A DNA stretch of 64,000 nt. Source: Bremerella sp. P1 (lineage in GTDB: Bacteria; Planctomycetota; Planctomycetia; Pirellulales; Pirellulaceae). The stretch is from NCBI RefSeq assembly GCF_028748185.1, contig NZ_CP118164.1, positions 6,349,814 through 6,413,813 on the forward strand. Direction: 5' to 3'. The notes beneath the pieces were generated by a model. It ran no database searches. It saw nothing but the letters and a program-made list of their open reading frames with translations, and was not told where the DNA came from. The position numbers and the translations under genes are program-made. Positions 1 through 64,000 of the stretch are shown here, piece by piece (position 1 is the stretch's first letter; every line of letters starts with the position of its first letter).

Positions 1-2
1 AG

Positions 3-923
3 CTTGCCTTATGGACCACGACCGTTCAGGCCCGTCCGATGAACCTGCGGGCCAATCACAACCTTTCTCAGTACTTGCGACAGGCCGATCGGCTACCGGA
101 ACTTGAACAGATTCTGTTGCGATCGATTGCCTACTGTGAGCAGCATGGCTACGAATCCTTCCCGCTGCACGGCGACCTGGCTGAGACTTACGTCTACGCC
201 GGTCAATTCGACCAGGCGTACGAGCGTTTCCAACGAGCGTTGGAAGCCGCTCAGTCGCCACCTACGAAGATCAGCGAGTATCACACGCTGCTTCGCAATC
301 GAAAACTGGCCGAAACACGTACCAGTTTCGGAGCGCTGTTAGACCTGCTGCAGCGACCCGCCGAGGCTGCCAAGCAGTTCGATCAGGCGATTGAGCTCCG
401 TCCCGATGTGACGCAGTCGTACGTCATGGCCGGCGATGCCTATCGGAAGTCCGGCGATTTTGAAACGGCGCTTGTCCGCTGGAAAGAGGCCGTTCGACGT
501 GATCCTAAACGTGTCTCGGTTGCGCGTGACTACGCGATGCTACTTATCCAGCTAGGCCGTTACGACGAAGCGGCGAAGCGACTTCAGCAAATCACCAAGA
601 CGCAGCCGGATGACCTGCTTACGCAATTTCAGCTAGCCAGACTTGAGGCGGCGGCTCCGAGTGACAAAGTTCGCGATCCAGATTCGGCCATCAAACGATG
701 CGATCAACTCCTGCAGGCCCACCCTCAGCACGCGCTCGAAATTCAGCAGATTAAAGCGATGGCACTGGGCAACGGGGGACAGACGGACCAGGCAATCGCT
801 CTGCTTACCTCACTCAGTAAGCAGATATCCGACGCCGAGGTCCGGAAGGACCTCGACGCGATGATGACACGCTTTCAGCAAAAGCAAAAAGTCTTGCTGG
901 GTGGCGACGACACGAAGCGTTAA
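3..923 (+). CDS. TPR-repeat protein, C-terminal part (5' partial)
   Basis: The frame is open from the left edge of the window, so this is the C-terminal 306 residues of a longer protein; the first in-frame ATG, at 39, is probably internal. It consists of degenerate tetratricopeptide repeats with the A/G/Y spacing typical of TPR helices, for example around AETYVYAGQFDQAYERF, AKQFDQAIELRP and YAMLLIQLGRYDEAAKRL. The stretch before the first ATG (LWTTTVQARPMNLRANHNL) resembles the junction where a membrane glycosyltransferase-like domain meets its TPR tail, so the missing N-terminus may be a multi-pass membrane domain; that is inference. TPRs mediate protein-protein contacts. The last four bases overlap the stop codon of the convergent gene. 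Confidence 0.8.
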   Translation, partial: LALWTTTVQARPMNLRANHNLSQYLRQADRLPELEQILLRSIAYCEQHGYESFPLHGDLAETYVYAGQFDQAYERFQRALEAAQSPPTKISEYHTLLRNRKLAETRTSFGALLDLLQRPAEAAKQFDQAIELRPDVTQSYVMAGDAYRKSGDFETALVRWKEAVRRDPKRVSVARDYAMLLIQLGRYDEAAKRLQQITKTQPDDLLTQFQLARLEAAAPSDKVRDPDSAIKRCDQLLQAHPQHALEIQQIKAMALGNGGQTDQAIALLTSLSKQISDAEVRKDLDAMMTRFQQKQKVLLGGDDTKR

Positions 924-1999
924 GTCAAACGCTTAAGCTTCGACACGCGCCCGGTCGAGACCCACTCGGCAACAAAGATATCGCCATTGGGTCCGAAGCA
1001 CGCGTCGTGCGGATGCACGAACTTACCTTCGGTCCAGTTGTCCGGCTGCGTTCGCAGTGCCTTGTTGGACGTGACTCGCTTGACGTCATCACCTAGTTGG
1101 GCCAGGACGTTGTAGTCCTTGTCGACGATCGAAAGTCGTGCGTGAAGTTCCGGCACGATCATCCAATCGTTCCACGTATCGAGATTGGCAGGCAGCCCGA
1201 AGCCACTCACCGTGCTGAGATACTTCTGGTCTTTGTCGAATACCTGCAGCGTGTGATGGGCTCGGTCACACACGACCGTCTTCGGATTGGCTGCGTCGCG
1301 ACGATCGATCCAGATACCATGCGGCGTGGCAAAGGTTCCTTCCCCCTTTCCGGGACCGCCAAACTTTCCTTGCCAGTTGCCATCGTGGTCGTACTGATGG
1401 ACGTAGAAGGAACCATATCCGTCGGCCAGGTAAAAGCCGCCATCATCCAGGAAGGCGAAATTGGTCGGCATGAAGCGATCGCGGCCCCAAACCTTTTGCG
1501 GATTGGTCGCTTCCCCCTCGGCGTAGACCCCAGCTTCCATCGGGGCATACTTCTGCCAGACGGTCTCGCCTTGCTTGGTGAGCTTGGCGAACGACTTCAC
1601 TTGCTGATAGGCGCAGACGTAGAGGAATTCTTCGCCACCTTCTTTGCGAACTTCAATCCCGTGGCCGCCGCCCTGGAACTGCTCGCCAAAGGCCCGAATG
1701 AACTTGCCCTCCTTATCAAACACAAAGATGGAAGGGTGGTCCTTCAGGTCAGGATTCCCTTCATGGATCACGTAGAGGTTTTCTTCACTGTCGACGGCCA
1801 CATTATGGGTGGTCTGCCAGTGGTACTTATCCGGCAGGGACGGCCAACCGTGGGTAATCTCAAACTGGTACCCCTCAGGCCCGATGACCATTCGCGAGCC
1901 TGATTTGTCGCTCGCATGGACCGCAGGAGAGGGGAATAGACCAGTAGCAGCAAGAGTTAGGGCCGATCCGGCCAAAATAGCTTCGCGACGTGTAGGCAT
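920..1999 (-). CDS. Tat-exported NHL/six-bladed beta-propeller protein
   Basis: A 359-residue protein starting at the ATG at 1999, chosen because it begins directly with a twin-arginine signal (MPTRREAILAGSALTLAATG) ending near PAVHA; the longer open frame to 2101 has an unlike, non-conserved leader. The mature part has repeated propeller-blade motifs (NVAVDSEENLYVI, IFVFDKEGKFIRAFG, PHGIWIDRRD, VQVFDKD-like, PHDACFGPNGDIFVAEW), as in NHL-repeat and peptidyl-amidating-lyase-like propellers. In planctomycetes such proteins are exported and their ligands are mostly unknown. It overlaps the upstream TPR gene tail to tail by four bases. The fold is fairly certain; the substrate is not known. Confidence 0.8.
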   Translation of the reverse strand: MPTRREAILAGSALTLAATGLFPSPAVHASDKSGSRMVIGPEGYQFEITHGWPSLPDKYHWQTTHNVAVDSEENLYVIHEGNPDLKDHPSIFVFDKEGKFIRAFGEQFQGGGHGIEVRKEGGEEFLYVCAYQQVKSFAKLTKQGETVWQKYAPMEAGVYAEGEATNPQKVWGRDRFMPTNFAFLDDGGFYLADGYGSFYVHQYDHDGNWQGKFGGPGKGEGTFATPHGIWIDRRDAANPKTVVCDRAHHTLQVFDKDQKYLSTVSGFGLPANLDTWNDWMIVPELHARLSIVDKDYNVLAQLGDDVKRVTSNKALRTQPDNWTEGKFVHPHDACFGPNGDIFVAEWVSTGRVSKLKRLT

Positions 2000-2214
2000 G
2001 GGGTAGACTTGAAAAGATGGGGCGGAGAACCGTCGGCTGGGTAAGCCTGAACGCGGCCCAGATAGGGCAGGAAGTGACGATATTGCCTGTTCTACGCCCA
2101 ATTTGCACTAATCGCAAATGTTTTCTTGCGGCCAGTTTGGCGGCGAGGAATTGAAACCCTATAGCTTCCCAATTATCCTAAACTCCTTAATCGGGACTTC
2201 AGGAAACCCTCATT

Positions 2215-2406
2215 ATGCAAGATTTGCTCCTACTTCTACTTTCGATGGTCGCCTTTGCAGGCGGATTTCCAGGGGCTTGGTGGGTCGCTGACAAACAGCG
2301 TCCTGATAACGCCATCGGGATCTTCTTTGGTACCCTCGGCATGCTGATCGTCGGGGGAGCTGGTCTATTTGGCGTCGTGATTCTGGCTGCCAAGCAGTTT
2401 CAATAG
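2215..2406 (+). CDS. small two-helix membrane protein, hypothetical
   Basis: A 63-residue protein with two hydrophobic segments, about residues 1-21 (LLLLLLSMVAFAGGFPGAWW) and 35-58 (IGIFFGTLGMLIVGGAGLFG), joined by a short polar loop (ADKQRPDN). An AGGAAA sequence about nine bases before the ATG is a reasonable ribosome binding site. It stands alone between a minus-strand gene and the DUF1549 gene. No family is recognised. The case for a real gene rests on the membrane-like composition and the binding site. Confidence 0.55.
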   Translation: MQDLLLLLLSMVAFAGGFPGAWWVADKQRPDNAIGIFFGTLGMLIVGGAGLFGVVILAAKQFQ

Positions 2407-2544
2407 AGTCTCTGGGGCATTTCTTCGCCCGATCTGACATCCCAAACAGCTTGAATTAACCTGCTGCAAGTGGTAGGATCCTATTTCCTGCCCGAATTGC
2501 CAATTTGGCATTGGCATTTGTCCCTCTTCCCAGCAGCATCGGTT

Positions 2545-5500
2545 ATGTCCTGCGTATTTTCGCCAACGCGGTTGCTTTTTGCCCTCCTTTTTCTCAGCGT
2601 GAGCGCGTCGATTGGCGTTGCGGCTGACGAGGCAGTCGATTTCGCAACCCAGATTCGCCCGATCTTGTCGGATCGCTGTTTCCATTGTCATGGCCCCGAT
2701 CCAACCAGCCGGGCAGCTGACTTGCGTCTGGACGAACAGGATGCAGCGCACGACTACGCCATCGTGCCTGGCGATCCGGAAAGCAGTGAAGTCTTCCTGC
2801 GCCTGACCGATCACGATCCCGAAGTTCGCATGCCGCCGCCGGAATCGAATCGAACAGTCTCGAAGGCAGAGATCGAGCTGATTCGTCGCTGGATCGAACA
2901 AGGAGCCGAATACGACCAGCACTGGGCCTTCCAGCGAATTGAAAAGCCGAGCGTACCCGAGTTGGCCGACGATGACTGGTCGCGGAACGAGATCGACAAG
3001 TTCGTCCTGGCCAAGTTGCGCGAGGAAGGTGTTCAGCCCAACTCGGATGCCCAGCCGTGGCGAATCCTCCGCCGGGTATCGTTTGATCTGAATGGCCTGC
3101 CGCCGTCGCTCGAAGAACTCGACGCCTATCAGGCCGACCCCAGCGAAGAAAACTACCAGGCACACGTCGACCGGCTGCTCGCCTCGCATCACTACGGCGA
3201 GCGTCTGGCGGCCGAGTGGCTGGACGCCGCGAGGTACAGCGATACCTACGGGTACCAGGTCGATCGCGATCGTTACGTGTGGCCATGGCGTGATTGGGTC
3301 ATTCGGTCGTTGAATGCCAACATGCCGTACGACGAGTTCGTCACCCAGCAAATTGCGGGCGACCTGCTGCCGGAGGCGACTCAAGACACAATCCTCGCGA
3401 CCACCTTTTGTCGGCTACATCCCCAGAAGGTCGAAGGGGGAAGCATCCCCGAAGAGTTCCGCGTCGAGTATGTGGCCGACCGTTCGCAGACCGTGGCAAC
3501 GGCGTTTCTGGGCCTGACCATGGAGTGCTGCCGTTGTCACGACCACAAATACGATCCGCTCAGCCAACGCGAGTATTACCAGATGTTCGCGTTCTTCAAC
3601 AGCATTGATGAAGCAGGCCTGTATTCCTTCTTTACGCCATCGGTTCCCACACCGACGCTCCTACTGACCGACGAGGCCCAGGCCGCCAAGCTGAAAGATC
3701 TCGACCAAAAGGTAAGCGACCTGGAAGCGGCACTCTCCAAGCTCGAAATGCCCAAGGTGGGTGACGAAGAACTGAGCGTTACCGTCAACGAGCCGATCGA
3801 GAAGGTCGACTTCGAGGACGCGAAAGTGGGTGGCAACAAGTCGGTCGAAGGCCCGCAAGGCAAAGCGGTTCAATTGACCGGCGATGATGCGATCAATCTG
3901 AAACAGGGCAACTTCCAACGTCACCAACCGTTTTCGGTCTCGCTGTGGATGAACACGCCGGATGTGAAAGACCGAGCCGTGATCTTCCATCGCTCGCGAG
4001 CCTGGACCGACGCGGCCAGCCGCGGCTACGAACTTCTGCTGGAAGATGGCAAATTGAAGTGGTCGCTCATCCACTTCTGGCCAGGCAACGCGATCAGCAT
4101 CAAGGCCAAAGAAGAATTCCCGGTCGATACCTGGAAGCAAGTCGTTGTCACTTACGACGGCTCAAGCCGTGCCGATGGGCTGAAGATTTATGTCGATGGC
4201 AACTTGATCGAAACTGAAGTTGTTCGTGACAAGCTGACCAAGCAGATCACCGGCGGTGGTAACGATCATATCACGATTGGCGAACGTTTCCGTGATCGTG
4301 GTTTCACCCAGGGCATGGTCGACCAATTCGCCGTTTACGATCTGGAACTGACTTCGGCCGAAGTCGCGGTTGCCAGTGGCGCGACGCCTACGCCTGAGCA
4401 AGTGGCCCAGTACCGACTGCAGCGCCGCTACGATTCGTGGTCGGAGGCTAACACGAAGCTTTCCGAAGCACGCAAGGAGCGGAATCAAGCGTACGATCGA
4501 ACCAGCGAAATCATGGTCATGCGTGAGCTGGAATCGCCCCGGCCGACCTATCTATTGGCACGTGGCAACTATGACGCTCCGACCGATCCCGTCGAGCCCA
4601 AGACGCCTGAGGTGCTGCCGGCGTTTGAAGAAGGTTGGTCGCAAGACCGCCTGGGCCTGGCCAAGTGGATCGTCGATCGCGACAACCCGCTGACGGCTCG
4701 CGTGGCAGTGAATCGGTATTGGCAGCTGCTGATGGGAGAAGGCCTGGTACGCACGCCGGAAGACTTCGGTAACCAGGCCAGCCCACCCACGCATCCTGAA
4801 CTGTTGGACTGGCTTGCCGCCGACTTCATGGAGCACGGCTGGGACGTCAAACGATTACTTAAGCAAATCGTGACGTCGTCCACCTACCGCCAATCGTCCG
4901 AGGCCTCGGCAGAAATGATTCAACGTGATCCCGAAAACAAGCTGCTGGCGCGGAGCGGCAAGTTCCGTCTGTCGGCCGAAATGGTTCGTGACAACGCGCT
5001 GTTCACCAGCGGACTGCTGGTCGATCAAGTCGGTGGCCCTCCAGCGAAGCCGTACGAAGTCTCCAGTTCCTTCAAGCCAGTCAAGCACGACAGCGGCAAG
5101 GGACTCTATCGCCGTTCGCTCTACACGTTCTGGCAGCGGACCAGTCCCGCGCCGGCAATGATGACCTTTGACGCCTCAAAACGAGACGTATGCCAATTGA
5201 AGCGAGAACGCACGTCATCACCGCTTCAGGCGCTGGTACTGCTCAACGGTCCTCAGTATGTCGAAGCGGCCAAGATGTTGGCCGTCCGCGTGCTGAAAGA
5301 TGAGAAGCATGCGACGTCCGACAACGACAAAGTTCAAACCGTCTTTCGCTTGCTGACCAGCCGCGAGGCGAACGATCAGGAACTGGAACTGCTGTCCAAC
5401 TTGTTCGCTCAGCAAAAGACGCATTTCCAAGAACAGCCTGAGGCCGCTAAGAAACTGTTAGCCGCCGGCGAGGCAAAAGTTCCCGCTGATCTCGACGCTG

Positions 5501-5571
5501 CGGAAGTCGCAGCCCTTACGATCGTGGCCAATACGGTAATGAATTTCGACGGCAGCGTCACGCGTCGGTAA
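2545..5571 (+). CDS. planctomycete cytochrome / DUF1549 / LamG / DUF1553 protein
   Basis: A 1008-residue exported protein. The ATG at 2545 is preferred over the open ATG at 2470 because a signal peptide follows at once (RLLFALLFLSVSASIGVAADE). Domains in order: a planctomycete cytochrome-like domain with heme motif CFHCH near residues 45-49 and the MPPP..N motif; DUF1549, about 140-365, including a second CCRCH motif in MECCRCHDHKYDP; a concanavalin/LamG-type domain, about 455-610 (FSVSLWMNTPDV, KIYVDGNLIE); and DUF1553, about 695-960 (NPLTARVAVNRYWQ). Such proteins are nearly always followed by a DUF1501 gene, as here with an 18-base gap. Families are certain; the biochemical role (extracellular redox or polysaccharide handling) is not established. 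Confidence 0.93.
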   Translation: MSCVFSPTRLLFALLFLSVSASIGVAADEAVDFATQIRPILSDRCFHCHGPDPTSRAADLRLDEQDAAHDYAIVPGDPESSEVFLRLTDHDPEVRMPPPESNRTVSKAEIELIRRWIEQGAEYDQHWAFQRIEKPSVPELADDDWSRNEIDKFVLAKLREEGVQPNSDAQPWRILRRVSFDLNGLPPSLEELDAYQADPSEENYQAHVDRLLASHHYGERLAAEWLDAARYSDTYGYQVDRDRYVWPWRDWVIRSLNANMPYDEFVTQQIAGDLLPEATQDTILATTFCRLHPQKVEGGSIPEEFRVEYVADRSQTVATAFLGLTMECCRCHDHKYDPLSQREYYQMFAFFNSIDEAGLYSFFTPSVPTPTLLLTDEAQAAKLKDLDQKVSDLEAALSKLEMPKVGDEELSVTVNEPIEKVDFEDAKVGGNKSVEGPQGKAVQLTGDDAINLKQGNFQRHQPFSVSLWMNTPDVKDRAVIFHRSRAWTDAASRGYELLLEDGKLKWSLIHFWPGNAISIKAKEEFPVDTWKQVVVTYDGSSRADGLKIYVDGNLIETEVVRDKLTKQITGGGNDHITIGERFRDRGFTQGMVDQFAVYDLELTSAEVAVASGATPTPEQVAQYRLQRRYDSWSEANTKLSEARKERNQAYDRTSEIMVMRELESPRPTYLLARGNYDAPTDPVEPKTPEVLPAFEEGWSQDRLGLAKWIVDRDNPLTARVAVNRYWQLLMGEGLVRTPEDFGNQASPPTHPELLDWLAADFMEHGWDVKRLLKQIVTSSTYRQSSEASAEMIQRDPENKLLARSGKFRLSAEMVRDNALFTSGLLVDQVGGPPAKPYEVSSSFKPVKHDSGKGLYRRSLYTFWQRTSPAPAMMTFDASKRDVCQLKRERTSSPLQALVLLNGPQYVEAAKMLAVRVLKDEKHATSDNDKVQTVFRLLTSREANDQELELLSNLFAQQKTHFQEQPEAAKKLLAAGEAKVPADLDAAEVAALTIVANTVMNFDGSVTRR

Positions 5572-5589
5572 CACGGAGCTAGAGAACCC

Positions 5590-6984
5590 ATGATCACACG
5601 ACGACAAGTCCTACAGTCATCCGCTTGGGGTTTTGGTGGTTTGGCGCTGGGCCAGCTGATGGCTTCCCAGTCGTCGGCCGCTGATGGCGTGCTCACCAAG
5701 CTGCATCACACGCCCAAAGCGAAGCGGGTCATTTTCCTGTTTCAGGCCGGTGGTCCGTCTCAGCTCGACCTTTTCGATAACAAGCCACTACTGGTAGAAA
5801 AGCACGGCGAGCAGCTGCCGGCGTCAGTGCGTGGCGAACAACGGCTGACCGGAATGAGCGGCAACCAGTCGAGCATCCCGCTGGTTGGGTCGCCATTCAA
5901 GTTCGAGCAACACGGGCAAAGCGGCACGTGGATGAGCGAATTGCTGCCGCACACCGCAAAGATGGTCGACGACATCAGCGTCATCCGTTCGGCCCATACC
6001 GAAGCGATCAATCACGGGCCTGGCGTGACCTATTTTCAAACTGGTTCGCAGATCCCTGGGCGTCCCTGTATCGGGTCGTGGATGAGCTACGGGCTCGGTA
6101 GCGAGAACGAGAACCTGCCGGGGTTCGTTGTCCTGGTGACGAAAGACAAGGGGGGCCAGCCACTGGCCGCTCGACTGTGGGGCAATGGGTTCCTGCCATC
6201 TCATCATCAAGGCGTCCAGTTCCGCAGTGGGAGCGATCCGGTTCTCTACTTGAACAGCCCCGAGGGAATCGATCGCTCGAGTCGTGAGAATGCCCTGGCG
6301 AGCCTGGATCAGCTGCATAAGCTTCAGTCTTCCGACGCGTTAATCGATACGCGCATTCGCCAATACGAACTGGCGTTTCGCATGCAGTCGTCGATTCCTG
6401 ATGTGACCAACATTGCTTCCGAACCGGATCACATTCTCGATATGTACGGTCCCGATGCCCGTAACCCGGGCACCTTCGCCGCGAACTGCCTATTGGCCCG
6501 TCGACTGGCCGAGAAGAACGTCCGTTTCATTCAGCTTTATCACCAAGGCTGGGACCACCACGGCGGTCTGCCTGGTGCCATCAAGCGGCAGTGCAAAGAG
6601 ACCGATCAACCGACGGCCGCACTGCTGCAAGACTTAAAGCAGCGGGGCATGCTCGATGACACGCTTGTCATATGGGGTGGTGAATTTGGCCGCACCAACT
6701 ACTGCCAAGGTAAGCTCGGAGGGAGCAACTTCGGCCGCGATCACCACGGTCGATGCTTCAGCGTCTGGATGGCCGGTGGTGGCATCAAGGGCGGCGTCAC
6801 CGTGGGTGAGACCGATGAGTACGGCTTCAACATCGTCGATCAGCCGATTCACATTCATGACCTGCAAGCGACGATCCTGCATGTGATGGGGATCGATCAC
6901 GAGCGGCTCACGTTCCGCCATCAAGGTCGAGCATTTCGCCTGACCGATGTTCATGGGCACGTGGTGAAGCCGATCCTGGCCTAG
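5590..6984 (+). CDS. DUF1501 Tat-exported protein
   Basis: A 464-residue protein with an N-terminal twin-arginine signal (MITRRQVLQSSAWGFGGLALG) and the DUF1501 fold, related to alkaline-phosphatase-like sulfatases. Visible family motifs are FLFQAGGPSQLDLFDNKP, SIPLVGSPFKF, the His-rich YHQGWDHHGGL, and VIWGGEFGRTNYCQG near the C-terminus. It lies 18 bases after the DUF1549/DUF1553 gene and is certainly co-transcribed with it. The pair is a planctomycete hallmark, and export through Tat suggests a cofactor is bound before secretion. The substrate is unknown. Confidence 0.93.
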   Translation: MITRRQVLQSSAWGFGGLALGQLMASQSSAADGVLTKLHHTPKAKRVIFLFQAGGPSQLDLFDNKPLLVEKHGEQLPASVRGEQRLTGMSGNQSSIPLVGSPFKFEQHGQSGTWMSELLPHTAKMVDDISVIRSAHTEAINHGPGVTYFQTGSQIPGRPCIGSWMSYGLGSENENLPGFVVLVTKDKGGQPLAARLWGNGFLPSHHQGVQFRSGSDPVLYLNSPEGIDRSSRENALASLDQLHKLQSSDALIDTRIRQYELAFRMQSSIPDVTNIASEPDHILDMYGPDARNPGTFAANCLLARRLAEKNVRFIQLYHQGWDHHGGLPGAIKRQCKETDQPTAALLQDLKQRGMLDDTLVIWGGEFGRTNYCQGKLGGSNFGRDHHGRCFSVWMAGGGIKGGVTVGETDEYGFNIVDQPIHIHDLQATILHVMGIDHERLTFRHQGRAFRLTDVHGHVVKPILA

Positions 6985-7005
6985 ATGGCGTGTCGGGAGA
7001 AACTA

Positions 7006-7138
7006 GCCACAGAGGAAAGAAAGAGCAACCTCGGATTACGCGGATGAACGCAGATTCGCAGAGCCTGGTGTTCTCAGCCCTTCTTAGCGTGCCATGACAC
7101 AGAGTCCACTTCTCGGTGAACTCTGTGTGCTCTGTGGC
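7006..7138. repeat. intergenic inverted repeats, possible dispersed element
   Basis: GCCACAGAG at 7006-7014 is repeated in inverse as CTCTGTGGC at 7130-7138. Inside lies a hairpin, ACACAGAGT (7097-7105) with ACTCTGTGT (7120-7128). Between them is a GATTACGCGGATGAACGCAGAT-like stretch from about 7035. Motifs of this kind recur between genes in planctomycetes and verrucomicrobia as far as I recall; only one copy is in this window. It may also end transcription of the convergent DUF1501 and ndk genes. Confidence 0.5.
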
Positions 7139-7144
7139 AAACGA

Positions 7145-7603
7145 CTACTCGTCGTCGGCCCGCATCCACGGGGTCAGGACGGGTGCGTGCTCGAGGATCT
7201 CTTCGGCGTTGAAGTAGAGATCGATTTCACGCTTCGAGGCTTCTTCGCCGTCCGATGCGTGGACCAGGTTCATCTGGCGGCTGCTGCTGAAGTCGCCGCG
7301 AATGGTTCCCGGGGCAGCCTTCAAACCGCTGGTGGCACCCAGCATGTCGCGAACGACTTGAATCGCTTCCAGGCCTTCCAGAACCATCGCCACGACAGGG
7401 GCGGCGGTGATGAACGATTCCAAGCCAGGGTAAAACGGCTTGCTGACATGCTCTGCGTAGTGCTGCTTTGCCAGATCAGGGGTGATCCGGATCAACTTCA
7501 TCGCAATGATGTTCAGCCCTTTGTCTTCGAATCGGTTAATGACGCGGCCAATCAGGCGGCGTTCGACACAGTCAGGCTTCAGAAGAACGAGCGTACGTTG
7601 CAT
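7145..7603 (-). CDS. ndk: nucleoside diphosphate kinase
   Basis: A 152-residue enzyme that transfers the gamma-phosphate of ATP to other (d)NDPs through a phospho-histidine. The ATG at 7603 gives the canonical N-terminus (MQRTLVLLKPDCVERRLIG); the open frame seven codons further upstream adds non-conserved residues. Family motifs present: LLKPD, RFEDKG, the catalytic His in NLVHASD, and KREIDLYF. The usual GSDS after the His is ASDG here, a mild change. It is convergent with the DUF1501 gene and followed on the same strand side by a small secreted protein gene; no operon partner is clear. Confidence 0.96.
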   Translation of the reverse strand: MQRTLVLLKPDCVERRLIGRVINRFEDKGLNIIAMKLIRITPDLAKQHYAEHVSKPFYPGLESFITAAPVVAMVLEGLEAIQVVRDMLGATSGLKAAPGTIRGDFSSSRQMNLVHASDGEEASKREIDLYFNAEEILEHAPVLTPWMRADDE

Positions 7604-7694
7604 TGCGTTAAACTCCGGGATCATATGTGAGAAGGCGGATTCTAGCGAATTCGCAGACTCTGCTCAACCAGGAGACGTCGCCGCACGCGCGAAC

Positions 7695-8009
7695 TTAATT
7701 CGATTTTGGGAGGATAATAACCGGCGCACTACTGCTGACGGCCGTGACGTTCTGCTTGGCAGGCGTCGGCACTTGTTCTTCCATCGCCGGCATGGGGGCC
7801 TCGTAAGCCGGATAATAGGGCTGGTACGAGGACAACTGCATGGCATGCTTGGTCGGACGGTTCCAGGGATCCCCCTTCGAGTGATATCCGTCACTCCAAA
7901 ACTCGCCGCAGTACCGCATCAATGCGTTCCAGCCCGCTTCGGCCGGCATCGGAGCGGCGACGAATCCAAGTAGCAATAGCGCTGCCGTTAGGTAGATTTT
8001 CTTTGTCAC
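7695..8009 (-). CDS. small secreted protein, hypothetical
   Basis: About 104 residues. A GTG start at 8009 is preferred: GGAG lies eight bases upstream and the product then begins with a clean signal peptide (TKKIYLTAALLLLGFVAAP, cleavage near AEA). An ATG at 8024 would add five residues. The mature part is short, rich in Pro, Tyr and Trp (YCGEFWSDGYH, YQPYYPAYEAP) and low in complexity toward the C-terminus. No family is recognised. The gap to ndk is about 90 bases. Confidence 0.6.
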   Translation of the reverse strand: MTKKIYLTAALLLLGFVAAPMPAEAGWNALMRYCGEFWSDGYHSKGDPWNRPTKHAMQLSSYQPYYPAYEAPMPAMEEQVPTPAKQNVTAVSSSAPVIILPKSN

Positions 8010-8072
8010 GTCATCCGCTCCCATGCAATAACTGGCACCTTCTCAAAAGTGGTTCCAGCATCACTTATCGAC

Positions 8073-8097
8073 GCACTGCTGGCAGTGCAAGCAGTGC
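8073..8097. repeat. GC-rich hairpin between M16 operon and small secreted gene
   Basis: GCACTGC (8073-8079) and GCAGTGC (8082-8088) form a perfect palindrome, and a second GCAGTGC follows at 8091-8097 before a run of T. Either arm can pair with the first. It sits between two minus-strand genes, after the end of the M16 pair, and could act as a transcription end or be one copy of a dispersed intergenic repeat. Confidence 0.45.
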
Positions 8098-8148
8098 TTT
8101 TGGGGGCATCTGGCTGAAAGTCGGTTCCATTGATGACGGCTGATCGAG

Positions 8149-9384
8149 CTACGGAAGATGTAACGTCGTCAGCGGGCCAACGGCGGTCGTCGACGTTTTG
8201 CGCAGATCGTACGTCGCTAAAAGTCGTCCAATATCGTCAAGGTTTACCTTTTGATAGGCCTCGACCGTTTCTTTCACCGTGCGAAGCTTCTTCCGCTGCG
8301 TCCAGCTTGAGCCCACCGAGAAAAGGCGGCTCGAGGGGCGCTCGCTGCGTAGCACGACATGCGAACAGACTTTGTTCTTTGCTAAATCCAGTTCTCGCTG
8401 CGTGACCCCATCTGTCATCAGCTTCTCGACTTCGTAGGTGACGACTTCCAGCACGCGTTGGGCATCTTGCGGGGCACAACAGACGTAGTTCATCATCACG
8501 CCGCAGCCTTGGAATTCATACGACTCCATCGCTGCGAATTCCGCGAGACCTGGGTCGACCAGTTCCCAGAAGAAACGGCTACCGACATCGTCTCCCATGA
8601 TCGTCGCCAGAAGTCGCGCCGCGTACCGGGCTTCATCCTCCGAGCCGGGCGACTCGGCCAGTTGGATGACGTACTGCTGAATCGAGGTCTCTTTGGTGAG
8701 GAGCTGAAAATTCGAATGACCGATCGGCCGAGCCGTATTGCGCGTCACATCGTACTTTTTCCAGCTACCGCACAACTTGTTCGCTTGATCGACGAGCTTG
8801 TCGAAGTCGACATTCCCGGTAGCGACCAGCGTCATGTTCGTCGGGCTGTAACGCTCTTCGAAGTACGACATCATCTGCTGCTGCGTCAGGTCGCCGACCG
8901 ACTGCTGCGTACCGAGCACGCTGTTGCCCAGCGGATGTTCGCCGAACCAGGCCGCCATGCTCTTTTCGTGACCGCCGTAGGGTGGCTGGTCGTCGTACTT
9001 CATGATCTCTTCGAGGATCACCTTCTTCTCGGTATCGAAATCCTCTTGCCGCAATGTTGGCCGCATGATGTCGGCCAGAAGATCGACGATCTGCGTTTGC
9101 AGTTCCGGAAGGACGACGGCGTAGTAGACCGTTTGTTCCTCACTGGTAAACGCGTTCGACTGCGCACCGAGTTCGTCGAGTTCACGGTTCACGTCTTCGG
9201 CCGTGCGGCGCGAGGTCCCCTTGAACACCATGTGTTCCAGGAAGTGACTCACGCCGGCGACTTCCGCCGTCTCGTCACGAGAGCCCGTCTTTACGAAAAA
9301 TGCCGTGGCAAGCGAATAAGCATTCGGGTTTACTTCGGCAACGATATCCAAGCCGTTATCAAGCGTCGCCTGACGAAATTTCAC
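8149..9384 (-). CDS. M16 family zinc peptidase, catalytic subunit
   Basis: A 411-residue M16 (pitrilysin/processing-protease type) enzyme. The inverted zinc motif HFLEH is intact at about residues 47-51 (GVSHFLEHMVFKGT), with the downstream acidic helix in TSEEQTVYYAVV, and the second M16 domain follows (YSPTNMTLVATGNV). The start is the GTG at 9384: a perfect GGAGGT lies six bases upstream and the sequence then reads VKFRQATLDNGLDIV, typical of the family N-terminus. It overlaps the 3' end of the upstream M16-like gene by 26 bases, indicating translational coupling. The two probably form a heteromer, as known for paired M16B proteins. The physiological substrate is unknown. Confidence 0.93.
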   Translation of the reverse strand: MKFRQATLDNGLDIVAEVNPNAYSLATAFFVKTGSRDETAEVAGVSHFLEHMVFKGTSRRTAEDVNRELDELGAQSNAFTSEEQTVYYAVVLPELQTQIVDLLADIMRPTLRQEDFDTEKKVILEEIMKYDDQPPYGGHEKSMAAWFGEHPLGNSVLGTQQSVGDLTQQQMMSYFEERYSPTNMTLVATGNVDFDKLVDQANKLCGSWKKYDVTRNTARPIGHSNFQLLTKETSIQQYVIQLAESPGSEDEARYAARLLATIMGDDVGSRFFWELVDPGLAEFAAMESYEFQGCGVMMNYVCCAPQDAQRVLEVVTYEVEKLMTDGVTQRELDLAKNKVCSHVVLRSERPSSRLFSVGSSWTQRKKLRTVKETVEAYQKVNLDDIGRLLATYDLRKTSTTAVGPLTTLHLP

Positions 9385-10615
9385 TCGGAACCTCCAATCT
9401 CTTTGCACCGATGGTTGTAACCCGATAGTCTTTGGGCGGATTCTTTTTCAGGTAGGCGTTGATGGTCTCGACACTGATTCCATCCAGTATCGTCTCCAGT
9501 TCTTCCATCGTCCGAATCCGGCCGAGATGATACCAGTCTGCTGCCAGCGAGGACGCCCGAGACGAACTCGATTCCTGCTGCATAATAATGCCACTCTTGA
9601 AGCGGGCCTTCAGTCGCGTTAGCTCATCCTGGTGAACGCCTTTGGGTAGTTCATTGAACTGCTCGATCATCACGTCGAGGGTCTCTTGAGCCCGTTCGGT
9701 ACTTGTCCCGGCATACGCCAGGACGGCACCTTGCGTTTTGAGCGAGTTGCACGAGGCATACACGGTATAGCAAAGCCCGCGCTTCTCACGCACTTCGCTG
9801 AACAGTCGCGAGCTCATCCCGTCGCTCATGATGCCGATCGCGGCACGAGCCTGGTAGAAGTCAGGATCGGAGACCGGCACACCGGCGAACCCGAGCCCCA
9901 CGTGTGTCTGGCTCGATTCAAATGGAACGTGAACGTACTTTGGCAAGGACGAACCCAGGTAACTCTTTTGCCCCGGGCGCGACTCCCAACCGCCAAACAG
10001 TTTCTGAATCGTTTCCTTCAATCGGTCCCAATCGAAGTTGCCGGCGACTGAGATGATCGCTTCGTCGGGACGAACCCAGGTATCGAAATATTCTTTCGCA
10101 ACTTCCTGCGTGAGCGCTTCCAGACTGGCCAGCGTCCCGGTCGGATGCCAACCCCAGGGATCGGGGTACATCTGCCGCCGCAGGCTAAGCATGGCTTGCT
10201 GATGCAGATCGTCCTCCAGGGCACGCAGCTCCTGAAAGCACACCTGCTTGGCATCTTCGAACTCATCCGGCAGAAAATGGGGCCGCTGAACCAGGTCGGC
10301 ATAAATGCTAAGCGTTGCTTCCAGGTTCTCAGCCAACAGGGCCCCGCCAAAGGACAGATGGCTGGACGATACGCCACCGCCGCGGGCAACCCCCAAGTTA
10401 TCCAGCGCCTCGACATACTCTCGGCTATCGAGATCACCACACCCACGTTGGACCCAATCGCACAGTAAGTTGGCGACGCCGCGATTGGCTTCGACCTCAC
10501 GCTGCACACCGGCTGGGATAACGATCGAAAAGGCTGCCGATTGCAGCCAGGGCATAGACTCGGCGAGGAGGGTCAGTCCGTTGTCGAAACTCTCGGAGTA
10601 ATAAGTGGAACGCAC
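9359..10615 (-). CDS. M16 peptidase-like protein, non-catalytic partner
   Basis: About 418 residues with the full two-domain M16 fold (FDNGLTLLAESMPWL at the N-terminus, VSVAGNFDWDRL-like and GLCYTVYASCNS later). Where the catalytic neighbour has HFLEH this protein has NLLCD (GVANLLCDWVQRG), so both zinc histidines and the glutamate are lost, as in the regulatory chain of heteromeric M16 enzymes. The start is uncertain: GTG at 10615 gives a compact family-like N-terminus, and another GTG at 10720 would add 35 unlike residues. Its end overlaps the catalytic gene. Confidence 0.88.
   Translation of the reverse strand: MRSTYYSESFDNGLTLLAESMPWLQSAAFSIVIPAGVQREVEANRGVANLLCDWVQRGCGDLDSREYVEALDNLGVARGGGVSSSHLSFGGALLAENLEATLSIYADLVQRPHFLPDEFEDAKQVCFQELRALEDDLHQQAMLSLRRQMYPDPWGWHPTGTLASLEALTQEVAKEYFDTWVRPDEAIISVAGNFDWDRLKETIQKLFGGWESRPGQKSYLGSSLPKYVHVPFESSQTHVGLGFAGVPVSDPDFYQARAAIGIMSDGMSSRLFSEVREKRGLCYTVYASCNSLKTQGAVLAYAGTSTERAQETLDVMIEQFNELPKGVHQDELTRLKARFKSGIIMQQESSSSRASSLAADWYHLGRIRTMEELETILDGISVETINAYLKKNPPKDYRVTTIGAKRLEVPSEISSGDA
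9390..9395 (-). promoter_or_regulatory. strong Shine-Dalgarno fixing the GTG start of the M16 peptidase
   Basis: Read on the minus strand this is AGGAGGT-like (GGAGGT), six bases before the GTG at 9384. It lies within the 3' end of the upstream M16-like gene. It decides the start against the open frame that reaches 9408. Confidence 0.75.
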
Positions 10616-10726
10616 GTGTTTGCCGTCGCTTCCCGCTGTTGCAAATAAGTCCGAAGATAAATGAGATGGGCTAATCCCTGATTTAAACGGCCAGAAGATG
10701 CCCCGACAAGGCCCAGTCACTGCGGA

Positions 10727-11302
10727 CTAAGCATGCGTGCTGGTCTGAACGGTTCCCATTTCAACCGCTTTATAGACCGTCGAAGCGATTCGGAAACCGA
10801 GCCGCTCGTACAGGCGAATGGCCCCGATGTTCTGCGAAGTGACTTCCAGCGAAGCCTGCGTCAGGTCGTGCTCGCGAAATCCATTCAAGGCTCTCAGCAG
10901 CAGAATGGCTCCGATACCCTGTCCACGAAATCCGGGCACAACGCCCAGATTCTGAATCGATCCTTTTCCTTCGCGGTCGCGGACACCTTGCACGGTGGCA
11001 ACCGGTCGCCAGTCGCGTGATTCGGGATCTTCGTATTCGATCAGCCAGGTAGCGGCCGGCAGGAAACCATCCCGCATCGAGATCTCGCGCATCAGGCGGA
11101 AACAGCCTTCCGAGTCCCCCAGACAAGGGAAGACATTCGCATCGACCTCGAACCGAAAGCTTTGGAATTTAACCTCGGCGTGCCGCTTAAGAATTTCTGC
11201 CGTCCAAGGCTGAAAGCGGAACCCAGGCGGAAGGGGTGGCTCATCGGGCAGATCTGCTAGCGAGATCTCCATCCGGAATCGTTTGAAATAAGTTAGCGTC
11301 AC
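10727..11302 (-). CDS. GNAT family N-acetyltransferase
   Basis: A 191-residue protein. The GNAT acetyl-CoA pyrophosphate loop is clear in NLGVVPGFRGQGIGAILLLRAL (motif A, R-G-Q-G-I-G), followed by motif B in NIGAIRLYERLGF. The N-terminal 60 residues (TLTYFKRFRMEISLADLP) are a lineage-type extension that I recall from planctomycete acetyltransferases. GTG at 11302 is chosen because GAAAGAGAG precedes it; another GTG at 11317 is possible. It lies upstream of the M16 pair in the same direction and may be co-transcribed. The acceptor substrate is unknown. Confidence 0.88.
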   Translation of the reverse strand: MTLTYFKRFRMEISLADLPDEPPLPPGFRFQPWTAEILKRHAEVKFQSFRFEVDANVFPCLGDSEGCFRLMREISMRDGFLPAATWLIEYEDPESRDWRPVATVQGVRDREGKGSIQNLGVVPGFRGQGIGAILLLRALNGFREHDLTQASLEVTSQNIGAIRLYERLGFRIASTVYKAVEMGTVQTSTHA

Positions 11303-11404
11303 CGGCTCTCTTTCCACGATTGTGCACGCGTGAGCATGGTTATTAACACTAACTATCGTATCCCTTTACGCCCAAAAAAGCGACGAACGTTTCCGGAAAA
11401 TGGA

Positions 11405-11881
11405 TTATTGGGCGGTATCGATCGTTTGGTTCGCCGAAAAGACCTGGGCCTCGTTATCCCGGGCCCAATCTTCGCGATCATAGCTGATCACCGAAGTATC
11501 GGTCTCTTGGACTTCCAGCAGGTTCAGATCGAACCCCATCCGGGTGATTTCGGTGAACAGCTTATAGGCTAGATTCTCGACCGAAGTCGGGCCCTGGAAT
11601 TCGCAGAGCTTGAAGTCCTCGCCATGGGTCGCCATGTGACTCTTGAGCGTCGCATAGAGAGGGTCGTTCACATTGATCAGCATGCCGTGATCGTACTTTT
11701 CCTTCAGGAAAGGCCCGATCTTGTCATCGAAATCAGAGAACAACGTCGAATACGACCCGGTCCGCTGCACCTCGAAGTGACAAACGATCCCGTACCGGTG
11801 CCCGTGCAGATTCCGACACTTATCCTGCAGTTCTTCATTTCGATGCGCGGCGTAAAACTTGTATTCCTTGCGGATGATCAT
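11405..11881 (-). CDS. 6-pyruvoyl-tetrahydropterin synthase / QueD-type enzyme
   Basis: A 158-residue member of the PTPS/QueD family, which turns 7,8-dihydroneopterin triphosphate into a tetrahydropterin (for queuosine or related pterins). Zinc ligands are visible as H13 (FYAAHRNE) and H26/H28, and the catalytic cysteine as C22 in CRNLHGH, matching the C-x3-HGH pattern of QueD. The downstream DFDD and PTSVENLAYKLF motifs also fit. The ATG at 11881 follows GGTGGAG; a GTG at 11893 is a weaker alternative. No other queuosine gene is nearby, so whether the product feeds queuosine or a tetrahydropterin cofactor cannot be decided here. Confidence 0.92.
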   Translation of the reverse strand: MIIRKEYKFYAAHRNEELQDKCRNLHGHRYGIVCHFEVQRTGSYSTLFSDFDDKIGPFLKEKYDHGMLINVNDPLYATLKSHMATHGEDFKLCEFQGPTSVENLAYKLFTEITRMGFDLNLLEVQETDTSVISYDREDWARDNEAQVFSANQTIDTAQ

Positions 11882-12028
11882 CGCGAACTCCACCAGCGAC
11901 CTGAATATTCAATACGGACGATTGTTTCGCTTTTCGAGGGAAAGGACAAGCAATCCTAGCACGAAAGAACTAACTTCGGCCTTTGACCGTACTCGTTGCC
12001 AGTTTTTAACTTCCGGCCGTCCAGAACG

Positions 12029-12058
12029 TTGACAACGAAAGAATCAAGCTTCTATTAT
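12029..12058 (+). promoter_or_regulatory. sigma70-like promoter of tRNA-Arg
   Basis: A perfect -35 TTGACA at 12029-12034 and a -10 TATTAT at 12053-12058, 18 bases apart, place the transcription start about 15 bases before the tRNA. Confidence 0.65.
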
Positions 12059-12079
12059 GACAGGAAAGCCAAGCCGCTT

Positions 12080-12153
12080 GTCCCCGTAGCTCAACTGGAT
12101 AGAGTGTCGGCCTCCGAAGCCGAAGGTTGCAGGTTCGAACCCCGCCGGGGATA
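12080..12153 (+). tRNA. tRNA-Arg (anticodon CCG)
   Basis: A full 74-base cloverleaf. The acceptor stem pairs 12080-12086 (GTCCCCG) with 12146-12152 (CGGGGAT). The D-stem is GCTC/GAGT with GG in the loop. The anticodon stem TCGGC/GCCGA holds the loop CTCCGAA, with anticodon CCG at 12114-12116, which reads the Arg codon CGG. The T-loop is TTCGAAC. The T-stem GCAGG/CCCGC has one A-C mismatch (12131 with 12143). The discriminator base is A and CCA is not encoded. Confidence 0.95.
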
Positions 12154-12161
12154 CTTTTGTT

Positions 12162-12195
12162 AAGCCGTGAACTCATATGGGTTTACGGCTTTTTT
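12162..12195 (+). terminator. intrinsic terminator after tRNA-Arg
   Basis: AAGCCGT and ACGGCTT form a perfect 7-bp stem, extended by imperfect inner pairs (GAAC with GTTT), followed by a run of six T. It starts nine bases after the tRNA. Confidence 0.85.
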
Positions 12196-12269
12196 GTTGT
12201 CAGCCAGAAGATTCTGAGATGTTCTTGAAAATGGGCCGTTCTTGAAGCCTTCTACCCTGGCGGTGACCC

Positions 12270-12836
12270 TTATGCCCCAGGCCTATGGGTGAGCCACTGC
12301 CGGACGAACTTCCTTTGCTGGCCGGTCTCGGGCGACTCGCGGTCGTGCCGCTCTTGGTCCCGTTGTCTCAAGTCTTGAAGCACGTCCAACACGTCGTCAG
12401 GATTTGCCAGGCCATGCCGCAGTAGCCAACATCCGATGACGGTACCGGTGCGGCCGATACCACCCCAGCAGTGGACGTACACAGGGCTATCGCTGGCCAA
12501 CGATCCGTCGATCGCATCGAGAATCTCATTCATCGTGGCATGCGTGGGAATCGACAGGTCGCGGATCGCATGTCGCCGCATCGCAGCCTCTGGCGAACGT
12601 TGTGCTGCGGTATCCTCGTAGGGGACGAACTGCTGTCCATTGGAGTTCGCTTCATCCGCCTCCATCAGATTCACGAACGTTAGGATGCCGGCGTCAACGA
12701 GCGTGTGGATTCTCGTTTCATGTTCGGCCGGGTCGAGGTGCCCAGGATAGGCGCCAGCAAGCAGTCGCGACGGTACGACCCAGTAGCTGGACGGCGTCGG
12801 AGGGATCGTCGTTTCGTCGGCGAGCATGAATCTCAT
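12270..12836 (-). CDS. protein-tyrosine / dual-specificity phosphatase family
   Basis: A 188-residue protein with the cysteine-phosphatase signature HCWGGIGRTG at residues 122-131; Cys123 is the expected nucleophile and Arg129 the phosphate-binding arginine. The upstream part (WVVPSRLLAGAYPG, followed by a TFVNLMEADE strand) is like that of atypical dual-specificity phosphatases and tyrosine phosphatases. It is a stand-alone soluble protein without a signal peptide. The start at 12836 could also be the Met three codons later. Substrate unknown. Confidence 0.88.
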   Translation of the reverse strand: MRFMLADETTIPPTPSSYWVVPSRLLAGAYPGHLDPAEHETRIHTLVDAGILTFVNLMEADEANSNGQQFVPYEDTAAQRSPEAAMRRHAIRDLSIPTHATMNEILDAIDGSLASDSPVYVHCWGGIGRTGTVIGCWLLRHGLANPDDVLDVLQDLRQRDQERHDRESPETGQQRKFVRQWLTHRPGA

Positions 12837-13013
12837 TGGAAGCAGACTTCCTCACAAAGCGGAGCTAATTCAATGAATTGAAGGGGGGGACAATACCGCA
12901 AGAGGGTCATATTAAACTTCAACAAGTCGGCAGTCTATAAAATTGGAGATGCTGTGTAGGCTGGATGAATGGATGCCGAGAATCGGGCACAATGACAAAA
13001 GGAGTTCTACGTC

Positions 13014-13730
13014 ATGCCTGACCAACGAAAACACCGAGGCCCGCATCCGCTGGACCGGCAACTCTTCGACGACGAAGCGATACCTGGCCTGCGTGAAGCC
13101 GTCGCGGACTTGTCGTGGCTGTGGACGCGCGATTACGCCATTGATTCATCACTCAAACTGGTTGGCGACCGATATGCCCTCAACGCTCGACAACGTATCG
13201 CCGTTGCCCGCTGTGCCTGTAGCGACAGTGCGGTTGTCCAAAGGGGACAACATGAAGTATCCGCGTCCGAGCTTTCTGGAAATGAGCTCTGGATCGACGG
13301 CTACAATGTGCTCACTTCGGTCGAGGCCGCATTATCCCACGGAGTGATTCTACATTCGCATGACGGGTGCTTTCGTGACATGGCGAGTATGCACGGAAGT
13401 TACCGCCGGGTAGAAGAGACGGTAGCAGCAATCGAGATCATCGGCGAGTTGGCAGCCAGTTTTGGCGTTGCGAATTGCCGCTGGCTGTTTGACCAACCAG
13501 TCTCCAACAGCGGGCGATTGAAGACACTGCTTGGAAAACTGGCCGAGGAACGCGACTGGAATTGGGAGATCGACCTGGTCGCCGATCCCGATCCGTTGCT
13601 TGCAGCCACCGACCGAATCGTCGCTTCCGCCGACAGTCAAATCCTCGACAGCGCAGAACGGTGGTTCAATCTTGCCCGGATCGCCATCGAATCACGCGTG
13701 CCAAATGCTTGGGTCATCGATTTATCGTAG
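13014..13730 (+). CDS. DUF434 / DUF5616 protein
   Basis: A 238-residue protein. Residues 1-55 match DUF434 (PLDRQLFDDEAIPGLREAVADLSWLWTRDY, then LVGDRYALNARQRIAVARC), and residues 85-235 the DUF5616 region (ELWIDGYNVLTSVEAALSHG, HDGCFRDMASMHGSYRRVEET). The second half has acidic clusters that recall a PIN/NYN-type nuclease-like fold (IDGYNVL, LVADPDP), but that is inference. AGGAG lies eight bases before the ATG. Function unknown. Confidence 0.85.
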   Translation: MPDQRKHRGPHPLDRQLFDDEAIPGLREAVADLSWLWTRDYAIDSSLKLVGDRYALNARQRIAVARCACSDSAVVQRGQHEVSASELSGNELWIDGYNVLTSVEAALSHGVILHSHDGCFRDMASMHGSYRRVEETVAAIEIIGELAASFGVANCRWLFDQPVSNSGRLKTLLGKLAEERDWNWEIDLVADPDPLLAATDRIVASADSQILDSAERWFNLARIAIESRVPNAWVIDLS

Positions 13731-13969
13731 CGACAGTTGCTGTGTACAGTCTTTGATTAACGTCGGAAGCATCCTTTTTGGCCCTATCCACCCCGCCTTG
13801 TATACACGAAGCGGCTGCTTTGAGGCTGAAGCTGACTCTCCATCTTTCGCTGAACCATTTCTTGACCTGCCCCCTTCAACCAGCGACCATCTCGCGGCGA
13901 CGAGGCACTTTCCAATCTTCATCGGCAAGGTGTGCGATACGGTTCTATTCGCAGCGAACCACGCGCTAC

Positions 13970-13997
13970 TTGAAAACGCAAATTAATTCGATAATAT
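13970..13997 (+). promoter_or_regulatory. candidate promoter of the ribose operon
   Basis: TTGAAA at 13970-13975 and TAATAT at 13992-13997, 16 bases apart, about 65 bases before the GTG of the LacI-family gene. Confidence 0.45.
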
Positions 13998-14019
13998 GTA
14001 GCACAATCGATTGAGCACT

Positions 14020-14033
14020 GTGGTTTTCACCAC
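14020..14033. promoter_or_regulatory. inverted repeat, possible LacI-family operator
   Basis: GTGGT and ACCAC arms separated by TTTC, just downstream of the candidate promoter and 29 bases before the regulator's start codon. The position fits autoregulation. It lacks the central CG common in LacI-family operators, so it is only a candidate. Confidence 0.35.
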
Positions 14034-14062
14034 TTTTCCGTAATTTACAGTCTGTTCGTTTC

Positions 14063-15100
14063 GTGCCTAAAGCCTATTCCAATTCGACTTTGAGCGATGT
14101 CGCTCGTGAGGCCAACGTGAGCGTCTCAACCGCTTCTCGTGTGCTCAATGGCTTGGCCGAGAAGTATCGAATTAGTCGCTCGACGGCCCAGTTGGTTCGC
14201 GAATCGGCAGATAAGCTTGGGTTTCGTCCCAGCCAAGTCGCAAGGTCGCTTCGGCTAAAGCGGACAGGCCTGTTAGGGATTGTTGTTCCCGATCTTTCCA
14301 ATCCATTCTTCTCCTCGATTGCCCGTGCGGTGACCGTGTCGGCCGAAGCGGAAGGCTTTTCGGCGATCCTGGCCGACAGTGGCGGTGCCGTCGGAAAAGA
14401 GAAGACACTGATCGATCAATTGACCACTCGTAGCGTGGAAGGACTGATCGTCTGTCCCGTCGGGCTCAACTTCGAGCACCTTGAGACGGTTCATCAACAA
14501 GGGATGCCGCTGGTTGTTGTGGATCGTTGCAAGGCGAATTCGTCAATGGTTCAGGTCACTTCCGATCACATCGCCGGCACGCGTCAAGCGATGAAGCTGC
14601 TACTCGGCAACGGCCATCGACACATTGGTGTGCTGCAGGGGATCGCCGGGACGCTTCCATGCGATCAGCGTCTTCAAGGAGTGCAAGAAGCTCTGACAGA
14701 AGTCGGCGCCAGGTTGGATTCGGCGATGATCGCCGGCGACCAGTTCACCTACGAATCGGGATACACGTCTGCCCGCAAGTTGCTGACAACCAATCCTCAA
14801 ATCACAGCACTGTTTGCCATGAGTACTCCTAATGCATTTGGTGCCTATCAGGCTGCCATTGAACTGGGACTGCGCGTGCCGGACGACCTGTCTTTGATCT
14901 GTTTCGATGATGTCGCGTTTGCCGACTTCATGCAGGTCCCGCTAACGACGGTTTCGCAAGACGTGCCTGAACTCGGGCGGCTCGCGGCTTCGCTCGTCAC
15001 CCAGCAGCTTGTCCATGGCAAAGTGCCCGCACAGAAAACGCACACAATACCGGTTACCCTCCTCACTCGAGCATCCGTTGGAAAGACGTCCCCATCATGA
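14063..15100 (+). CDS. LacI-family transcriptional regulator of ribose/nucleoside use
   Basis: A 345-residue regulator with a GTG start. The N-terminal LacI helix-turn-helix is clear at about residues 9-30 (TLSDVAREANVSVSTASRVLNG), followed by the hinge (FRPSQVARSLR) and a periplasmic-binding-protein-like sensor domain from about residue 68 (GLLGIVVPDLSNPFFSSIARAV), with ICFDDVAFADFMQVPLTTV near the end. It is first in a row of six same-strand genes, and its stop overlaps the next start (ATGA), so it is probably part of the operon and senses ribose or a related compound. Confidence 0.93.
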   Translation: MPKAYSNSTLSDVAREANVSVSTASRVLNGLAEKYRISRSTAQLVRESADKLGFRPSQVARSLRLKRTGLLGIVVPDLSNPFFSSIARAVTVSAEAEGFSAILADSGGAVGKEKTLIDQLTTRSVEGLIVCPVGLNFEHLETVHQQGMPLVVVDRCKANSSMVQVTSDHIAGTRQAMKLLLGNGHRHIGVLQGIAGTLPCDQRLQGVQEALTEVGARLDSAMIAGDQFTYESGYTSARKLLTTNPQITALFAMSTPNAFGAYQAAIELGLRVPDDLSLICFDDVAFADFMQVPLTTVSQDVPELGRLAASLVTQQLVHGKVPAQKTHTIPVTLLTRASVGKTSPS

Positions 15101-16170
15101 AACGCGAACTACTGCTCTTGCTACTGCTTTCAAGCGTTAGCCTGATCTTACCCCATGCCTCGTTCGCCGCCGAACCTAGTAAGCCAATTCCATTGATCTT
15201 CGATACCGATATCGGTAACGACTGCGATGATGTCCTGGCGCTAGCGATGATTCATGCCTTACAGTCGCGTGGAGAATGCGAGCTGCTGGCGGTTACCATT
15301 ACCAAGGATCACGAATTAGCCGCTCCGTTTGCCGATAGCGTGAATACGTTTTATGGCCGCGGCGATATTCCGATTGGCGTGTGCCGAAGTGGCGTTACGC
15401 CTGAGGAAGGCAAGTTCAATGGACTGGCTTCTGAGGCGGATGGCGGCCAACTGCGTTATCCCCACGACCTGAAGTCGGGCAAGCAAGCTCCCAGCGCGGT
15501 GGATGTCTTGCGGAAGGCTCTAGTGGATGCCGAAGATGCTTCGGTTGTCATTTGTCAGGTCGGCTTCTCCACGAACCTGGCCGACCTCATCGAGTCTCCG
15601 GCTGACGACATCAGCCCACTCACCGGTATGGAATTGGTCAAACAGAAGGTACGTTTGTTTTCCGTGATGGCCGCGGCGTTTGCGAAGATTCCTGACCGTA
15701 AGACGGGAGAGCCAAAGCTGTATCGCGAGTATAACGTCTTCAAAGATATTCCAGCTGCCCGGCGTCTCTTCTCGAAGTGGCCCACTCCGATTATCTGGAG
15801 CGGATTCGAGATTGGCCTGAATCTGACCTATCCCCACGAAAGTATCGAGCGCGACTACGGCTATGTCGCCCACCATCCCGTGGCTGAGGCTTATGTCCGA
15901 TACATTCCCCCGCCGCATGATCGTCCGACCTGGGATTTGACATCGGTTCTCGTTGCCGTGCGTCCCGATCACAACTACTTCGACATTTCACCGGCAGGGC
16001 AGGTAACCGTGCTCGAAGATGGTTACACCACGTTTGAAGCGAAGGAAGGCGGTCGCGATCGATACCTGATTCTGCGAGATGATCAGAAAGCTCGTGCCAC
16101 CGAGGCGTTGACCCTACTTTCCAGCGAACCGCCGCACGTGCAGGTCGCCTCATCTCCGGGTGAAAGGTAG
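15097..16170 (+). CDS. exported inosine-uridine-type nucleoside hydrolase
   Basis: A 357-residue nucleoside hydrolase, which cleaves the N-glycosidic bond of ribonucleosides to free base and ribose. The calcium/ribose motif is FDTDIGNDCDDVLAL (residues 35-49), matching the family's DTDxGxDxDD. A signal peptide (RELLLLLLLSSVSLILPHASFA) precedes it, which most bacterial family members lack, so the reaction probably occurs in the periplasm. Translation is coupled to the regulator by an ATGA overlap. The genes after it encode ribose uptake and ribokinase, so the enzyme would feed ribose to the importer. Confidence 0.92.
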   Translation: MKRELLLLLLLSSVSLILPHASFAAEPSKPIPLIFDTDIGNDCDDVLALAMIHALQSRGECELLAVTITKDHELAAPFADSVNTFYGRGDIPIGVCRSGVTPEEGKFNGLASEADGGQLRYPHDLKSGKQAPSAVDVLRKALVDAEDASVVICQVGFSTNLADLIESPADDISPLTGMELVKQKVRLFSVMAAAFAKIPDRKTGEPKLYREYNVFKDIPAARRLFSKWPTPIIWSGFEIGLNLTYPHESIERDYGYVAHHPVAEAYVRYIPPPHDRPTWDLTSVLVAVRPDHNYFDISPAGQVTVLEDGYTTFEAKEGGRDRYLILRDDQKARATEALTLLSSEPPHVQVASSPGER

Positions 16171-16174
16171 TCCA

Positions 16175-17113
16175 GTGCAAGATTCGAACATCCCGCCGCG
16201 GATTGCCGTGGCGGGATCTATCAATATGGATCTTGTGCTGCGATGTGCTCAGTTCCCGACACCGGGAACAACGACCGTCGCGCGGTCCTACGATGAGATC
16301 TCTGGCGGCAAAGGCGCGAACCAAGCAGTTTCCGCCGCGAAGGCCGGTGCGCACGTATCGATGCTGGGTCGTGTTGGCGACGATGCGTTCGCCCAGCGTC
16401 TGCTAGGTAGCCTGAAAGGGCACGGGGTTGATTGCACTCATGTGCTTACGACGCCTGATTGCGAGAGCGGCTTGGCGATGATCATGTTGGATCAGACCGG
16501 CCAAAACTCGATTGTCGTTGTCGAAGGTTCCAACGGGCGTTTCACGCCGCAAGATATCAAGCACCTAGAAGACGTGATTCAGTCGATTGACGTCATGCTT
16601 TTGCAGCTTGAGATCCCCCTGGAAACCGTTCAGGAAGTCGTTGAGATCGCGCGTGCGGCGAATGTTCGCGTCATCCTTGATCCAGCTCCTGTCCCTGACA
16701 CTTTGCCTTCCGCTCTCCTCCAAGTCGATTTGATCTGCCCCAACGAACACGAGGCTGAACAGTTGACCGGAATCGCCGTCGATTCCCCAGAGCAAGCCTT
16801 GGCTGCCGCACAGGCCTTGCACGCCAAGGGCGCACGGCATGTTGTCATCACGCTGGGTGGCCGCGGCTCTTTTCTGTTTGATGAAAATGGCGGGCGGATG
16901 ATTTCCGCATTCGAAACCAACGTCGTTGATACGACGGCCGCCGGAGATGCGTTTGCTGGAGCACTTGCGGTTTACTGGGCTCAACATGGCGATCTCGATG
17001 AAGCAGTACGTTTTGGCAATGCAGCAGGAGCGATCGCAGCTTCCCGCATGGGAGCGCAGCCCAGCATGGGCACGCGATCTGAAATCGAAAGTCTTTGGGG
17101 ATCCTTGAAATGA
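16175..17113 (+). CDS. rbsK: ribokinase
   Basis: A 312-residue PfkB-family kinase that phosphorylates ribose to ribose 5-phosphate. N-terminal motif VAGSINMDLVLRC, the GG-K-GANQA sugar-binding motif (ISGGKGANQAVSAAK), and the C-terminal PfkB signature with the catalytic Asp in DTTAAGDAFAGAL. The GTG at 16175 is preferred because AAAGG lies seven bases before it; GTG at 16160 would overlap the nucleoside hydrolase by 11 bases. It ends in an ATGA overlap with the binding-protein gene. Confidence 0.93.
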   Translation: MQDSNIPPRIAVAGSINMDLVLRCAQFPTPGTTTVARSYDEISGGKGANQAVSAAKAGAHVSMLGRVGDDAFAQRLLGSLKGHGVDCTHVLTTPDCESGLAMIMLDQTGQNSIVVVEGSNGRFTPQDIKHLEDVIQSIDVMLLQLEIPLETVQEVVEIARAANVRVILDPAPVPDTLPSALLQVDLICPNEHEAEQLTGIAVDSPEQALAAAQALHAKGARHVVITLGGRGSFLFDENGGRMISAFETNVVDTTAAGDAFAGALAVYWAQHGDLDEAVRFGNAAGAIAASRMGAQPSMGTRSEIESLWGSLK

Positions 17114-18078
17114 AAAAGCTAGTTCCAGGACTACTACTCGTCCTTTTTCTGATCGGCTGCAAGTCGGAAGATTCAACCACGACAGATGGAGCAGATTCGT
17201 CGAGTGAGGTCAAGAAGCCACGCATCGCGCTGATCATGAAGTCGTTGGCCAACGAGTTCTTCTCGACCATGGCAGACGGTGCCAAGAGCTACCAGGCAGA
17301 ACATCCTGATCAGTTTGAGCTTGTGGTGAATGGCATCAAGGACGAACGTGACATCAGCCGCCAAGTGTCGCTCGTGGAAGAGATGATCGCCGCCAACGTC
17401 GATGCGATCGTGATTGCCCCGGCCGACTCGAAAGCCCTGGTGCCCGTTCTCCGCCGCGCGAAAAAAGCAGGCGTAATCGTGATCAATATCGACAATCGGC
17501 TCGATGCCGAGGTGCTTGCTGCCGAAGGAGCGGAGATTCCTTTCGTCGGTCCCGACAACAAAGCGGGTGCCAAGCAGGTCGGCACCTACCTGGCCAGCAA
17601 ACTGGCCGCGGGTGATTCGGTGTGTATCTTGGAAGGTGTTCGCACATCCTTCAATGGTCAGCAACGGTTTGCCGGTTTTCAGGAAGCGATGACCGAAGCC
17701 AACATCAAGGTCGCCGATCACCAGTCAGGCGAATGGGAGATGAGCAAGGCAAACACCATTGCCTCCTCCATGCTCAGCGAACATCCCGAGATCAAAGCGA
17801 TTCTGGCCGCAAACGACAGCATGGCCCTGGGGGCTGTTGCCGCAGTCAAGGGTTCTGGCCGCACCGATGATGTCATGGTAATCGGATTCGATAACATCTC
17901 GGCAGTTCAGCAAGCCATCCGGGAGGGCAAGATTCTGGCCACCGCCGACCAGCATGGGGATCAACTGGCCGTCTATGGTATTCAGAACGCTCTTAAACTG
18001 ATTGAAGACCCCAATGCGGCGATCGAAGATGTCGAAACGCCGGTCGATTTAATCACGCAGGAGTCGCTATCTAAGTGA
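17110..18078 (+). CDS. rbsB: ribose-type ABC transporter substrate-binding lipoprotein
   Basis: A 322-residue periplasmic binding protein. The N-terminus is a lipoprotein signal with lipobox LIGC (Cys17), so it is membrane-anchored. The body has the Peripla_BP_4 pattern (PRIALIMKSLANEFFSTMADGAK; NVDAIVIAPADSKALVPVL; VIGFDNISAVQQAIREGKILAT). The ATG at 17110 is chosen since the signal peptide begins there and it overlaps the ribokinase stop as ATGA. A TTG at 17095 is a poorer choice. The stop overlaps the GTG of the ATPase gene. Substrate is most likely ribose, inferred from neighbours. Confidence 0.92.
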   Translation: MKKLVPGLLLVLFLIGCKSEDSTTTDGADSSSEVKKPRIALIMKSLANEFFSTMADGAKSYQAEHPDQFELVVNGIKDERDISRQVSLVEEMIAANVDAIVIAPADSKALVPVLRRAKKAGVIVINIDNRLDAEVLAAEGAEIPFVGPDNKAGAKQVGTYLASKLAAGDSVCILEGVRTSFNGQQRFAGFQEAMTEANIKVADHQSGEWEMSKANTIASSMLSEHPEIKAILAANDSMALGAVAAVKGSGRTDDVMVIGFDNISAVQQAIREGKILATADQHGDQLAVYGIQNALKLIEDPNAAIEDVETPVDLITQESLSK

Positions 18079-19628
18079 ACGATTCGACGTCGCTCCTGCT
18101 GAACACAACCGGCATCACCAAGCAATACGGGGAAGCGTTGGTCTTGCGCGACGGCTCGTTGAACGTGCGCGAAGGAGAGATACTCGCGCTATTGGGAGGC
18201 AACGGGGCAGGGAAGAGCACCCTGGTGCGCATCATCTCGGGACTCGTTCATCCCACGTCTGGCCAGATGTTCGTTCAGGGACAGCCCTATTCGCCCAAAT
18301 CGAAGCGTGAGGCTGAAGCTGCCGGGATTGAAATCGTTCAACAGGAATTCAATCTCATTTCCACTTTGAGCGTTGCGGAGAACTTACTGCTGACCCGGTT
18401 GCCTGCGATGGGCGGTGTAATTCGACAACGAGACCTCCATCGCCAGGCACGCGAGGCGCTCGACCGATTTGATCTAAGCGATATCGCCACCGATGCCATC
18501 GTCGAGACCCTGGGGGTTGGCCAGCAACAGATGATTGAAATCGCGGCAGCATTGTATCGGAAGTGCCGTCTATTGATCCTCGATGAGCCGACCGCCGCCT
18601 TAAGTGCCGCCGAAGCTGAGTCCCTATTCACATGGCTCGACAAACTCCGCGATGAGGGAGTCGGCATCATCTATATCAGCCATCGTCTCGATGAAGTCTC
18701 GCGAATCTCCGATCGGATCTCATTCCTGCGTGATGGAGCGATGATTGGAACCTATCCGACTTCTGACCTGACCGCTGACGAGATGGTGGAACTGATGACC
18801 GGCGATCATCCCCACACACCCCACTCCCACGCGATAAGCGAGCCAAGACCTGAAAGCGAAACCAGTTCAGCCGCCAACGTTGCCCTACGCGTTGAAAGGC
18901 TCTCAGGAGGCATGGTCGACGACGTCAGCTTTCAGGTACGCCAAGGCGAATGTTTAGGTATCGCAGGTTTGATTGGATCTGGACGGACGGAACTGCTGCG
19001 TTTGATATTCGGCGCTGATATCGCATCGTCCGGAGGCGTCTATCTTTCGGACGACGCGACCCCACGACGCTTTCGCCATCCCCACGAGGCAGTCTCCGCG
19101 GGCATTGCGATGGTCACCGAGGACCGCAAACAAAATGGATTGCTCCTTTCTCAATCGATACGGGTCAACACAACGCTGGCCGCTATGACCAAGCGGTTCA
19201 GTCGAGCAGGAATGATCCGATTTCCGGCCGAGCAGGAAGCAACCGATCAGTACTGTCAATCATTGGAAATCCGCTGCACCGACGGCCAGCAGCAGACAGG
19301 CACGCTCAGCGGAGGGAATCAGCAGAAGGTCGTGATTGCCCGTTGGCTTGGCACCGACGCAAGTGTGTTCCTATTCGATGAGCCAACGCGGGGAATCGAT
19401 GTCCCGGCACGCAAACGGATTTATCGGCTCATCGATTCCTTGGCTGCCGAAGGAAAAGGGATTGTCATTGTGAGCAGTGACCTGGAAGAACTCTTCGAGA
19501 CCTGCGATCGCATCGCCGTGATGTCTAATGGAAAGATGGTGAAAACATTTGAACGTGCCGACATGTCTCACGAGTTGATTATGCAAGCCGCCTTTTCCGG
19601 TTATCGAGAACGGAGTGTTGAGGAATGA
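18075..19628 (+). CDS. rbsA: ribose-type ABC transporter ATPase (two fused NBDs)
   Basis: A 517-residue ATPase of the RbsA/MglA/XylG class. The first domain has Walker A GGNGAGKST (41-49), signature LGVGQQQMIEIAAAL, and Walker B LLILDEPTAAL. The second has the degenerate Walker A usual for this class (GLIGSGRTELL), signature LSGGNQQKVVIARWL, and Walker B VFLFDEPTRGID. It starts with GTG in a GTGA overlap with the binding-protein gene and ends in an ATGA overlap with the permease, so subunits are made in a coupled way. Confidence 0.95.
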   Translation: MNDSTSLLLNTTGITKQYGEALVLRDGSLNVREGEILALLGGNGAGKSTLVRIISGLVHPTSGQMFVQGQPYSPKSKREAEAAGIEIVQQEFNLISTLSVAENLLLTRLPAMGGVIRQRDLHRQAREALDRFDLSDIATDAIVETLGVGQQQMIEIAAALYRKCRLLILDEPTAALSAAEAESLFTWLDKLRDEGVGIIYISHRLDEVSRISDRISFLRDGAMIGTYPTSDLTADEMVELMTGDHPHTPHSHAISEPRPESETSSAANVALRVERLSGGMVDDVSFQVRQGECLGIAGLIGSGRTELLRLIFGADIASSGGVYLSDDATPRRFRHPHEAVSAGIAMVTEDRKQNGLLLSQSIRVNTTLAAMTKRFSRAGMIRFPAEQEATDQYCQSLEIRCTDGQQQTGTLSGGNQQKVVIARWLGTDASVFLFDEPTRGIDVPARKRIYRLIDSLAAEGKGIVIVSSDLEELFETCDRIAVMSNGKMVKTFERADMSHELIMQAAFSGYRERSVEE

Positions 19629-20575
19629 ACCCAAAAGCACTCAAGGAGATGCTCGTTCAGTATGGGGGCTTGTGTGTCGTACTGGCCATCATGGTGGGCG
19701 TATTCAGCGGCCTGAGCGAAAACTTCCTGCAGCGGTCGACCTTCACGACCATCGCCAATCAGATACCCGACCTGACGCTCGTGGCGGTCGGAATGACCTT
19801 CATTCTAGTGGTCGGGGGAATAGATCTTTCGGTAGGTTCAATCCTGGCATTGTCGTCGGCCGTCCTAGGTGCACTCATGGTGGACGCCGGCTGGCCGCTG
19901 TGGGCTGCCATTCCCGTTTGCCTATTAACCGGTGCGTTGTGCGGATTGTTTAATGGGTGCGTTTCGGTCGGGTTTCGCATTCCCTCGTTTATCGTGACCT
20001 TGGGCATGCTCGAGATCGCCCGCGGAGCGACGAAGGTCGTTACCGATTCTCAGACCAAGTACATCGGATCGAAGGTTGAAGTGATTGGCGAACCGCTTCC
20101 CTATCTCCATCTCTCGACGGCATTTCTCCTTGCGCTTGCGGCTGTCCTGGCAGGTCAATTCCTGCTTTCCAGAACCGTTTTCGGTCGCTACTGCATCGCA
20201 ATTGGGACCAACGAAGAAGCCGTGCGGATGTCAGGCATTCGGACGGCCCCGTACTCCATCGCCGTGTTTACCCTGAGTGGACTGCTGTGCGGACTCGCTG
20301 GCCTCGCTCAGACTTCCCGGCTCTCCAGTGCCGATCCCAATGCAGCGATTGGCCTGGAATTGCTGGCGATCGCCGCCTGCGTAATTGGCGGCACGAGCTT
20401 GATGGGTGGCCGAGGCAGCGTCATCAGCTCGTTTATTGGCGTGTTGATCATCTCGGTCCTGCAAACAGGCCTTGCCCAGATCGGTGTCTCCGATGCTAAC
20501 AAACAGATCATCACGGGAAGCGTGATTGTGGTTGCGGTTCTGATTGACTCGCTCCGCAACCGCTTTCGGAAGTGA
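19625..20575 (+). CDS. rbsC: ribose-type ABC transporter permease
   Basis: A 316-residue membrane protein of the RbsC/AraH/XylH class with about eight to ten hydrophobic segments. Motifs seen: TLVAVGMTFILVVGGIDLSVGS, the family hallmark GGIDLSVGS; GFRIPSFIVTLGML; and IAACVIGGTSLMGGRGSVI. Last gene of the operon, coupled to the ATPase by an ATGA overlap. No rbsD mutarotase gene follows. A convergent kinase gene ends 50 bases downstream, with no strong terminator seen between them. Confidence 0.94.
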   Translation: MNPKALKEMLVQYGGLCVVLAIMVGVFSGLSENFLQRSTFTTIANQIPDLTLVAVGMTFILVVGGIDLSVGSILALSSAVLGALMVDAGWPLWAAIPVCLLTGALCGLFNGCVSVGFRIPSFIVTLGMLEIARGATKVVTDSQTKYIGSKVEVIGEPLPYLHLSTAFLLALAAVLAGQFLLSRTVFGRYCIAIGTNEEAVRMSGIRTAPYSIAVFTLSGLLCGLAGLAQTSRLSSADPNAAIGLELLAIAACVIGGTSLMGGRGSVISSFIGVLIISVLQTGLAQIGVSDANKQIITGSVIVVAVLIDSLRNRFRK

Positions 20576-20624
20576 CTCATAATATTCAGCCGAGCGTTGC
20601 GAGTTTTAGAATTCTTCCTGAAAA

Positions 20625-23312
20625 CTACTCGTTAACAGGAATCCATCTCGGCCAGCTCGGATCTTTGTCAAATTGCTTCAGAAAGACGATCGCGAATTCC
20701 CTAGCACGGTCGTCCGGGATGCCGTAATCGATGGAGTCTTGGAAGTATTTTGCGGCCTCCGTACGTTTTCCACGACTGAGATAATGCAGCCCAATTTGGT
20801 AATTGGCACCACCATGCGCGAGCTTGGGAGTATCCCTTAAGTACTCACTGATCGAGGAATCGCCGGCATTGTACCGCAGAAAATTTCTGCGGACACGATT
20901 GCCGTCCTCAGGGAAGTTTTTATACAGTTTGACGGCCAACGCTTGCGCTTCTTCATAGCGGCCAGTGATCAAGGCTAGATCGATCACCCATCCGGCACCC
21001 TCTTCCGTAGCCGTGCCCAGGTACTCTTCTATAACCGGGTCATCAATATCTATTTTCTCCGTCTCGAGCTGCAGGATTATACGGCAGAGGTTGCCACGAC
21101 CAATGGCAAACTCTTTTTGTTTAAGACGCTCAATCTCACTATCAATTTCCGAAGGGTTATCAAGAGCGTAGCCGAGAAGAGTGGCTTGGCCTTGATTGGT
21201 TGTCCGATAATACTCTCGCGCCTGTTCGGTATCGCCATGAAGGCGATAATACCTTCCTTTGACGTTTTGCGAGGCATACGATCCCTCCTTACCAAACTGA
21301 GCAAAAATCTCGTCCAGATCTTGTAATAATTCATCCGCTCGCATGTTGAATTTTTCCGCTTCCACCGAATCCCCCTGATCCTCTGCCTCATTGGCTAGTT
21401 TTACAAAGAGGTCCTGAGCGAGCATGCGTATGTACAGCTGGTACGTCAAGGAAAACTCGTTCACCGGCAGATAAGACATACTGCGGTCGGCGTCTTGAAT
21501 CGCAATTTCCATGGCCTCAAGGTCGCGTGAACCATTTGCCAGGGAGGCAAGCGTAAGAGCACGATACACGTACGCGAGAGGGTGCTGCAGGTTTTCCGCG
21601 GCCTCGGTTAGCAATTCCAAGCCGGTGTCGGGATCGGACCAAATTAACGAATTACCGACGAACATGCGTTCGTAATCGGAATTCAATGTCTTGGCATCCT
21701 GTCGAACGGTTGCATGGGCGTAGGACTCCCAATCACCGTGGATCAGGTACGCCATCGCCAGCATGGATTGAATAATTACGTCATCGGACTCAAGTTGATT
21801 CGCTTCCTCCAAGTATTGGATAGCCGCTTTTACATCACCATCATAACGGGCCTTTACTCCATCGACCATCAATTCGTAGGCGCGTGGTTTGTCGAGTTCC
21901 GCACCGGCGATTGCCTCACGTGCTTGATCAAAGTTGCCGATGGCTGCCGAAACGACCGCTCGATCAATGCCCACTTGTTGTTTGTAGGAGCGGGCTTCTT
22001 TAAGTTCATTCAGCGCGTTATGCAACTGAATAGCAATGATCGAACTGGAAATTGTTGACACCAACAGAATCGTCGTGATCACACTTCCCGTAATAAGCAG
22101 GGAGCGATTCTTGCGGGCAAACTTCCGAAACCGATACGATGCCGATGGTGGACAGGCTTGAACCGAATCACCCTTGAGGAATCGCTGGACGTCATCGGCA
22201 AACTCGGTCGCGGAGTCGTAGCGACGATTACGATCCTTTTCCAAAGACTTCATCACGATGAGATCGAGTTCGCCACGCAGCAGGCCGCCAAGCTTTCGTG
22301 GATCGGTTTGCCGCTTGGTCGCAATCGCTGCCGACTGCTTGCCCATAGTGCTATACCGCCGCGAAGGCTGTAATGGTTCATCCTCACGTATCATTCGTTG
22401 CAGGTCGGCGTAAGCCGTTTGGCGGATCTTTACCGGGTCCAGCGGCGTGCATCCAGTCAACAGTTCGTACAACAATATTCCCAATGAGTAGATATCGCTG
22501 CGGGTATCAATATCCAAGCCGCTCATCTCGGCCTGTTCCGGACTCATATACTGCGGAGTACCAATCATCTGACCATGGGCCGTGAACAGGGTCTTCTCGG
22601 TGAGTTGCTGAGAGATCGCCTTGGAGATACCAAAATCGATTACCTTAGGCACGGGCACGCCGTCGTGCAGGGTGACCAGTACGTTCGATGGCTTGATGTC
22701 GCGATGAATAATCCCCTTTTGGTGCGCGTGCTGAATCGCCTGGCAGACGGTCGCAAACAATTCCAACCGTTGCTTTAGCGTGAATTTGTTTTCATCGCAG
22801 AAGTCGGTGATCGGTACTCCCTTGACGAGTTCCATCACGAAATAGGGACGTCCCGCATCCGTAGATCCTCCGTCAAACACCTTGGCGATGTTGGGGTGGT
22901 CCATCAGGGCCAGTGCTTGCCGCTCCGCTTCAAAGCGAGCCACGACGGCCCGCGTGTCCATGCCCGGCTTGATAATCTTGACGGCGACCTTGCGACGAAC
23001 CGGACGGCTTTGCTCGGCGAGATAGACGACGCCGAAGCCTCCTTCGCCAATCATCTGCAGCAGCTTGTAGCGTCCGATGTGCTCGCCCACAGCCTCGCCA
23101 TTGCCACTGAAACTGGCCGTCGCCTCAACCGCCACGTTGGACTTCAGCAGGGATTGCTCCTTTTCAAAAGCATCCAGCAGGGCATCCACTCGTTCCCGGA
23201 GCGCTGCGTCGCCTGCACAGATCTGGACGAGATAATCTTCACGTAGTTCCCCAGACGTAATCCCTCGAGCAATGTGAAAGATCTTCTCTTCGTCCAATTG
23301 GCGGTCATTCAT
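20625..23312 (-). CDS. membrane Ser/Thr protein kinase with TPR-like C-terminus
   Basis: An 895-residue Hanks-type kinase. The ATG at 23312 is used since the following residues ([17 protein letters not shown]) are typical of planctomycete kinases; the open frame to 23447 is unlike. Kinase core: glycine loop GEGGFG (89-94), Lys112 in [15 protein letters not shown] (203-210), DFG (226-228), [10 protein letters not shown]. One transmembrane helix follows at about 405-427 ([19 protein letters not shown]), then an outer TPR-like alpha-helical domain ([26 protein letters not shown]). It sits 106 bases downstream of an ECF sigma gene on the same strand, a common planctomycete pair, so it may set the activity of that sigma factor. 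The ligand is unknown. Confidence 0.93.
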
Positions 23313-23418
23313 GCTTCGATTCCAGTTCGTCGTGAGTAGTATTCTGGACCTGTAAATAACTATGCGAGATTCACAGTCAGAGCCCCGAACCGATTTTTGG
23401 AAATTTTCTCTAAGTACA

Positions 23419-23985
23419 TCATTCACTCGCTTCCGACATGGCAACACGTAACCAGGATCGAGCGTAAGCCCAGTCGTTTTCGGCGGTCGAGAGGGAGATA
23501 CCGAGCGTTTGCGCTGCTTGCGCGGTTGTCAGACCGGCAAAGAATCGCAATCGGACGATCTCCGCTTTGCGAGGGTGTTGTTGATTCAGCCGCTCCAGGG
23601 CTTCGTCCAATCCGAGGATGTCATCGCATGCGATTGGCAGAACTGCCGGATCTATCGCGGCGAGCTCGAGACGTTTTAGTTCACCACCGTGCTTCACCGT
23701 TGCTCGCTGGCGAGCACGCTCGATGAGAATTCGCCGCATAGCCTCAGCCGCCGCGGAGAAAAAGTGACGAGCATTGTCCCATTTTTGCGGCTGCTTTTGG
23801 TCCACCAGGCGGATAAACGCGTCGTGCACCAACGCTGTGGCCTGAAGCGTCTGGCCGGGCCTTTCCTGTGACATCTTAGCGCTGGCGAGCTTACGAAGCT
23901 CGTCGTAGACCAAGGGTAGCAAGCGATCCGCTGCCGAGGCATCGCCATCTTCGATCTGGGATAGAATCTGCGTAACATCTGACAT
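23419..23985 (-). CDS. ECF-type RNA polymerase sigma factor
   Basis: A 188-residue sigma-70-family protein with regions 2 and 4 only. Region 2: [17 protein letters not shown] through [21 protein letters not shown]. Region 4: [23 protein letters not shown] followed by the helix-turn-helix [25 protein letters not shown]. This is the long-linker ECF type common in planctomycetes and acidobacteria and usually coded next to a Ser/Thr kinase, as here. It probably controls envelope or surface genes, but no target can be named. Confidence 0.93.
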
Positions 23986-24592
23986 GATGCCAAGGTACTA
24001 TGGCCACAAGAAGAATGCCAATCTCCCAAGGTCGATTCTTGGCAATTGCTCTCGCTTGCCTCCTGTTGCTGAGGCAGTCTTACTTTCACGTTCGTAAAGA
24101 TTAGTTTGCGAATGGAAAGGTACGACTCGCCTTCGACAAGTTCCTACCAGTACTCCCGGGCGGCAGCCAACCACGCACACGCACTGTTTCAACGAACAGC
24201 CAACGTCCAGCGCGACTAGATCGCTCAGAAATGCGAAAAGTACCATCCCCCGCCAGCAACAAATCTCAATGTCTTCTTTCGCGTAAATCCGCGATAATAT
24301 TTCCGATCTCAATTGTGCATGACAATAACCCCGGTCATGGCGAAGCAACGGTTCCTTCTTAGGAAATTGGCTGAGGTGACGGATCATGGTTAATCGACGG
24401 TACCCATTACGGCGGACCTTGCCGGATAGGACAACTAGAACCGCCAAATGCCCTCTTCAGACGTTTGTGGTACAAAACAGGTACCACTAACGCTTTGCCA
24501 ATCGGCCATTGATGCCTGGCCAGGGCACTCTTAATGGTCCTCCTTTTCTTCTTAACATCTCAACACCCGCGCTAATCCCCCGGTCTCCTTTG
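23986..24592. other. 607-base intergenic stretch upstream of the giant surface protein
   Basis: No supported gene. A minus-strand open frame (23998-24447) has no recognisable domain, odd composition and no good ribosome binding site. The region separates the divergent sigma-kinase pair and the surface-protein gene, so promoters for both should be here, but I do not see a convincing -35/-10 pair. An inverted repeat near its right end is listed separately. Confidence 0.5.
24467..24487. repeat. inverted repeat upstream of the surface-protein gene
   Basis: GTGGTAC (24467-24473) and GTACCAC (24481-24487) are perfect inverse copies with a seven-base spacer, about 105 bases before the likely start at 24593. 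It could be an operator or an mRNA leader hairpin. Confidence 0.45.
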
Positions 24593-27500
24593 ATGTTCAA
24601 CGCCCCTTGGTTGCCAAGCCTGTTCCTATCCTCGCCTAAGCGTAAAAGCAGACGCAGGCAGCGACTTGGCTTGTCCAAGCACACTCACCCGTGCGTGACT
24701 TGCATTGTTTCTGGTGAAGCACTTGAAGAACGATTGGTACTTTCGGCAACGGTTGGCAACAACATCGCGGTCGGTGACGAATTCCAGAATTATCGGATTG
24801 CGATCGCCGCGACTGCCGAATTCACCGCCTATTTTGGTGACCAGAATGCCGCCCTGGCTGCTATCCAAGATACGGTCGCAGAACTCAACGAGATCTTCGA
24901 GCGCGAACTAGCTATTCACTTCGATCTGGTGAGCGGCACCAACACCATCTTTACTAACTCGTCTACCGATGGTTACACCAACGGTAACGCCAGCACGATG
25001 ATCGGCCAGAACACGCCGATTCTCAACTCCATCATTGGTGTGGGGAACTACGACATCGGGCATGTCTTCGGAACCGTATCCAGCGGCGGAAGTGGCCTAG
25101 CCGGGCTCGGGGTCGTCAACAATTCGAATTGGAAAGGACGTGGCGTTTCGTTATTCGCTGCACCTGTTGGAACCAACTTTGTGAACCTGGTCGCGCACGA
25201 GATCGGGCACCAATTCAATGCAGAGCACACGTTCAATGGGAATACTTACGGTTCAACAGCCGGGAATCGAAGTGCCAGTAGCGCCTACGAGCCAGCAAGC
25301 GGTTCTACCTTGATGAGTTACGCGGGTATCGCTGCCGACGGCAGCGGTAACGACAATCTCCAGGATCAGGAAGACGATTACTTCCACTCGGCAAGCTTTG
25401 AAGAGATCCAGACCTTCTTGGCCGGTAGCGGTGCTCCGAGTTCCACGACTCCAACTGGAAACAGCATACCCACAATTTCTGCAGGTTCGGACTACACCAT
25501 CCCTGCTGGAACGACTTTTCAACTGATTGCTTCCGGATCGGATGCCGATTCGTCGGACACACTTACCTATACGTGGGAACAATTGGACCTCGGTCCAGCG
25601 ATGAGTCTGCCGCTGTTCGATAATGGCAGTAGTCCCTTGTTTCGCTCTTTCGTACCGACAACCGACCCGTCACGAACCTTTCCTTTGCTTGACGACATCA
25701 TCAACAACGTCAATACGGCAGCAATCGGCGAGGCGCTTCCGACGACCGATCGCGATATTAACTTCCGTGCCACGGTGCGTGATGGCAACGGCGGGGTGAA
25801 CTCGGACGATACGCTGATAACTGTCGTCGCTACGGGATCGCCTTTCCAGCTGACCAACACGAACAGCGGATCAACTTGGATCGGCGGGCAGTCGCAGACG
25901 ATCACCTGGGATGTCGCCGGAACGACGGCCAATGGAATCAATGCTGCCAATGTGGCGATCGAACTCTCCGACGACGGCGGCTACACGTATGGCATTACGC
26001 TGGCGGCTTCGACGTCAAACGATGGTTCTTTCACGATCGATGTCCCCAACATTGACATCGCCCAGGCTCGAGTCCGTGTTCGTGCCATCGGCAACGTGTT
26101 TTTCGATATCTCTGATGCCGATTTCAGTATCACAAGCAATGCGAGTCTTCCCGGCGTAACAGTGACCGAATCCGGCGGCACGACGCTGATCGGCGAAGCA
26201 GGAGTTGTGGGCGGTCAGACGGTCGACACGTATACCCTTGCCCTGAATACGACTCCCAGCGGTCCCGTCGATATCACGGTCAATGCGGATTCCCAGACAG
26301 AGGTTAGTCTCGATGGCGTGAACTTCGCCTCAAGCGTTGTCGTGACTCGTTCAGACACAACGCCCCAGACCATCCATGTCCGCGGCTTTGACGACGGAGT
26401 TGAAGAAGGCATTCACAACGGATCGATTACGCACAGCGTCTCGTCGAGCAGTGATTCCAACTATCCCCTGGACATGGATATCAATTCGATCAGTGTCACC
26501 ATTGCCGACGACGAGTTGCAGCCGCTGATTGGCGTTGACTTCGACGACACCGGTTCCTCACCCACCAACTGGACAACCATCACAAGTATCTTCTCCAGCT
26601 CTAACTCCAACTTGATTCGCGAAGACGGTGCGACTTCATCGGTTGACCTCACTATCAATACCAGTGGTGGCGCCAATACAGATACGACTAGTCCACCGCC
26701 CAATTTGCCCGATCACTCACCGACTTTGTCAGGCCTGGACGGTATTCGTTTTGCCGCGAATTCCATCGTACTCACCTGGTCAGATCTCGTTCCACTGGCT
26801 GATTACGACCTGTATCTGTTTTTGTCAGAACCCTATTCCAACATTGCGATCCAGACCGTCACGATTTCTGGTGGAGGAAACAATCCGTTCCCCTTCATCA
26901 TGGATACCTCACAGACTGGCTCTGACCTGCTCGTCAACAGTGCCGTTGCCAGTCCCAGCAGGCCCTTAGAAGACGACGCCGTTCGTGCGACCGCCGACAG
27001 TAGTGGTGAAATCGTCATCACCATCTCTAACACAGGCGGCGACTATGTCTTTCTTTCCGGGGCGGCTATCCAGGCAGTCGCCCCAGTAGGTACTCCGCCT
27101 CAGGCAGTTAACGATTCATACTCGATTGACGAAGACACAACACTCAATGTTTCGGCAGCGGGCGTTCTCAGCAATGACACCGATACCGAACTGGACCCGT
27201 TGACGGCCTCACTATTGACCGGGCCGACCAATGGGTCGCTGACGCTCAATCCGGATGGGTCCTTTACCTACACACCCAACGAGAACTTCAACGGCACCGA
27301 TACCTTTACGTACCTGGCGAATGACGGCAGTTACGACTCGAATACGGCGACGGTGACCATCACGGTTAACGCGACCAACGATGAACCCGTTGCCCAGGAC
27401 GATCCGGTGACTACCGATGAAGACACACCGATCACTGTGTCAGTTCTCGATAACGATAGTGATGTCGATGGCGACACAATCAGCGTGTTATCCGTCTCCG

Positions 27501-30500
27501 ATTCCGCCAATGGCACTGCGGTCCTGAACGTGGATGGTACGGTCACCTACACGCCGAATCAGGACTTTCATGGTGAAGACACTTTCACCTACACCATCAC
27601 CGACACGAACAACGAAACGCATACGGCGACGGTAACGGTCACGGTCGATCCCATTAATGATGAGCCGGTTGCCGCGGACGATTCGGCATCCACCGACGAG
27701 GACACGGCCGTTGACATTTCTGTCTTAACCAATGACAGCGACATCGATGGCGACAAGTTGACCGTCCAGTCGGCCAGCACTCCAACCAATGGCACGACTG
27801 TGGTCAATGCTAACGGGACCATTACCTACACCCCCAACGCCAACTTCAACGGCACGGATGAATTCACCTATACGATAAGCGATGGCAACGGTGGTTCGTA
27901 TTCGGCCACGGTGACGGTTACGGTCCTTGCCCTTAACGATGCTCCCGTTGCGACCGACGATGGCTACTCGGTGGATGAAGATGGTACGCTGACCGTTCCC
28001 GCCGCTGGCGTGCTGGGTAACGATACCGATGTCGAAGATGACTCGCTTAACAGCATACTCGTGTCAGACACTGCTAATGGAACGTTAACACTCAACACAG
28101 ACGGCTCGTTTACCTATACCCCCGATGCTGACTTTTACGGAACCGACACTTTTACCTACAAGGCCAACGACGGTTCCGCAGACTCGGATCCGGCAACGGT
28201 AACCATTACCGTGAATCCGATTAATGACGCGCCCGTTGCCACCGATGACTCCGCTTCGACGAATGAAGATACGCCCGTCACGATCAATCTCTTGGCGAAT
28301 GATACAGACACCGAATCGGACTCGCTGAGTATCGAAATCGAAACGGGGCCAACCAACGGAAGCGTCGAGCAGAACCCTGACAAGACGGTGACCTACACGC
28401 CAGATCCCGATTTCCACGGCACCGATACGTTTACCTACCTGGTTACCGATGGCGACAAATCGGACACGGCCACAGTAACGGTCACCGTGCTGCCGATCAA
28501 CGATGCCCCGATCGCTGTCGACGATTCCGCGACAACGACGGAGGACGTCTCCGTCGCCATCTCGGTCTTGGACAACGACACGGATGTCGACGGCGATTCA
28601 CCCACAGTTGCTTCCGTGAGCGATCCCGCGAATGGATCGGTCGTGATCAACCAAGACGGGACGGTTACCTATACGCCTGATACCAACTTCGAAGGCAGTG
28701 ACACCTTCACCTACACCATCGATGATGGCCATGGCGAAATGGACACCGCAACGGTTACCGTCACCATCGGCGCTGTAAACGATCCTCCGGTGGCCAGTGA
28801 CGACTCGGCATCAACCGATGAAGACACATCCGTCGATATCACCGTGTTGGATAACGACAGTGATATTGACGGCGATGTGCTTAGCGTGGTCTCGGCCAGT
28901 GAGCCGGCCAACGGGACGACCGTGGTGAATGCCAACGGCACGATCACCTACACGCCCGATCCCGACTTCCACGGGACCGATACGTTCACCTATAAAATTG
29001 ATGATGGCAATAGTGGATCGGATACGGCTACGGTGACGGTGACGGTCAATCCAACAGCTGACGCACCCGAGGCCACGGATGACGATTACAACGTTGATGA
29101 GGATACGACGCTGACCATTTCTGCGGCCGGGGTCTTAGGAAACGACTCGGACGTCGATGGTGATTCGCTCACCGCGGCGGTCGTGGCTGGCCCGTCCCAC
29201 GGATCGTTGACGCTCAATAGCGATGGTTCGTTTAGCTATACCCCAAACACGAACTTCAACGGCAGCGACAGTTTTACGTACCAAGCAAATGACGGTACTG
29301 CCAACTCAAATACAGCAACCGTTACGATTGTCGTAAACGCGGTGAACGATCGGCCGGAAGCTGCGGACGACGATAGCTACTCGGTCGATGAAGATAATTC
29401 ACTGACTGTTCCTGCGGCAGGCGTGCTAGGCAATGATTCCGACATTGATGGCGACGGCTTTACTGCGGTTCTGGTCGACGGCCCTGACAATGGTGACCTG
29501 ACGCTCAATAGCGATGGTTCATTTACCTATACGCCGGACACCCACTTCAACGGCAGTGACACCTTCACCTATCTGGCCAACGATGGAATTGCCGACTCGG
29601 ATCCGGCAACTGTGACCATCACCGTCAATCCAATCAATGATGACCCTGAGGCCAGTGACGATTCGCCCACCACCGATGAAGATACGGCTGTTGACATCGC
29701 CGTATTAGACAACGACACCGATATCGACGGGGACATACTCACCGTTATTTCGGCGAGTGATCCGACCAACGGATCGGTTGTTGTGAACGCGAATGGGACA
29801 ATCACCTACACCCCAGACACCAACTTCCATGGCAGCGATTCGTTTACCTACACAATCCAGGACACCAGCGGGCAACCGAGCACGGCGACGGTCAATGTCA
29901 CGGTCAATCCGCTCAATGATCCTCCAGTCGCTCTGGATGACTCAGCGCAGACCGACGAAGGCGTGCCAGTTGTCATCACTGTCCTTGGGAACGACAGCGA
30001 CGTTGACGGTGATCAACCAAGCGTTACTTCGGCAAGTGACCCCGCCTCTGGTACGACCCAGATAAACCCGGACGGGACGATTACCTACACGCCCGATGTT
30101 GACTTTCACGGAAGCGATTCATTTACCTACAACATCGCAGATGGCAATGGCGGTAGCGCAACCGGGACCGTTTCAGTCACTGTCTCTGCCACGCAAAATG
30201 ATAGCGTCGTATCCCTGTCGTTGGCTGCGCTTGACGGCGGGGTCAGCAACGCCTCGCCACCAACATTTGGCGAAGAGCCTCCCGTATTACACGAGTGGCA
30301 GAGCGTTGGCGGACAACTTTGGCTAACCGTTGCCGAAGCATTCGATGAGATATCGGTCGACCTGGTCATCGATATCGTTTCTTCAACGGAACTGGTTGAG
30401 GCCCCAGTCATCATCGAACATGTAGGCCAAGCGGCCCAAATTGAAAGCGATGTCGTCAACACTGACCGGGCAACGCGAATTACGCTCACAGGCATTGATC

Positions 30501-31339
30501 TCTCTGGCGTTCAAATCGGTGATCATGTCTACCTGGGGACGCTCTCGTTTTCACCCAATACTTCCAATCTGGCAGGCCTGACGTCCGGTACAGACGGAGA
30601 ATATTCCCAAGGTGAAGATAATCTCGGGTTTTCCGTTAATGCCGCTGAGACCGTCGGCGGCGTTCCACTTCTATTCGCGTCTGAGGTTCCCGGTTCTATA
30701 GCCCCGGTCATCTACGATACAAACGACGACGGTCGAATCGGGCTGTCTGATTTCGCTGAGTTCATCAGTCTCTATGGACATACGGCTGACCAGAGCAAGC
30801 CAGAGGCATATCGATATGATTTCGACCGCAATGGCAAGGTATCACTGCAGGACTTTGCTTTGTTCATCCGGTATTACGGATTCACGAAAGTATCCCAGTC
30901 TGATATTGAGATGCCTGGCCTAACGAGCGAACTTGTGACTCAGGCAGCAACGTCGCAGCCCGCAGAAGAATTGATCGGCGTGTTCGCTGCCGCCCAACTC
31001 GAATCAGAGCCCAACGAAATCACATTGATCGATCAAGGCTCTGAATTTCCTGCGCAGCTAAGCGTTAGCTCACCTCAGGTAACCAATTCGACACTTGTCC
31101 CTGAGTCCCGGCACGATACTGAAAAGTCCTTTATCGAAGAGAATTCTGAATCTACAGTCCAACGTACTATCCGGGTTGATCATCTACCTCACGCACGGCT
31201 CTTCTCCAACGTTTCGTGGGAACCGCGACTTGTGGATGTCGCGGTTCAGGACGACGATGTCTTTGACTTCTCCTCGCGTGCCGTCGAGAGCGATGATGAC
31301 GACGAGTTCGCCCTCGCGCCCATTTGGCCCATAGATTGA
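24593..31339 (+). CDS. giant surface metalloprotease with 11 cadherin-like repeats and dockerin-like end
   Basis: A 2248-residue extracellular protein. The start at 24593 gives a typical planctomycete leader: a basic stretch (SSPKRKSRRRQRLG), then ALEERLVLSA, a variant of the LEPR-xLL motif. An ATG at 24509 would add 28 residues. Domains in order: a reprolysin-like (M12B) zinc protease with HEIGHQFNAEH (residues 202-212) and a Met-turn in STLMSYAG; a linker with Ig/Calx-beta-like segments; a block of eleven repeats of 92-97 residues (tandem-95/bacterial cadherin-like, each with an NDxD calcium-type motif and a TYTP...DTFTY core); a cohesin-like stretch; two dockerin-like EF loops; and an acidic tail. 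It probably acts at the cell surface in adhesion or degradation. No neighbour explains its job. Confidence 0.9.
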   Translation: MFNAPWLPSLFLSSPKRKSRRRQRLGLSKHTHPCVTCIVSGEALEERLVLSATVGNNIAVGDEFQNYRIAIAATAEFTAYFGDQNAALAAIQDTVAELNEIFERELAIHFDLVSGTNTIFTNSSTDGYTNGNASTMIGQNTPILNSIIGVGNYDIGHVFGTVSSGGSGLAGLGVVNNSNWKGRGVSLFAAPVGTNFVNLVAHEIGHQFNAEHTFNGNTYGSTAGNRSASSAYEPASGSTLMSYAGIAADGSGNDNLQDQEDDYFHSASFEEIQTFLAGSGAPSSTTPTGNSIPTISAGSDYTIPAGTTFQLIASGSDADSSDTLTYTWEQLDLGPAMSLPLFDNGSSPLFRSFVPTTDPSRTFPLLDDIINNVNTAAIGEALPTTDRDINFRATVRDGNGGVNSDDTLITVVATGSPFQLTNTNSGSTWIGGQSQTITWDVAGTTANGINAANVAIELSDDGGYTYGITLAASTSNDGSFTIDVPNIDIAQARVRVRAIGNVFFDISDADFSITSNASLPGVTVTESGGTTLIGEAGVVGGQTVDTYTLALNTTPSGPVDITVNADSQTEVSLDGVNFASSVVVTRSDTTPQTIHVRGFDDGVEEGIHNGSITHSVSSSSDSNYPLDMDINSISVTIADDELQPLIGVDFDDTGSSPTNWTTITSIFSSSNSNLIREDGATSSVDLTINTSGGANTDTTSPPPNLPDHSPTLSGLDGIRFAANSIVLTWSDLVPLADYDLYLFLSEPYSNIAIQTVTISGGGNNPFPFIMDTSQTGSDLLVNSAVASPSRPLEDDAVRATADSSGEIVITISNTGGDYVFLSGAAIQAVAPVGTPPQAVNDSYSIDEDTTLNVSAAGVLSNDTDTELDPLTASLLTGPTNGSLTLNPDGSFTYTPNENFNGTDTFTYLANDGSYDSNTATVTITVNATNDEPVAQDDPVTTDEDTPITVSVLDNDSDVDGDTISVLSVSDSANGTAVLNVDGTVTYTPNQDFHGEDTFTYTITDTNNETHTATVTVTVDPINDEPVAADDSASTDEDTAVDISVLTNDSDIDGDKLTVQSASTPTNGTTVVNANGTITYTPNANFNGTDEFTYTISDGNGGSYSATVTVTVLALNDAPVATDDGYSVDEDGTLTVPAAGVLGNDTDVEDDSLNSILVSDTANGTLTLNTDGSFTYTPDADFYGTDTFTYKANDGSADSDPATVTITVNPINDAPVATDDSASTNEDTPVTINLLANDTDTESDSLSIEIETGPTNGSVEQNPDKTVTYTPDPDFHGTDTFTYLVTDGDKSDTATVTVTVLPINDAPIAVDDSATTTEDVSVAISVLDNDTDVDGDSPTVASVSDPANGSVVINQDGTVTYTPDTNFEGSDTFTYTIDDGHGEMDTATVTVTIGAVNDPPVASDDSASTDEDTSVDITVLDNDSDIDGDVLSVVSASEPANGTTVVNANGTITYTPDPDFHGTDTFTYKIDDGNSGSDTATVTVTVNPTADAPEATDDDYNVDEDTTLTISAAGVLGNDSDVDGDSLTAAVVAGPSHGSLTLNSDGSFSYTPNTNFNGSDSFTYQANDGTANSNTATVTIVVNAVNDRPEAADDDSYSVDEDNSLTVPAAGVLGNDSDIDGDGFTAVLVDGPDNGDLTLNSDGSFTYTPDTHFNGSDTFTYLANDGIADSDPATVTITVNPINDDPEASDDSPTTDEDTAVDIAVLDNDTDIDGDILTVISASDPTNGSVVVNANGTITYTPDTNFHGSDSFTYTIQDTSGQPSTATVNVTVNPLNDPPVALDDSAQTDEGVPVVITVLGNDSDVDGDQPSVTSASDPASGTTQINPDGTITYTPDVDFHGSDSFTYNIADGNGGSATGTVSVTVSATQNDSVVSLSLAALDGGVSNASPPTFGEEPPVLHEWQSVGGQLWLTVAEAFDEISVDLVIDIVSSTELVEAPVIIEHVGQAAQIESDVVNTDRATRITLTGIDLSGVQIGDHVYLGTLSFSPNTSNLAGLTSGTDGEYSQGEDNLGFSVNAAETVGGVPLLFASEVPGSIAPVIYDTNDDGRIGLSDFAEFISLYGHTADQSKPEAYRYDFDRNGKVSLQDFALFIRYYGFTKVSQSDIEMPGLTSELVTQAATSQPAEELIGVFAAAQLESEPNEITLIDQGSEFPAQLSVSSPQVTNSTLVPESRHDTEKSFIEENSESTVQRTIRVDHLPHARLFSNVSWEPRLVDVAVQDDDVFDFSSRAVESDDDDEFALAPIWPID
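27098..30196 (+). repeat. eleven tandem cadherin-like repeats (about 280-290 bp each)
   Basis: Within the surface-protein gene. Two repeat types alternate. Type A has AAGVLxND and SLTLNxDGSFTYTP (repeats 1, 4, 8, 9). Type B has VLxNDxDxDGD and, often, VVNANGTITYTP (repeats 2, 3, 5, 6, 7, 10, 11). The order is A-B-B-A-B-B-B-A-A-B-B, which suggests growth by copying blocks of more than one repeat. Confidence 0.9.
30715..30887 (+). other. dockerin-like pair of EF-hand calcium loops
   Basis: Encodes DTNDDGRIGLSDFAEFISLYG and, 23 residues on, DFDRNGKVSLQDFALFIRYYG. Both carry the D-x-N/D-x-D/N-G-x-I/V calcium loop plus a following helix, as in type I dockerins. They lie near the C-terminus of the giant surface protein. 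Confidence 0.75.
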
Positions 31340-31354
31340 TAACAGTTTGACACG

Positions 31355-31381
31355 GCGGTCCTGTGCAAGGACACCGCTTTA
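31355..31381 (+). terminator. possible terminator after the surface-protein gene
   Basis: GCGGTCCT and AGGACACCGC can pair with a two-base bulge and a five-base loop; only three T follow. It lies 15 bases after the stop. Weak. Confidence 0.35.
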
Positions 31382-31489
31382 GGCCACCGGCCGAACCGGT
31401 CACAGGGTAAACTCCAGAATGATGAGTTGCTCGGAACGGCGATCAGGCTAGAATTCTTGAGAGTGGTACATCACGCCAAGGAGATCGCT

Positions 31490-32299
31490 ATGAGTCATCA
31501 AATTGAGAAGCTTATTGACCGACTCTGGGATTCGTATCGGATGATCAATCCCCAGGCCGACCTCATCCACAAGTTGCTCTCGGACCGCGGCGAGACGATC
31601 GTGAATGATCACATCGCGTTCAGGACGTTTCAGGATCCTCGAATAGGTATCGACCAACTGGCGGTTCCTTTTCTCGAAGGAGGCTACGAGGCTGGGGAAG
31701 AGTACCATTTCGAAGCAAAGAAGCTTTTCGCCAGGCACTATCAACACAGTGACCAGGCGTTCCCGAAAGTCTTTATCAGCGAATTGCTATTAGACGAGTT
31801 CTCCGGCGAATTTCGCGACATCATAACGCAAATGCTTGAGCAACTGCCGGACGTGAATACACTCTCGGAGCCGCTGTGCACTTCCGGACAACTTTGGAAC
31901 GTGCCGTTTGCTGACTATGAGAAGTTGAGTGAGCAAAGTGAATATGCCGCCTGGATGGCCGCCCATGGGTTCTGCGCAAACCATTTCACTGTCTTCGTGA
32001 ATGCCCTGACAACCATCGATTCGCTGCAGGATCTCAACGCACTGCTAATTCAAGAAGGGTTTGCCTTGAATCAAGAAGGCGGAGCCATCAAGGGCTCGCC
32101 TGAGGTCTACCTGGAACAATCTTCGACAGTCGCTTCGGTCGTGGAGATTCCCTTCCAGGACGGAGTGCATGCCGTGCCGGGCTGTTACTACGAATTTGCC
32201 CGGCGGTATCCTCTCCCTGATGGCTCTCTCTTTGAAGGCTTCGTTGCCAAAAGTGCCGACAAGATATTCGAGAGCACTGACAAGAAGCTACAAAACTAG
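31490..32299 (+). CDS. DUF1338 protein, 2-oxoadipate dioxygenase/decarboxylase family
   Basis: A 269-residue protein. AAGGAG lies six bases before the ATG at 31490; the open frame to 31427 is a longer unlikely start. DUF1338 motifs: NDHIAFRTF (a metal-binding His and a substrate Arg), EEYHFEAKKLFARHY, PKVFISELLLDE, VPGCYYEFARRYP. Characterised members are Fe(II) enzymes that turn 2-oxoadipate into D-2-hydroxyglutarate in lysine breakdown. This one is of the shorter class. It is convergent with the receiver-GDH gene, ten bases apart. The reaction is inferred from the family. Confidence 0.85.
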   Translation: MSHQIEKLIDRLWDSYRMINPQADLIHKLLSDRGETIVNDHIAFRTFQDPRIGIDQLAVPFLEGGYEAGEEYHFEAKKLFARHYQHSDQAFPKVFISELLLDEFSGEFRDIITQMLEQLPDVNTLSEPLCTSGQLWNVPFADYEKLSEQSEYAAWMAAHGFCANHFTVFVNALTTIDSLQDLNALLIQEGFALNQEGGAIKGSPEVYLEQSSTVASVVEIPFQDGVHAVPGCYYEFARRYPLPDGSLFEGFVAKSADKIFESTDKKLQN

Positions 32300-32308
32300 C
32301 AGCCAATA

Positions 32309-33952
32309 CTACGGGAACAGGCCACGTCGTAGCTTGGCTTCGGCGACTCGTTCGATACCTTCGATCAATGCGGCAGTACGGAAGTCGAGGTTCTGCTTCT
32401 CACTCCGACCAAGCGTCCGCTGGAAGGCATCGACCAAGATCTTCTTGAGTCGCGAGTTGATCTCATCCAGCGTCCACATGTAGTTCTGAGTTCCCTGAAC
32501 CCACTCGAAGTAAGAGACGGTGACACCACCGGCATTACCGAGAACGTCCGGAACCACGAAGACTCCTCGTTCTTTCAGGATCTCGTCGGCTTCGAGGGTT
32601 GTAGGACCGTTGGCACCTTCCGCGACCATCTTGCACTGTAGTTTCTCGACATTGCTGGCCGTGATCTGATTCTGCAAAGCACAAGGTGCCAGGATATCGC
32701 ACTTAAGCTCAAGCAACTCCTGATTGGAGACCTCGTCGGCGTGCGGGTACCCTTTCAGCACGCGATTATCCGCCACATATTGCAGCAAATCGGTCACCGA
32801 AAGTCCTTTCGGGTTATAGAGGCCAGTCGACACATCGCTAACGCCGACGACCTTGGTACCCAGTTCTTCCAGAAGTCGCGCTGTATTGCTACCGACATTA
32901 CCGAAGCCCTGAACGACCGCCGTCGCTCCTGGCATCGACAGCCCCATTACCTTGGCGGCTTCTTCGATGACATACACAAGACCTCGGCCGGTGGCTTCGC
33001 GGCGGCCTAACGATCCGCCTAAGGCCACTGGCTTACCGGTGACAATGGTCGGAACCGAATAGCCAAGCTGCTGGCTGTATGTGTCCATCAGCCAAGCCAT
33101 CACCTGTTCGTTGGTACCCATGTCCGGTGCGGGAATGTCCTTCTCGGGTCCGATCATTTCGATGATTTCCATCGTGTAACGCCGCGTTAAACGCTGCATC
33201 TCGTGGCTGGTCAACACGGTGGGGTCGATGCGGACACCACCTTTGGCCCCGCCAAACGGAAGACGCATCAGCGCACACTTCCAAGTCATCCACATCGCCA
33301 AGGCAGACACTTCGCCGAGACCGACATCTTCATGATAGCGAATACCCCCTTTGGTTGGCCCCATTGTCAAGAGATGCTGAACTCGATAGCCGAATACCGT
33401 CTCGACATGGGTGTAGCGATCTCTTCGAAACGGCAACGTTACCACAAGTGTCCGTTGAGGGAATAAGAGACGCTCTCGCAAGTTCTCGTCGAGGCTCATA
33501 ATCTGAGCCGCTTTAAGAAACTGCTGTTGAGACAGGTGCAGCATGGGAGAATTCCACTCTTGCTGCTCAGCATGCGTTCGCTTAACGGCCAGTTTCAATG
33601 AACGGGCGAGGCGGTGTCCATCGATCTTTCCCTTAATCAAGTAGTCTTGGGCACCTGCTTCTACGGCCTTGGCAGCCAGAGAAATATCGTCATTGCCTGT
33701 CAGCACGACGACTGGAATGTTGCCGGCCGCCTCGTGCATCCGCAGAAACGTCGGAAGCCCTTCGCTATCAGGCAGCGTGAGATCGAGCAAAATGGCATCG
33801 GGGCGATTCTGCGACAGGTAATTGAGGCCTGACTCCAAGCGTTCGACGCTGAAAATCGTGAACTTGGTATCGCCCGTTTCGGAAAGAAGTTCCTCGATCA
33901 GTTTGGCTTGAAGCGGGTTATCTTCAACGACAAGAACAAGAATTTCCGACAT
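32309..33952 (-). CDS. receiver domain fused to glutamate dehydrogenase
   Basis: A 547-residue single open frame. Residues 1-125 form a CheY-like receiver with all key residues: acidic pair E10/D11 (VVEDN), phospho-acceptor D57 (ILLDLTLPD), T85 (VVLTGND) and K107 (YLIKGK). After a short linker (HAEQQEWNSP), residues 137-547 are a complete Glu/Leu/Phe/Val dehydrogenase: K201 in GPTKGGIRYH, catalytic K237 in FGGAKGGVR, D277 in PAPDMGTN, and the Rossmann motif QGFGNVGSNTA (348-358). The enzyme would interconvert glutamate and 2-oxoglutarate plus ammonium. The receiver is in the position of a regulatory domain but the output is an enzyme, not DNA binding. It is divergent from the arginine succinyltransferase operon, whose end product is glutamate. 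No histidine kinase is in the window. Confidence 0.93.
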   Translation of the reverse strand: MSEILVLVVEDNPLQAKLIEELLSETGDTKFTIFSVERLESGLNYLSQNRPDAILLDLTLPDSEGLPTFLRMHEAAGNIPVVVLTGNDDISLAAKAVEAGAQDYLIKGKIDGHRLARSLKLAVKRTHAEQQEWNSPMLHLSQQQFLKAAQIMSLDENLRERLLFPQRTLVVTLPFRRDRYTHVETVFGYRVQHLLTMGPTKGGIRYHEDVGLGEVSALAMWMTWKCALMRLPFGGAKGGVRIDPTVLTSHEMQRLTRRYTMEIIEMIGPEKDIPAPDMGTNEQVMAWLMDTYSQQLGYSVPTIVTGKPVALGGSLGRREATGRGLVYVIEEAAKVMGLSMPGATAVVQGFGNVGSNTARLLEELGTKVVGVSDVSTGLYNPKGLSVTDLLQYVADNRVLKGYPHADEVSNQELLELKCDILAPCALQNQITASNVEKLQCKMVAEGANGPTTLEADEILKERGVFVVPDVLGNAGGVTVSYFEWVQGTQNYMWTLDEINSRLKKILVDAFQRTLGRSEKQNLDFRTAALIEGIERVAEAKLRRGLFP

Positions 33953-34021
33953 CGCTGGCTCCTGTCAAAGTCGGCTGGGGTGGCGACAGGGTAAAAATCG
34001 ACACGCGTCCGCTAACATTCT

Positions 34022-34052
34022 ATGGCGTAAAATACCCAATGGCGCGTAAAAT
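34022..34052. repeat. direct repeat in the divergent GDH/arginine-operon promoter region
   Basis: ATGGCGTAAAAT (34022-34033) and ATGGCGCGTAAAAT (34039-34052) are near copies, 17 bases start to start, in the 129-base gap between the two divergent genes. They may be a regulator's binding site acting on one or both promoters. Confidence 0.45.
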
Positions 34053-34081
34053 CTCTATTAACTCTTTTCGGCAGGATGGCC

Positions 34082-35320
34082 ATGGCACTGGAATCGGAAG
34101 TTCAAACCATCTTATCCCGCATTCAAACACAGCGGGATGAAATGCTTCACCAACTGGTGCGATGGGCAGCTATCAATTCTGGCACTAGCAACCTGGCAGG
34201 CCTTCGCCAGCTAGGCGATCTCGTACTCGACGATCTTCGGACCTTTTCTGACGATGCCCATGCAATTTCTGTCGAGCCGCAGCTTTTTGTTAACCAACAT
34301 GGCGACTTGAAAGAACGCCCTATTGGCGACGTCCTATTAGGAGTTTGCCGCACGGGTGCTCCCCAGCAGGCGATCTTGTCGATTCATTTGGATACCGTCT
34401 ATCCCAACGAATCTCCTTTTCAGAATGTAAAGCAAGAGGGTGAACTACTTCACGGCCCCGGCGTGGCCGATGCCAAAGGGGGCCTCGTTGTCCTTTTATG
34501 GGCACTCAAAGCATTTGAGGAATACGTCGAAACAACCGGTCACCTCAACCTGGGATGGAAGGTCATTCTCAATAGCGACGAAGAAATCGGATCGCCTGCT
34601 TCTCGCGAGGTCTTCAGTACTCATAGTGAAGGAGTCGATTTTGGTTTGCTGTTCGAACCTTGTCTGCCCAACGGTAGTCTTGTGGGGCAGCGGAAGGGAT
34701 CGGGCAACTTTGAGATTGTCGTCCGAGGGCAAGCGGCGCACGCAGGACGTGAGTTTCATAAGGGGCGTAACGCAATAGTTGCTGCGGCCCATGTCACCCA
34801 GAAGCTGCATGCCCTGAATGGGCGCTGGAAAGACACCACAATCAATGTCGCCAAAATTGACGGCGGAGGTCCCACCAACGTCGTACCAGACACGGCCGTC
34901 GTCCGTTTCAACATCCGTTATCCATCCGCGGACATCGAGGCTCCGTTCAATGCGGCGCTCGATCGAATTGTCGAGGAAACGGGAGACGGGATTACCTTGA
35001 TACGACATGGTGGATTCTTCGCCCCACCCAAACCGCTGACCGAAGAATATGAATCATTGCTCAAGACTGTTCAGGCCAGTGGCAAGACACTTGGGATTGA
35101 TTTCTCCTGGGAGTCGACCGGCGGCGTCTGCGATGGCAACCGCCTGGCAGCACTCGGTGTGCCCAATATCGATACGATGGGCGTCCGCGGGGGCAATATC
35201 CATTCCCCTCAGGAATACATGCACTGCGACAGTTTGGTCCAGCGAACGCAGCTCACCTTCCTCACTTTGGTAACCCTTGCCGAAAGATTTCGACAGGCCG
35301 GGACTTCAACCAAGGCGTAA
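34082..35320 (+). CDS. M20/CPG2-family zinc hydrolase, candidate succinylglutamate desuccinylase
   Basis: A 412-residue M20 peptidase-like enzyme. Metal ligands are visible in SIHLDTVYP (His, Asp), GPGVADAKGG (bridging Asp), NSDEEIGSP (catalytic and metal Glu) and the C-terminal NIHSPQEYMH; the dimerisation-domain His is in GQAAHAGREFH. The ATG at 34082 is preferred to 34076 because AGGA then sits five bases upstream. It is first in the operon with the class III aminotransferase, astA, astD and astB. The usual last enzyme of that pathway, AstE (an M14-type enzyme), is missing, so this hydrolase is the likely substitute for removing succinate from N-succinylglutamate. That is inference from context. 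Confidence 0.88.
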   Translation: MALESEVQTILSRIQTQRDEMLHQLVRWAAINSGTSNLAGLRQLGDLVLDDLRTFSDDAHAISVEPQLFVNQHGDLKERPIGDVLLGVCRTGAPQQAILSIHLDTVYPNESPFQNVKQEGELLHGPGVADAKGGLVVLLWALKAFEEYVETTGHLNLGWKVILNSDEEIGSPASREVFSTHSEGVDFGLLFEPCLPNGSLVGQRKGSGNFEIVVRGQAAHAGREFHKGRNAIVAAAHVTQKLHALNGRWKDTTINVAKIDGGGPTNVVPDTAVVRFNIRYPSADIEAPFNAALDRIVEETGDGITLIRHGGFFAPPKPLTEEYESLLKTVQASGKTLGIDFSWESTGGVCDGNRLAALGVPNIDTMGVRGGNIHSPQEYMHCDSLVQRTQLTFLTLVTLAERFRQAGTSTKA

Positions 35321-35355
35321 AATGAAGTACAGCACCCATCTGCTAAGGAGGCCCC

Positions 35356-36753
35356 ATGGAATCCAAATCCCTGATTGCCCAACAGCTTTTGTCTGATCCC
35401 CGTGTCGCCCAGGCAACGGAACTTCTTACCGCCGCGTTGGCAGAACATTCTGCCAAGCTGTCTGCCCGCGGTCCCATCCCGGAACTCACCGAGCCTTACC
35501 AGAAGTGGCTAGACGTATTCGCTCAGCTGCGCGGCAACGCGCTGTTCTTTCCATACCTCGGAAGTGGAGCAGGGCAGGGGGCGCTTGTCGAACTAGCGGA
35601 TGGAAGCGTCAAATACGACATGATTACCGGTATTGGCGTCCACGCGATGGGACATGCCAACACGGATCTTCTGCCAGAACTCATTCCTGCGGTGCTCTCG
35701 GATACGGTCATGCAGGGAAATCTCCAACAGAACACCGAATCACTACTGCTGAGCAAACAACTGGTCACTCTCGCCAATCAACACGGGGCTTCGCTAAATC
35801 ATTGCTTCTTATCCAGCAGTGGAGCCATGGCCAATGAAAACGCAATCAAAGTTCTGTTCCAACACAAAGTCGGATCAAGCCGCATTTTGGCATTCCAAAA
35901 CGCGTTTGCTGGTCGGACGCACCTGACTGGCCAAGTTACCGATCGCCCTAAGAACCGGGTCGGTCAGCCTCTGACGGTACCGGTCGACTACGTTCCCTTT
36001 TTTGATGCCAGTCGTCCCGAGGAGAGCACCCAGGAGACACTGCAAATCGTTGAAAGGTATCTCCAACGTTATCCGGATGCGCACTGCGGCTTCATCATGG
36101 AACTCGTGCAAGGAGAAGGGGGCTACTATAGCGCGCCACGCGAGTACTTTGTTTCGCTCTGCGAACTGCTCAAGAGACACAAGGTTCCCGTCTTCTTCGA
36201 CGAGATTCAAACGTTCGGCCGAACATACGCCCCGTTCGCGTTTCAGATGCTCGAACTCGATGAATTCGCCGACGTCGTCACGGTGGGCAAAATGTCTCAG
36301 ATATGTGCGACGTTCTTTCGCCAAGAGCTCAATCCGAAGCCAGGACTATTGAGTCAGACCTTCACCTCCTCCACGACTGCGATCGTTACTGCGCGCTGGA
36401 TCTTGCGGAAACTGGTTGAAGGCAATTTCTATGGTCCTCAGGGTCGCATTGCCGATATACACAGTAGGTTTGTGAGACGGTTCGAGGCAATTCATGCGAA
36501 AGCCCCAGACCGCATACAAGGCCCGTGGGGCATTGGCGGCATGATTGCTTTTACGCCGCTGGATGGCTCTGCCGACGCTGCGAAGAAAGTACTGCATGCC
36601 TTGTACGAAGCAGGCGTGATCGCGTTTGTCGCCGGAGCGGGACCAGCACGCGTACGGTTCCTGCCTCCATTTCTTTCGTTGACTGATGACGAAATTGAGA
36701 ACGTCTGTGACATCCTGGAAAGTGTCCTGCTGTCTCCGGAATTGAATTCCTAG
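35356..36753 (+). CDS. class III aminotransferase, probable succinylornithine transaminase
   Basis: A 465-residue PLP enzyme of the acetylornithine/4-aminobutyrate class. A strong AAGGAGG precedes the ATG. Motifs: SSSGAMANENAIK (cofactor phosphate binding), VPVFFDEIQTFGRT (PLP-binding Asp), and the PLP lysine in VVTVGKMSQ. The last motif differs from the usual KALGGG of AstC/ArgD and is closer in shape to the KxxQ of lysine 6-aminotransferases. Between the M20 gene and astA it most simply acts as AstC, moving the delta-amino group of succinylornithine to 2-oxoglutarate, but lysine as substrate is possible given the DUF1338 gene nearby. Confidence 0.85.
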   Translation: MESKSLIAQQLLSDPRVAQATELLTAALAEHSAKLSARGPIPELTEPYQKWLDVFAQLRGNALFFPYLGSGAGQGALVELADGSVKYDMITGIGVHAMGHANTDLLPELIPAVLSDTVMQGNLQQNTESLLLSKQLVTLANQHGASLNHCFLSSSGAMANENAIKVLFQHKVGSSRILAFQNAFAGRTHLTGQVTDRPKNRVGQPLTVPVDYVPFFDASRPEESTQETLQIVERYLQRYPDAHCGFIMELVQGEGGYYSAPREYFVSLCELLKRHKVPVFFDEIQTFGRTYAPFAFQMLELDEFADVVTVGKMSQICATFFRQELNPKPGLLSQTFTSSTTAIVTARWILRKLVEGNFYGPQGRIADIHSRFVRRFEAIHAKAPDRIQGPWGIGGMIAFTPLDGSADAAKKVLHALYEAGVIAFVAGAGPARVRFLPPFLSLTDDEIENVCDILESVLLSPELNS

Positions 36754-36782
36754 CAACCACCTACGTCCTCGAAGGAGTCGCT

Positions 36783-37808
36783 ATGCTCATTCGGCCTGTA
36801 GAACAACGCGATCTCGATCAACTGCATGACTTGGCTCAGCTGACCAAGTACGGGCTCACGACCCTTCCGAAAGATCGAGCGACCTTCGAGAAACGGGTGC
36901 GGCAAAGTCTGCGAGCATTCGAAGACTTGAACGACGCCGATCCGCAAGGACAGCTCTATTTGTTCGTTATGGAAGACACTGCTTCGCAAAAAGTGGTCGG
37001 TACGTGTGGCATTGTATCGAAGGTTGGTGGCTTCAAGCCTTTCTACGCGTTTCGCCTCGAGACCGAGATCCAGCAGTCGAAGACTCTCGGCAGCAAGCAC
37101 GAACACCGCGTTTTGCACCTGTTCAAGAACCATGACGGGCCGACGGAGATCGGCAGTCTTTTTCTGCATCCCGAGTATCGCGGCGGAGGAAATGGCCGCG
37201 TGTTATCGCTATCACGCTTTCTGTTCCTTGCCGAGTACCCGAAGCTATTCGAGCAGGAAGTTATTGCCGAAATGCGTGGCGTTGTCGATGAAGCGGGGCA
37301 CAGCCCGTTCTGGGAGGCGTTGGGCGTCCATTTCTTCGGCATCGACTTTCCCAATGCCGATATGCTGAGCCTCATCAATAAAGACTTTATTGAAGAACTA
37401 ATCCCTCGCCATCCTGTTTACCTCGACTTGCTTTCCCCTGAGGCCCAGGCTTCGGTGGCCGAGGTGCACCCCAATACCGTCCCGGCTCGGCGACTCTTAG
37501 AGGGTGAAGGTTTCGCATACCATGACATGGTCGACATCTTCGAAGCGGGCCCGGTACTTCAATGCTCACAAGCGAATATCCGCACCGTGAAGGAGAGTCG
37601 CGAACTGCCAGTTGTGTCCGTTGAATCCACGTTAGGAGAAGGCGCGCTACCGGCCATTGTCTCGGCGAAGGACAGCTTCTTCCGGGCCAGTGGTGGCAAG
37701 GTCGCCCAGACGCCTGACGGACTCGTACTCGAGTCGCAATTGGCAGAAGATTTGCAAGTCAGCGTTGGTCAGACGGTTCGCTTCGCTCCCCTGAAAGCAT
37801 CTTGTTGA
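36783..37808 (+). CDS. astA: arginine N-succinyltransferase
   Basis: A 341-residue enzyme, the usual family length, that joins succinyl-CoA to arginine in the first step of the AST pathway. Family motifs: MLIRPVEQRDLDQLHDLA at the start, GTCGIVSKVGGFKPFYAF, IGSLFLHPEYRGGGNGRVLSLSRFLF, and AEMRGVVDEAGHSPFWEALG. GAAGGAG precedes the ATG. It lies 29 bases after the aminotransferase gene and 24 before astD. No truncation or odd residue seen. Confidence 0.95.
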   Translation: MLIRPVEQRDLDQLHDLAQLTKYGLTTLPKDRATFEKRVRQSLRAFEDLNDADPQGQLYLFVMEDTASQKVVGTCGIVSKVGGFKPFYAFRLETEIQQSKTLGSKHEHRVLHLFKNHDGPTEIGSLFLHPEYRGGGNGRVLSLSRFLFLAEYPKLFEQEVIAEMRGVVDEAGHSPFWEALGVHFFGIDFPNADMLSLINKDFIEELIPRHPVYLDLLSPEAQASVAEVHPNTVPARRLLEGEGFAYHDMVDIFEAGPVLQCSQANIRTVKESRELPVVSVESTLGEGALPAIVSAKDSFFRASGGKVAQTPDGLVLESQLAEDLQVSVGQTVRFAPLKASC

Positions 37809-37832
37809 ACCGGCCCCAGGAGACCTCTCATC

Positions 37833-39263
37833 ATGAATTACATCGATGGAAACTGGCAACAAGGCTCCGGTGATCCCTTTGTCAGCGAGAACCCCGTCAC
37901 CGGCGAACAACTCTGGCAGGGAAATGCGGCCACGCTCGATGAAGTACGTCGCGCTTTCAATGCGGCGGCAGAATCGCAAGTAAGCTGGCGCAATCGATCC
38001 TGGGAAGAACGTGCCGAAGTGCTTCGTCGTTTTGCTGAACTTGCCGATAAGCATTCCAATTCGCTCGCGAAGGCGATCTCGAACGAAGTTGGCAAGGCGT
38101 TCTGGGATGCCACGACCGAAGCGAAAGCAGTTGCTGCCAAATGCGCGATTACGATTGAAGCGTATCAGCACCTTCGTGATGACACTCAAGTGAGTACGAA
38201 CACTCTCAAGGGGCGCGTCATTTACCGACCGCTTGGTGTCGTGGGAGTGATCGGTCCCTTTAATTTTCCTGCTCATATCGCCAACGGTCAGATCGTACCT
38301 GCACTGTTGGCTGGCAATAGTGTGGTTTTCAAACCGAGCGAGCTAACCCCACACGTCGCGCAGGTGATGGTCGAGCTATGGGAAAAGGCTGGCTTACCAT
38401 CAGGTGTTTTGAATCTTGTGCAAGGGGGCATCCCCACCAGTCAGGCTATCTTAGCCGAGCCGCATCTCCGAGGACTGTTCTTCACCGGTAGTCGCGCCAC
38501 GGGCATCAAACTACGGGAAGCCCTAACCACGCGTCTTGAGGTTCTGTTGGCCTTGGAACTAGGAGGCAACAATCCCCTCGTCGTCCACCAAGTGGAGAAC
38601 ATTGACGACGCCGTGGACAAAGTAGTCAAGTCCGCGTTTCTTACCTCAGGGCAGCGCTGCACCTGTGCGCGAAGGCTCATCGTTACTGGTGACGCACGGC
38701 CGTTGTTAGACCGACTCGCTGAAAAGACGCGTGAGGTGACCGTCGGACCTCCGAGTGATCAACCCGAACCATTCATGGGATCCTTGATCCATGCGAATGC
38801 TGTTGAGGATGTCATCAAGTTTCAAGCCGAGTTGACAAATCATGGAGCGGTTCCACTTATTCCAGCGGAGCGGATGTCACTCGGACCCGCTTTCGTCAGC
38901 CCGGGGATCGTGGACGTCACGGCCTGTGCAGCGCGACGGGATGAAGAAGTGTTTGGACCACTTTTACAAGTCATACGGGTCCCTGACCTGGATGCGGCGA
39001 TTCGTGAGGCGAACGATACCCAGTATGGGCTCGCTGCCGGGATCTTGTGCGGTGAGCGGGCGGACTTCGATCGATTCCGCAATCAGGTAACCGCCGGATT
39101 AATTAACTGGAATTTACCCACAACCGGCGCAAGCGGACGACTCCCCTTTGGGGGAATCGGGCAGAGTGGCAACTATCGCCCGGCTGGCTATCACGCAATT
39201 AACTTTTGCCATACTCCGATTGCTGAGGTCGAGGCTGTCCAGGAAGGAGCCGAGACAAAGTGA
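37833..39263 (+). CDS. astD: N-succinylglutamate 5-semialdehyde dehydrogenase
   Basis: A 476-residue NAD(P)-dependent aldehyde dehydrogenase. Motifs: VIGPFNFPAHIANG (N-terminal Asn), FTGSRATGIKLRE, LELGGNNPLVV (general-base Glu), and the catalytic Cys in SGQRCTCARRL. It oxidises succinylglutamate semialdehyde to succinylglutamate. The similarity pattern and operon place support AstD rather than a general ALDH. The stop codon overlaps the GTG of astB (GTGA). Confidence 0.95.
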   Translation: MNYIDGNWQQGSGDPFVSENPVTGEQLWQGNAATLDEVRRAFNAAAESQVSWRNRSWEERAEVLRRFAELADKHSNSLAKAISNEVGKAFWDATTEAKAVAAKCAITIEAYQHLRDDTQVSTNTLKGRVIYRPLGVVGVIGPFNFPAHIANGQIVPALLAGNSVVFKPSELTPHVAQVMVELWEKAGLPSGVLNLVQGGIPTSQAILAEPHLRGLFFTGSRATGIKLREALTTRLEVLLALELGGNNPLVVHQVENIDDAVDKVVKSAFLTSGQRCTCARRLIVTGDARPLLDRLAEKTREVTVGPPSDQPEPFMGSLIHANAVEDVIKFQAELTNHGAVPLIPAERMSLGPAFVSPGIVDVTACAARRDEEVFGPLLQVIRVPDLDAAIREANDTQYGLAAGILCGERADFDRFRNQVTAGLINWNLPTTGASGRLPFGGIGQSGNYRPAGYHAINFCHTPIAEVEAVQEGAETK

Positions 39264-40564
39264 CCACCTACGAAGTGAATTTTGATGGGCTCATTGGGCC
39301 GACGCATCACTACGGTGGGCTTTCCCACGGAAATCTGGCATCGGTCGGGCATCGACATGCTATTTCCTCACCACGTAGTGCAGCACTTCAGGGGCTAGCG
39401 AAAATGATGCGTGTGGCCGACTTGGGGATCCCACAAGCATTTCTTCCCCCACAACGTCGCCCCGATCTCGCGTTTCTGGAAGTACAAGGATTCTCGGGTT
39501 CGCCGGCCGAGCGGATTTCTGCAACTGGGCAGCAGCGACCGGACCTGCTCAGCATTGCTTACAGTGCTTCAGCCATGTGGACGGCCAATGCAGCAACCGT
39601 TTCTCCCAGCAGCGATTGTGAAGATGGCCGGGTTCACTTCACGCCAGCCAACTTGCAGACGATGCCGCATCGAGCGTTGGAAGCACGGCAGACAACCAAG
39701 ACACTTAGAACGATCTTTCACGACAAAAATCATTTTGTCGTTCACGAACCGGTGACTGCGGGGGTCGAAACAAGCGACGAAGGGGCCGCCAATCATACCA
39801 GGCTTTGCCGCAGCTACGGCGGTCCCGGGGTCGAGATATTTGTTTATGGTCGCGAGCAAGACGATCACCACCAAACCCAGCGATTTCCGGTCCGTCAAAC
39901 GCGAGCGGCATCAGAAGCGATCGCCACTTCGCACATGCTCAATCCCCAACGTTGCGTCTTCGCGCGGCAACATCCAGACGCGATCGACGCTGGCGTGTTT
40001 CATAACGACGTGATCTCCGTCGGAAATCAATCGTTTCATCTCGTTCATGAGTTCGCGTTTGCCGATCAAGATCGCGTTTTAGCTGAGATTTCGGACACTT
40101 TTGGACCTGGGCTACAGCAAATTGTGGTGACCGATCAGGAACTATCTTTGCCCGATGCTGTTCAAAGCTATTTCTTCAACAGTCAACTCATCACCACTGG
40201 TTCCAATCAGATGCTGTTGCTCTGCCCCATTGAATGTTCGGAGAACGCAGCCGCGAATCGATTAGTCGCCAGCCTGCTGAAAGCTGACAACCCAATCTAC
40301 GATTGCCAATTCGTCGATCTTCGCGAAAGTATGCAGAATGGTGGAGGCCCCGCCTGCTTGCGTCTGCGGGTCGTTCTCACCGAAGAAGAGCGGGCGGTAT
40401 TGCCCCCTTCGGTGTTCATTACCCAGAGGCAATACCGCCAGCTATGTGATTGGGTGAAGCGGCACTATCGCTCACAGCTTACCGTGGACGACCTTGCCGA
40501 TCCACGCTTGATCGACGAAGTCGCCATCGCCATGCAGGAACTCGACGAGATGCTTGGCTTCTAA
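39260..40564 (+). CDS. astB: N-succinylarginine dihydrolase
   Basis: A 434-residue enzyme that hydrolyses succinylarginine to succinylornithine, CO2 and two ammonium. Typical start EVNFDGLIGPTHHYGGLSHGN, then SPRSAALQGLAKMM, FLPPQRRPD, TPANLQTMPHRALEA, FHNDVISVGNQSFHLVHE (catalytic His region) and MQNGGGPACLRLRVVLTEEE with the likely nucleophilic Cys. GTG start coupled to astD. It ends in a four-base tail-to-tail overlap with the amidase gene. Confidence 0.96.
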   Translation: MTTYEVNFDGLIGPTHHYGGLSHGNLASVGHRHAISSPRSAALQGLAKMMRVADLGIPQAFLPPQRRPDLAFLEVQGFSGSPAERISATGQQRPDLLSIAYSASAMWTANAATVSPSSDCEDGRVHFTPANLQTMPHRALEARQTTKTLRTIFHDKNHFVVHEPVTAGVETSDEGAANHTRLCRSYGGPGVEIFVYGREQDDHHQTQRFPVRQTRAASEAIATSHMLNPQRCVFARQHPDAIDAGVFHNDVISVGNQSFHLVHEFAFADQDRVLAEISDTFGPGLQQIVVTDQELSLPDAVQSYFFNSQLITTGSNQMLLLCPIECSENAAANRLVASLLKADNPIYDCQFVDLRESMQNGGGPACLRLRVVLTEEERAVLPPSVFITQRQYRQLCDWVKRHYRSQLTVDDLADPRLIDEVAIAMQELDEMLGF

Positions 40565-41973
40565 CCAAGCATTTCTGGCCGAATGGACGTAAGGGGACGA
40601 GCCTGCTGATAGTAGTGAGCAGCCTGAAGCACCAACGCGTCCGCATGTCTGGGGCCGACAATCTGCAAGCCAATCGGTAGACCGCTTGAGGTAAAGCCAC
40701 AAGGTACCGAAATGGCGGGTTGCCCCGTCATATTGAACGGATACGTGAACGGGGTCCATGTTGGCCATCGATCGTGCGGCCAATCCTTCGGAACCTCCAG
40801 CCCAGCATCAAAAGCCGGTATCGGCAGCGTAGGCGTGAGAAGCAAGTCGTACTTCTGATGAAAGAGACTCATCTTCTCGGTAATATCGGCTCGCTCGTTC
40901 GAAGCTTCCATAAACTCCAACAATGACAACTTGCTGGCCCACTCAGCAACTTTGATCAGATTGGGATCCATCTTGGCCCGATCGTCCGGGCCGATATCCC
41001 GAAGCGCGTTCGCGGCACCACCATAAAAGAGACGATTGAACGACTCGAGTGGATCTGAGAAGCCTGGATCACACGTTTCGATAACTGCGCCCCCTTCTTC
41101 AAACGCATCTGCGGTCGCCACGACTGCCGCATGTACCTCTGGTTCGACGTCGACGTAACCGAGCGCCGGGCTCAGCGCGATGCGGACCCCACTCAGGTCA
41201 ACATGTTCTAAAACATCACGGAAGGATATTGGACAGTTGGGCAAAGTCACGTCCCGAGGATCAGGTTCTGCCAAGACATCCAGCAAGAGCGCCGTATCCG
41301 CCACCGTCCATGTCATGGGACCAACATGAGCGAGTGGGTAGAACGCGCTCGGAGGCCACATCGGGCATAATCCGTGGGTTGGCTTGTGCCCTACAACTCC
41401 GCAGAAACCTGCTGGAATGCGTATCGAACCACCTGCATCGGTTCCCAGCGCTAGTGGTCCCATGCCTAGTGGAACCGCAGCACCGCTACCGCCGCTCGAC
41501 CCGCCGGAAACCTTGGTGGGGTCCCACGGATTGGACGTAACGCCATCCAGCGGATTGTCGGTGACCCCTTTCCAACCAAATTCCGGCGTTGTCGTTCTTC
41601 CCAGCGGAACAAAACCATTACGCCGCAGCGCTGCAATCGCTGGAGCATCGACCTGCAGTGGTTCTTCCGATGTAAGAGTTGATCCTTTTCGATTAGGCCA
41701 ACCCTTGGTCATGAAAATATCTTTCACCGCGACCGGTACGCCATCGATAGGCCCCAGAGGCGTCCCTACTCGCCAACGCTCGGTGGAACGCTGGGCCGCT
41801 TCCATCGTGAGTTCTTCATTGAGAATGTTGTAGGCGTTCACCTTGTCGTTGTACTTGTGGATTCGGTCTAGGCACGCCTTCGTCGCTTCTATTGGCGTGA
41901 ATTCGCCGGTCGCGAAACCAGCGGTCATTTCTCCTGCAGTCATATCCGCGATATGGGTCGCCTGGTGAGACAT
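40561..41973 (-). CDS. amidase signature family enzyme
   Basis: A 470-residue amidase with the Ser-cis-Ser-Lys triad: Lys in DGVPVAVKDIF, and the serines in the Gly/Ser signature VSGGSSGGSGAAVPLG and GTDAGGSIRIPAGFCG. It resembles GatA-like and general acylamidases, but no gatB or gatC is near, so a catabolic amidase is more likely than a tRNA amidotransferase subunit. It follows the U32-like gene on the same strand with a 53-base gap. Together they flank the arginine operon and may release ammonium or an amino acid from an amide. Substrate unknown. Confidence 0.9.
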   Translation of the reverse strand: MSHQATHIADMTAGEMTAGFATGEFTPIEATKACLDRIHKYNDKVNAYNILNEELTMEAAQRSTERWRVGTPLGPIDGVPVAVKDIFMTKGWPNRKGSTLTSEEPLQVDAPAIAALRRNGFVPLGRTTTPEFGWKGVTDNPLDGVTSNPWDPTKVSGGSSGGSGAAVPLGMGPLALGTDAGGSIRIPAGFCGVVGHKPTHGLCPMWPPSAFYPLAHVGPMTWTVADTALLLDVLAEPDPRDVTLPNCPISFRDVLEHVDLSGVRIALSPALGYVDVEPEVHAAVVATADAFEEGGAVIETCDPGFSDPLESFNRLFYGGAANALRDIGPDDRAKMDPNLIKVAEWASKLSLLEFMEASNERADITEKMSLFHQKYDLLLTPTLPIPAFDAGLEVPKDWPHDRWPTWTPFTYPFNMTGQPAISVPCGFTSSGLPIGLQIVGPRHADALVLQAAHYYQQARPLTSIRPEMLG

Positions 41974-42026
41974 GTTCCGTTCCTTCCAGCTTCAAACTTC
42001 GTGTTATTCAAGTCGGGCACAGCGCA

Positions 42027-42971
42027 CTAGCGGGGAATGACCAAGTCTTCCCCTCCGGCTGGCGAAGCTTTCACCGGGGCTCCTTCGCGCTCGATGAGCT
42101 CCATCACGACCGCCGCATTGCGTACGCGTTCACGAATCTGCGTGTCGTGATACTCCGGGGAATTCCAGGGCGCGTAGATCTCTTCCTCAGATGGCCCCGG
42201 TTCAATCTTGAAGTAACAAGGCGAACATAATCGGGCGATCTCCGCGGCTTCATAGAACCGATTGAATCCGCCCATCGCGTTGACAAGGCACAAGTAGATA
42301 TCCATTGGAATACTGATCGAATTACGGATGCTCGAAAGCATCGGCAGTGTCAGGTCCGCCAGCGGATTGAAGCTGTTTGCTCCGAGTTTTTCTGCCAATT
42401 GAGCACCCGCCGGGTTGGCATGTCCAGCGAAGACCGACAACTTGAAGATCGTTTCCGCAGGAATCACACCTTTTTCACGGAGAACGCCGACGAGTGATAA
42501 CAATCCTTCATCCGGGACCAAAAAGCCGCGAAAACCGGCTTCTAAACAGCGATCGCAGTCCTTGAGCCAATGACGAATACTATCGACGCCACGCAGCCGC
42601 ATACCAGAAACGATGCCCTCGCGGGTCGAAATCTGTCGGCCGGTATCCCAACCCCGCCGAGGGCCTAGGGTCATGATCACTTCGATCTTTTTGTACTTGG
42701 CCAGAGCCGCAAATTCATTCAATTCGCTTTGCGTGAGATAAGTCGCCCCACCGACGGTCGCAATGATGCGATGAACCGGGACGTTGAGTTTTTCTGCCTC
42801 GGCAAGCATCGTTTCTAAGGCCGAGAGACGCTCGACACCAGCAATCTCGATACGAAAGTGTCCGCCATCAGGGAAAGAAAGTGCGGATGTGGGAAGCGAG
42901 TAATTGTCTCGCGTTGTTAATCCCTGTTCCTCAAGAGCCGCTTCCAGTTTCGCGTTATCGATTCCCGTCAA
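42027..42971 (-). CDS. TIM-barrel protein resembling U32-family peptidases
   Basis: A 314-residue soluble protein. Alternating strand/helix blocks suggest a TIM barrel: FRIEIAGVERLSALETML, VPVHRIIATVGG, IEVIMTLGPRRGWDTG, GFRGFLVPDEGLLSLVGVL, and GANSFNPLADLTLPMLSSI. The general pattern recalls U32-like peptidases/hydroxylases, but I cannot see a firm signature, so the assignment is tentative. It lies upstream of the amidase on the same strand and divergent from an aminotransferase gene, so a role in amino-acid or amide breakdown is possible. Confidence 0.6.
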   Translation of the reverse strand: MTGIDNAKLEAALEEQGLTTRDNYSLPTSALSFPDGGHFRIEIAGVERLSALETMLAEAEKLNVPVHRIIATVGGATYLTQSELNEFAALAKYKKIEVIMTLGPRRGWDTGRQISTREGIVSGMRLRGVDSIRHWLKDCDRCLEAGFRGFLVPDEGLLSLVGVLREKGVIPAETIFKLSVFAGHANPAGAQLAEKLGANSFNPLADLTLPMLSSIRNSISIPMDIYLCLVNAMGGFNRFYEAAEIARLCSPCYFKIEPGPSEEEIYAPWNSPEYHDTQIRERVRNAAVVMELIEREGAPVKASPAGGEDLVIPR

Positions 42972-43250
42972 TTGTGTGCTCCTGTGGCCTAAGAAAACGT
43001 AGTTGTGCGCACAGTCTGCAAAGCAACCATGCCGCCGGCGTTCTCGCTACGATCAAGTTTGATGTTGTAGAAATGTTTGCACGCATCCTATCGGTTCTTG
43101 CGTGATAGTCCAACCGCGAGCAACTTTTTATTTGCGAGTTCCTAATTAATCTTGAAATGACAAGCGCAAATCGATCAAGATGCGTTGGTCGCACCCCAAA
43201 CCACTCCCAGCGAAGTCAGTCGTTCAAACCTGCGAAGAGGATTTGGTTCC

Positions 43251-44471
43251 ATGTCGAGCGAAATGTCGGAGAAGCTAATTTCTGGTTTAAAGATTCCCAC
43301 CGCAGATGATGCGTTCGAATGGAGCCCCCCCCTTCGAGCGCTGCCTGTGCCTGGAATTCGCCGTATGGTGAATCTCGCCGCGACGATGGAAAACGTTATC
43401 CATCTTTCGATTGGTCAGCCTGACTTTCCCTGTCCCAAGCATATCGTCGACGCTTACATTCACGCCCTGCAGGAGGGCAAGACCGGCTATACGATGGATG
43501 CTGGTTTGCCAGAACTGTTGAAAGAGTTGGCCAGCTACTACAGTGCGCGTACTGGACGCGAGATCACCGAAGACAACATCCTGGTTACGACTGGGGCAAC
43601 GGAAGCGATGTATCTATCGATTAGCGTGACGGCAGCACCTGGTCGGCAGTTTCTGATTCCTGACCCTTGTTTTCCGCTGTACGCTCCATTGGTTCGCATG
43701 CATGGAGGGGAAGTTAAATCGATTCCGACACGCGCGGAACATGGACATCAACTTGACCCCCAAGAAGTGATCGATGCGATTGGTCCTCGCACGTTCGCAA
43801 TCATCTTGAACTCGCCCAGCAATCCCACCGGCACCGTTTACCCGCCGGAAACGATCGAAGCAATCGTCCAGGAAGCAGCGTATCAGGGTGTCAAAGTCAT
43901 CAGCGACGAGGTCTACGATCACCTGCTACTAGACGACCTCGAATACGCCAGTGTGCTAGGGCATGCGTCTGACCTGGACCACGTGATGATCGCCAGTAGT
44001 TTTTCCAAAACGTTCTCGATGGCCGGACTCCGAATCGGCTGGGTAATCTCCAGCCAGGGAACCATCAAGATGCTGCGGCGGTATCACATGTTCACGACGA
44101 CCGTTGCCAACACACCATCACAATGGGCAGGCATAGCTGCTCTGCGGGGTGGAAATGCGTGTATTGACGAGATGGTGAAAGAATACCGCCGTCGTCGCGA
44201 TCGTATCGTGCAACTCGTCAGCGAAGCGCCCCATATGACAGGCTATTGGCCGCAAGGTGGTTTCTTTATCTTCCCTTCGCTACCGCCACACACCAATGCC
44301 AGCAACGTCGCTCTACGAATGTTAGAAGAGATCGGTGTCTGCGTCGTGCCGGGTGAAGCGTTCGGCGAGAGTTGTACCAATTCACTTCGAATTAGTTACT
44401 CGACGTCGATCGAGAAGATAGAAGAAGCATTTGAACGGATGATTCCATGGCTGGCCAAGCAAGACTTATAG
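43251..44471 (+). CDS. class I/II PLP-dependent aminotransferase
   Basis: A 406-residue fold-type I aminotransferase (aspartate/aromatic group, subclass I-gamma-like). Motifs: SIGQPDFPCPKHI, TTGATEAMYLSI (cofactor binding), NSPSNPTGTVYPPE, ISDEVYDHLL (Asp and Tyr), the PLP Lys in SSFSKTFSMAGLRIGW, and the substrate-carboxylate Arg in LRISYSTS. ATG at 43251, with AGAGGA upstream, is preferred to the frame start at 43185. It is convergent with kptA, one base apart. The substrate cannot be read from sequence. Confidence 0.92.
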   Translation: MSSEMSEKLISGLKIPTADDAFEWSPPLRALPVPGIRRMVNLAATMENVIHLSIGQPDFPCPKHIVDAYIHALQEGKTGYTMDAGLPELLKELASYYSARTGREITEDNILVTTGATEAMYLSISVTAAPGRQFLIPDPCFPLYAPLVRMHGGEVKSIPTRAEHGHQLDPQEVIDAIGPRTFAIILNSPSNPTGTVYPPETIEAIVQEAAYQGVKVISDEVYDHLLLDDLEYASVLGHASDLDHVMIASSFSKTFSMAGLRIGWVISSQGTIKMLRRYHMFTTTVANTPSQWAGIAALRGGNACIDEMVKEYRRRRDRIVQLVSEAPHMTGYWPQGGFFIFPSLPPHTNASNVALRMLEEIGVCVVPGEAFGESCTNSLRISYSTSIEKIEEAFERMIPWLAKQDL

Positions 44472-44472
44472 C

Positions 44473-45006
44473 CTAAGTCAGCTCCCGCAGATACTGCGGC
44501 GGAACGTGATCGGTCAGCCAGACATGGTTTCCGGTCACAAAGAACTGATAGCCATCAGCCACCATTTGCTGCGCGTTCACTTCCAGTACGACAGGCTTTC
44601 CATGACGACGTCCCACCGCGATCATCGTCTCACGATTGATCGAGAGGTGGACGTGATGCCGCTGGCCTTTGATCAAACCTTTCTCAAAGATCGACTCGAG
44701 AAACCGTGTCGCCGTCCCATGAAACAACAAGTCTGGGGGCGTTGCGGCTTCGTATTGCAGGTCTACCTGTGTCGAATGACCTTGTCTCGCCCGAATCTGC
44801 ATCGCATCTTCTGAATACTCGAATCGCTGCTTGTCGTTGGTGAAGACAACTTCATCCAACACTTCTTTTGAGATCTTCAAAGCGCCGAGTAGGTCATCGA
44901 TGGCGACCCAGCCCCCTGGTGCCAGCGTCAGCCCTACTGAGTCTGGCTGATGCCGCAGGATATAACTCATTTTCTTACTGATTCTTTTTAGCTTTTCCGC
45001 ATTCAC
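44473..45006 (-). CDS. kptA: RNA 2'-phosphotransferase (Tpt1/KptA)
   Basis: A 177-residue enzyme. Family members remove a 2'-phosphate from RNA by moving it to NAD+, giving ADP-ribose 1",2"-cyclic phosphate and nicotinamide. Motifs: KKMSYILRHQPDSVGL (Arg-His of the N-terminal lobe), LFHGT, HHVHLS and GKPVVLEV. GTG start with AAGGA nine bases upstream. Last gene of the six-gene NAD/ADP-ribose operon, 12 bases after the PARG gene. Bacteria generally have no tRNA splicing that makes 2'-phosphates, so its natural substrate is open; its nicotinamide product could re-enter through pncA. Confidence 0.94.
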   Translation of the reverse strand: MNAEKLKRISKKMSYILRHQPDSVGLTLAPGGWVAIDDLLGALKISKEVLDEVVFTNDKQRFEYSEDAMQIRARQGHSTQVDLQYEAATPPDLLFHGTATRFLESIFEKGLIKGQRHHVHLSINRETMIAVGRRHGKPVVLEVNAQQMVADGYQFFVTGNHVWLTDHVPPQYLRELT

Positions 45007-45018
45007 GGATTGGTTTCC

Positions 45019-45870
45019 TTATGGAAAGCGGGCTCGAAATGGCCCGACTATCTTTTCTTCTTCCGCACGATCGAGAACGGCAAACGTAACCGATGCAAAT
45101 CGATTTTCGTACCTTCCACCACTTGTCAGGGCTTCTGCAAACAATCGAGCAATCATTGCTGGCTCATTGCGAAACACGCCGCATCCCCAGGCACCGAGTA
45201 TCAGGTGCTGGTAGCTCTTGGCAGCTGCCAGCTTTAAGACCTTGTCGATTCTCGTAGTCATAGCTGTTTCGATTTCCGCGGCCCGATGTGGTTCGTTCTT
45301 CATCACGGCACCTGCGTTCACCGCGGGCGATGTCACAATGCTCAGCAGGTAAGGATCATCTAACAGCGATCCACCATCGTCCCGAAACACCGGCACGTCC
45401 GGACTAAGGATCATATGATCCGTGTAAATCGATGTACCGCACGAGCGATGGACTTCGTAGTATTCCCACTTCGATTCAAGTGTTTTCGCAAGTGCGGAGC
45501 TTCGCGCCAGACTTTCCTCTTGTGCCTGACTGCCACCCAGGTATCCGCCACCAGGATTCTTGGCCGAAGCAAAGTTGAGACACAGAACATTGTCGTGCTG
45601 TCTCTCCACTACGTGTCGCTCGGCAGCGTATAGGGTCGTTTCGTTGCGAACTTCAAACTGGGTAACCAGATCGTTTGAATCGGGTACCACCAAGGAGTCG
45701 AACTCATCCGGACGAATCAGTTTGGTTTTCGATATCGAATGGCGAATTTCTTCTGTTACGTCGACCGTGCGACTATCTGCCAACTCATAGCTGCCGTTAG
45801 CGACGATGCTAACTGTCTCCTGAGCGATGCTGGCACGTTTCGTTCGGCTCATCTTGCCGTATTCCTTCAC
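45019..45870 (-). CDS. microbial poly(ADP-ribose) glycohydrolase family protein (TIGR02452-like)
   Basis: A 283-residue macrodomain-type PARG. The catalytic signature GGG-x7-QEE is intact (residues 107-119: GGGYLGGSQAQEE), with the catalytic Glu pair, followed by LARSSALAKTL and the nucleotide-binding LILGAWGCGVFRNEP. It would hydrolyse ADP-ribose from a protein or nucleic acid. It starts with a GTG in a GTGA overlap with the NADAR gene; an ATG at 45852 is an alternative. Both neighbours also act on NAD or ADP-ribose derivatives. Confidence 0.93.
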   Translation of the reverse strand: MKEYGKMSRTKRASIAQETVSIVANGSYELADSRTVDVTEEIRHSISKTKLIRPDEFDSLVVPDSNDLVTQFEVRNETTLYAAERHVVERQHDNVLCLNFASAKNPGGGYLGGSQAQEESLARSSALAKTLESKWEYYEVHRSCGTSIYTDHMILSPDVPVFRDDGGSLLDDPYLLSIVTSPAVNAGAVMKNEPHRAAEIETAMTTRIDKVLKLAAAKSYQHLILGAWGCGVFRNEPAMIARLFAEALTSGGRYENRFASVTFAVLDRAEEEKIVGPFRARFP

Positions 45871-46316
45871 GTTTCAATCTTTTCTCGGAGTTCACTGCGA
45901 ACTTCCATCAATATCTTCCCCAACCAGTTCTGACCGGTGCCATCTTTGCCAACGCCCCAGAAGTAATCTCGCGCTGCAGCTTCAATCAATGGCTCTTCGC
46001 CTGTTCCCAGCAGAAGCTCTTGCAACTCGTCGTGTTCATGAATCTTGGCACGGACAGCCGTCCGCATAACATCGACCTTGACCTCTTCCCAGTCGTCTCG
46101 AATCTTGACTTTTCGGCTACGTCCGAGCCTCGCTGCAATCATCGGACTCTTCGTCTCGCGAATCTTCTCTTGGTAATCTTCGTCCTCGAATTTCATCGCC
46201 TGGAAGTAATGCTCGCTGGTGCGGTACCAATGTCCGTCGATACGAAATCCAAAGGCCGCAAAGTTAGAGAACTCGCCGTACTTGCTTTTCGTGGAATAAA
46301 ATTCGATCGCCATCAT
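45867..46316 (-). CDS. NADAR-family (YbiA-like) ADP-ribose/NAD-processing protein
   Basis: A 149-residue protein of the NADAR/DUF1768 family. Motifs: EFSNFAAFGF, the WYRTSEHYFQAMKF core, and FWGVGKDGTGQNWLGKILM. Some family members are N-glycosidases of riboflavin intermediates, and others remove ADP-ribose from guanosine in nucleic acids. In this operon the ADP-ribose role is more likely. The start may be 46316 or the Met at 46313; GGGAG lies upstream. It overlaps the PARG gene by four bases. Confidence 0.93.
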   Translation of the reverse strand: MMAIEFYSTKSKYGEFSNFAAFGFRIDGHWYRTSEHYFQAMKFEDEDYQEKIRETKSPMIAARLGRSRKVKIRDDWEEVKVDVMRTAVRAKIHEHDELQELLLGTGEEPLIEAAARDYFWGVGKDGTGQNWLGKILMEVRSELREKIET

Positions 46317-46327
46317 TGCTCTCCCGA

Positions 46328-46924
46328 TTAGATAACCTCAACCCCTGCCGAAAGCATCTCGTCGACCGCTCTCGCACAATCACCCGACGTTAATTCAACG
46401 CCACGAATACCCTCTAGGATGACGGAAGTCTCGAAACCTAGTGATACGGCATCAAGCGCCGTAAACTTCACGCAATAGTCTGTTGCCAGGCCTACCAAGT
46501 GGACCTCCTGTACTCCCTGATCGCGAAGCAGTGTTCCAAGTCCTGTTGACTTACGATGATCGTTATCGAAGAAGCCGCTATAGCTATCGATTTCAACGTC
46601 GGTCCCTTTTTGAATGACGTGATCGATCCCTTGCAGGTTCAGACCTGGCGCTAGTTTTGCTCCGTGGCTTCCTTGTACGCAGTGGTCAGGCCATAGCACT
46701 TGCTGTAGTCCATCCAAGTCGATGACCTCGCCGATATTCCGTTGCGGGTGTTGGCTGGCAAAAGAGCGGTGATTAACCGGATGCCAGTCCTGAGTTGCGA
46801 CTGTCAACGGAAATTGACCCATCAGTCGATTCGCAACGGGCACAACCAGATCCCCCTCGTTAACCGCCAACGCTCCTCCTGGGAGAAAGTCGTTTTGTAT
46901 GTCGATCAGCAGTAAGGCTTTCAT
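46328..46924 (-). CDS. pncA: nicotinamidase
   Basis: A 198-residue isochorismatase-fold enzyme that turns nicotinamide into nicotinate. Catalytic triad visible: D8 (LLIDIQNDF), K106 (VIQKGTD) and C151 (GLATDYCVKFTALDA). The metal site is D46, H48 (ATQDWHP) and H81 (WPDHCVQGS). It lies nine bases after nrtR and eleven before the NADAR gene. With pncB it forms the first two steps of nicotinamide salvage to NAD, and it would recycle nicotinamide made by KptA or by ADP-ribosyl transfer. Confidence 0.96.
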   Translation of the reverse strand: MKALLLIDIQNDFLPGGALAVNEGDLVVPVANRLMGQFPLTVATQDWHPVNHRSFASQHPQRNIGEVIDLDGLQQVLWPDHCVQGSHGAKLAPGLNLQGIDHVIQKGTDVEIDSYSGFFDNDHRKSTGLGTLLRDQGVQEVHLVGLATDYCVKFTALDAVSLGFETSVILEGIRGVELTSGDCARAVDEMLSAGVEVI

Positions 46925-46933
46925 GTCTGCCTT

Positions 46934-47641
46934 TCAAATCTCGAAGTGAAATCCTTGCTTGGTCAATCGTTCGTATGCCTTTTGGTCGAATCGATAGAGT
47001 CGAGCAGCGCGGTGCGCGACATCTTTTTCGATTTCATCGGTTTCTTGGACAATCTCCATCCCGAGCACCTTCTTACGAAAGTTGCGCTTATCCAACTCTC
47101 GATCCAGGATGACCTCGTACATATGCTGAAGTTGACGCAGGGTGAACTTCTCTGGCAATAATTCAAATCCGATTGGCTGATACCGCACCTTGCCCCGCAA
47201 TCGTTCGTGAGCGGCTTTCAGAATCTCCGCGTGATCAAACGCGAGTTCGGGAAGTTCACTCAGCGAAAACCAAGCAGCGTTTCTCGCATCGGTACTGGCC
47301 TGGACGTTGTGACCTTCTAAATTGACCAAGGCGTAATACGCGACCGTCACGACGCGCTCGCGTGGGTCGCGATCCAGGTCTCCAAAGGTAAATAGCTGCT
47401 CGAGGAAGATATCCTTCAGCCCTGTTTCTTCTTGAAGCTCACGCCTTGCGGCAGCATCCAGGGTTTCGTCCACATGAACGAATCCGCCTGGCAACGCCCA
47501 TTGCCCTTGAAACGGTTTCAAATCACGTTGAATGAGCATGACCTTCAGGTCTTCTTCGTCGAGTGCAAACACGACGATATCTACCGTTAATGCGGCCCGC
47601 GGGTATTCGTATTGGAACTTCTTTGACAATTTGTTTCGCAT
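46934..47641 (-). CDS. nrtR: NrtR-type Nudix regulator of NAD metabolism
   Basis: A 235-residue protein: an N-terminal Nudix domain (to about 140) and a C-terminal winged helix (about 150-235; [28 protein letters not shown]), the NrtR plan. NrtR proteins repress NAD genes and respond to ADP-ribose. The Nudix box is complete (G53, E59, R67, E68, E71, E72, G74), whereas many NrtR regulators have lost it, so this one may also hydrolyse ADP-ribose. AAGGA precedes the ATG. It sits 11 bases after pncB, and a palindrome on the operon promoter is a likely target. Confidence 0.9.
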
Positions 47642-47652
47642 GGTTGTCCTTC

Positions 47653-49125
47653 TTAATCACCCAACTGTGGCCCACGCTTTTCGTGGATCATGCGATCTCG
47701 CACGTCGTGCAGTCCAATGTCGAGTCCCACAGGATACTCGTGTGGGTTCATGAACCGACGGATCGTCGGATGAACCAATTGCAACTGTTCGAGAGCTCGG
47801 GCACGAATGTCTTCGAGTGGCTCCATTTCGCCCACGCGTACGCCGTTACGCATCGTCGGGACCAGTAGGTCGTTCGACTCAGCATGCTTGCTGAGCCGTT
47901 TTCTTCGCGTAGTGTCTTTGCTGTCGACGATGATCTCTCGCGGATCGATGCCGCGTATTTCGTCGTAAATCATATCGCCGATCAGCCCTTGTTCGCTTTG
48001 ATATCGGCGGACCTGCAGCATGCCGGGAATCGAGGTTTTGATCGCTTGTTCCGAAAGCTTCACCTTCGGCTCCCAGCTGCCATCTTCGAGCTGCATAGCG
48101 GCCAGCTTATAAACACCACCAAGTGCTGGTTGATCGAACGCGGTCGCCAGCTTGGTTCCCACGCCCCACACGGCAATTTGAGCACCTTGGTTCTTCAAGT
48201 TTTCCATGATGTGTTCGTCGAGGTCATTCGACGCGACGATTGTGGCCTTCGGAAAACCTGCATCATCAAGAATCTTTCGGGCCTCGATGCTGAGGTATGC
48301 CAAGTCACCTGAGTCGAGCCGAATCCCTACCATCTCATGGCCACGCTCGCGGAGCTTCTTTCCTACCTGGCACGCCTGACGGACGCCTTCGAGCGTATCA
48401 TACGTATCCACCAAAAAGACACAGTTGTTAGGCATGACCTCTGCGTATCGCTCAAACGATTCAAGTTCGCTATCAAACGACATCACCCAGCTATGGGCGT
48501 GCGTTCCCTTGACGGGGATACCATACAGCTTGCCTGCCAAGACATTCGACGTCGCCGCACACCCACCTATGTACGCGGCACGGCTTGCCGAAAGGGCACC
48601 ATCGATTCCCTGCGCCCTCCGCAGGCCAAATTCCAGTACCGGATCTTCACCCGCTGCAGCCCGGATCCTCGATGCCTTCGTCGCGATCAGCGTCTGAAAG
48701 TTGATCATGTTCAACAAGGGCGTTTCCAGCAGTTGGCACTGAAGAATCGGCCCCTTCACACGGAGCATTGGTTCTTGGCCGAACGTCACCGTTCCTTCAG
48801 GCATCGCATCGACATCAACGGTGAGTTTCAAATCACGCAGTTCATCCAGGAATGCCTGTTCGAAGAGCGGCTGGCCATCATTCCCTGTTAACTCGGCAAG
48901 ATAGGTAACGTCCGAGTCATCAAAGCGATATGCCTCGAGATAGTCGACCGCTTGTTGCAGTCCCGCCGTAATCGCATAACCACCCTTAAAAGGTGGCTTG
49001 CGAAAGAAGAGATGAAACACGGCCTCCTGATCCGCACGACCTAACTTCCAATAGCCGTAGGCCATCGTCAGCTGGTAAAGGTCAGTCAGAAGCGCCAACG
49101 GTGGCTGATAAAGTTGCTTGAGCAT
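47653..49125 (-). CDS. pncB: nicotinate phosphoribosyltransferase
   Basis: A 490-residue enzyme that makes nicotinate mononucleotide from nicotinate and PRPP. Motifs: [17 protein letters not shown] at the start, [23 protein letters not shown], the His in [13 protein letters not shown] (the phosphorylated His region), [18 protein letters not shown], and [10 protein letters not shown]. The ATG at 49125 begins the canonical N-terminus; the open frame to 49158 would run into the promoter and palindrome. It is the first gene of the six-gene operon. Confidence 0.95.
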
Positions 49126-49142
49126 GGTCTTCTCACTTTCTA

Positions 49143-49159
49143 AGTGTATTATCGACACT
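49143..49159. promoter_or_regulatory. palindrome over the pncB promoter, candidate NrtR operator
   Basis: AGTGT (49143-49147) and ACACT (49155-49159) are perfect inverse arms with a seven-base centre. The site covers the -10 element and ends 18 bases before the pncB start, a classic repressor position. The NrtR gene is second in the operon. Confidence 0.55.
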
Positions 49160-49175
49160 ATGCCTGGTTTGTCAA
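49148..49175 (-). promoter_or_regulatory. sigma70-like promoter of the NAD/ADP-ribose operon
   Basis: On the minus strand a perfect TTGACA (49170-49175) and GATAAT (49148-49153) are 16 bases apart. The -10 lies inside the candidate operator palindrome. The pncB ATG is about 25 bases downstream. Confidence 0.65.
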
Positions 49176-49361
49176 CGACATTTTATCTTGGTTTCTTGGA
49201 CCTTCGCATTCTTGCAGATGCCAGCTGCCGCCAATGGCAAATTCTTCCCAACCAACAAAATCAACAATGAAGTCGATCCAGGATGGGAATTCGCCGCCGG
49301 TACTTTAAGATGGGATATCAACACCTGATGATCCCACCTCACATCCCTGAATTGTCACCCT

Positions 49362-52340
49362 ATGCAGTCGACGCCCCCTTCGTCCCAAACGGTCACCCCC
49401 GATCTCGCCGATGCATTCAATGAGTTGCGATCCCATCTGCAGGGAGAGCTGCACACGGGATCATTGATGCGACGTCTTTATGCGACCGATGCTTCCGCTT
49501 ATCAGCAAATGCCACTCGCTGTCGCAATTCCCGTAACCAAGGAAGATATCCGCCAGCTCATCTTGTTTGCCGATCGACATGCAGTCGGCCTTATTCCTCG
49601 AACGGCAGGAACTTCCCTGGCAGGGCAAGTCGTCGGCAGCGGCATTGTGGTCGATGTCTCTCGACAATTCACGCAGATTCTCGAGATCGATCCCAGCGCG
49701 AGAACCGTGTGGGTCGAGCCGGGCGTGATTCGCAATGAGCTGAATCTCGCTCTCAAGCCTCACGGAATGTTGTTCGGCCCGGAAACATCAACTCAGAACC
49801 GAGCGATGATCGGCGGCATGGTTGGGAACAATTCTTGTGGATCGAACTCGATTAAGTACGGCAGCACGCGTGATCACTTGTTAGAAATCGAGGGTTTTCT
49901 CGCGGATGGGACCTTCGTCACGTTTGGGCCACTGACGGCCGACGAGTTCGAAACCAAGTGCAACGCTCCTGATTCGTTAGAAAAATCCATCTATCAGCAA
50001 ATCCGAGAGATGCTTTCGGATTCCGCGAACCGCGAGGAAATCGAACGGGAATTTCCCAAGCCTTCGATCCCTCGAAGAAACACCGGCTACGCGATTGACC
50101 TATTGATGGACGCCGAGGTGTTCGATCCGTCCAGTACGAAGCGATTCAACTTCTGCAAGTTAATTGCCGGAAGCGAAGGTACGCTCTTTTTCGCTACTAA
50201 GATCAAGTTGAACTGCTTGCCACTGCCTCCGCCGGTCAGTGGGTTACTGTGTGCTCATTTCGAGACCGTCGATCAATCGCTACGAGCGACGCAGATCGCC
50301 GTACAGCACGACTGCTATGCCTGTGAGCTAATCGATCATTTCATCCTGGAGTGCACCGAACGGAGCATTGAGCATCGCGCCAACCGATTCTTCGTGCAAG
50401 GCAAGCCTGGAGCGATCATTGTGGTCGATATCCGCGGCAAGACCCAGGAAGAAGTCCAAGCGGTGTGTGATCGGATCATCGCCGAGATGCAAGCAGCAGG
50501 GCTCGGCTATGCCTACCCGGTACTCTTTGGCGACGATACCGAGCGGATCTGGGACTTGCGCAAAGCGGGGCTGGGGCTGCTCGGCAACATGCCAGGCGAT
50601 GCCAAGCCTGCTCCGGTGGTGGAAGACACATGCGTCGATGTCGACGACCTGCCAGAGTACATCGCCGAGTTTAACCGGCGGCTGAAAGAACGGTTCGGAC
50701 TGGAATGTGTTCACTATGCACACGCAGGCAGTGGAGAGATCCATCTTCGCCCCGTCATTAACTTGAAGACGCCTGAAGGGAATCAGCAGTTTCGCCAAGT
50801 CGCCGAAACGATTGCCGAGTTGGTCAAACACTATCGAGGCTCGCTCAGCGGCGAACATGGAGACGGACGACTTCGCGGGGAGTTTCTACGGCAGATGATC
50901 GGCGAGCGCAACTACGAGTTGGTCAAGCAAGTCAAGCATACCTGGGACCCGAAAGGAGTCTTCAACCCGAACAAGATCGTCGATACGCCTCCGATGAATT
51001 CTTCATTGCGCTATGCACCAGGGCAGAAGCCACGCCAACCGGAGACCTTGTTTGATTTCTCAGCAAACTTCGGCATCCTCGGCGCGGCGGAAATGTGCAA
51101 CGGTTCAGGCGATTGTCGCAAAACAGAGCTGGCTGGTGGAACGATGTGCCCGAGCTACATGGCCACGCGCGACGAGAAGCACACGACGCGAGCTCGGGCG
51201 AACACCCTTCGTCAAATCATCACCGAGTCGGATTCAGCCAACCCGTTGGACAGCGAAGACCTCAAGGATGTGATGGACCTTTGTCTTTCCTGCAAAGGAT
51301 GCAAGAAGGAATGTCCTTCGACGGTTGATATGGCCAAGTTGAAAGCCGAATTTCAGCAGCACTACCATGACGTGCACGGCGTACCTCGGCGATCGAAGTT
51401 GATTGCCGACTTCTTCAACAAGCAGAAAGTGGCTGCCAGACTTCCTTGGCTCTGGAATCTTATGTTTGGTACGCCAGCGATTAGGAAACAACTTAATTAC
51501 CTGACTGGTTTTCATCCTGATCGCACGATTCCGCTCTTGCCTAAGCAGACGCTGTCCGCATGGCATGCCCGACATAAACCTCATGCCAAAGCTGGAAGCG
51601 AAGGTAAGGTGCTCTTCTTTAATGACGAGTTCACCAACTTTCATGATCCGCACGTCGGTATTGCGGCGATCAATTTGCTGGAGCACTTAGGGTATGAAGT
51701 ATCGCTTGCTCCCATCACAGAGAGCGGACGGACTTGGCTATCGAAAGGGTTGCTCCGAGAGGCCAAGCAGCGAATCGAAGAAAACTTACAGGCTTTAAAA
51801 GAAGCGATGCACGAAGGCGTACGCATGATTGGCGTCGAGCCTTCAGCGATTCTGACGTTTCGTGATGAAACGTTAGAGTTAGCTGAGCCAGAACTAAGAT
51901 TTATCGCCCAGGATATCGCTCCTCGGTGCCTGATGTTCGAAGAGTTCTTTCAACAAGAGATGCAAGCCGGAAACATCTCCGCCGATTCATTTACCGACGA
52001 GCCCAAATCCATCCACCTTCACGGACATTGCTTTCAAAAGGCGCTCGCGGGGCAGTCAGCGAGCATCGCAGCTCTCAGTCTACCTCAGAACTACACCGTC
52101 AAAACGATCCCCAGTGGATGCTGCGGCATGGCAGGTTCTTTCGGTTACGAAGTGGAACACTACGATGTATCAATGAAGATTGGTGAGTTGGTCCTGTTCC
52201 CTCGCGTACGGGAGTTACCATCCGAGGTCGTCGTGGCCGCCCCAGGCACCTCATGCCGTCATCAAATCCACGACGGGACGCAGCGAAAGGCGCTACACCC
52301 GGCCGAAATATTATGGGATTCTCTGCGAAAATCGCCCTGA
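49362..52340 (+). CDS. FAD-linked oxidase / Fe-S oxidoreductase fusion, YdiJ-like
   Basis: A 992-residue protein. N-terminal half: PCMH-type FAD domain (IPRTAGTSLAGQVVGSGIVVD, GMVGNNSCGSNSIKYG) and FAD-oxidase C-terminal domain (CVHYAHAGSGEIHLRP, GSLSGEHGDGRLRGEFL). C-terminal half: a ferredoxin-type region with CNGSGDCRKTELAGGTMCPSY and CLSCKGCKKECPSTVDM, then CCG-domain cysteines (HLHGHCFQKAL, SGCCGMAGSFGYE). This layout matches YdiJ, a D-2-hydroxyglutarate dehydrogenase, and is also near D-lactate and glycolate oxidases. It is a single-gene unit. The substrate is inferred; the DUF1338 protein in this window would make D-2-hydroxyglutarate. Confidence 0.9.
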   Translation: MQSTPPSSQTVTPDLADAFNELRSHLQGELHTGSLMRRLYATDASAYQQMPLAVAIPVTKEDIRQLILFADRHAVGLIPRTAGTSLAGQVVGSGIVVDVSRQFTQILEIDPSARTVWVEPGVIRNELNLALKPHGMLFGPETSTQNRAMIGGMVGNNSCGSNSIKYGSTRDHLLEIEGFLADGTFVTFGPLTADEFETKCNAPDSLEKSIYQQIREMLSDSANREEIEREFPKPSIPRRNTGYAIDLLMDAEVFDPSSTKRFNFCKLIAGSEGTLFFATKIKLNCLPLPPPVSGLLCAHFETVDQSLRATQIAVQHDCYACELIDHFILECTERSIEHRANRFFVQGKPGAIIVVDIRGKTQEEVQAVCDRIIAEMQAAGLGYAYPVLFGDDTERIWDLRKAGLGLLGNMPGDAKPAPVVEDTCVDVDDLPEYIAEFNRRLKERFGLECVHYAHAGSGEIHLRPVINLKTPEGNQQFRQVAETIAELVKHYRGSLSGEHGDGRLRGEFLRQMIGERNYELVKQVKHTWDPKGVFNPNKIVDTPPMNSSLRYAPGQKPRQPETLFDFSANFGILGAAEMCNGSGDCRKTELAGGTMCPSYMATRDEKHTTRARANTLRQIITESDSANPLDSEDLKDVMDLCLSCKGCKKECPSTVDMAKLKAEFQQHYHDVHGVPRRSKLIADFFNKQKVAARLPWLWNLMFGTPAIRKQLNYLTGFHPDRTIPLLPKQTLSAWHARHKPHAKAGSEGKVLFFNDEFTNFHDPHVGIAAINLLEHLGYEVSLAPITESGRTWLSKGLLREAKQRIEENLQALKEAMHEGVRMIGVEPSAILTFRDETLELAEPELRFIAQDIAPRCLMFEEFFQQEMQAGNISADSFTDEPKSIHLHGHCFQKALAGQSASIAALSLPQNYTVKTIPSGCCGMAGSFGYEVEHYDVSMKIGELVLFPRVRELPSEVVVAAPGTSCRHQIHDGTQRKALHPAEILWDSLRKSP

Positions 52341-52633
52341 TTTAACCGTAACCAGGCTCAATTCTGAAAGTTTCTATTCGAATTTTGTCATCGGCCTTTT
52401 GCCATTTTGTTGCAATCGACACCCATGCACGAGAAATATCCCGCGTTATCTCCGACGATCCTTTAATAAAGCGGCTATACCACGCTGAATCGCAAACTCT
52501 TGCAACGAAATGACGTTCGCCTAGAATTATCGCACGCCTCGTGACATTCCCAGTCACCACCTCTCATGTTTCTCCCTCCCGCTAACTTCCATTTGCCACC
52601 GTCGTTTCCGTAACGGGTCTCAAAGCACTTCGC

Positions 52634-54037
52634 ATGAAACTGTCGCTTCTTCTATCGGTATGTTCCCTTGGTATTGCTGCTGGCTATTTGTCGGCTGCTG
52701 ACGTTGATTTCGCCAAAGACGTGGCTCCTATCTTGGAGACGAATTGCGTTTCCTGTCACTCCGGCGACGAGCCTGCTGGCGATTACCTACTGACGACAAA
52801 AGAGGATGCGTTTGAATCCGGCAGTGGTGGTGCGATCCTTCCGGAATCCCCAGAAGACAGCATGTTCTACACCATGACCGTGCTGCCACGTACCGACGAA
52901 CAGTTGATGCCACCGCTTCGTTCAGGTGGTCCTCTCTCGAAGGGCGAAACCGAGACGCTGAAGAACTGGATCGCTCAAGGAGCCAAGTGGCCCGACGATA
53001 TGAAGCTCAAGGCCCGTGCCAAGGAAGGGCCACGATTTACTACGCCGGACGACTTTGAATTGGTGAAGCAGATTCACGCCAAGATTGTTACCCAGGCCAA
53101 GAAAGAGCAGGAAGACCCGGCAAACTATAAAAACACCATTCCCGTTACCGAGGTCGAGTACGAAATGATCGCCATTCCTGGTGGCGAGTTTGTTATGGGA
53201 AGTCCAGAAACCGAAGAATTTCGACGCCCTGAGGAAGGCCCCCAAGCCAAGGTTTCTGTTGATCCTTTCTGGATGGGCAAGTGCGAAGTGACCTGGGATG
53301 AATACGAGCCGTTCATGATCACCCAGGTTGATCGCCGGAAAGATGGTTCGCGTATCGACTACGACACCAAATCGCACACGATCGTCGATGCTGTCAGTCA
53401 GCCGACGCCACCCTATACAGAGATGAGCTTCGGGATGGGGCAGCATGGCTATCCAGCCATCAGCATGACACAGCACGCAGCTAACAAGTATTGTCAGTGG
53501 CTCAGTGCTCAGACCGGACATTTCTATCGTCTGCCAACCGAGGCTGAATGGGAACACGCTTGTCGTGCCGGTACAACCACGGCTTACTCATTCGGCGACG
53601 ACCCGGAAAAGCTTTTCGATTATGCTTGGTTCTATGATAATGCGAACGAAAAGTATCAGAAGGTCGGTTTGAAGAAGCCTAATCCATGGGGCCTGCACGA
53701 TATGCATGGCAATGTCATGGAATGGTGTGCCGACCAGTACGTGCCCGACTACTTCGAGAAGATTCAGAAAACGACCAAGAACCCGTACATCAAACCCGTA
53801 AGCCTCTATCCGCGAAGTGTTCGCGGTGGCGGATGGGATGATGATCCGGATCGCCTTCGCAGCGCAGCGCGGCGCGGAAGTGAAGCGGTCTGGAAGCAGC
53901 AAGATCCTCAGCTTCCCAAGAGCATCTGGTATCACACCGATGCTCAGCAACTAGGCTTTCGTATTGTTCGCCCCGTGAAGGTACCCTCGCCCGAGGAAAT
54001 GTACTTCTATTGGAACAGTGCCAAAGACGTCTACTAA
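52634..54037 (+). CDS. planctomycete cytochrome-like domain fused to an FGE/SUMF1 domain
   Basis: A 467-residue secreted protein with a signal peptide (LSLLLSVCSLGIAAGYLSA). Residues 24-125 form a planctomycete cytochrome-like domain with the heme motif CVSCH (38-42) and LMPPL. Residues about 175-455 form a formylglycine-generating-enzyme-like domain (IPGGEFVMGSPETEEFRRPEEGP, YRLPTEAEWEHACRAG, NPWGLHDMHGNVMEWC, VRGGGWDDDPDRLRSAARRG). The two active-site cysteines of true FGE are not seen in the expected C-terminal place, so sulfatase activation is unlikely and another role (ligand binding or another oxidation) is more probable. It is 56 bases before a Tat-exported oxidoreductase gene. Confidence 0.9.
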   Translation: MKLSLLLSVCSLGIAAGYLSAADVDFAKDVAPILETNCVSCHSGDEPAGDYLLTTKEDAFESGSGGAILPESPEDSMFYTMTVLPRTDEQLMPPLRSGGPLSKGETETLKNWIAQGAKWPDDMKLKARAKEGPRFTTPDDFELVKQIHAKIVTQAKKEQEDPANYKNTIPVTEVEYEMIAIPGGEFVMGSPETEEFRRPEEGPQAKVSVDPFWMGKCEVTWDEYEPFMITQVDRRKDGSRIDYDTKSHTIVDAVSQPTPPYTEMSFGMGQHGYPAISMTQHAANKYCQWLSAQTGHFYRLPTEAEWEHACRAGTTTAYSFGDDPEKLFDYAWFYDNANEKYQKVGLKKPNPWGLHDMHGNVMEWCADQYVPDYFEKIQKTTKNPYIKPVSLYPRSVRGGGWDDDPDRLRSAARRGSEAVWKQQDPQLPKSIWYHTDAQQLGFRIVRPVKVPSPEEMYFYWNSAKDVY

Positions 54038-54093
54038 ACCCCACTCCTATTCATCATCCCCAACTCCCTATTCCATTGGTCACAGGACTTATT

Positions 54094-55476
54094 ATGAGCG
54101 AACGACTGCAAACCAAGAACAATCGCCGCGACTTCATCAAGATTGCCGGTGCGGCTTCCGCCCTGGGTGCTTTCGCCGTACCAAACGTTCACGCCGAAGA
54201 GAAAGAGATTGGCAAGATCCAAGTCGCCCTGGTCGGCTGTGGTGGTCGTGGAACCGGTGCGGCGGCCGACTCGCTGAACGTGCCTGCTGGCTGCACGAAG
54301 TTGGTCGCCATGGCCGATGTTTTCCAGCATCGCCTGGATGGCAGTTACAACGCACTGAACCGTACGTTCCAGGAAAACAAAGACAAAGTCGATGTTCCGA
54401 AAGATCGCCAGTTCGTGGGCTTCGAAGCCTACAAGCAAGCAATGGATGCTCTGAACCCAGGCGACATCGTAATCCTCGCCACGCCGCTGGCTTTCCGTTG
54501 GGTCCACTATCAATACGCCATCGACAAGGGCCTGAACGTCTTCATGGAAAAGCCGGTCATCGCCGATGGTCCTAGTGCCAAGAAGATGATCGCCTTGGCA
54601 GAACTTGCTGACAAGAAGAACATCAAGTCGGCTGTGGGGCTGATGGTGCGTCACTGCCGTGGTCGTCAGGAACTACACGAGCGAATTCAGAACGGCGAAA
54701 TCGGTGATATCGTCTGCATGCGTGCTTACCGTATGCACGGCCCGGTTGCCTCGGCGTTCAGCACTCCGAAGCCAGAAGACAAACCGGAAGTCATGTATCA
54801 GATCGAACGCTTCCACAGCTTTCTGTGGGCCAGCGGTGGTTGCTTCAGTGACTTCTACATCCACCAGATCGACGAAACTTCATGGATGAAGAATGCGTGG
54901 CCTGTCAAAGCTCAGGCACTCGGTGGACGTCACTACCGCGGCGACTTCATCGATCAAAACTTCGATACGTACGCCGTCGAGTACACCTACCCGGACGGCT
55001 CGAAACTGTTCTTCAATGGCCGCACGATGCTTGGCTGCCGCAACGACATGTCGAGCGTTGTCCACGGTAGCAAGGGTTCGGCAATCGTGAGCACCTCGGG
55101 GCATACGCCTGGTAAGGTTCGTACCTTCAAGGGCCAGAACCAGAATCGCCGCGAAGTCGTTTGGGCTTACCCGCAGCCAGAACAGAACCCGTACCAACTA
55201 GAATGGAATGACTTTGTCGACGCGATCGTCAACGATCAGCCGTACAACGAAGTTCATCGCGGTGTTCAAGCAAGCTTGGTGACGAGCATGGGCCGTATGG
55301 CAGCTCACACAGGCCAAGAGATCACCTACGAACAAATGCTCCACTGCGAGCAGGAGTTCGCACCGAACGTCGACAAGCTGACCGCCGATGGGCCAGCCCC
55401 GGTGACGCCGAATGAAGAAGGCAAGTATCCGGTTCCAATGCCCGGTCAAAACCGCGACGTGGAATACGTGGTCTAA
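54094..55476 (+). CDS. Tat-exported Gfo/Idh/MocA-family oxidoreductase
   Basis: A 460-residue protein. The ATG at 54094 starts a twin-arginine signal (NNRRDFIKIAGAASALGAF, RR at 11-12). The NAD(P)-binding Rossmann motif follows (VALVGCGGRGTGAA), with EKPVIADG, the conserved Lys of the family, and the C-terminal alpha/beta domain (FSDFYIHQIDETSWM). An ATG at 54010 exists but would hide the signal. Such exported sugar or inositol oxidoreductases are frequent in planctomycetes. It probably forms a unit with the cytochrome-FGE gene and is closed by a strong terminator. Confidence 0.93.
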   Translation: MSERLQTKNNRRDFIKIAGAASALGAFAVPNVHAEEKEIGKIQVALVGCGGRGTGAAADSLNVPAGCTKLVAMADVFQHRLDGSYNALNRTFQENKDKVDVPKDRQFVGFEAYKQAMDALNPGDIVILATPLAFRWVHYQYAIDKGLNVFMEKPVIADGPSAKKMIALAELADKKNIKSAVGLMVRHCRGRQELHERIQNGEIGDIVCMRAYRMHGPVASAFSTPKPEDKPEVMYQIERFHSFLWASGGCFSDFYIHQIDETSWMKNAWPVKAQALGGRHYRGDFIDQNFDTYAVEYTYPDGSKLFFNGRTMLGCRNDMSSVVHGSKGSAIVSTSGHTPGKVRTFKGQNQNRREVVWAYPQPEQNPYQLEWNDFVDAIVNDQPYNEVHRGVQASLVTSMGRMAAHTGQEITYEQMLHCEQEFAPNVDKLTADGPAPVTPNEEGKYPVPMPGQNRDVEYVV

Positions 55477-55501
55477 TTACTTGGTTCTTTTCCGAAATAC
55501 G

Positions 55502-55538
55502 AAAGCGTTCCAGTTGTCTTCGACTGGAACGCTTTTTT
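55502..55538 (+). terminator. intrinsic terminator after the oxidoreductase gene
   Basis: AAAGCGTTCCAGT pairs perfectly with ACTGGAACGCTTT (13 bp) around an eight-base loop, followed by a T run. It lies 26 bases after the stop. Confidence 0.92.
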
Positions 55539-55621
55539 GTGCGCCAATTGTTTGCCTCGCTCCGGCTAGCAACGCTAAAGTACAGGAAGCACTACTCAAC
55601 CACACGATGGAGGGTGTCGCC

Positions 55622-56473
55622 ATGGAGCCATTCGGACAAACGGTGCTTGAGCCTGCGGAAGATCGAGGATCGAATTGGAGTTACCCGGAACGAGAACGCG
55701 TCAACATGCCGCTTGTGGTAGGGACGATTTTCGGTTGCTGGGTGCTGGCGATGTTTGGGCCTTTTAGCTTTCTCTTCCCGCTTCTAGCCATCATAGTTAT
55801 GGCCCGCCTTCTTGGTAAAAGACAGCTGCTGGCTGCCTTCTCAATCGTTGCATTCTCCCCGTTCATGCTGGCTGTGGTCATGGCAACGTTCAGTTACGCC
55901 AATGGAAGCGCGACACTTCTAGGCATGGGCTATCCAGGTAATGGGTACTTTAACGTTGATCCCACAAGCCGCTGCCTACGGACCAACGGTGGATGTTGTG
56001 TCTCAGGAAATGAGTGGATATTCATAGTGCCGAACAACATGACCGTAAAGGCTTTGTGCGCTACGCTGGGACCGATGCCAGGTTCGTATCGTGGAACGTA
56101 CCCAACAGAAAAGGAAGCCAAACTGGCGATTCAGAATGGAACGGAGATTTCGGAAGACGAACTGCGCGACGGGTTCCTGGCAATCGAAGGTCACAATTTG
56201 AAACTGGATGCAGGAGTTGGTGCTCGCTTGTTAGATCAGCTCCATTACGACCTGTTATTTGAAGATCCGTTACCGCCCATCACAGCCAAGATCTATGATC
56301 AGGACTGCTTTGTTCTCCGTATTCCAGTGGTTCAAGACTGGGATTCGACGGCGCCAGCTGCGGTCATTACGTTAATATCAACAGAGAAGGGGCGTCCCTT
56401 TGCATACTACTACGAAGGTGACTATCACCGTCCTTTTCCGCCGGTGACCTGGAACCGTAGCCCCTACGAGTAG
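55622..56473 (+). CDS. membrane protein, hypothetical
   Basis: A 283-residue protein. The ATG at 55622 is preferred because GGAGG lies eight bases upstream; the open frame back to 55412 would cross the terminator of the previous gene. Two to three hydrophobic segments at about residues 30-60 (LVVGTIFGCWVLAMFGPFSFLFPLLAI) and 70-95 (LLAAFSIVAFSPFMLAVVMA) are followed by a soluble region of about 180 residues with no known motif. It ends three bases before the convergent PVC-type gene. Function unknown. Confidence 0.7.
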   Translation: MEPFGQTVLEPAEDRGSNWSYPERERVNMPLVVGTIFGCWVLAMFGPFSFLFPLLAIIVMARLLGKRQLLAAFSIVAFSPFMLAVVMATFSYANGSATLLGMGYPGNGYFNVDPTSRCLRTNGGCCVSGNEWIFIVPNNMTVKALCATLGPMPGSYRGTYPTEKEAKLAIQNGTEISEDELRDGFLAIEGHNLKLDAGVGARLLDQLHYDLLFEDPLPPITAKIYDQDCFVLRIPVVQDWDSTAPAAVITLISTEKGRPFAYYYEGDYHRPFPPVTWNRSPYE

Positions 56474-56476
56474 TCA

Positions 56477-59400
56477 CTACTCCGATTTGTTCGCTTTCTG
56501 AGATTCCAAGAAGCGAATGAGTCCGTGCAATTCGGCTTGGGGAATCTGCTCGCCAAAGTTGTTTGGCATCAACGATAGTGGAGAGTCCTTACGAAGTTCG
56601 ATATCGTCCTTAGGAATACGAACTTCTTTTCCTTCCGCATTTGCCAATACGAGGACCTCTCCTTCTTCCCGCCTCGGAAGTCCGGAAATCACTTGGCCAT
56701 CAATGGTTTGAATGAGTACCGTCTTGAAGGCAGCATCGACGTTGCGGCTGGGTGCCAAGACATCCTCAACAATCCGCACCACGGGGCGATTGCCGATTCC
56801 GTCTAGCTGTGGCCCGATGAGATTGCCTTGATCGCCAATCTTATGACATGCGGCGCATCGCTTCTCAAACGACTTCGCACCCGCTTCAAGCGATGCTCGG
56901 CTCGACACGTGGAGTTCTAGGAACTTCTGAATATTCGCTTGTTCTTGAGCGGAAGCCGGTGGAAGGTTCGAAGTTAGTTTGGCAATCCGATCCCGAAGGT
57001 CGCCCGATTGGACGATTGCTTCCGTTTGTTGCTGCCACTTCGGATCTTGCAGCACGCGTGGTGATGCCTTCCCTTGATCAACGGCATTGAGTAGAGCTTC
57101 CACTCCTTCCTGGTTTTGCCCAAGCGCAAGCGCAATTTCAGCTTGCTGCTGGGCTGCGGAGTTCTTCAATTGTTCGACGAGCGCCTGATGCGCAGTACTA
57201 TTCGCCTGGAATCCGAGTAGCCGAATAGTTCGCTGCTGCACAGATGGTGTAAGACGGGACTCCGTGAGCCAAGCAACCAGATTGTCGGAGACTAACTCAC
57301 CACTTCCCAGTTGATGCAAGGTTTCGGCGATGGAGAGCCTTGTCTTCCAATCTAGTTTTTGATCGGACAGAAGCTTCGTCAGGTGGGGCACAGCCGATGT
57401 CAGCTTGAACCCTTGTACGGTTTGCAGCAGCTCGATCTTCGAAGGCGATTCGCCTTCGAACGTCAAGGGCGGCACCTCTGGCGAAAAGTCACATACGGCG
57501 ATCCACGCGTAAGAAGCGGCCGCATTTCCATCGATCACTTCTACGTAGCCTGGCTTACCGGCATGCTCTCCAAGTGAAAGGGTGTACTGGTTGGCGACAT
57601 CATTGCGAGGAACCGTTTGCTGCGCGATTACCTCGTCCCCATCGGCCAACAAAACGCGAACAAGGTTTGCCTCGGGGCTCTTTGTTCCCGGCAGGCCGTC
57701 CTGCCCACACATCCAAAAGCGAATCTCGCTGGGCAAGGCAAAGCTGCGACTCCGCAGGATGCCCGTTTGCTGCTCTCCGTGGACAATGCTATCCAAGAAC
57801 TTCTGCGTATCGCCGGAAGATGTCGTGCGATCACGTGGTCCCCAGGGGTTGATCGCCGAAGGACGATCATCGGACAGAGAATGGACTGTCCAGGACTCGG
57901 GACTTGCCAGCTCCGGAGACAGATCCTTCCAGAGACGTTCTGCCCACTGGTGTGCCAGCGGATTATCAGCAGGACGCCGACCAGCCTCTTGTTCGGCACG
58001 GCTAAACTGGCTCAAAACAGAAAGCTGTTTCCACGCCGGTGACGGCTTGGTCAGTTCAATGATTCGCTCAAGCATCTTCGAGTCGTTCTGACTTGCCGCT
58101 TGTCTGGCTACTCGCCGGACAACTTCCCAATCGATGGAATTGCTATCGGTTCGCATAATCAGCCATTGGGCTGCTGGTTCGCTCTCCGAGATCTTCGCGA
58201 TGGCGGCAAGTTGTTTGACCTCCTCATCGTTCCACTTCTGCGAATCGAACTGAGCAACGACTTCGGCCGAACGAAAATGCTCACGGAGTGCCAAGCGAAT
58301 CGTATGCACGAGGTGGCTATCTTCAGGCAGGGTCTGCTGCCAGGCAACCAGCATCGGTTGCACGTTGGTGGCATCTGGGTGACGTCCCAGGGCATCGACT
58401 GCGGCACGGACAACAAATGCATCTTGATCTTGCAAAGCATGCTGGACGATGTCTCGTTCAACCGCCGACCAGGTTTCGCGTTCGGCCAGGGCCTTGATCA
58501 AGTGAACGCGAACGAGTCGATCCAAATGGCCTGCTAATTGTTGTATTTCGTCGTCGTTCAATCCTACGATTCGCTCCACAACCCATAGGGCATGGGCCAA
58601 TTGCCGCGGACTCGCCTGATCTCGAAGCGAATGAATCGCTTGAACGGCCGTCTCGGCATGACTCTCGACCAACAGGTTTGTAGCCATGGTGCGAACGAAT
58701 AAGTTCGCACTGTCTAGCTGAATTAACAGTTCTTCGGTGGAAAGCTTCGACAAGTCGGCAGGGGAGGCAACTGGCACCGAAGAGTTGTCTTCCCCCGTGT
58801 AGACGATTCGCCAAACGCGTCCATGAGTTCGATCGCGATCTGGGTGGTCTAACGGCGACTCGTAATGCCCGATGATCGGATTGTAGAAGTCGGCAATGTA
58901 CAGTGCACCATCTGGTCCCATCATGACGTCGACCGGCCGGAACCAGGTATCGTCGCACGTCACCATGTCTGGCTGGGTATCAACCTGATAGGTAGAACCA
59001 AACTGCTTGAGCCTGTCACGATGGATGACCTGCGACACTGGATTGCAGATAAAAAGATGGTCGCGAAACGCCTGCGGGAATTGCTCGGCCGCATAGTAAG
59101 CCGGACCGCAGATGCCTGTTGAACCATGATTATGATTGATCATGGTTGGTCCGAATCCTAAGGCATCGGGCTTGGCACCGAAATGAGGATATCTGGCACC
59201 GCGTAGCAACTGGTAGACCGGCATCGAATGACAGTCGGCATCGTACAGGTTGCCTAGCGGATCAAACGTCATGCCGAATGGATTGACCTGGCCGAAGGTG
59301 AACTGTTCAAACCGGCTGCCATCGGCCTGAAAACGATAGGTATTGCCCGACTGCAATCGGGTTACGTTACCTTCGCCGTCGGTAATCTCCGACGTGTTCG

Positions 59401-59989
59401 AGAACCCATGGCAGCCGTAGATCCAACCGTCGATCCAAGGCGTGAACGAATTGACCATGCCGTGCGTGTCGACGTTTCCTACCGAACCATACAGCTTGGT
59501 TCTTTCGTCGGCGACGCCATCTCCGTCAGAATCTATCAGCTTGTCGATATTGGGAATGCTGTAAACGATCGCCTCGTCACCATCGCCAAGGGGCGTTTCC
59601 CCAATGGGAATGTTAAGCCCGGTAGCAAACTTGGTGACCTTCTTGCCGCGGCCGTCTGCTGCAAAACCTTTGACAACGGTCACCCAATCACGCGGAGCAT
59701 GCTCGCCGATGCCAGCGAATCGATCTGGCCTCGGCTGTACGCCAGGGCCTTTCGCCGGATAGGGGTACTCGACGCTGCTGGTAATCCATAGCCGCCCACG
59801 GGCATCGAAATTCAAATTCATGGGTTGCCCGATCTCCGGCTCACTCACGACTAGCTGAATCTCGAAACCAGGGGGTAGATGAAAGAGCTTTTGCTGCTGC
59901 TCGGGCGTATTCGGCGGATCAGCCGCTAGCAAACAAGCTTCTGACACAAGAACGAGCAATGCAAGCAACGGCAAGAGGTTGGTTTTCAT
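56477..59989 (-). CDS. PVC-type CxxCH-motif protein (membrane-bound dehydrogenase domain + HEAT + heme domain)
   Basis: A 1170-residue exported protein. The ATG at 59989 begins a signal peptide (KTNLLPLLALLVLVSEACLLA). Order: a beta-propeller, membrane-bound-dehydrogenase-like N-terminal domain (LPPGFEIQLVVSEPEIGQPMN, GRLWITSSVEYP, QVNPFGMTFDPLGNLYDADCHS, GPDGALYIADFYNPIIGH), then HEAT-like helical repeats (about 420-650 and 870-1000), and a C-terminal heme-binding domain with CAACH (1045-1049) in FEKRCAACHKIGDQG. Both end domains are widespread in Pirellulaceae and verrucomicrobia. It is probably an outer redox enzyme for a sugar-like substrate, but no substrate is established. It is divergent from the cobalamin-riboswitch/btuB unit. 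Confidence 0.92.
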   Translation of the reverse strand: MKTNLLPLLALLVLVSEACLLAADPPNTPEQQQKLFHLPPGFEIQLVVSEPEIGQPMNLNFDARGRLWITSSVEYPYPAKGPGVQPRPDRFAGIGEHAPRDWVTVVKGFAADGRGKKVTKFATGLNIPIGETPLGDGDEAIVYSIPNIDKLIDSDGDGVADERTKLYGSVGNVDTHGMVNSFTPWIDGWIYGCHGFSNTSEITDGEGNVTRLQSGNTYRFQADGSRFEQFTFGQVNPFGMTFDPLGNLYDADCHSMPVYQLLRGARYPHFGAKPDALGFGPTMINHNHGSTGICGPAYYAAEQFPQAFRDHLFICNPVSQVIHRDRLKQFGSTYQVDTQPDMVTCDDTWFRPVDVMMGPDGALYIADFYNPIIGHYESPLDHPDRDRTHGRVWRIVYTGEDNSSVPVASPADLSKLSTEELLIQLDSANLFVRTMATNLLVESHAETAVQAIHSLRDQASPRQLAHALWVVERIVGLNDDEIQQLAGHLDRLVRVHLIKALAERETWSAVERDIVQHALQDQDAFVVRAAVDALGRHPDATNVQPMLVAWQQTLPEDSHLVHTIRLALREHFRSAEVVAQFDSQKWNDEEVKQLAAIAKISESEPAAQWLIMRTDSNSIDWEVVRRVARQAASQNDSKMLERIIELTKPSPAWKQLSVLSQFSRAEQEAGRRPADNPLAHQWAERLWKDLSPELASPESWTVHSLSDDRPSAINPWGPRDRTTSSGDTQKFLDSIVHGEQQTGILRSRSFALPSEIRFWMCGQDGLPGTKSPEANLVRVLLADGDEVIAQQTVPRNDVANQYTLSLGEHAGKPGYVEVIDGNAAASYAWIAVCDFSPEVPPLTFEGESPSKIELLQTVQGFKLTSAVPHLTKLLSDQKLDWKTRLSIAETLHQLGSGELVSDNLVAWLTESRLTPSVQQRTIRLLGFQANSTAHQALVEQLKNSAAQQQAEIALALGQNQEGVEALLNAVDQGKASPRVLQDPKWQQQTEAIVQSGDLRDRIAKLTSNLPPASAQEQANIQKFLELHVSSRASLEAGAKSFEKRCAACHKIGDQGNLIGPQLDGIGNRPVVRIVEDVLAPSRNVDAAFKTVLIQTIDGQVISGLPRREEGEVLVLANAEGKEVRIPKDDIELRKDSPLSLMPNNFGEQIPQAELHGLIRFLESQKANKSE

Positions 59990-60194
59990 AGAATAGGAGG
60001 GGGAGCATAAGGTGAGCAAAAATGAGCTGTACCCTGAGTATATCTCCGCCACTGAGACTATTCCAACCATGCCGGTAAACCCTGACGCGCGTAACTTTTC
60101 CGGCTCGGCAAGCCATGGCAGTCAGATCGGATTTGAAGGAGCATGTGCCCCGCAAGGTCGATGTAATCAATACGACGCATGCACCAACCACTCG

Positions 60195-60363
60195 CTAGCA
60201 TTGCGTGCGTCGCCATCGTGTCTATGGGAACCGAGGAAGTGGAGTGCAAGTCTCCCACCGCCCCGCGACTGTAACGAGGACGAGCGTCACAAACCACTGA
60301 AGCAACCATAGGCTGTTTTGGGAAGGGTGGCGTGAGGTTGAATCGAAGTCAGGATATTCGCCC
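60195..60363 (+). promoter_or_regulatory. cobalamin riboswitch
   Basis: Conserved features in order: a GGGAA segment (60226-60230), GCAAGTC, the CCCCGCGACTGTAA core (60261-60274), a GGGAAGG element near 60320, and a B12 box AGTCAGGA...GCC (60347-60362). The right edge is about 50 bases before the start codon of the BtuB-like receptor; the left edge is approximate. Binding of adenosyl- or other cobalamin would normally reduce receptor expression. Confidence 0.88.
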
Positions 60364-60416
60364 CATTAGACGTTGTTGTTTTCAAACATTTCCACGAGGG
60401 ATGGAAAGGTCAACAC

Positions 60417-62471
60417 GTGAAATGGATTATTGGCTGGGGCCCGCCAAGTTTGGGCTCACTTTGTTTACTTGCCGCGACTTGCTGGGCAGCACCGGCGGCT
60501 GCTCAAGAGTTGGTACCGACCGAAGTAACCTCGGTACAACAGGCATCCTTGCAGGAAGAAGTCGATACGGCGGACGCTTCGGACGATGTGCCTGACGTTC
60601 CGCCGGTTCCCGATTCCGACGTCCCACTGTTGCCTCCCGTTGTCGTACAGAGCGAACCCAACAGCGGCGATTCCCAACGCGATTACGACGCAACGTTTTC
60701 TAATGCGACCGTCGTTACACCAACGGCTACCGGTACCGAGGAACGAAAGTTTGGTGGTACCGTTCAGGTGATTGCTCGCGAACAGATTGAACAGTCGGAT
60801 GCATTTACCGTGGGCGAGATTCTGGCTCGACAGCCAGGAGTCGATGTCGTGAACTCAGGCGGACCGGGCGGCGTTCGATCCATTTTCCTGCGGGGCGCCA
60901 ACTCGCAGCACACCAAGGTGATGATTGACGGATCTCCGGTAAATGATCCAAGCAGTCCGAGCCGTGGATTCGATGCCGCGAATCTGACGCTTGACAATGT
61001 TGAGCGAATCGAAATCCTGCAGGGTCCGCAAAGCTTGCTCTACGGGTCAGAAGCCATTGGAGGTGTCGTGAACATCATCACGCGTCGCGGGCAAGGCCCT
61101 TTGTCGGGTGCGTTATCCGCTCAAGGCGGTGCTTATGGCACGCATCGCGAAGGGGGCTACGTGCAAGGTAGTCACGGCGCCTTCGACTACTCCTTCTCTG
61201 GTTCATGGCTGGATACCCAATCATTTTCGGCGGCATCCAGTGGAGTCGAAAACGATCCGTTCGAGGTAGGTGCACTTTCCGGTGCGTTTGGCGTTCAGCT
61301 GACCGACGATACAGAGTTCGTTTATCGCCTGCGATACACGGACGCTCGAGCACGGATTGATGACGCGTCGTTTTCCATTGGCGTTCCGCCTACCGATGAC
61401 CCGCTACGTCTCAATCTGACGACGAACTTCGTTCAACGCTTCGAGATCAACAACACTCTGCTCGATGGAAACATCCAACAGCAGTTTGCCTATGACTACA
61501 TCGAGTACCAGCGTAACGATCGGGATGATATCTTCCCTGCTAACGCAGAGGGAGCAACCCGTCAGTTTACGTACCTGGGAACGGCACTGTTGTGGCCCGA
61601 TCATGAGTTTTCAGTCGGTGTTCAGCACTGGGACGAATCGGCGACAACCGAGTTCATTCCGTCACCTCCTGCTTCGGCGAGTCAGTATCAGTCAGGTATC
61701 TTCTTCCAGGATCAGATCTCCTTTTGGGATCGTTTGCACCTGACTGCCGGCGTTCGTTGGGATGATCATAGTGCGGCCGGCGCCCACCAAACGTACCGGA
61801 CAACGGCAGCCTATGAAGTTCATGAAACGAATACCCGACTTCGAGCAAGTCTCGGAACAGGCTATCGGGCACCAGCGTTGTCGGAAAACCTGTTTCCATT
61901 CGGCACCGCCAACTTGCGTCCCGAGCGAAGCCGTGGCTGGGAGTATGGGATCGATCAATCGCTGCTCGATGACGACGTGGTCTTGGGGGCAACCTATTTT
62001 CGCAACGACTATCGAGACCTGATTCTCTTCGATCCAATGACCTTCACGTTGCTTAATATTGGTCAGGCTCGCTCGCATGGCGTAGAACTGACCGCTGACT
62101 GGTATATCAATCCAGCGTGGACCGTTTGGGGATCTTATACCCACACCGACACGTGGGATGCCGACACCGGCCTTCCTTTGGTGCGTCGTCCAAGGGACAA
62201 GGGTACCTTCGGCATCACACGTTACTTCGGATGCGATTGTGGTTCGATCACGTTGGCTGCCCGGATGGTCGGAAGCCGTCTCGATGCTCGCGACGGCTCC
62301 GTGGTTTTAGCGAACTACAACGTCATTGACGTGTACGGCGACTACTGGATTCGTCCCAACATGCGTTGGTTCTACAAGATCGACAACCTCTTCAACGAAC
62401 AGTACGAAGAGGTCACCGGTTACGCGACTTCTGATGCCGCCATCTATAGCGGCGTCGAGTGGACTTTCTAA
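60417..62471 (+). CDS. btuB: BtuB-like TonB-dependent outer-membrane receptor for cobalamin
   Basis: A 684-residue receptor. Signal peptide (GSLCLLAATCWAAPAAA), an acidic/proline-rich linker (ASDDVPDVPPVPDSDVPLLPP), a TonB-box-like TVVTPTAT, then a plug domain (EQIEQSDAFTVGEILARQPGV, RGANSQHTKVMIDGSPVND, IEILQGPQSLLYGSEAIGGVVNIIT) and a beta-barrel ending in a C-terminal aromatic (GVEWTF). GTG start with GGAAAGG seven bases upstream. The cobalamin riboswitch directly upstream supports vitamin B12 or a corrinoid as the cargo. The only gene of its unit. Confidence 0.93.
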   Translation: MKWIIGWGPPSLGSLCLLAATCWAAPAAAQELVPTEVTSVQQASLQEEVDTADASDDVPDVPPVPDSDVPLLPPVVVQSEPNSGDSQRDYDATFSNATVVTPTATGTEERKFGGTVQVIAREQIEQSDAFTVGEILARQPGVDVVNSGGPGGVRSIFLRGANSQHTKVMIDGSPVNDPSSPSRGFDAANLTLDNVERIEILQGPQSLLYGSEAIGGVVNIITRRGQGPLSGALSAQGGAYGTHREGGYVQGSHGAFDYSFSGSWLDTQSFSAASSGVENDPFEVGALSGAFGVQLTDDTEFVYRLRYTDARARIDDASFSIGVPPTDDPLRLNLTTNFVQRFEINNTLLDGNIQQQFAYDYIEYQRNDRDDIFPANAEGATRQFTYLGTALLWPDHEFSVGVQHWDESATTEFIPSPPASASQYQSGIFFQDQISFWDRLHLTAGVRWDDHSAAGAHQTYRTTAAYEVHETNTRLRASLGTGYRAPALSENLFPFGTANLRPERSRGWEYGIDQSLLDDDVVLGATYFRNDYRDLILFDPMTFTLLNIGQARSHGVELTADWYINPAWTVWGSYTHTDTWDADTGLPLVRRPRDKGTFGITRYFGCDCGSITLAARMVGSRLDARDGSVVLANYNVIDVYGDYWIRPNMRWFYKIDNLFNEQYEEVTGYATSDAAIYSGVEWTF

Positions 62472-62498
62472 CCGAATGTCTCACAAGCTATGATGCAA

Positions 62499-62531
62499 AA
62501 GGCCCTTCATGATCTGATCATGAAGGGCCTT
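62499..62531. terminator. bidirectional terminator between btuB and a convergent gene
   Basis: AAGGCCCTTCATGATC and GATCATGAAGGGCCTT are perfect 16-base inverse copies with a single base between. A short T/A tail lies on each side. It serves both btuB and the convergent small gene. Confidence 0.88.
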
Positions 62532-62534
62532 ATT

Positions 62535-62861
62535 TCATGCGATGATGCGGCACCCAATCAGATTCTGTCGTAGGCGTTTAATGGCCTCGGGAGATAGTCC
62601 TGTGTCTGTCAGCGTCATGAGCTTCAGCCCTGGGTGCTGCAGAATGGACTCCACCGAAGCGTCTGTCAGAGGTGACTTCTCACAGTTCAAGACTTCGAGG
62701 TTCTGGAGCACTTCGAATCGGCGAATTGACTGATCGGAAGGCTTCCAATCGCATGCCGAGAAGTCCAAGGTGTGTACCTGACCGCTCTTACGCATCCGAA
62801 TGTGGACGCCATGCGACTTCAGGAACTCGACAATCTCTACGGGGTCTGGTTCTTTCGGCAT
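62535..62861 (-). CDS. small leucine-rich-repeat-like protein
   Basis: A 108-residue protein with leucine-rich-repeat-like spacing (LQNLEVLNCEKSPLTDASVESIL, GLKLMTLTDTGLSPEAIKRLRQNLIGCRI). The start MPKEPDPVEIVEFLKSHG is charged and has no signal peptide. Planctomycetes have many short LRR proteins. It is eight bases after the LpxH-like gene on the same strand, so the two are likely co-transcribed. Partner unknown. Confidence 0.75.
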   Translation of the reverse strand: MPKEPDPVEIVEFLKSHGVHIRMRKSGQVHTLDFSACDWKPSDQSIRRFEVLQNLEVLNCEKSPLTDASVESILQHPGLKLMTLTDTGLSPEAIKRLRQNLIGCRIIA

Positions 62862-62869
62862 ACGTCATT

Positions 62870-63613
62870 TCATGCGAGACGAGAATTGTCTGCCACGGGA
62901 TGGCAATGCCCGTCGAGTTGCATCGGCAGCATATTGAACTTCAAACCGGAAATCGACGCCCCACCGTTGTGGAACTGAATCCCGCGAAAGGCATAATCAC
63001 TCATGGGAACGTGAGTGTGTCCGAAATAGACATTACGCACCGAATTGCCCATGTCTACTTTCTCGTTCGTCAAATAATCCCAAATCCGCCCCGCGACGAC
63101 GCGACGAGGATTGGCCAACTTGCCGACAACGGCGTGCAAGCGCGAACGGATCGCCATTTCATAGATTTGGTGACGATATTCAGGCTGCTTGAATTGATGC
63201 TTCCGGTTTCGTTGCGTAGCGAGAGCCAGATTGGTTCGGTTCTTCAAATGAACCGCATCACCGTGCAACATCACGGCCGAGCCAATGCGCAGGAAGTAAG
63301 GTTCCCAGTGAAAGTTTTCGTGCGATTCGGCGACGTCTCCGAGTCTTTTCACAAAATCGGCGTGGCAGTCATGATTCCCTAACAAGTAGTGGAACTGACA
63401 ACCACGATTCGACTCGACCAGATCGGTAAGCCATTGCATCGAAGCATCAATCGTCGCCTCGACCGAAGGCAGTGTGGTCCAGGAGAAGTCGACGATATCG
63501 CCGCCAAGCACGAAAACGCGTGCTTCCGCGGCGCGTGATAGAATCTCGTCCTCATGTTCGTGGTAGATCGAACGACGAGAAAACATGTGAAGATCGGAAA
63601 GAAACCAATCCAT
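62870..63613 (-). CDS. LpxH-like metallophosphoesterase
   Basis: A 247-residue calcineurin-fold enzyme. Metal-binding motifs in order: SDLH (6-9), GGDIVD, GNHD and GHTHVP. The pattern SDLHMFSRRSIYHEH and the His of FGHTHVPM recall UDP-2,3-diacylglucosamine pyrophosphatase (LpxH), but other phosphodiesterases share it. ATG at 63613 is chosen because GGAAAG precedes it; frames back to 63634 are open. It is followed by the LRR-like gene. Confidence 0.85.
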   Translation of the reverse strand: MDWFLSDLHMFSRRSIYHEHEDEILSRAAEARVFVLGGDIVDFSWTTLPSVEATIDASMQWLTDLVESNRGCQFHYLLGNHDCHADFVKRLGDVAESHENFHWEPYFLRIGSAVMLHGDAVHLKNRTNLALATQRNRKHQFKQPEYRHQIYEMAIRSRLHAVVGKLANPRRVVAGRIWDYLTNEKVDMGNSVRNVYFGHTHVPMSDYAFRGIQFHNGGASISGLKFNMLPMQLDGHCHPVADNSRLA

Positions 63614-63708
63614 ACTTTCCATCCTCAAAATCACAATGGACAGCTAAGGGTTAACGGTTTTCCAATTGTAACATGACGACCGGCGAGGAAAGACACGCTA
63701 CCCGCGTT

Positions 63709-64000
63709 TTAGTGCGTGATGTATTTATCGCCTAGTATTTCGAGGGATGAAAAGAAGTAGAGAACCTCGGGCGAACGAATTCGATCGCGTTTCCCCGACC
63801 ACATGGCGGTGATTGTCGTGCCCTCGACCGAAAACTTATGGACAACCGCGACATTTTTGGTCAACCGGCTGTCCTTGCTCACCAAGATGTAGCGGTGCAC
63901 GGCTACCGAATCGGTGTGATAAGTGACCTCAGAGCTGATCTTCATGACATTGGCTGCCGGTACACCCTGGAAGACTTCGTCACGATCCACCTTAGCCAAA
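63709..64000 (-). CDS. hypothetical protein, C-terminal part (5' partial)
   Basis: The frame is open to the right edge; a TTG codon at 63999 need not be the start. The visible 96 residues look beta-rich (SSEVTYHTDSVAVHRYILVSKD, KFSVEGTTITAMWSG) and show no known motif. No signal or membrane segment is seen in this part. It is the last gene in the window. Confidence 0.5.
   Translation of the reverse strand, partial: LAKVDRDEVFQGVPAANVMKISSEVTYHTDSVAVHRYILVSKDSRLTKNVAVVHKFSVEGTTITAMWSGKRDRIRSPEVLYFFSSLEILGDKYITH

Follow-up and report, generated by a model that had tools for sequence, protein, structure and literature searches.

CheB and PleD are response regulators with enzymatic output domains. 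The protein described here, REC-GDH, resembles such regulators in having an N-terminal receiver with intact phosphorylation residues, a C-terminal enzyme, and a kinase gene that often adjoins its own. Unlike them, its output part is that of a central amino-acid dehydrogenase, glutamate dehydrogenase (GDH), the meeting point of carbon and nitrogen metabolism. According to the accessible portion of one report (PMC5847659), bacterial receiver domains are known to be attached to standard metabolic enzymes, and Table 1 of the 2009 article on the P2CS database (PMC2716373) lists GDH (EC 1.4.1.3) as "Probable" in two-component systems. That entry belongs to a filter list and, within the portion of the article available, comes without a named protein and says nothing of conservation, a partner kinase, or a mechanism. 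The initial annotation of this locus held that control of GDH by phosphorylation had not been described in an experiment. Our search of the open-licence literature agrees, having found no experimental report on REC-GDH, but the 2009 table had already anticipated GDH as a two-component enzyme. Two candidates were rejected on the available parts of their sources: Helo_3049 of Halomonas elongata could not be tied to the fusion as a studied member, and GrtR (PMC12918730) is a response regulator with a DNA-binding output.

The window, a 64-kb stretch of DNA that was analyzed as a whole, encodes REC-GDH in a single open reading frame (Table 1). The uninterrupted frame of 547 codons reported in the initial annotation was borne out, and its strand, left unstated there, is the minus strand. 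The start at position 33952 lies four codons past the preceding in-frame stop, in an open frame of 551 amino acids. The fusion of a receiver to a full GDH was also upheld. Pfam identified Response_reg at residues 6 to 108 (E = 1.9e-20; PF00072, 73.5 bits against a cut-off of 30.2), followed by the two GDH domains at residues 165 to 544, ELFV_dehydrog_N at 165 to 293 (E = 1.3e-50) and ELFV_dehydrog at 312 to 544 (E = 8.1e-82). Every residue that had been named was found: the full receiver set of the acidic pair E10/D11, the phospho-Asp D57, T85, and K107, as well as K201, K237, and D277 of the GDH part, to which we add K225 and S480. Both ELFV domains and the catalytic residues are intact, and the fold match agrees, with Thermotoga maritima type GDHs as the closest solved structures (54% identity; match over residues 138 to 547). 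None of the solved-structure chains among the matches listed (60 and 50 chains) covers the receiver part. Judging from its sequence, REC-GDH is likely to have GDH activity, an activity that the NCBIfam equivalog models do not assign; the protein falls below the cut-offs of NF040817 (486.8 versus 750) and NF041398 (478.9 versus 620), both archaeal by name, and below that of PRK09414 (279.4 versus 536). An AlphaFold2 model (mean pLDDT, 90; pTM, 0.85), for which the input alignment consisted of 42 of the 62 fused relatives introduced below, predicts an uninterrupted helix over residues 112 to 134 that extends the last receiver helix toward the GDH part.

Table 1. REC-GDH, its parts, and its neighbors in the window
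Feature	Positions	Strand	Basis or remarks
HGLS (2-oxoadipate dioxygenase/decarboxylase) family protein	31427..32299	plus	Convergent with REC-GDH
REC-GDH fusion gene	32309..33952	minus	547 aa; single ORF and Pfam
GDH part, residues 140-547	32312..33535	minus	K201, K225, K237, D277, S480; GFGNVG Rossmann motif
Predicted continuous helix, residues 112-134, from receiver to GDH	33551..33619	minus	AlphaFold2 model
Receiver domain, residues 1-122 (Pfam 6-108)	33587..33952	minus	E10/D11, D57, T85, K107; coordinates derived from residue numbers
Divergent intergenic region between REC-GDH and the M20/ast genes	33953..34075		123 bp
M20 family hydrolase, candidate AstE (succinylglutamate desuccinylase) substitute	34076..35320	plus	Role inferred
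Class-III aminotransferase, candidate AstC (succinylornithine transaminase)	35356..36753	plus	Below the NCBIfam cut-offs shown; role inferred
AstA-like arginine N-succinyltransferase	36783..37808	plus	TIGR03243 above cut-off; TIGR03244 359.9 versus 391
AstD succinylglutamate-semialdehyde dehydrogenase	37833..39263	plus	TIGR03240 579.6 versus 579.3
AstB N-succinylarginine dihydrolase	39260..40564	plus	TIGR03241 543.6 versus 538.3

Close relatives carry the same gene. The fusion was present at 87 to 96% identity in all five other genomes sampled from the window's genus (6/6 with the window), which makes a missed frameshift unlikely and led us to rule out an artefact. A planctomycete-only oddity was likewise ruled out by fusions in other phyla and in plasmid records. 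Among the best 80 genome-contig loci, 13 carried the fusion, and further candidates existed. With E cut-offs of 1e-100 to 1e-150, the genome searches may have missed remote fused members. In their samples, all counted with the seeds, the fusion occurred in 11 of 149 genomes of the window's family, plus one in which it was split over contigs, and in 11 of 392 genomes of its phylum, five of them shared with the family sample and two incomplete at one end. Elsewhere, it was found in 6/151 genomes of the family of Halomonas stenophila (two of the six with a damaged GDH), in 1/369 of the class of that species (the seed itself), and in the phyla of loci L006 (14/16), L007 (9/64), and L016 (9/188, one cut by a contig end). 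The Halomonas protein also matched nine plasmid records, from Sinorhizobium fredii, S. chiapasense, and Ensifer adhaerens, at 78 to 79% identity. REC-GDH is a conserved family with a patchy spread over several phyla, and this distribution, because it is patchy and crosses phyla, suggests horizontal transfer.

For residue conservation, our comparison took in 62 fused loci, made up of the window, 13 genome-contig loci, and 48 further loci, leaving out the fragments G084/L098 and G1265/L154, which both hold receiver sequence, and G1323/L178, which holds only the GDH end. D57 and K107 were kept in all 62, while D11 was kept in 59 and position 85 was T or S in 59. On the GDH side, K201 was kept in 58, K225 in 60, K237 in 61, D277 in 59, and S480 in 60. 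The linker between the two parts, from K107 to M137, measured 31 residues in every protein. The initial annotation had asked for conservation of the domain order, D57, and the linker in relatives, and each was found. Within the window's genus, the receiver looks to be under purifying selection: dN/dS was 0.02 to 0.12 in four of the five comparisons with congeners, and in the fifth, where dS was saturated, pN/pS was 0.23.

Fused genes also differed from unfused ones in their surroundings. A hybrid histidine kinase gene lay within 500 nt of 44 of the 62 fused genes but of none of 79 unfused GDH genes (Fisher P = 2.5e-22, a value that overstates independence because many of the loci are related). 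The kinase was downstream on the same strand in 37 cases, upstream on the same strand in 6, and convergent in 1. When the count is limited to loci flanked on each side by at least 3 kb of sequence, it adjoined 38 of 53 fused and 0 of 54 unfused genes; loci L009, L222, and L189 stop close to the gene, so that a kinase may have been cut off, and were counted as lacking one. The search profile derives from eight kinases of fused loci and therefore favors their kin; in five of the 79 unfused loci, weaker kinase matches lay 2 to 8 kb away. The association recurs in the window's phylum and in Pseudomonadota, as well as in the Lujinxingia group and in genomes titled Gemmatimonadota or Latescibacterota. 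With its cluster of 44 loci, the kinase was by far the commonest shared neighbor. Two other clusters, of five loci each, likewise cross phyla; the remaining ones are single-lineage, antisense, or small, and a 17-locus cluster consists, at the loci inspected (L009, L012, and L221), of spurious open reading frames antisense to the GDH gene.

The kinases share a transmitter architecture. Pfam found HisKA and HATPase in each of the 12 that were scanned, together with at least one REC domain and, in 11 of them, two; ten also carry Hpt. A profile made from the Hpt domains of those ten matched 38 of the 44 adjacent kinases, the exceptions being those of L194, L208, L209, L211, L214, and L216, of which the L216 kinase is truncated. 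At the H-box, 42 kinases have SHE and 2 have SHD. Sensor parts vary, comprising CHASE, dCache-HAMP-PAS, PAS_7, or DUF4154/YfiR-like domains or no named Pfam domain. Of the nine plasmid records from Sinorhizobium/Ensifer, five were inspected, NGR234 included; in each, a kinase with Hpt follows REC-GDH, and all ten key residues of REC-GDH are intact. In the NGR234 locus (L273), the pair occupies 8995-10644 and 10683-13652. In one S. fredii record (strain NXT3; locus L269, 8781-11628), the annotation divides the kinase that follows REC-GDH into two overlapping coding sequences. In an Ensifer adhaerens record (locus L271, 1-6260), genes for methylaspartate mutase, methylaspartate ammonia-lyase, and fumarate hydratase lie near REC-GDH; by their assigned functions, the methylaspartate genes upstream are again a glutamate-breakdown context. 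Distance correlations over 40 loci were 0.947 for kinase and receiver, 0.698 for kinase and GDH, and 0.659 for receiver and GDH. We dropped them as proof of pairing: without L198, L199, and L013 (37 loci), they became 0.948, 0.934, and 0.891, and because the values converge, a kinase-receiver bond is not separable from shared descent.

We favor, with reasonable confidence, the interpretation that REC-GDH is a response regulator with a GDH output, probably catabolic, that is switched by a phosphorelay. From the domain arrangement, we infer that in many lineages phosphate would pass from the HisKA histidine of the adjacent kinase to the aspartate of its internal REC domain, then to the Hpt histidine, and finally to D57. 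Kinases without Hpt (5/44, with the cut L216 excluded) would need a direct or a separate transfer step. Phosphorylation of D57 would alter the pairing of receivers, and the extended alpha5 helix could relay this change to the N-terminal part of a putative GDH hexamer, where catalysis would be raised or lowered.

The genomic setting of the window offers a plausible place for such an output. Genes astA, astD, and astB are all present beside REC-GDH, and six neighbors (HGLS, M20 hydrolase, aminotransferase, AstA, AstD, and AstB) flank the fusion in all six genomes of the genus. The AstA-like protein scores below the AstA equivalog cut-off and above that of the AstA/AOST subfamily. A promoter scan found no sigma-70-like site in the divergent region between REC-GDH and the M20 gene. 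AstE (PF04952) had no match in the six genomes of the genus and, among 14 controls, matched only in Escherichia coli, the model being 76 positions long; the M20 hydrolase that heads the cluster may take over the AstE step. The arginine succinyltransferase pathway leads from arginine to glutamate, and because it yields glutamate, a catabolic GDH makes sense here. In the window's genus, REC-GDH would dispose of this glutamate and return 2-oxoglutarate for the transaminase of the ast cluster, under a kinase encoded elsewhere. This neighborhood is confined to the window's genus among the 62 fused loci, the other 56 having neither AstA nor AstB nearby.

Other genes of the window were noted in passing. 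The HGLS gene shares the window with a gene for an FAD-oxidase/Fer4 protein at 49362-52340 (Pfam), and our guess from these domains is that the two proteins might together make and oxidize 2-hydroxyglutarate. An open reading frame of 2,276 amino acids at 24509-31339 contains many tandem repeats, with a metalloprotease-like HEIGH motif near its start and dockerin-like repeats near its end, both read by eye. A protein of 1,197 amino acids at 56477-60070 carries DUF7133, HEAT repeats, and a cytochrome c domain.

Two-component control of GDH, as put forward in the initial annotation, gains from the spread of the fusion over several phyla, the invariance of D57 and K107, the fixed linker, and the kinase linkage, but the window and its genus have no such neighboring kinase. 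No open reading frame of at least 60 amino acids in the whole 64 kb matched the kinase profile, none of seven large ones scanned with Pfam is a kinase, and none of the six genomes of the genus has a kinase next to the fusion. It is possible, then, that the receiver in the window's lineage no longer takes phosphate and is a mere structural N-terminal domain of an ordinary GDH. Damaged or incomplete receivers were found in four of the 62 fused proteins, L186, L187, and L188 from the window's own family and L189 from another, where it is uncertain at a contig end. Every one of them comes from the 18 loci that lack a neighboring kinase gene, and none from the 44 that have one (P = 0.0055); leaving out L189, which runs off its contig, the count is 3/17 (P = 0.019). 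Receiver damage thus seems to accompany loss of the adjacent kinase.

The GDH tree bears on the same question. It comprises 70 rows, 41 of the 62 fused proteins (21 near copies were dropped) and 29 of the 79 unfused ones, the latter hand-picked; a quick method was used, no root was inferred, and many branches are weak. On this unrooted tree, the fused state requires two changes, and one gain followed by one later loss is one reading of them, given the weak branches. A nested group without the receiver holds planctomycete and gammaproteobacterial rows, and a member of the window's family adjoins a Rhodopirellula row, a placement that points to a planctomycete origin for the window. The existence of these nested relatives indicates that the receiver is dispensable for the enzyme, which fits a domain that has become a relic. 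Against this stand the receivers of the window and its congeners, intact in 6/6 and apparently under purifying selection, and the many hybrid kinases of the genome. The window's genome has 17 matches to the kinase profile, and the best-scoring one (G000:C1:1953416-1955416) is conserved in the genus. Its genus clade lies beside gammaproteobacterial GDH-linked kinases (support 89/93, not starred) within a broad kinase family, good matches to which also occur in genomes without the fusion. Because the receiver of the genus is intact despite the lack of an adjacent kinase, a kinase for the window's REC-GDH is likely to be encoded elsewhere in the genome. We therefore regard a relic receiver as unlikely, though it is the most serious of the alternatives.

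The phosphorelay interpretation also had to be weighed against a reversed flow of information, in which glutamate, 2-oxoglutarate, or NAD(H) is sensed by the GDH part, which in turn adjusts the receiver; the receiver would then serve as a phosphate sink or as a feedback arm on the kinase, and catalysis would be secondary. What speaks for it is a set of proteins with damaged GDH parts. In two proteins from the family of Halomonas stenophila, L198 and L199, residues K201, K225, D277, and S480 are lost; L214 has lost K201 and D277; and L207 has lost K201 and K237. All four keep D57 and K107, an adjacent kinase is present at each except L207, and each of the genomes holds other full-length PF00208 matches. 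These four are probably not ordinary GDHs. Since 4 of 62 proteins have lost catalytic residues yet keep D57, catalysis is not always the output, and the claim in the initial annotation that the signal would switch glutamate catabolism fails for some members. No other result argues as strongly against a purely catalytic role. Reversed flow as a general account is nevertheless quite improbable, given that each catalytic residue checked is kept in 58 to 61 of the 62 proteins and that, among 28 fused genomes, seven (4/12 and 3/16) contain no PF00208 match other than REC-GDH. The window's genome carries a second, unfused GDH, a point against the favored interpretation. Finally, a chance fusion, in which an ordinary constitutive GDH bears a receiver of no regulatory meaning, might be suspected from the unfused relatives of about 75% identity in the window's family, but conservation over several phyla with a fixed linker and invariant D57 and K107, along with kinase linkage in 44/62 versus 0/79 loci, makes it highly improbable.

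If REC-GDH works as a phosphorylated regulator, its receiver would allow glutamate breakdown to respond to a sensed signal immediately, with no need for transcription. Because kinase and fusion lie side by side in Sinorhizobium fredii NGR234, the proposal can be put to a direct test in that strain, and the relatives with damaged GDH parts provide a natural experiment on which function has been conserved, catalysis or regulation. A wider proposal, which we offer as tentative and rather doubtful, is that in several phyla a dedicated four-step phosphorelay ends on a metabolic enzyme rather than on DNA, that varied sensors (PAS, CHASE, dCache, and YfiR-like) set glutamate breakdown, and that some GDH parts have become non-catalytic, phosphorylation-controlled regulatory subunits of the cell's other GDH.

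Among known systems, the hexameric GDHs of the Thermotoga, Thermus, and RocG type have the same fold as the GDH part, with 54% identity for the T. maritima enzyme, but their listed chains, unlike REC-GDH, have no receiver part. The hetero-hexameric GDH of Thermus thermophilus (3aoe), in which one subunit is regulatory, is a model for the damaged REC-GDHs, which, as a guess by analogy, could act as regulatory subunits in the same manner; its listed chains differ from REC-GDH in having no receiver domain. In Actinobacteria, GarA and PknG are likewise reported to exert phosphorylation-dependent control at the enzyme level, over glutamate metabolism and the TCA cycle. That system uses a Ser/Thr kinase and a separate binding protein, whereas in REC-GDH the receiver is fused to the enzyme itself.
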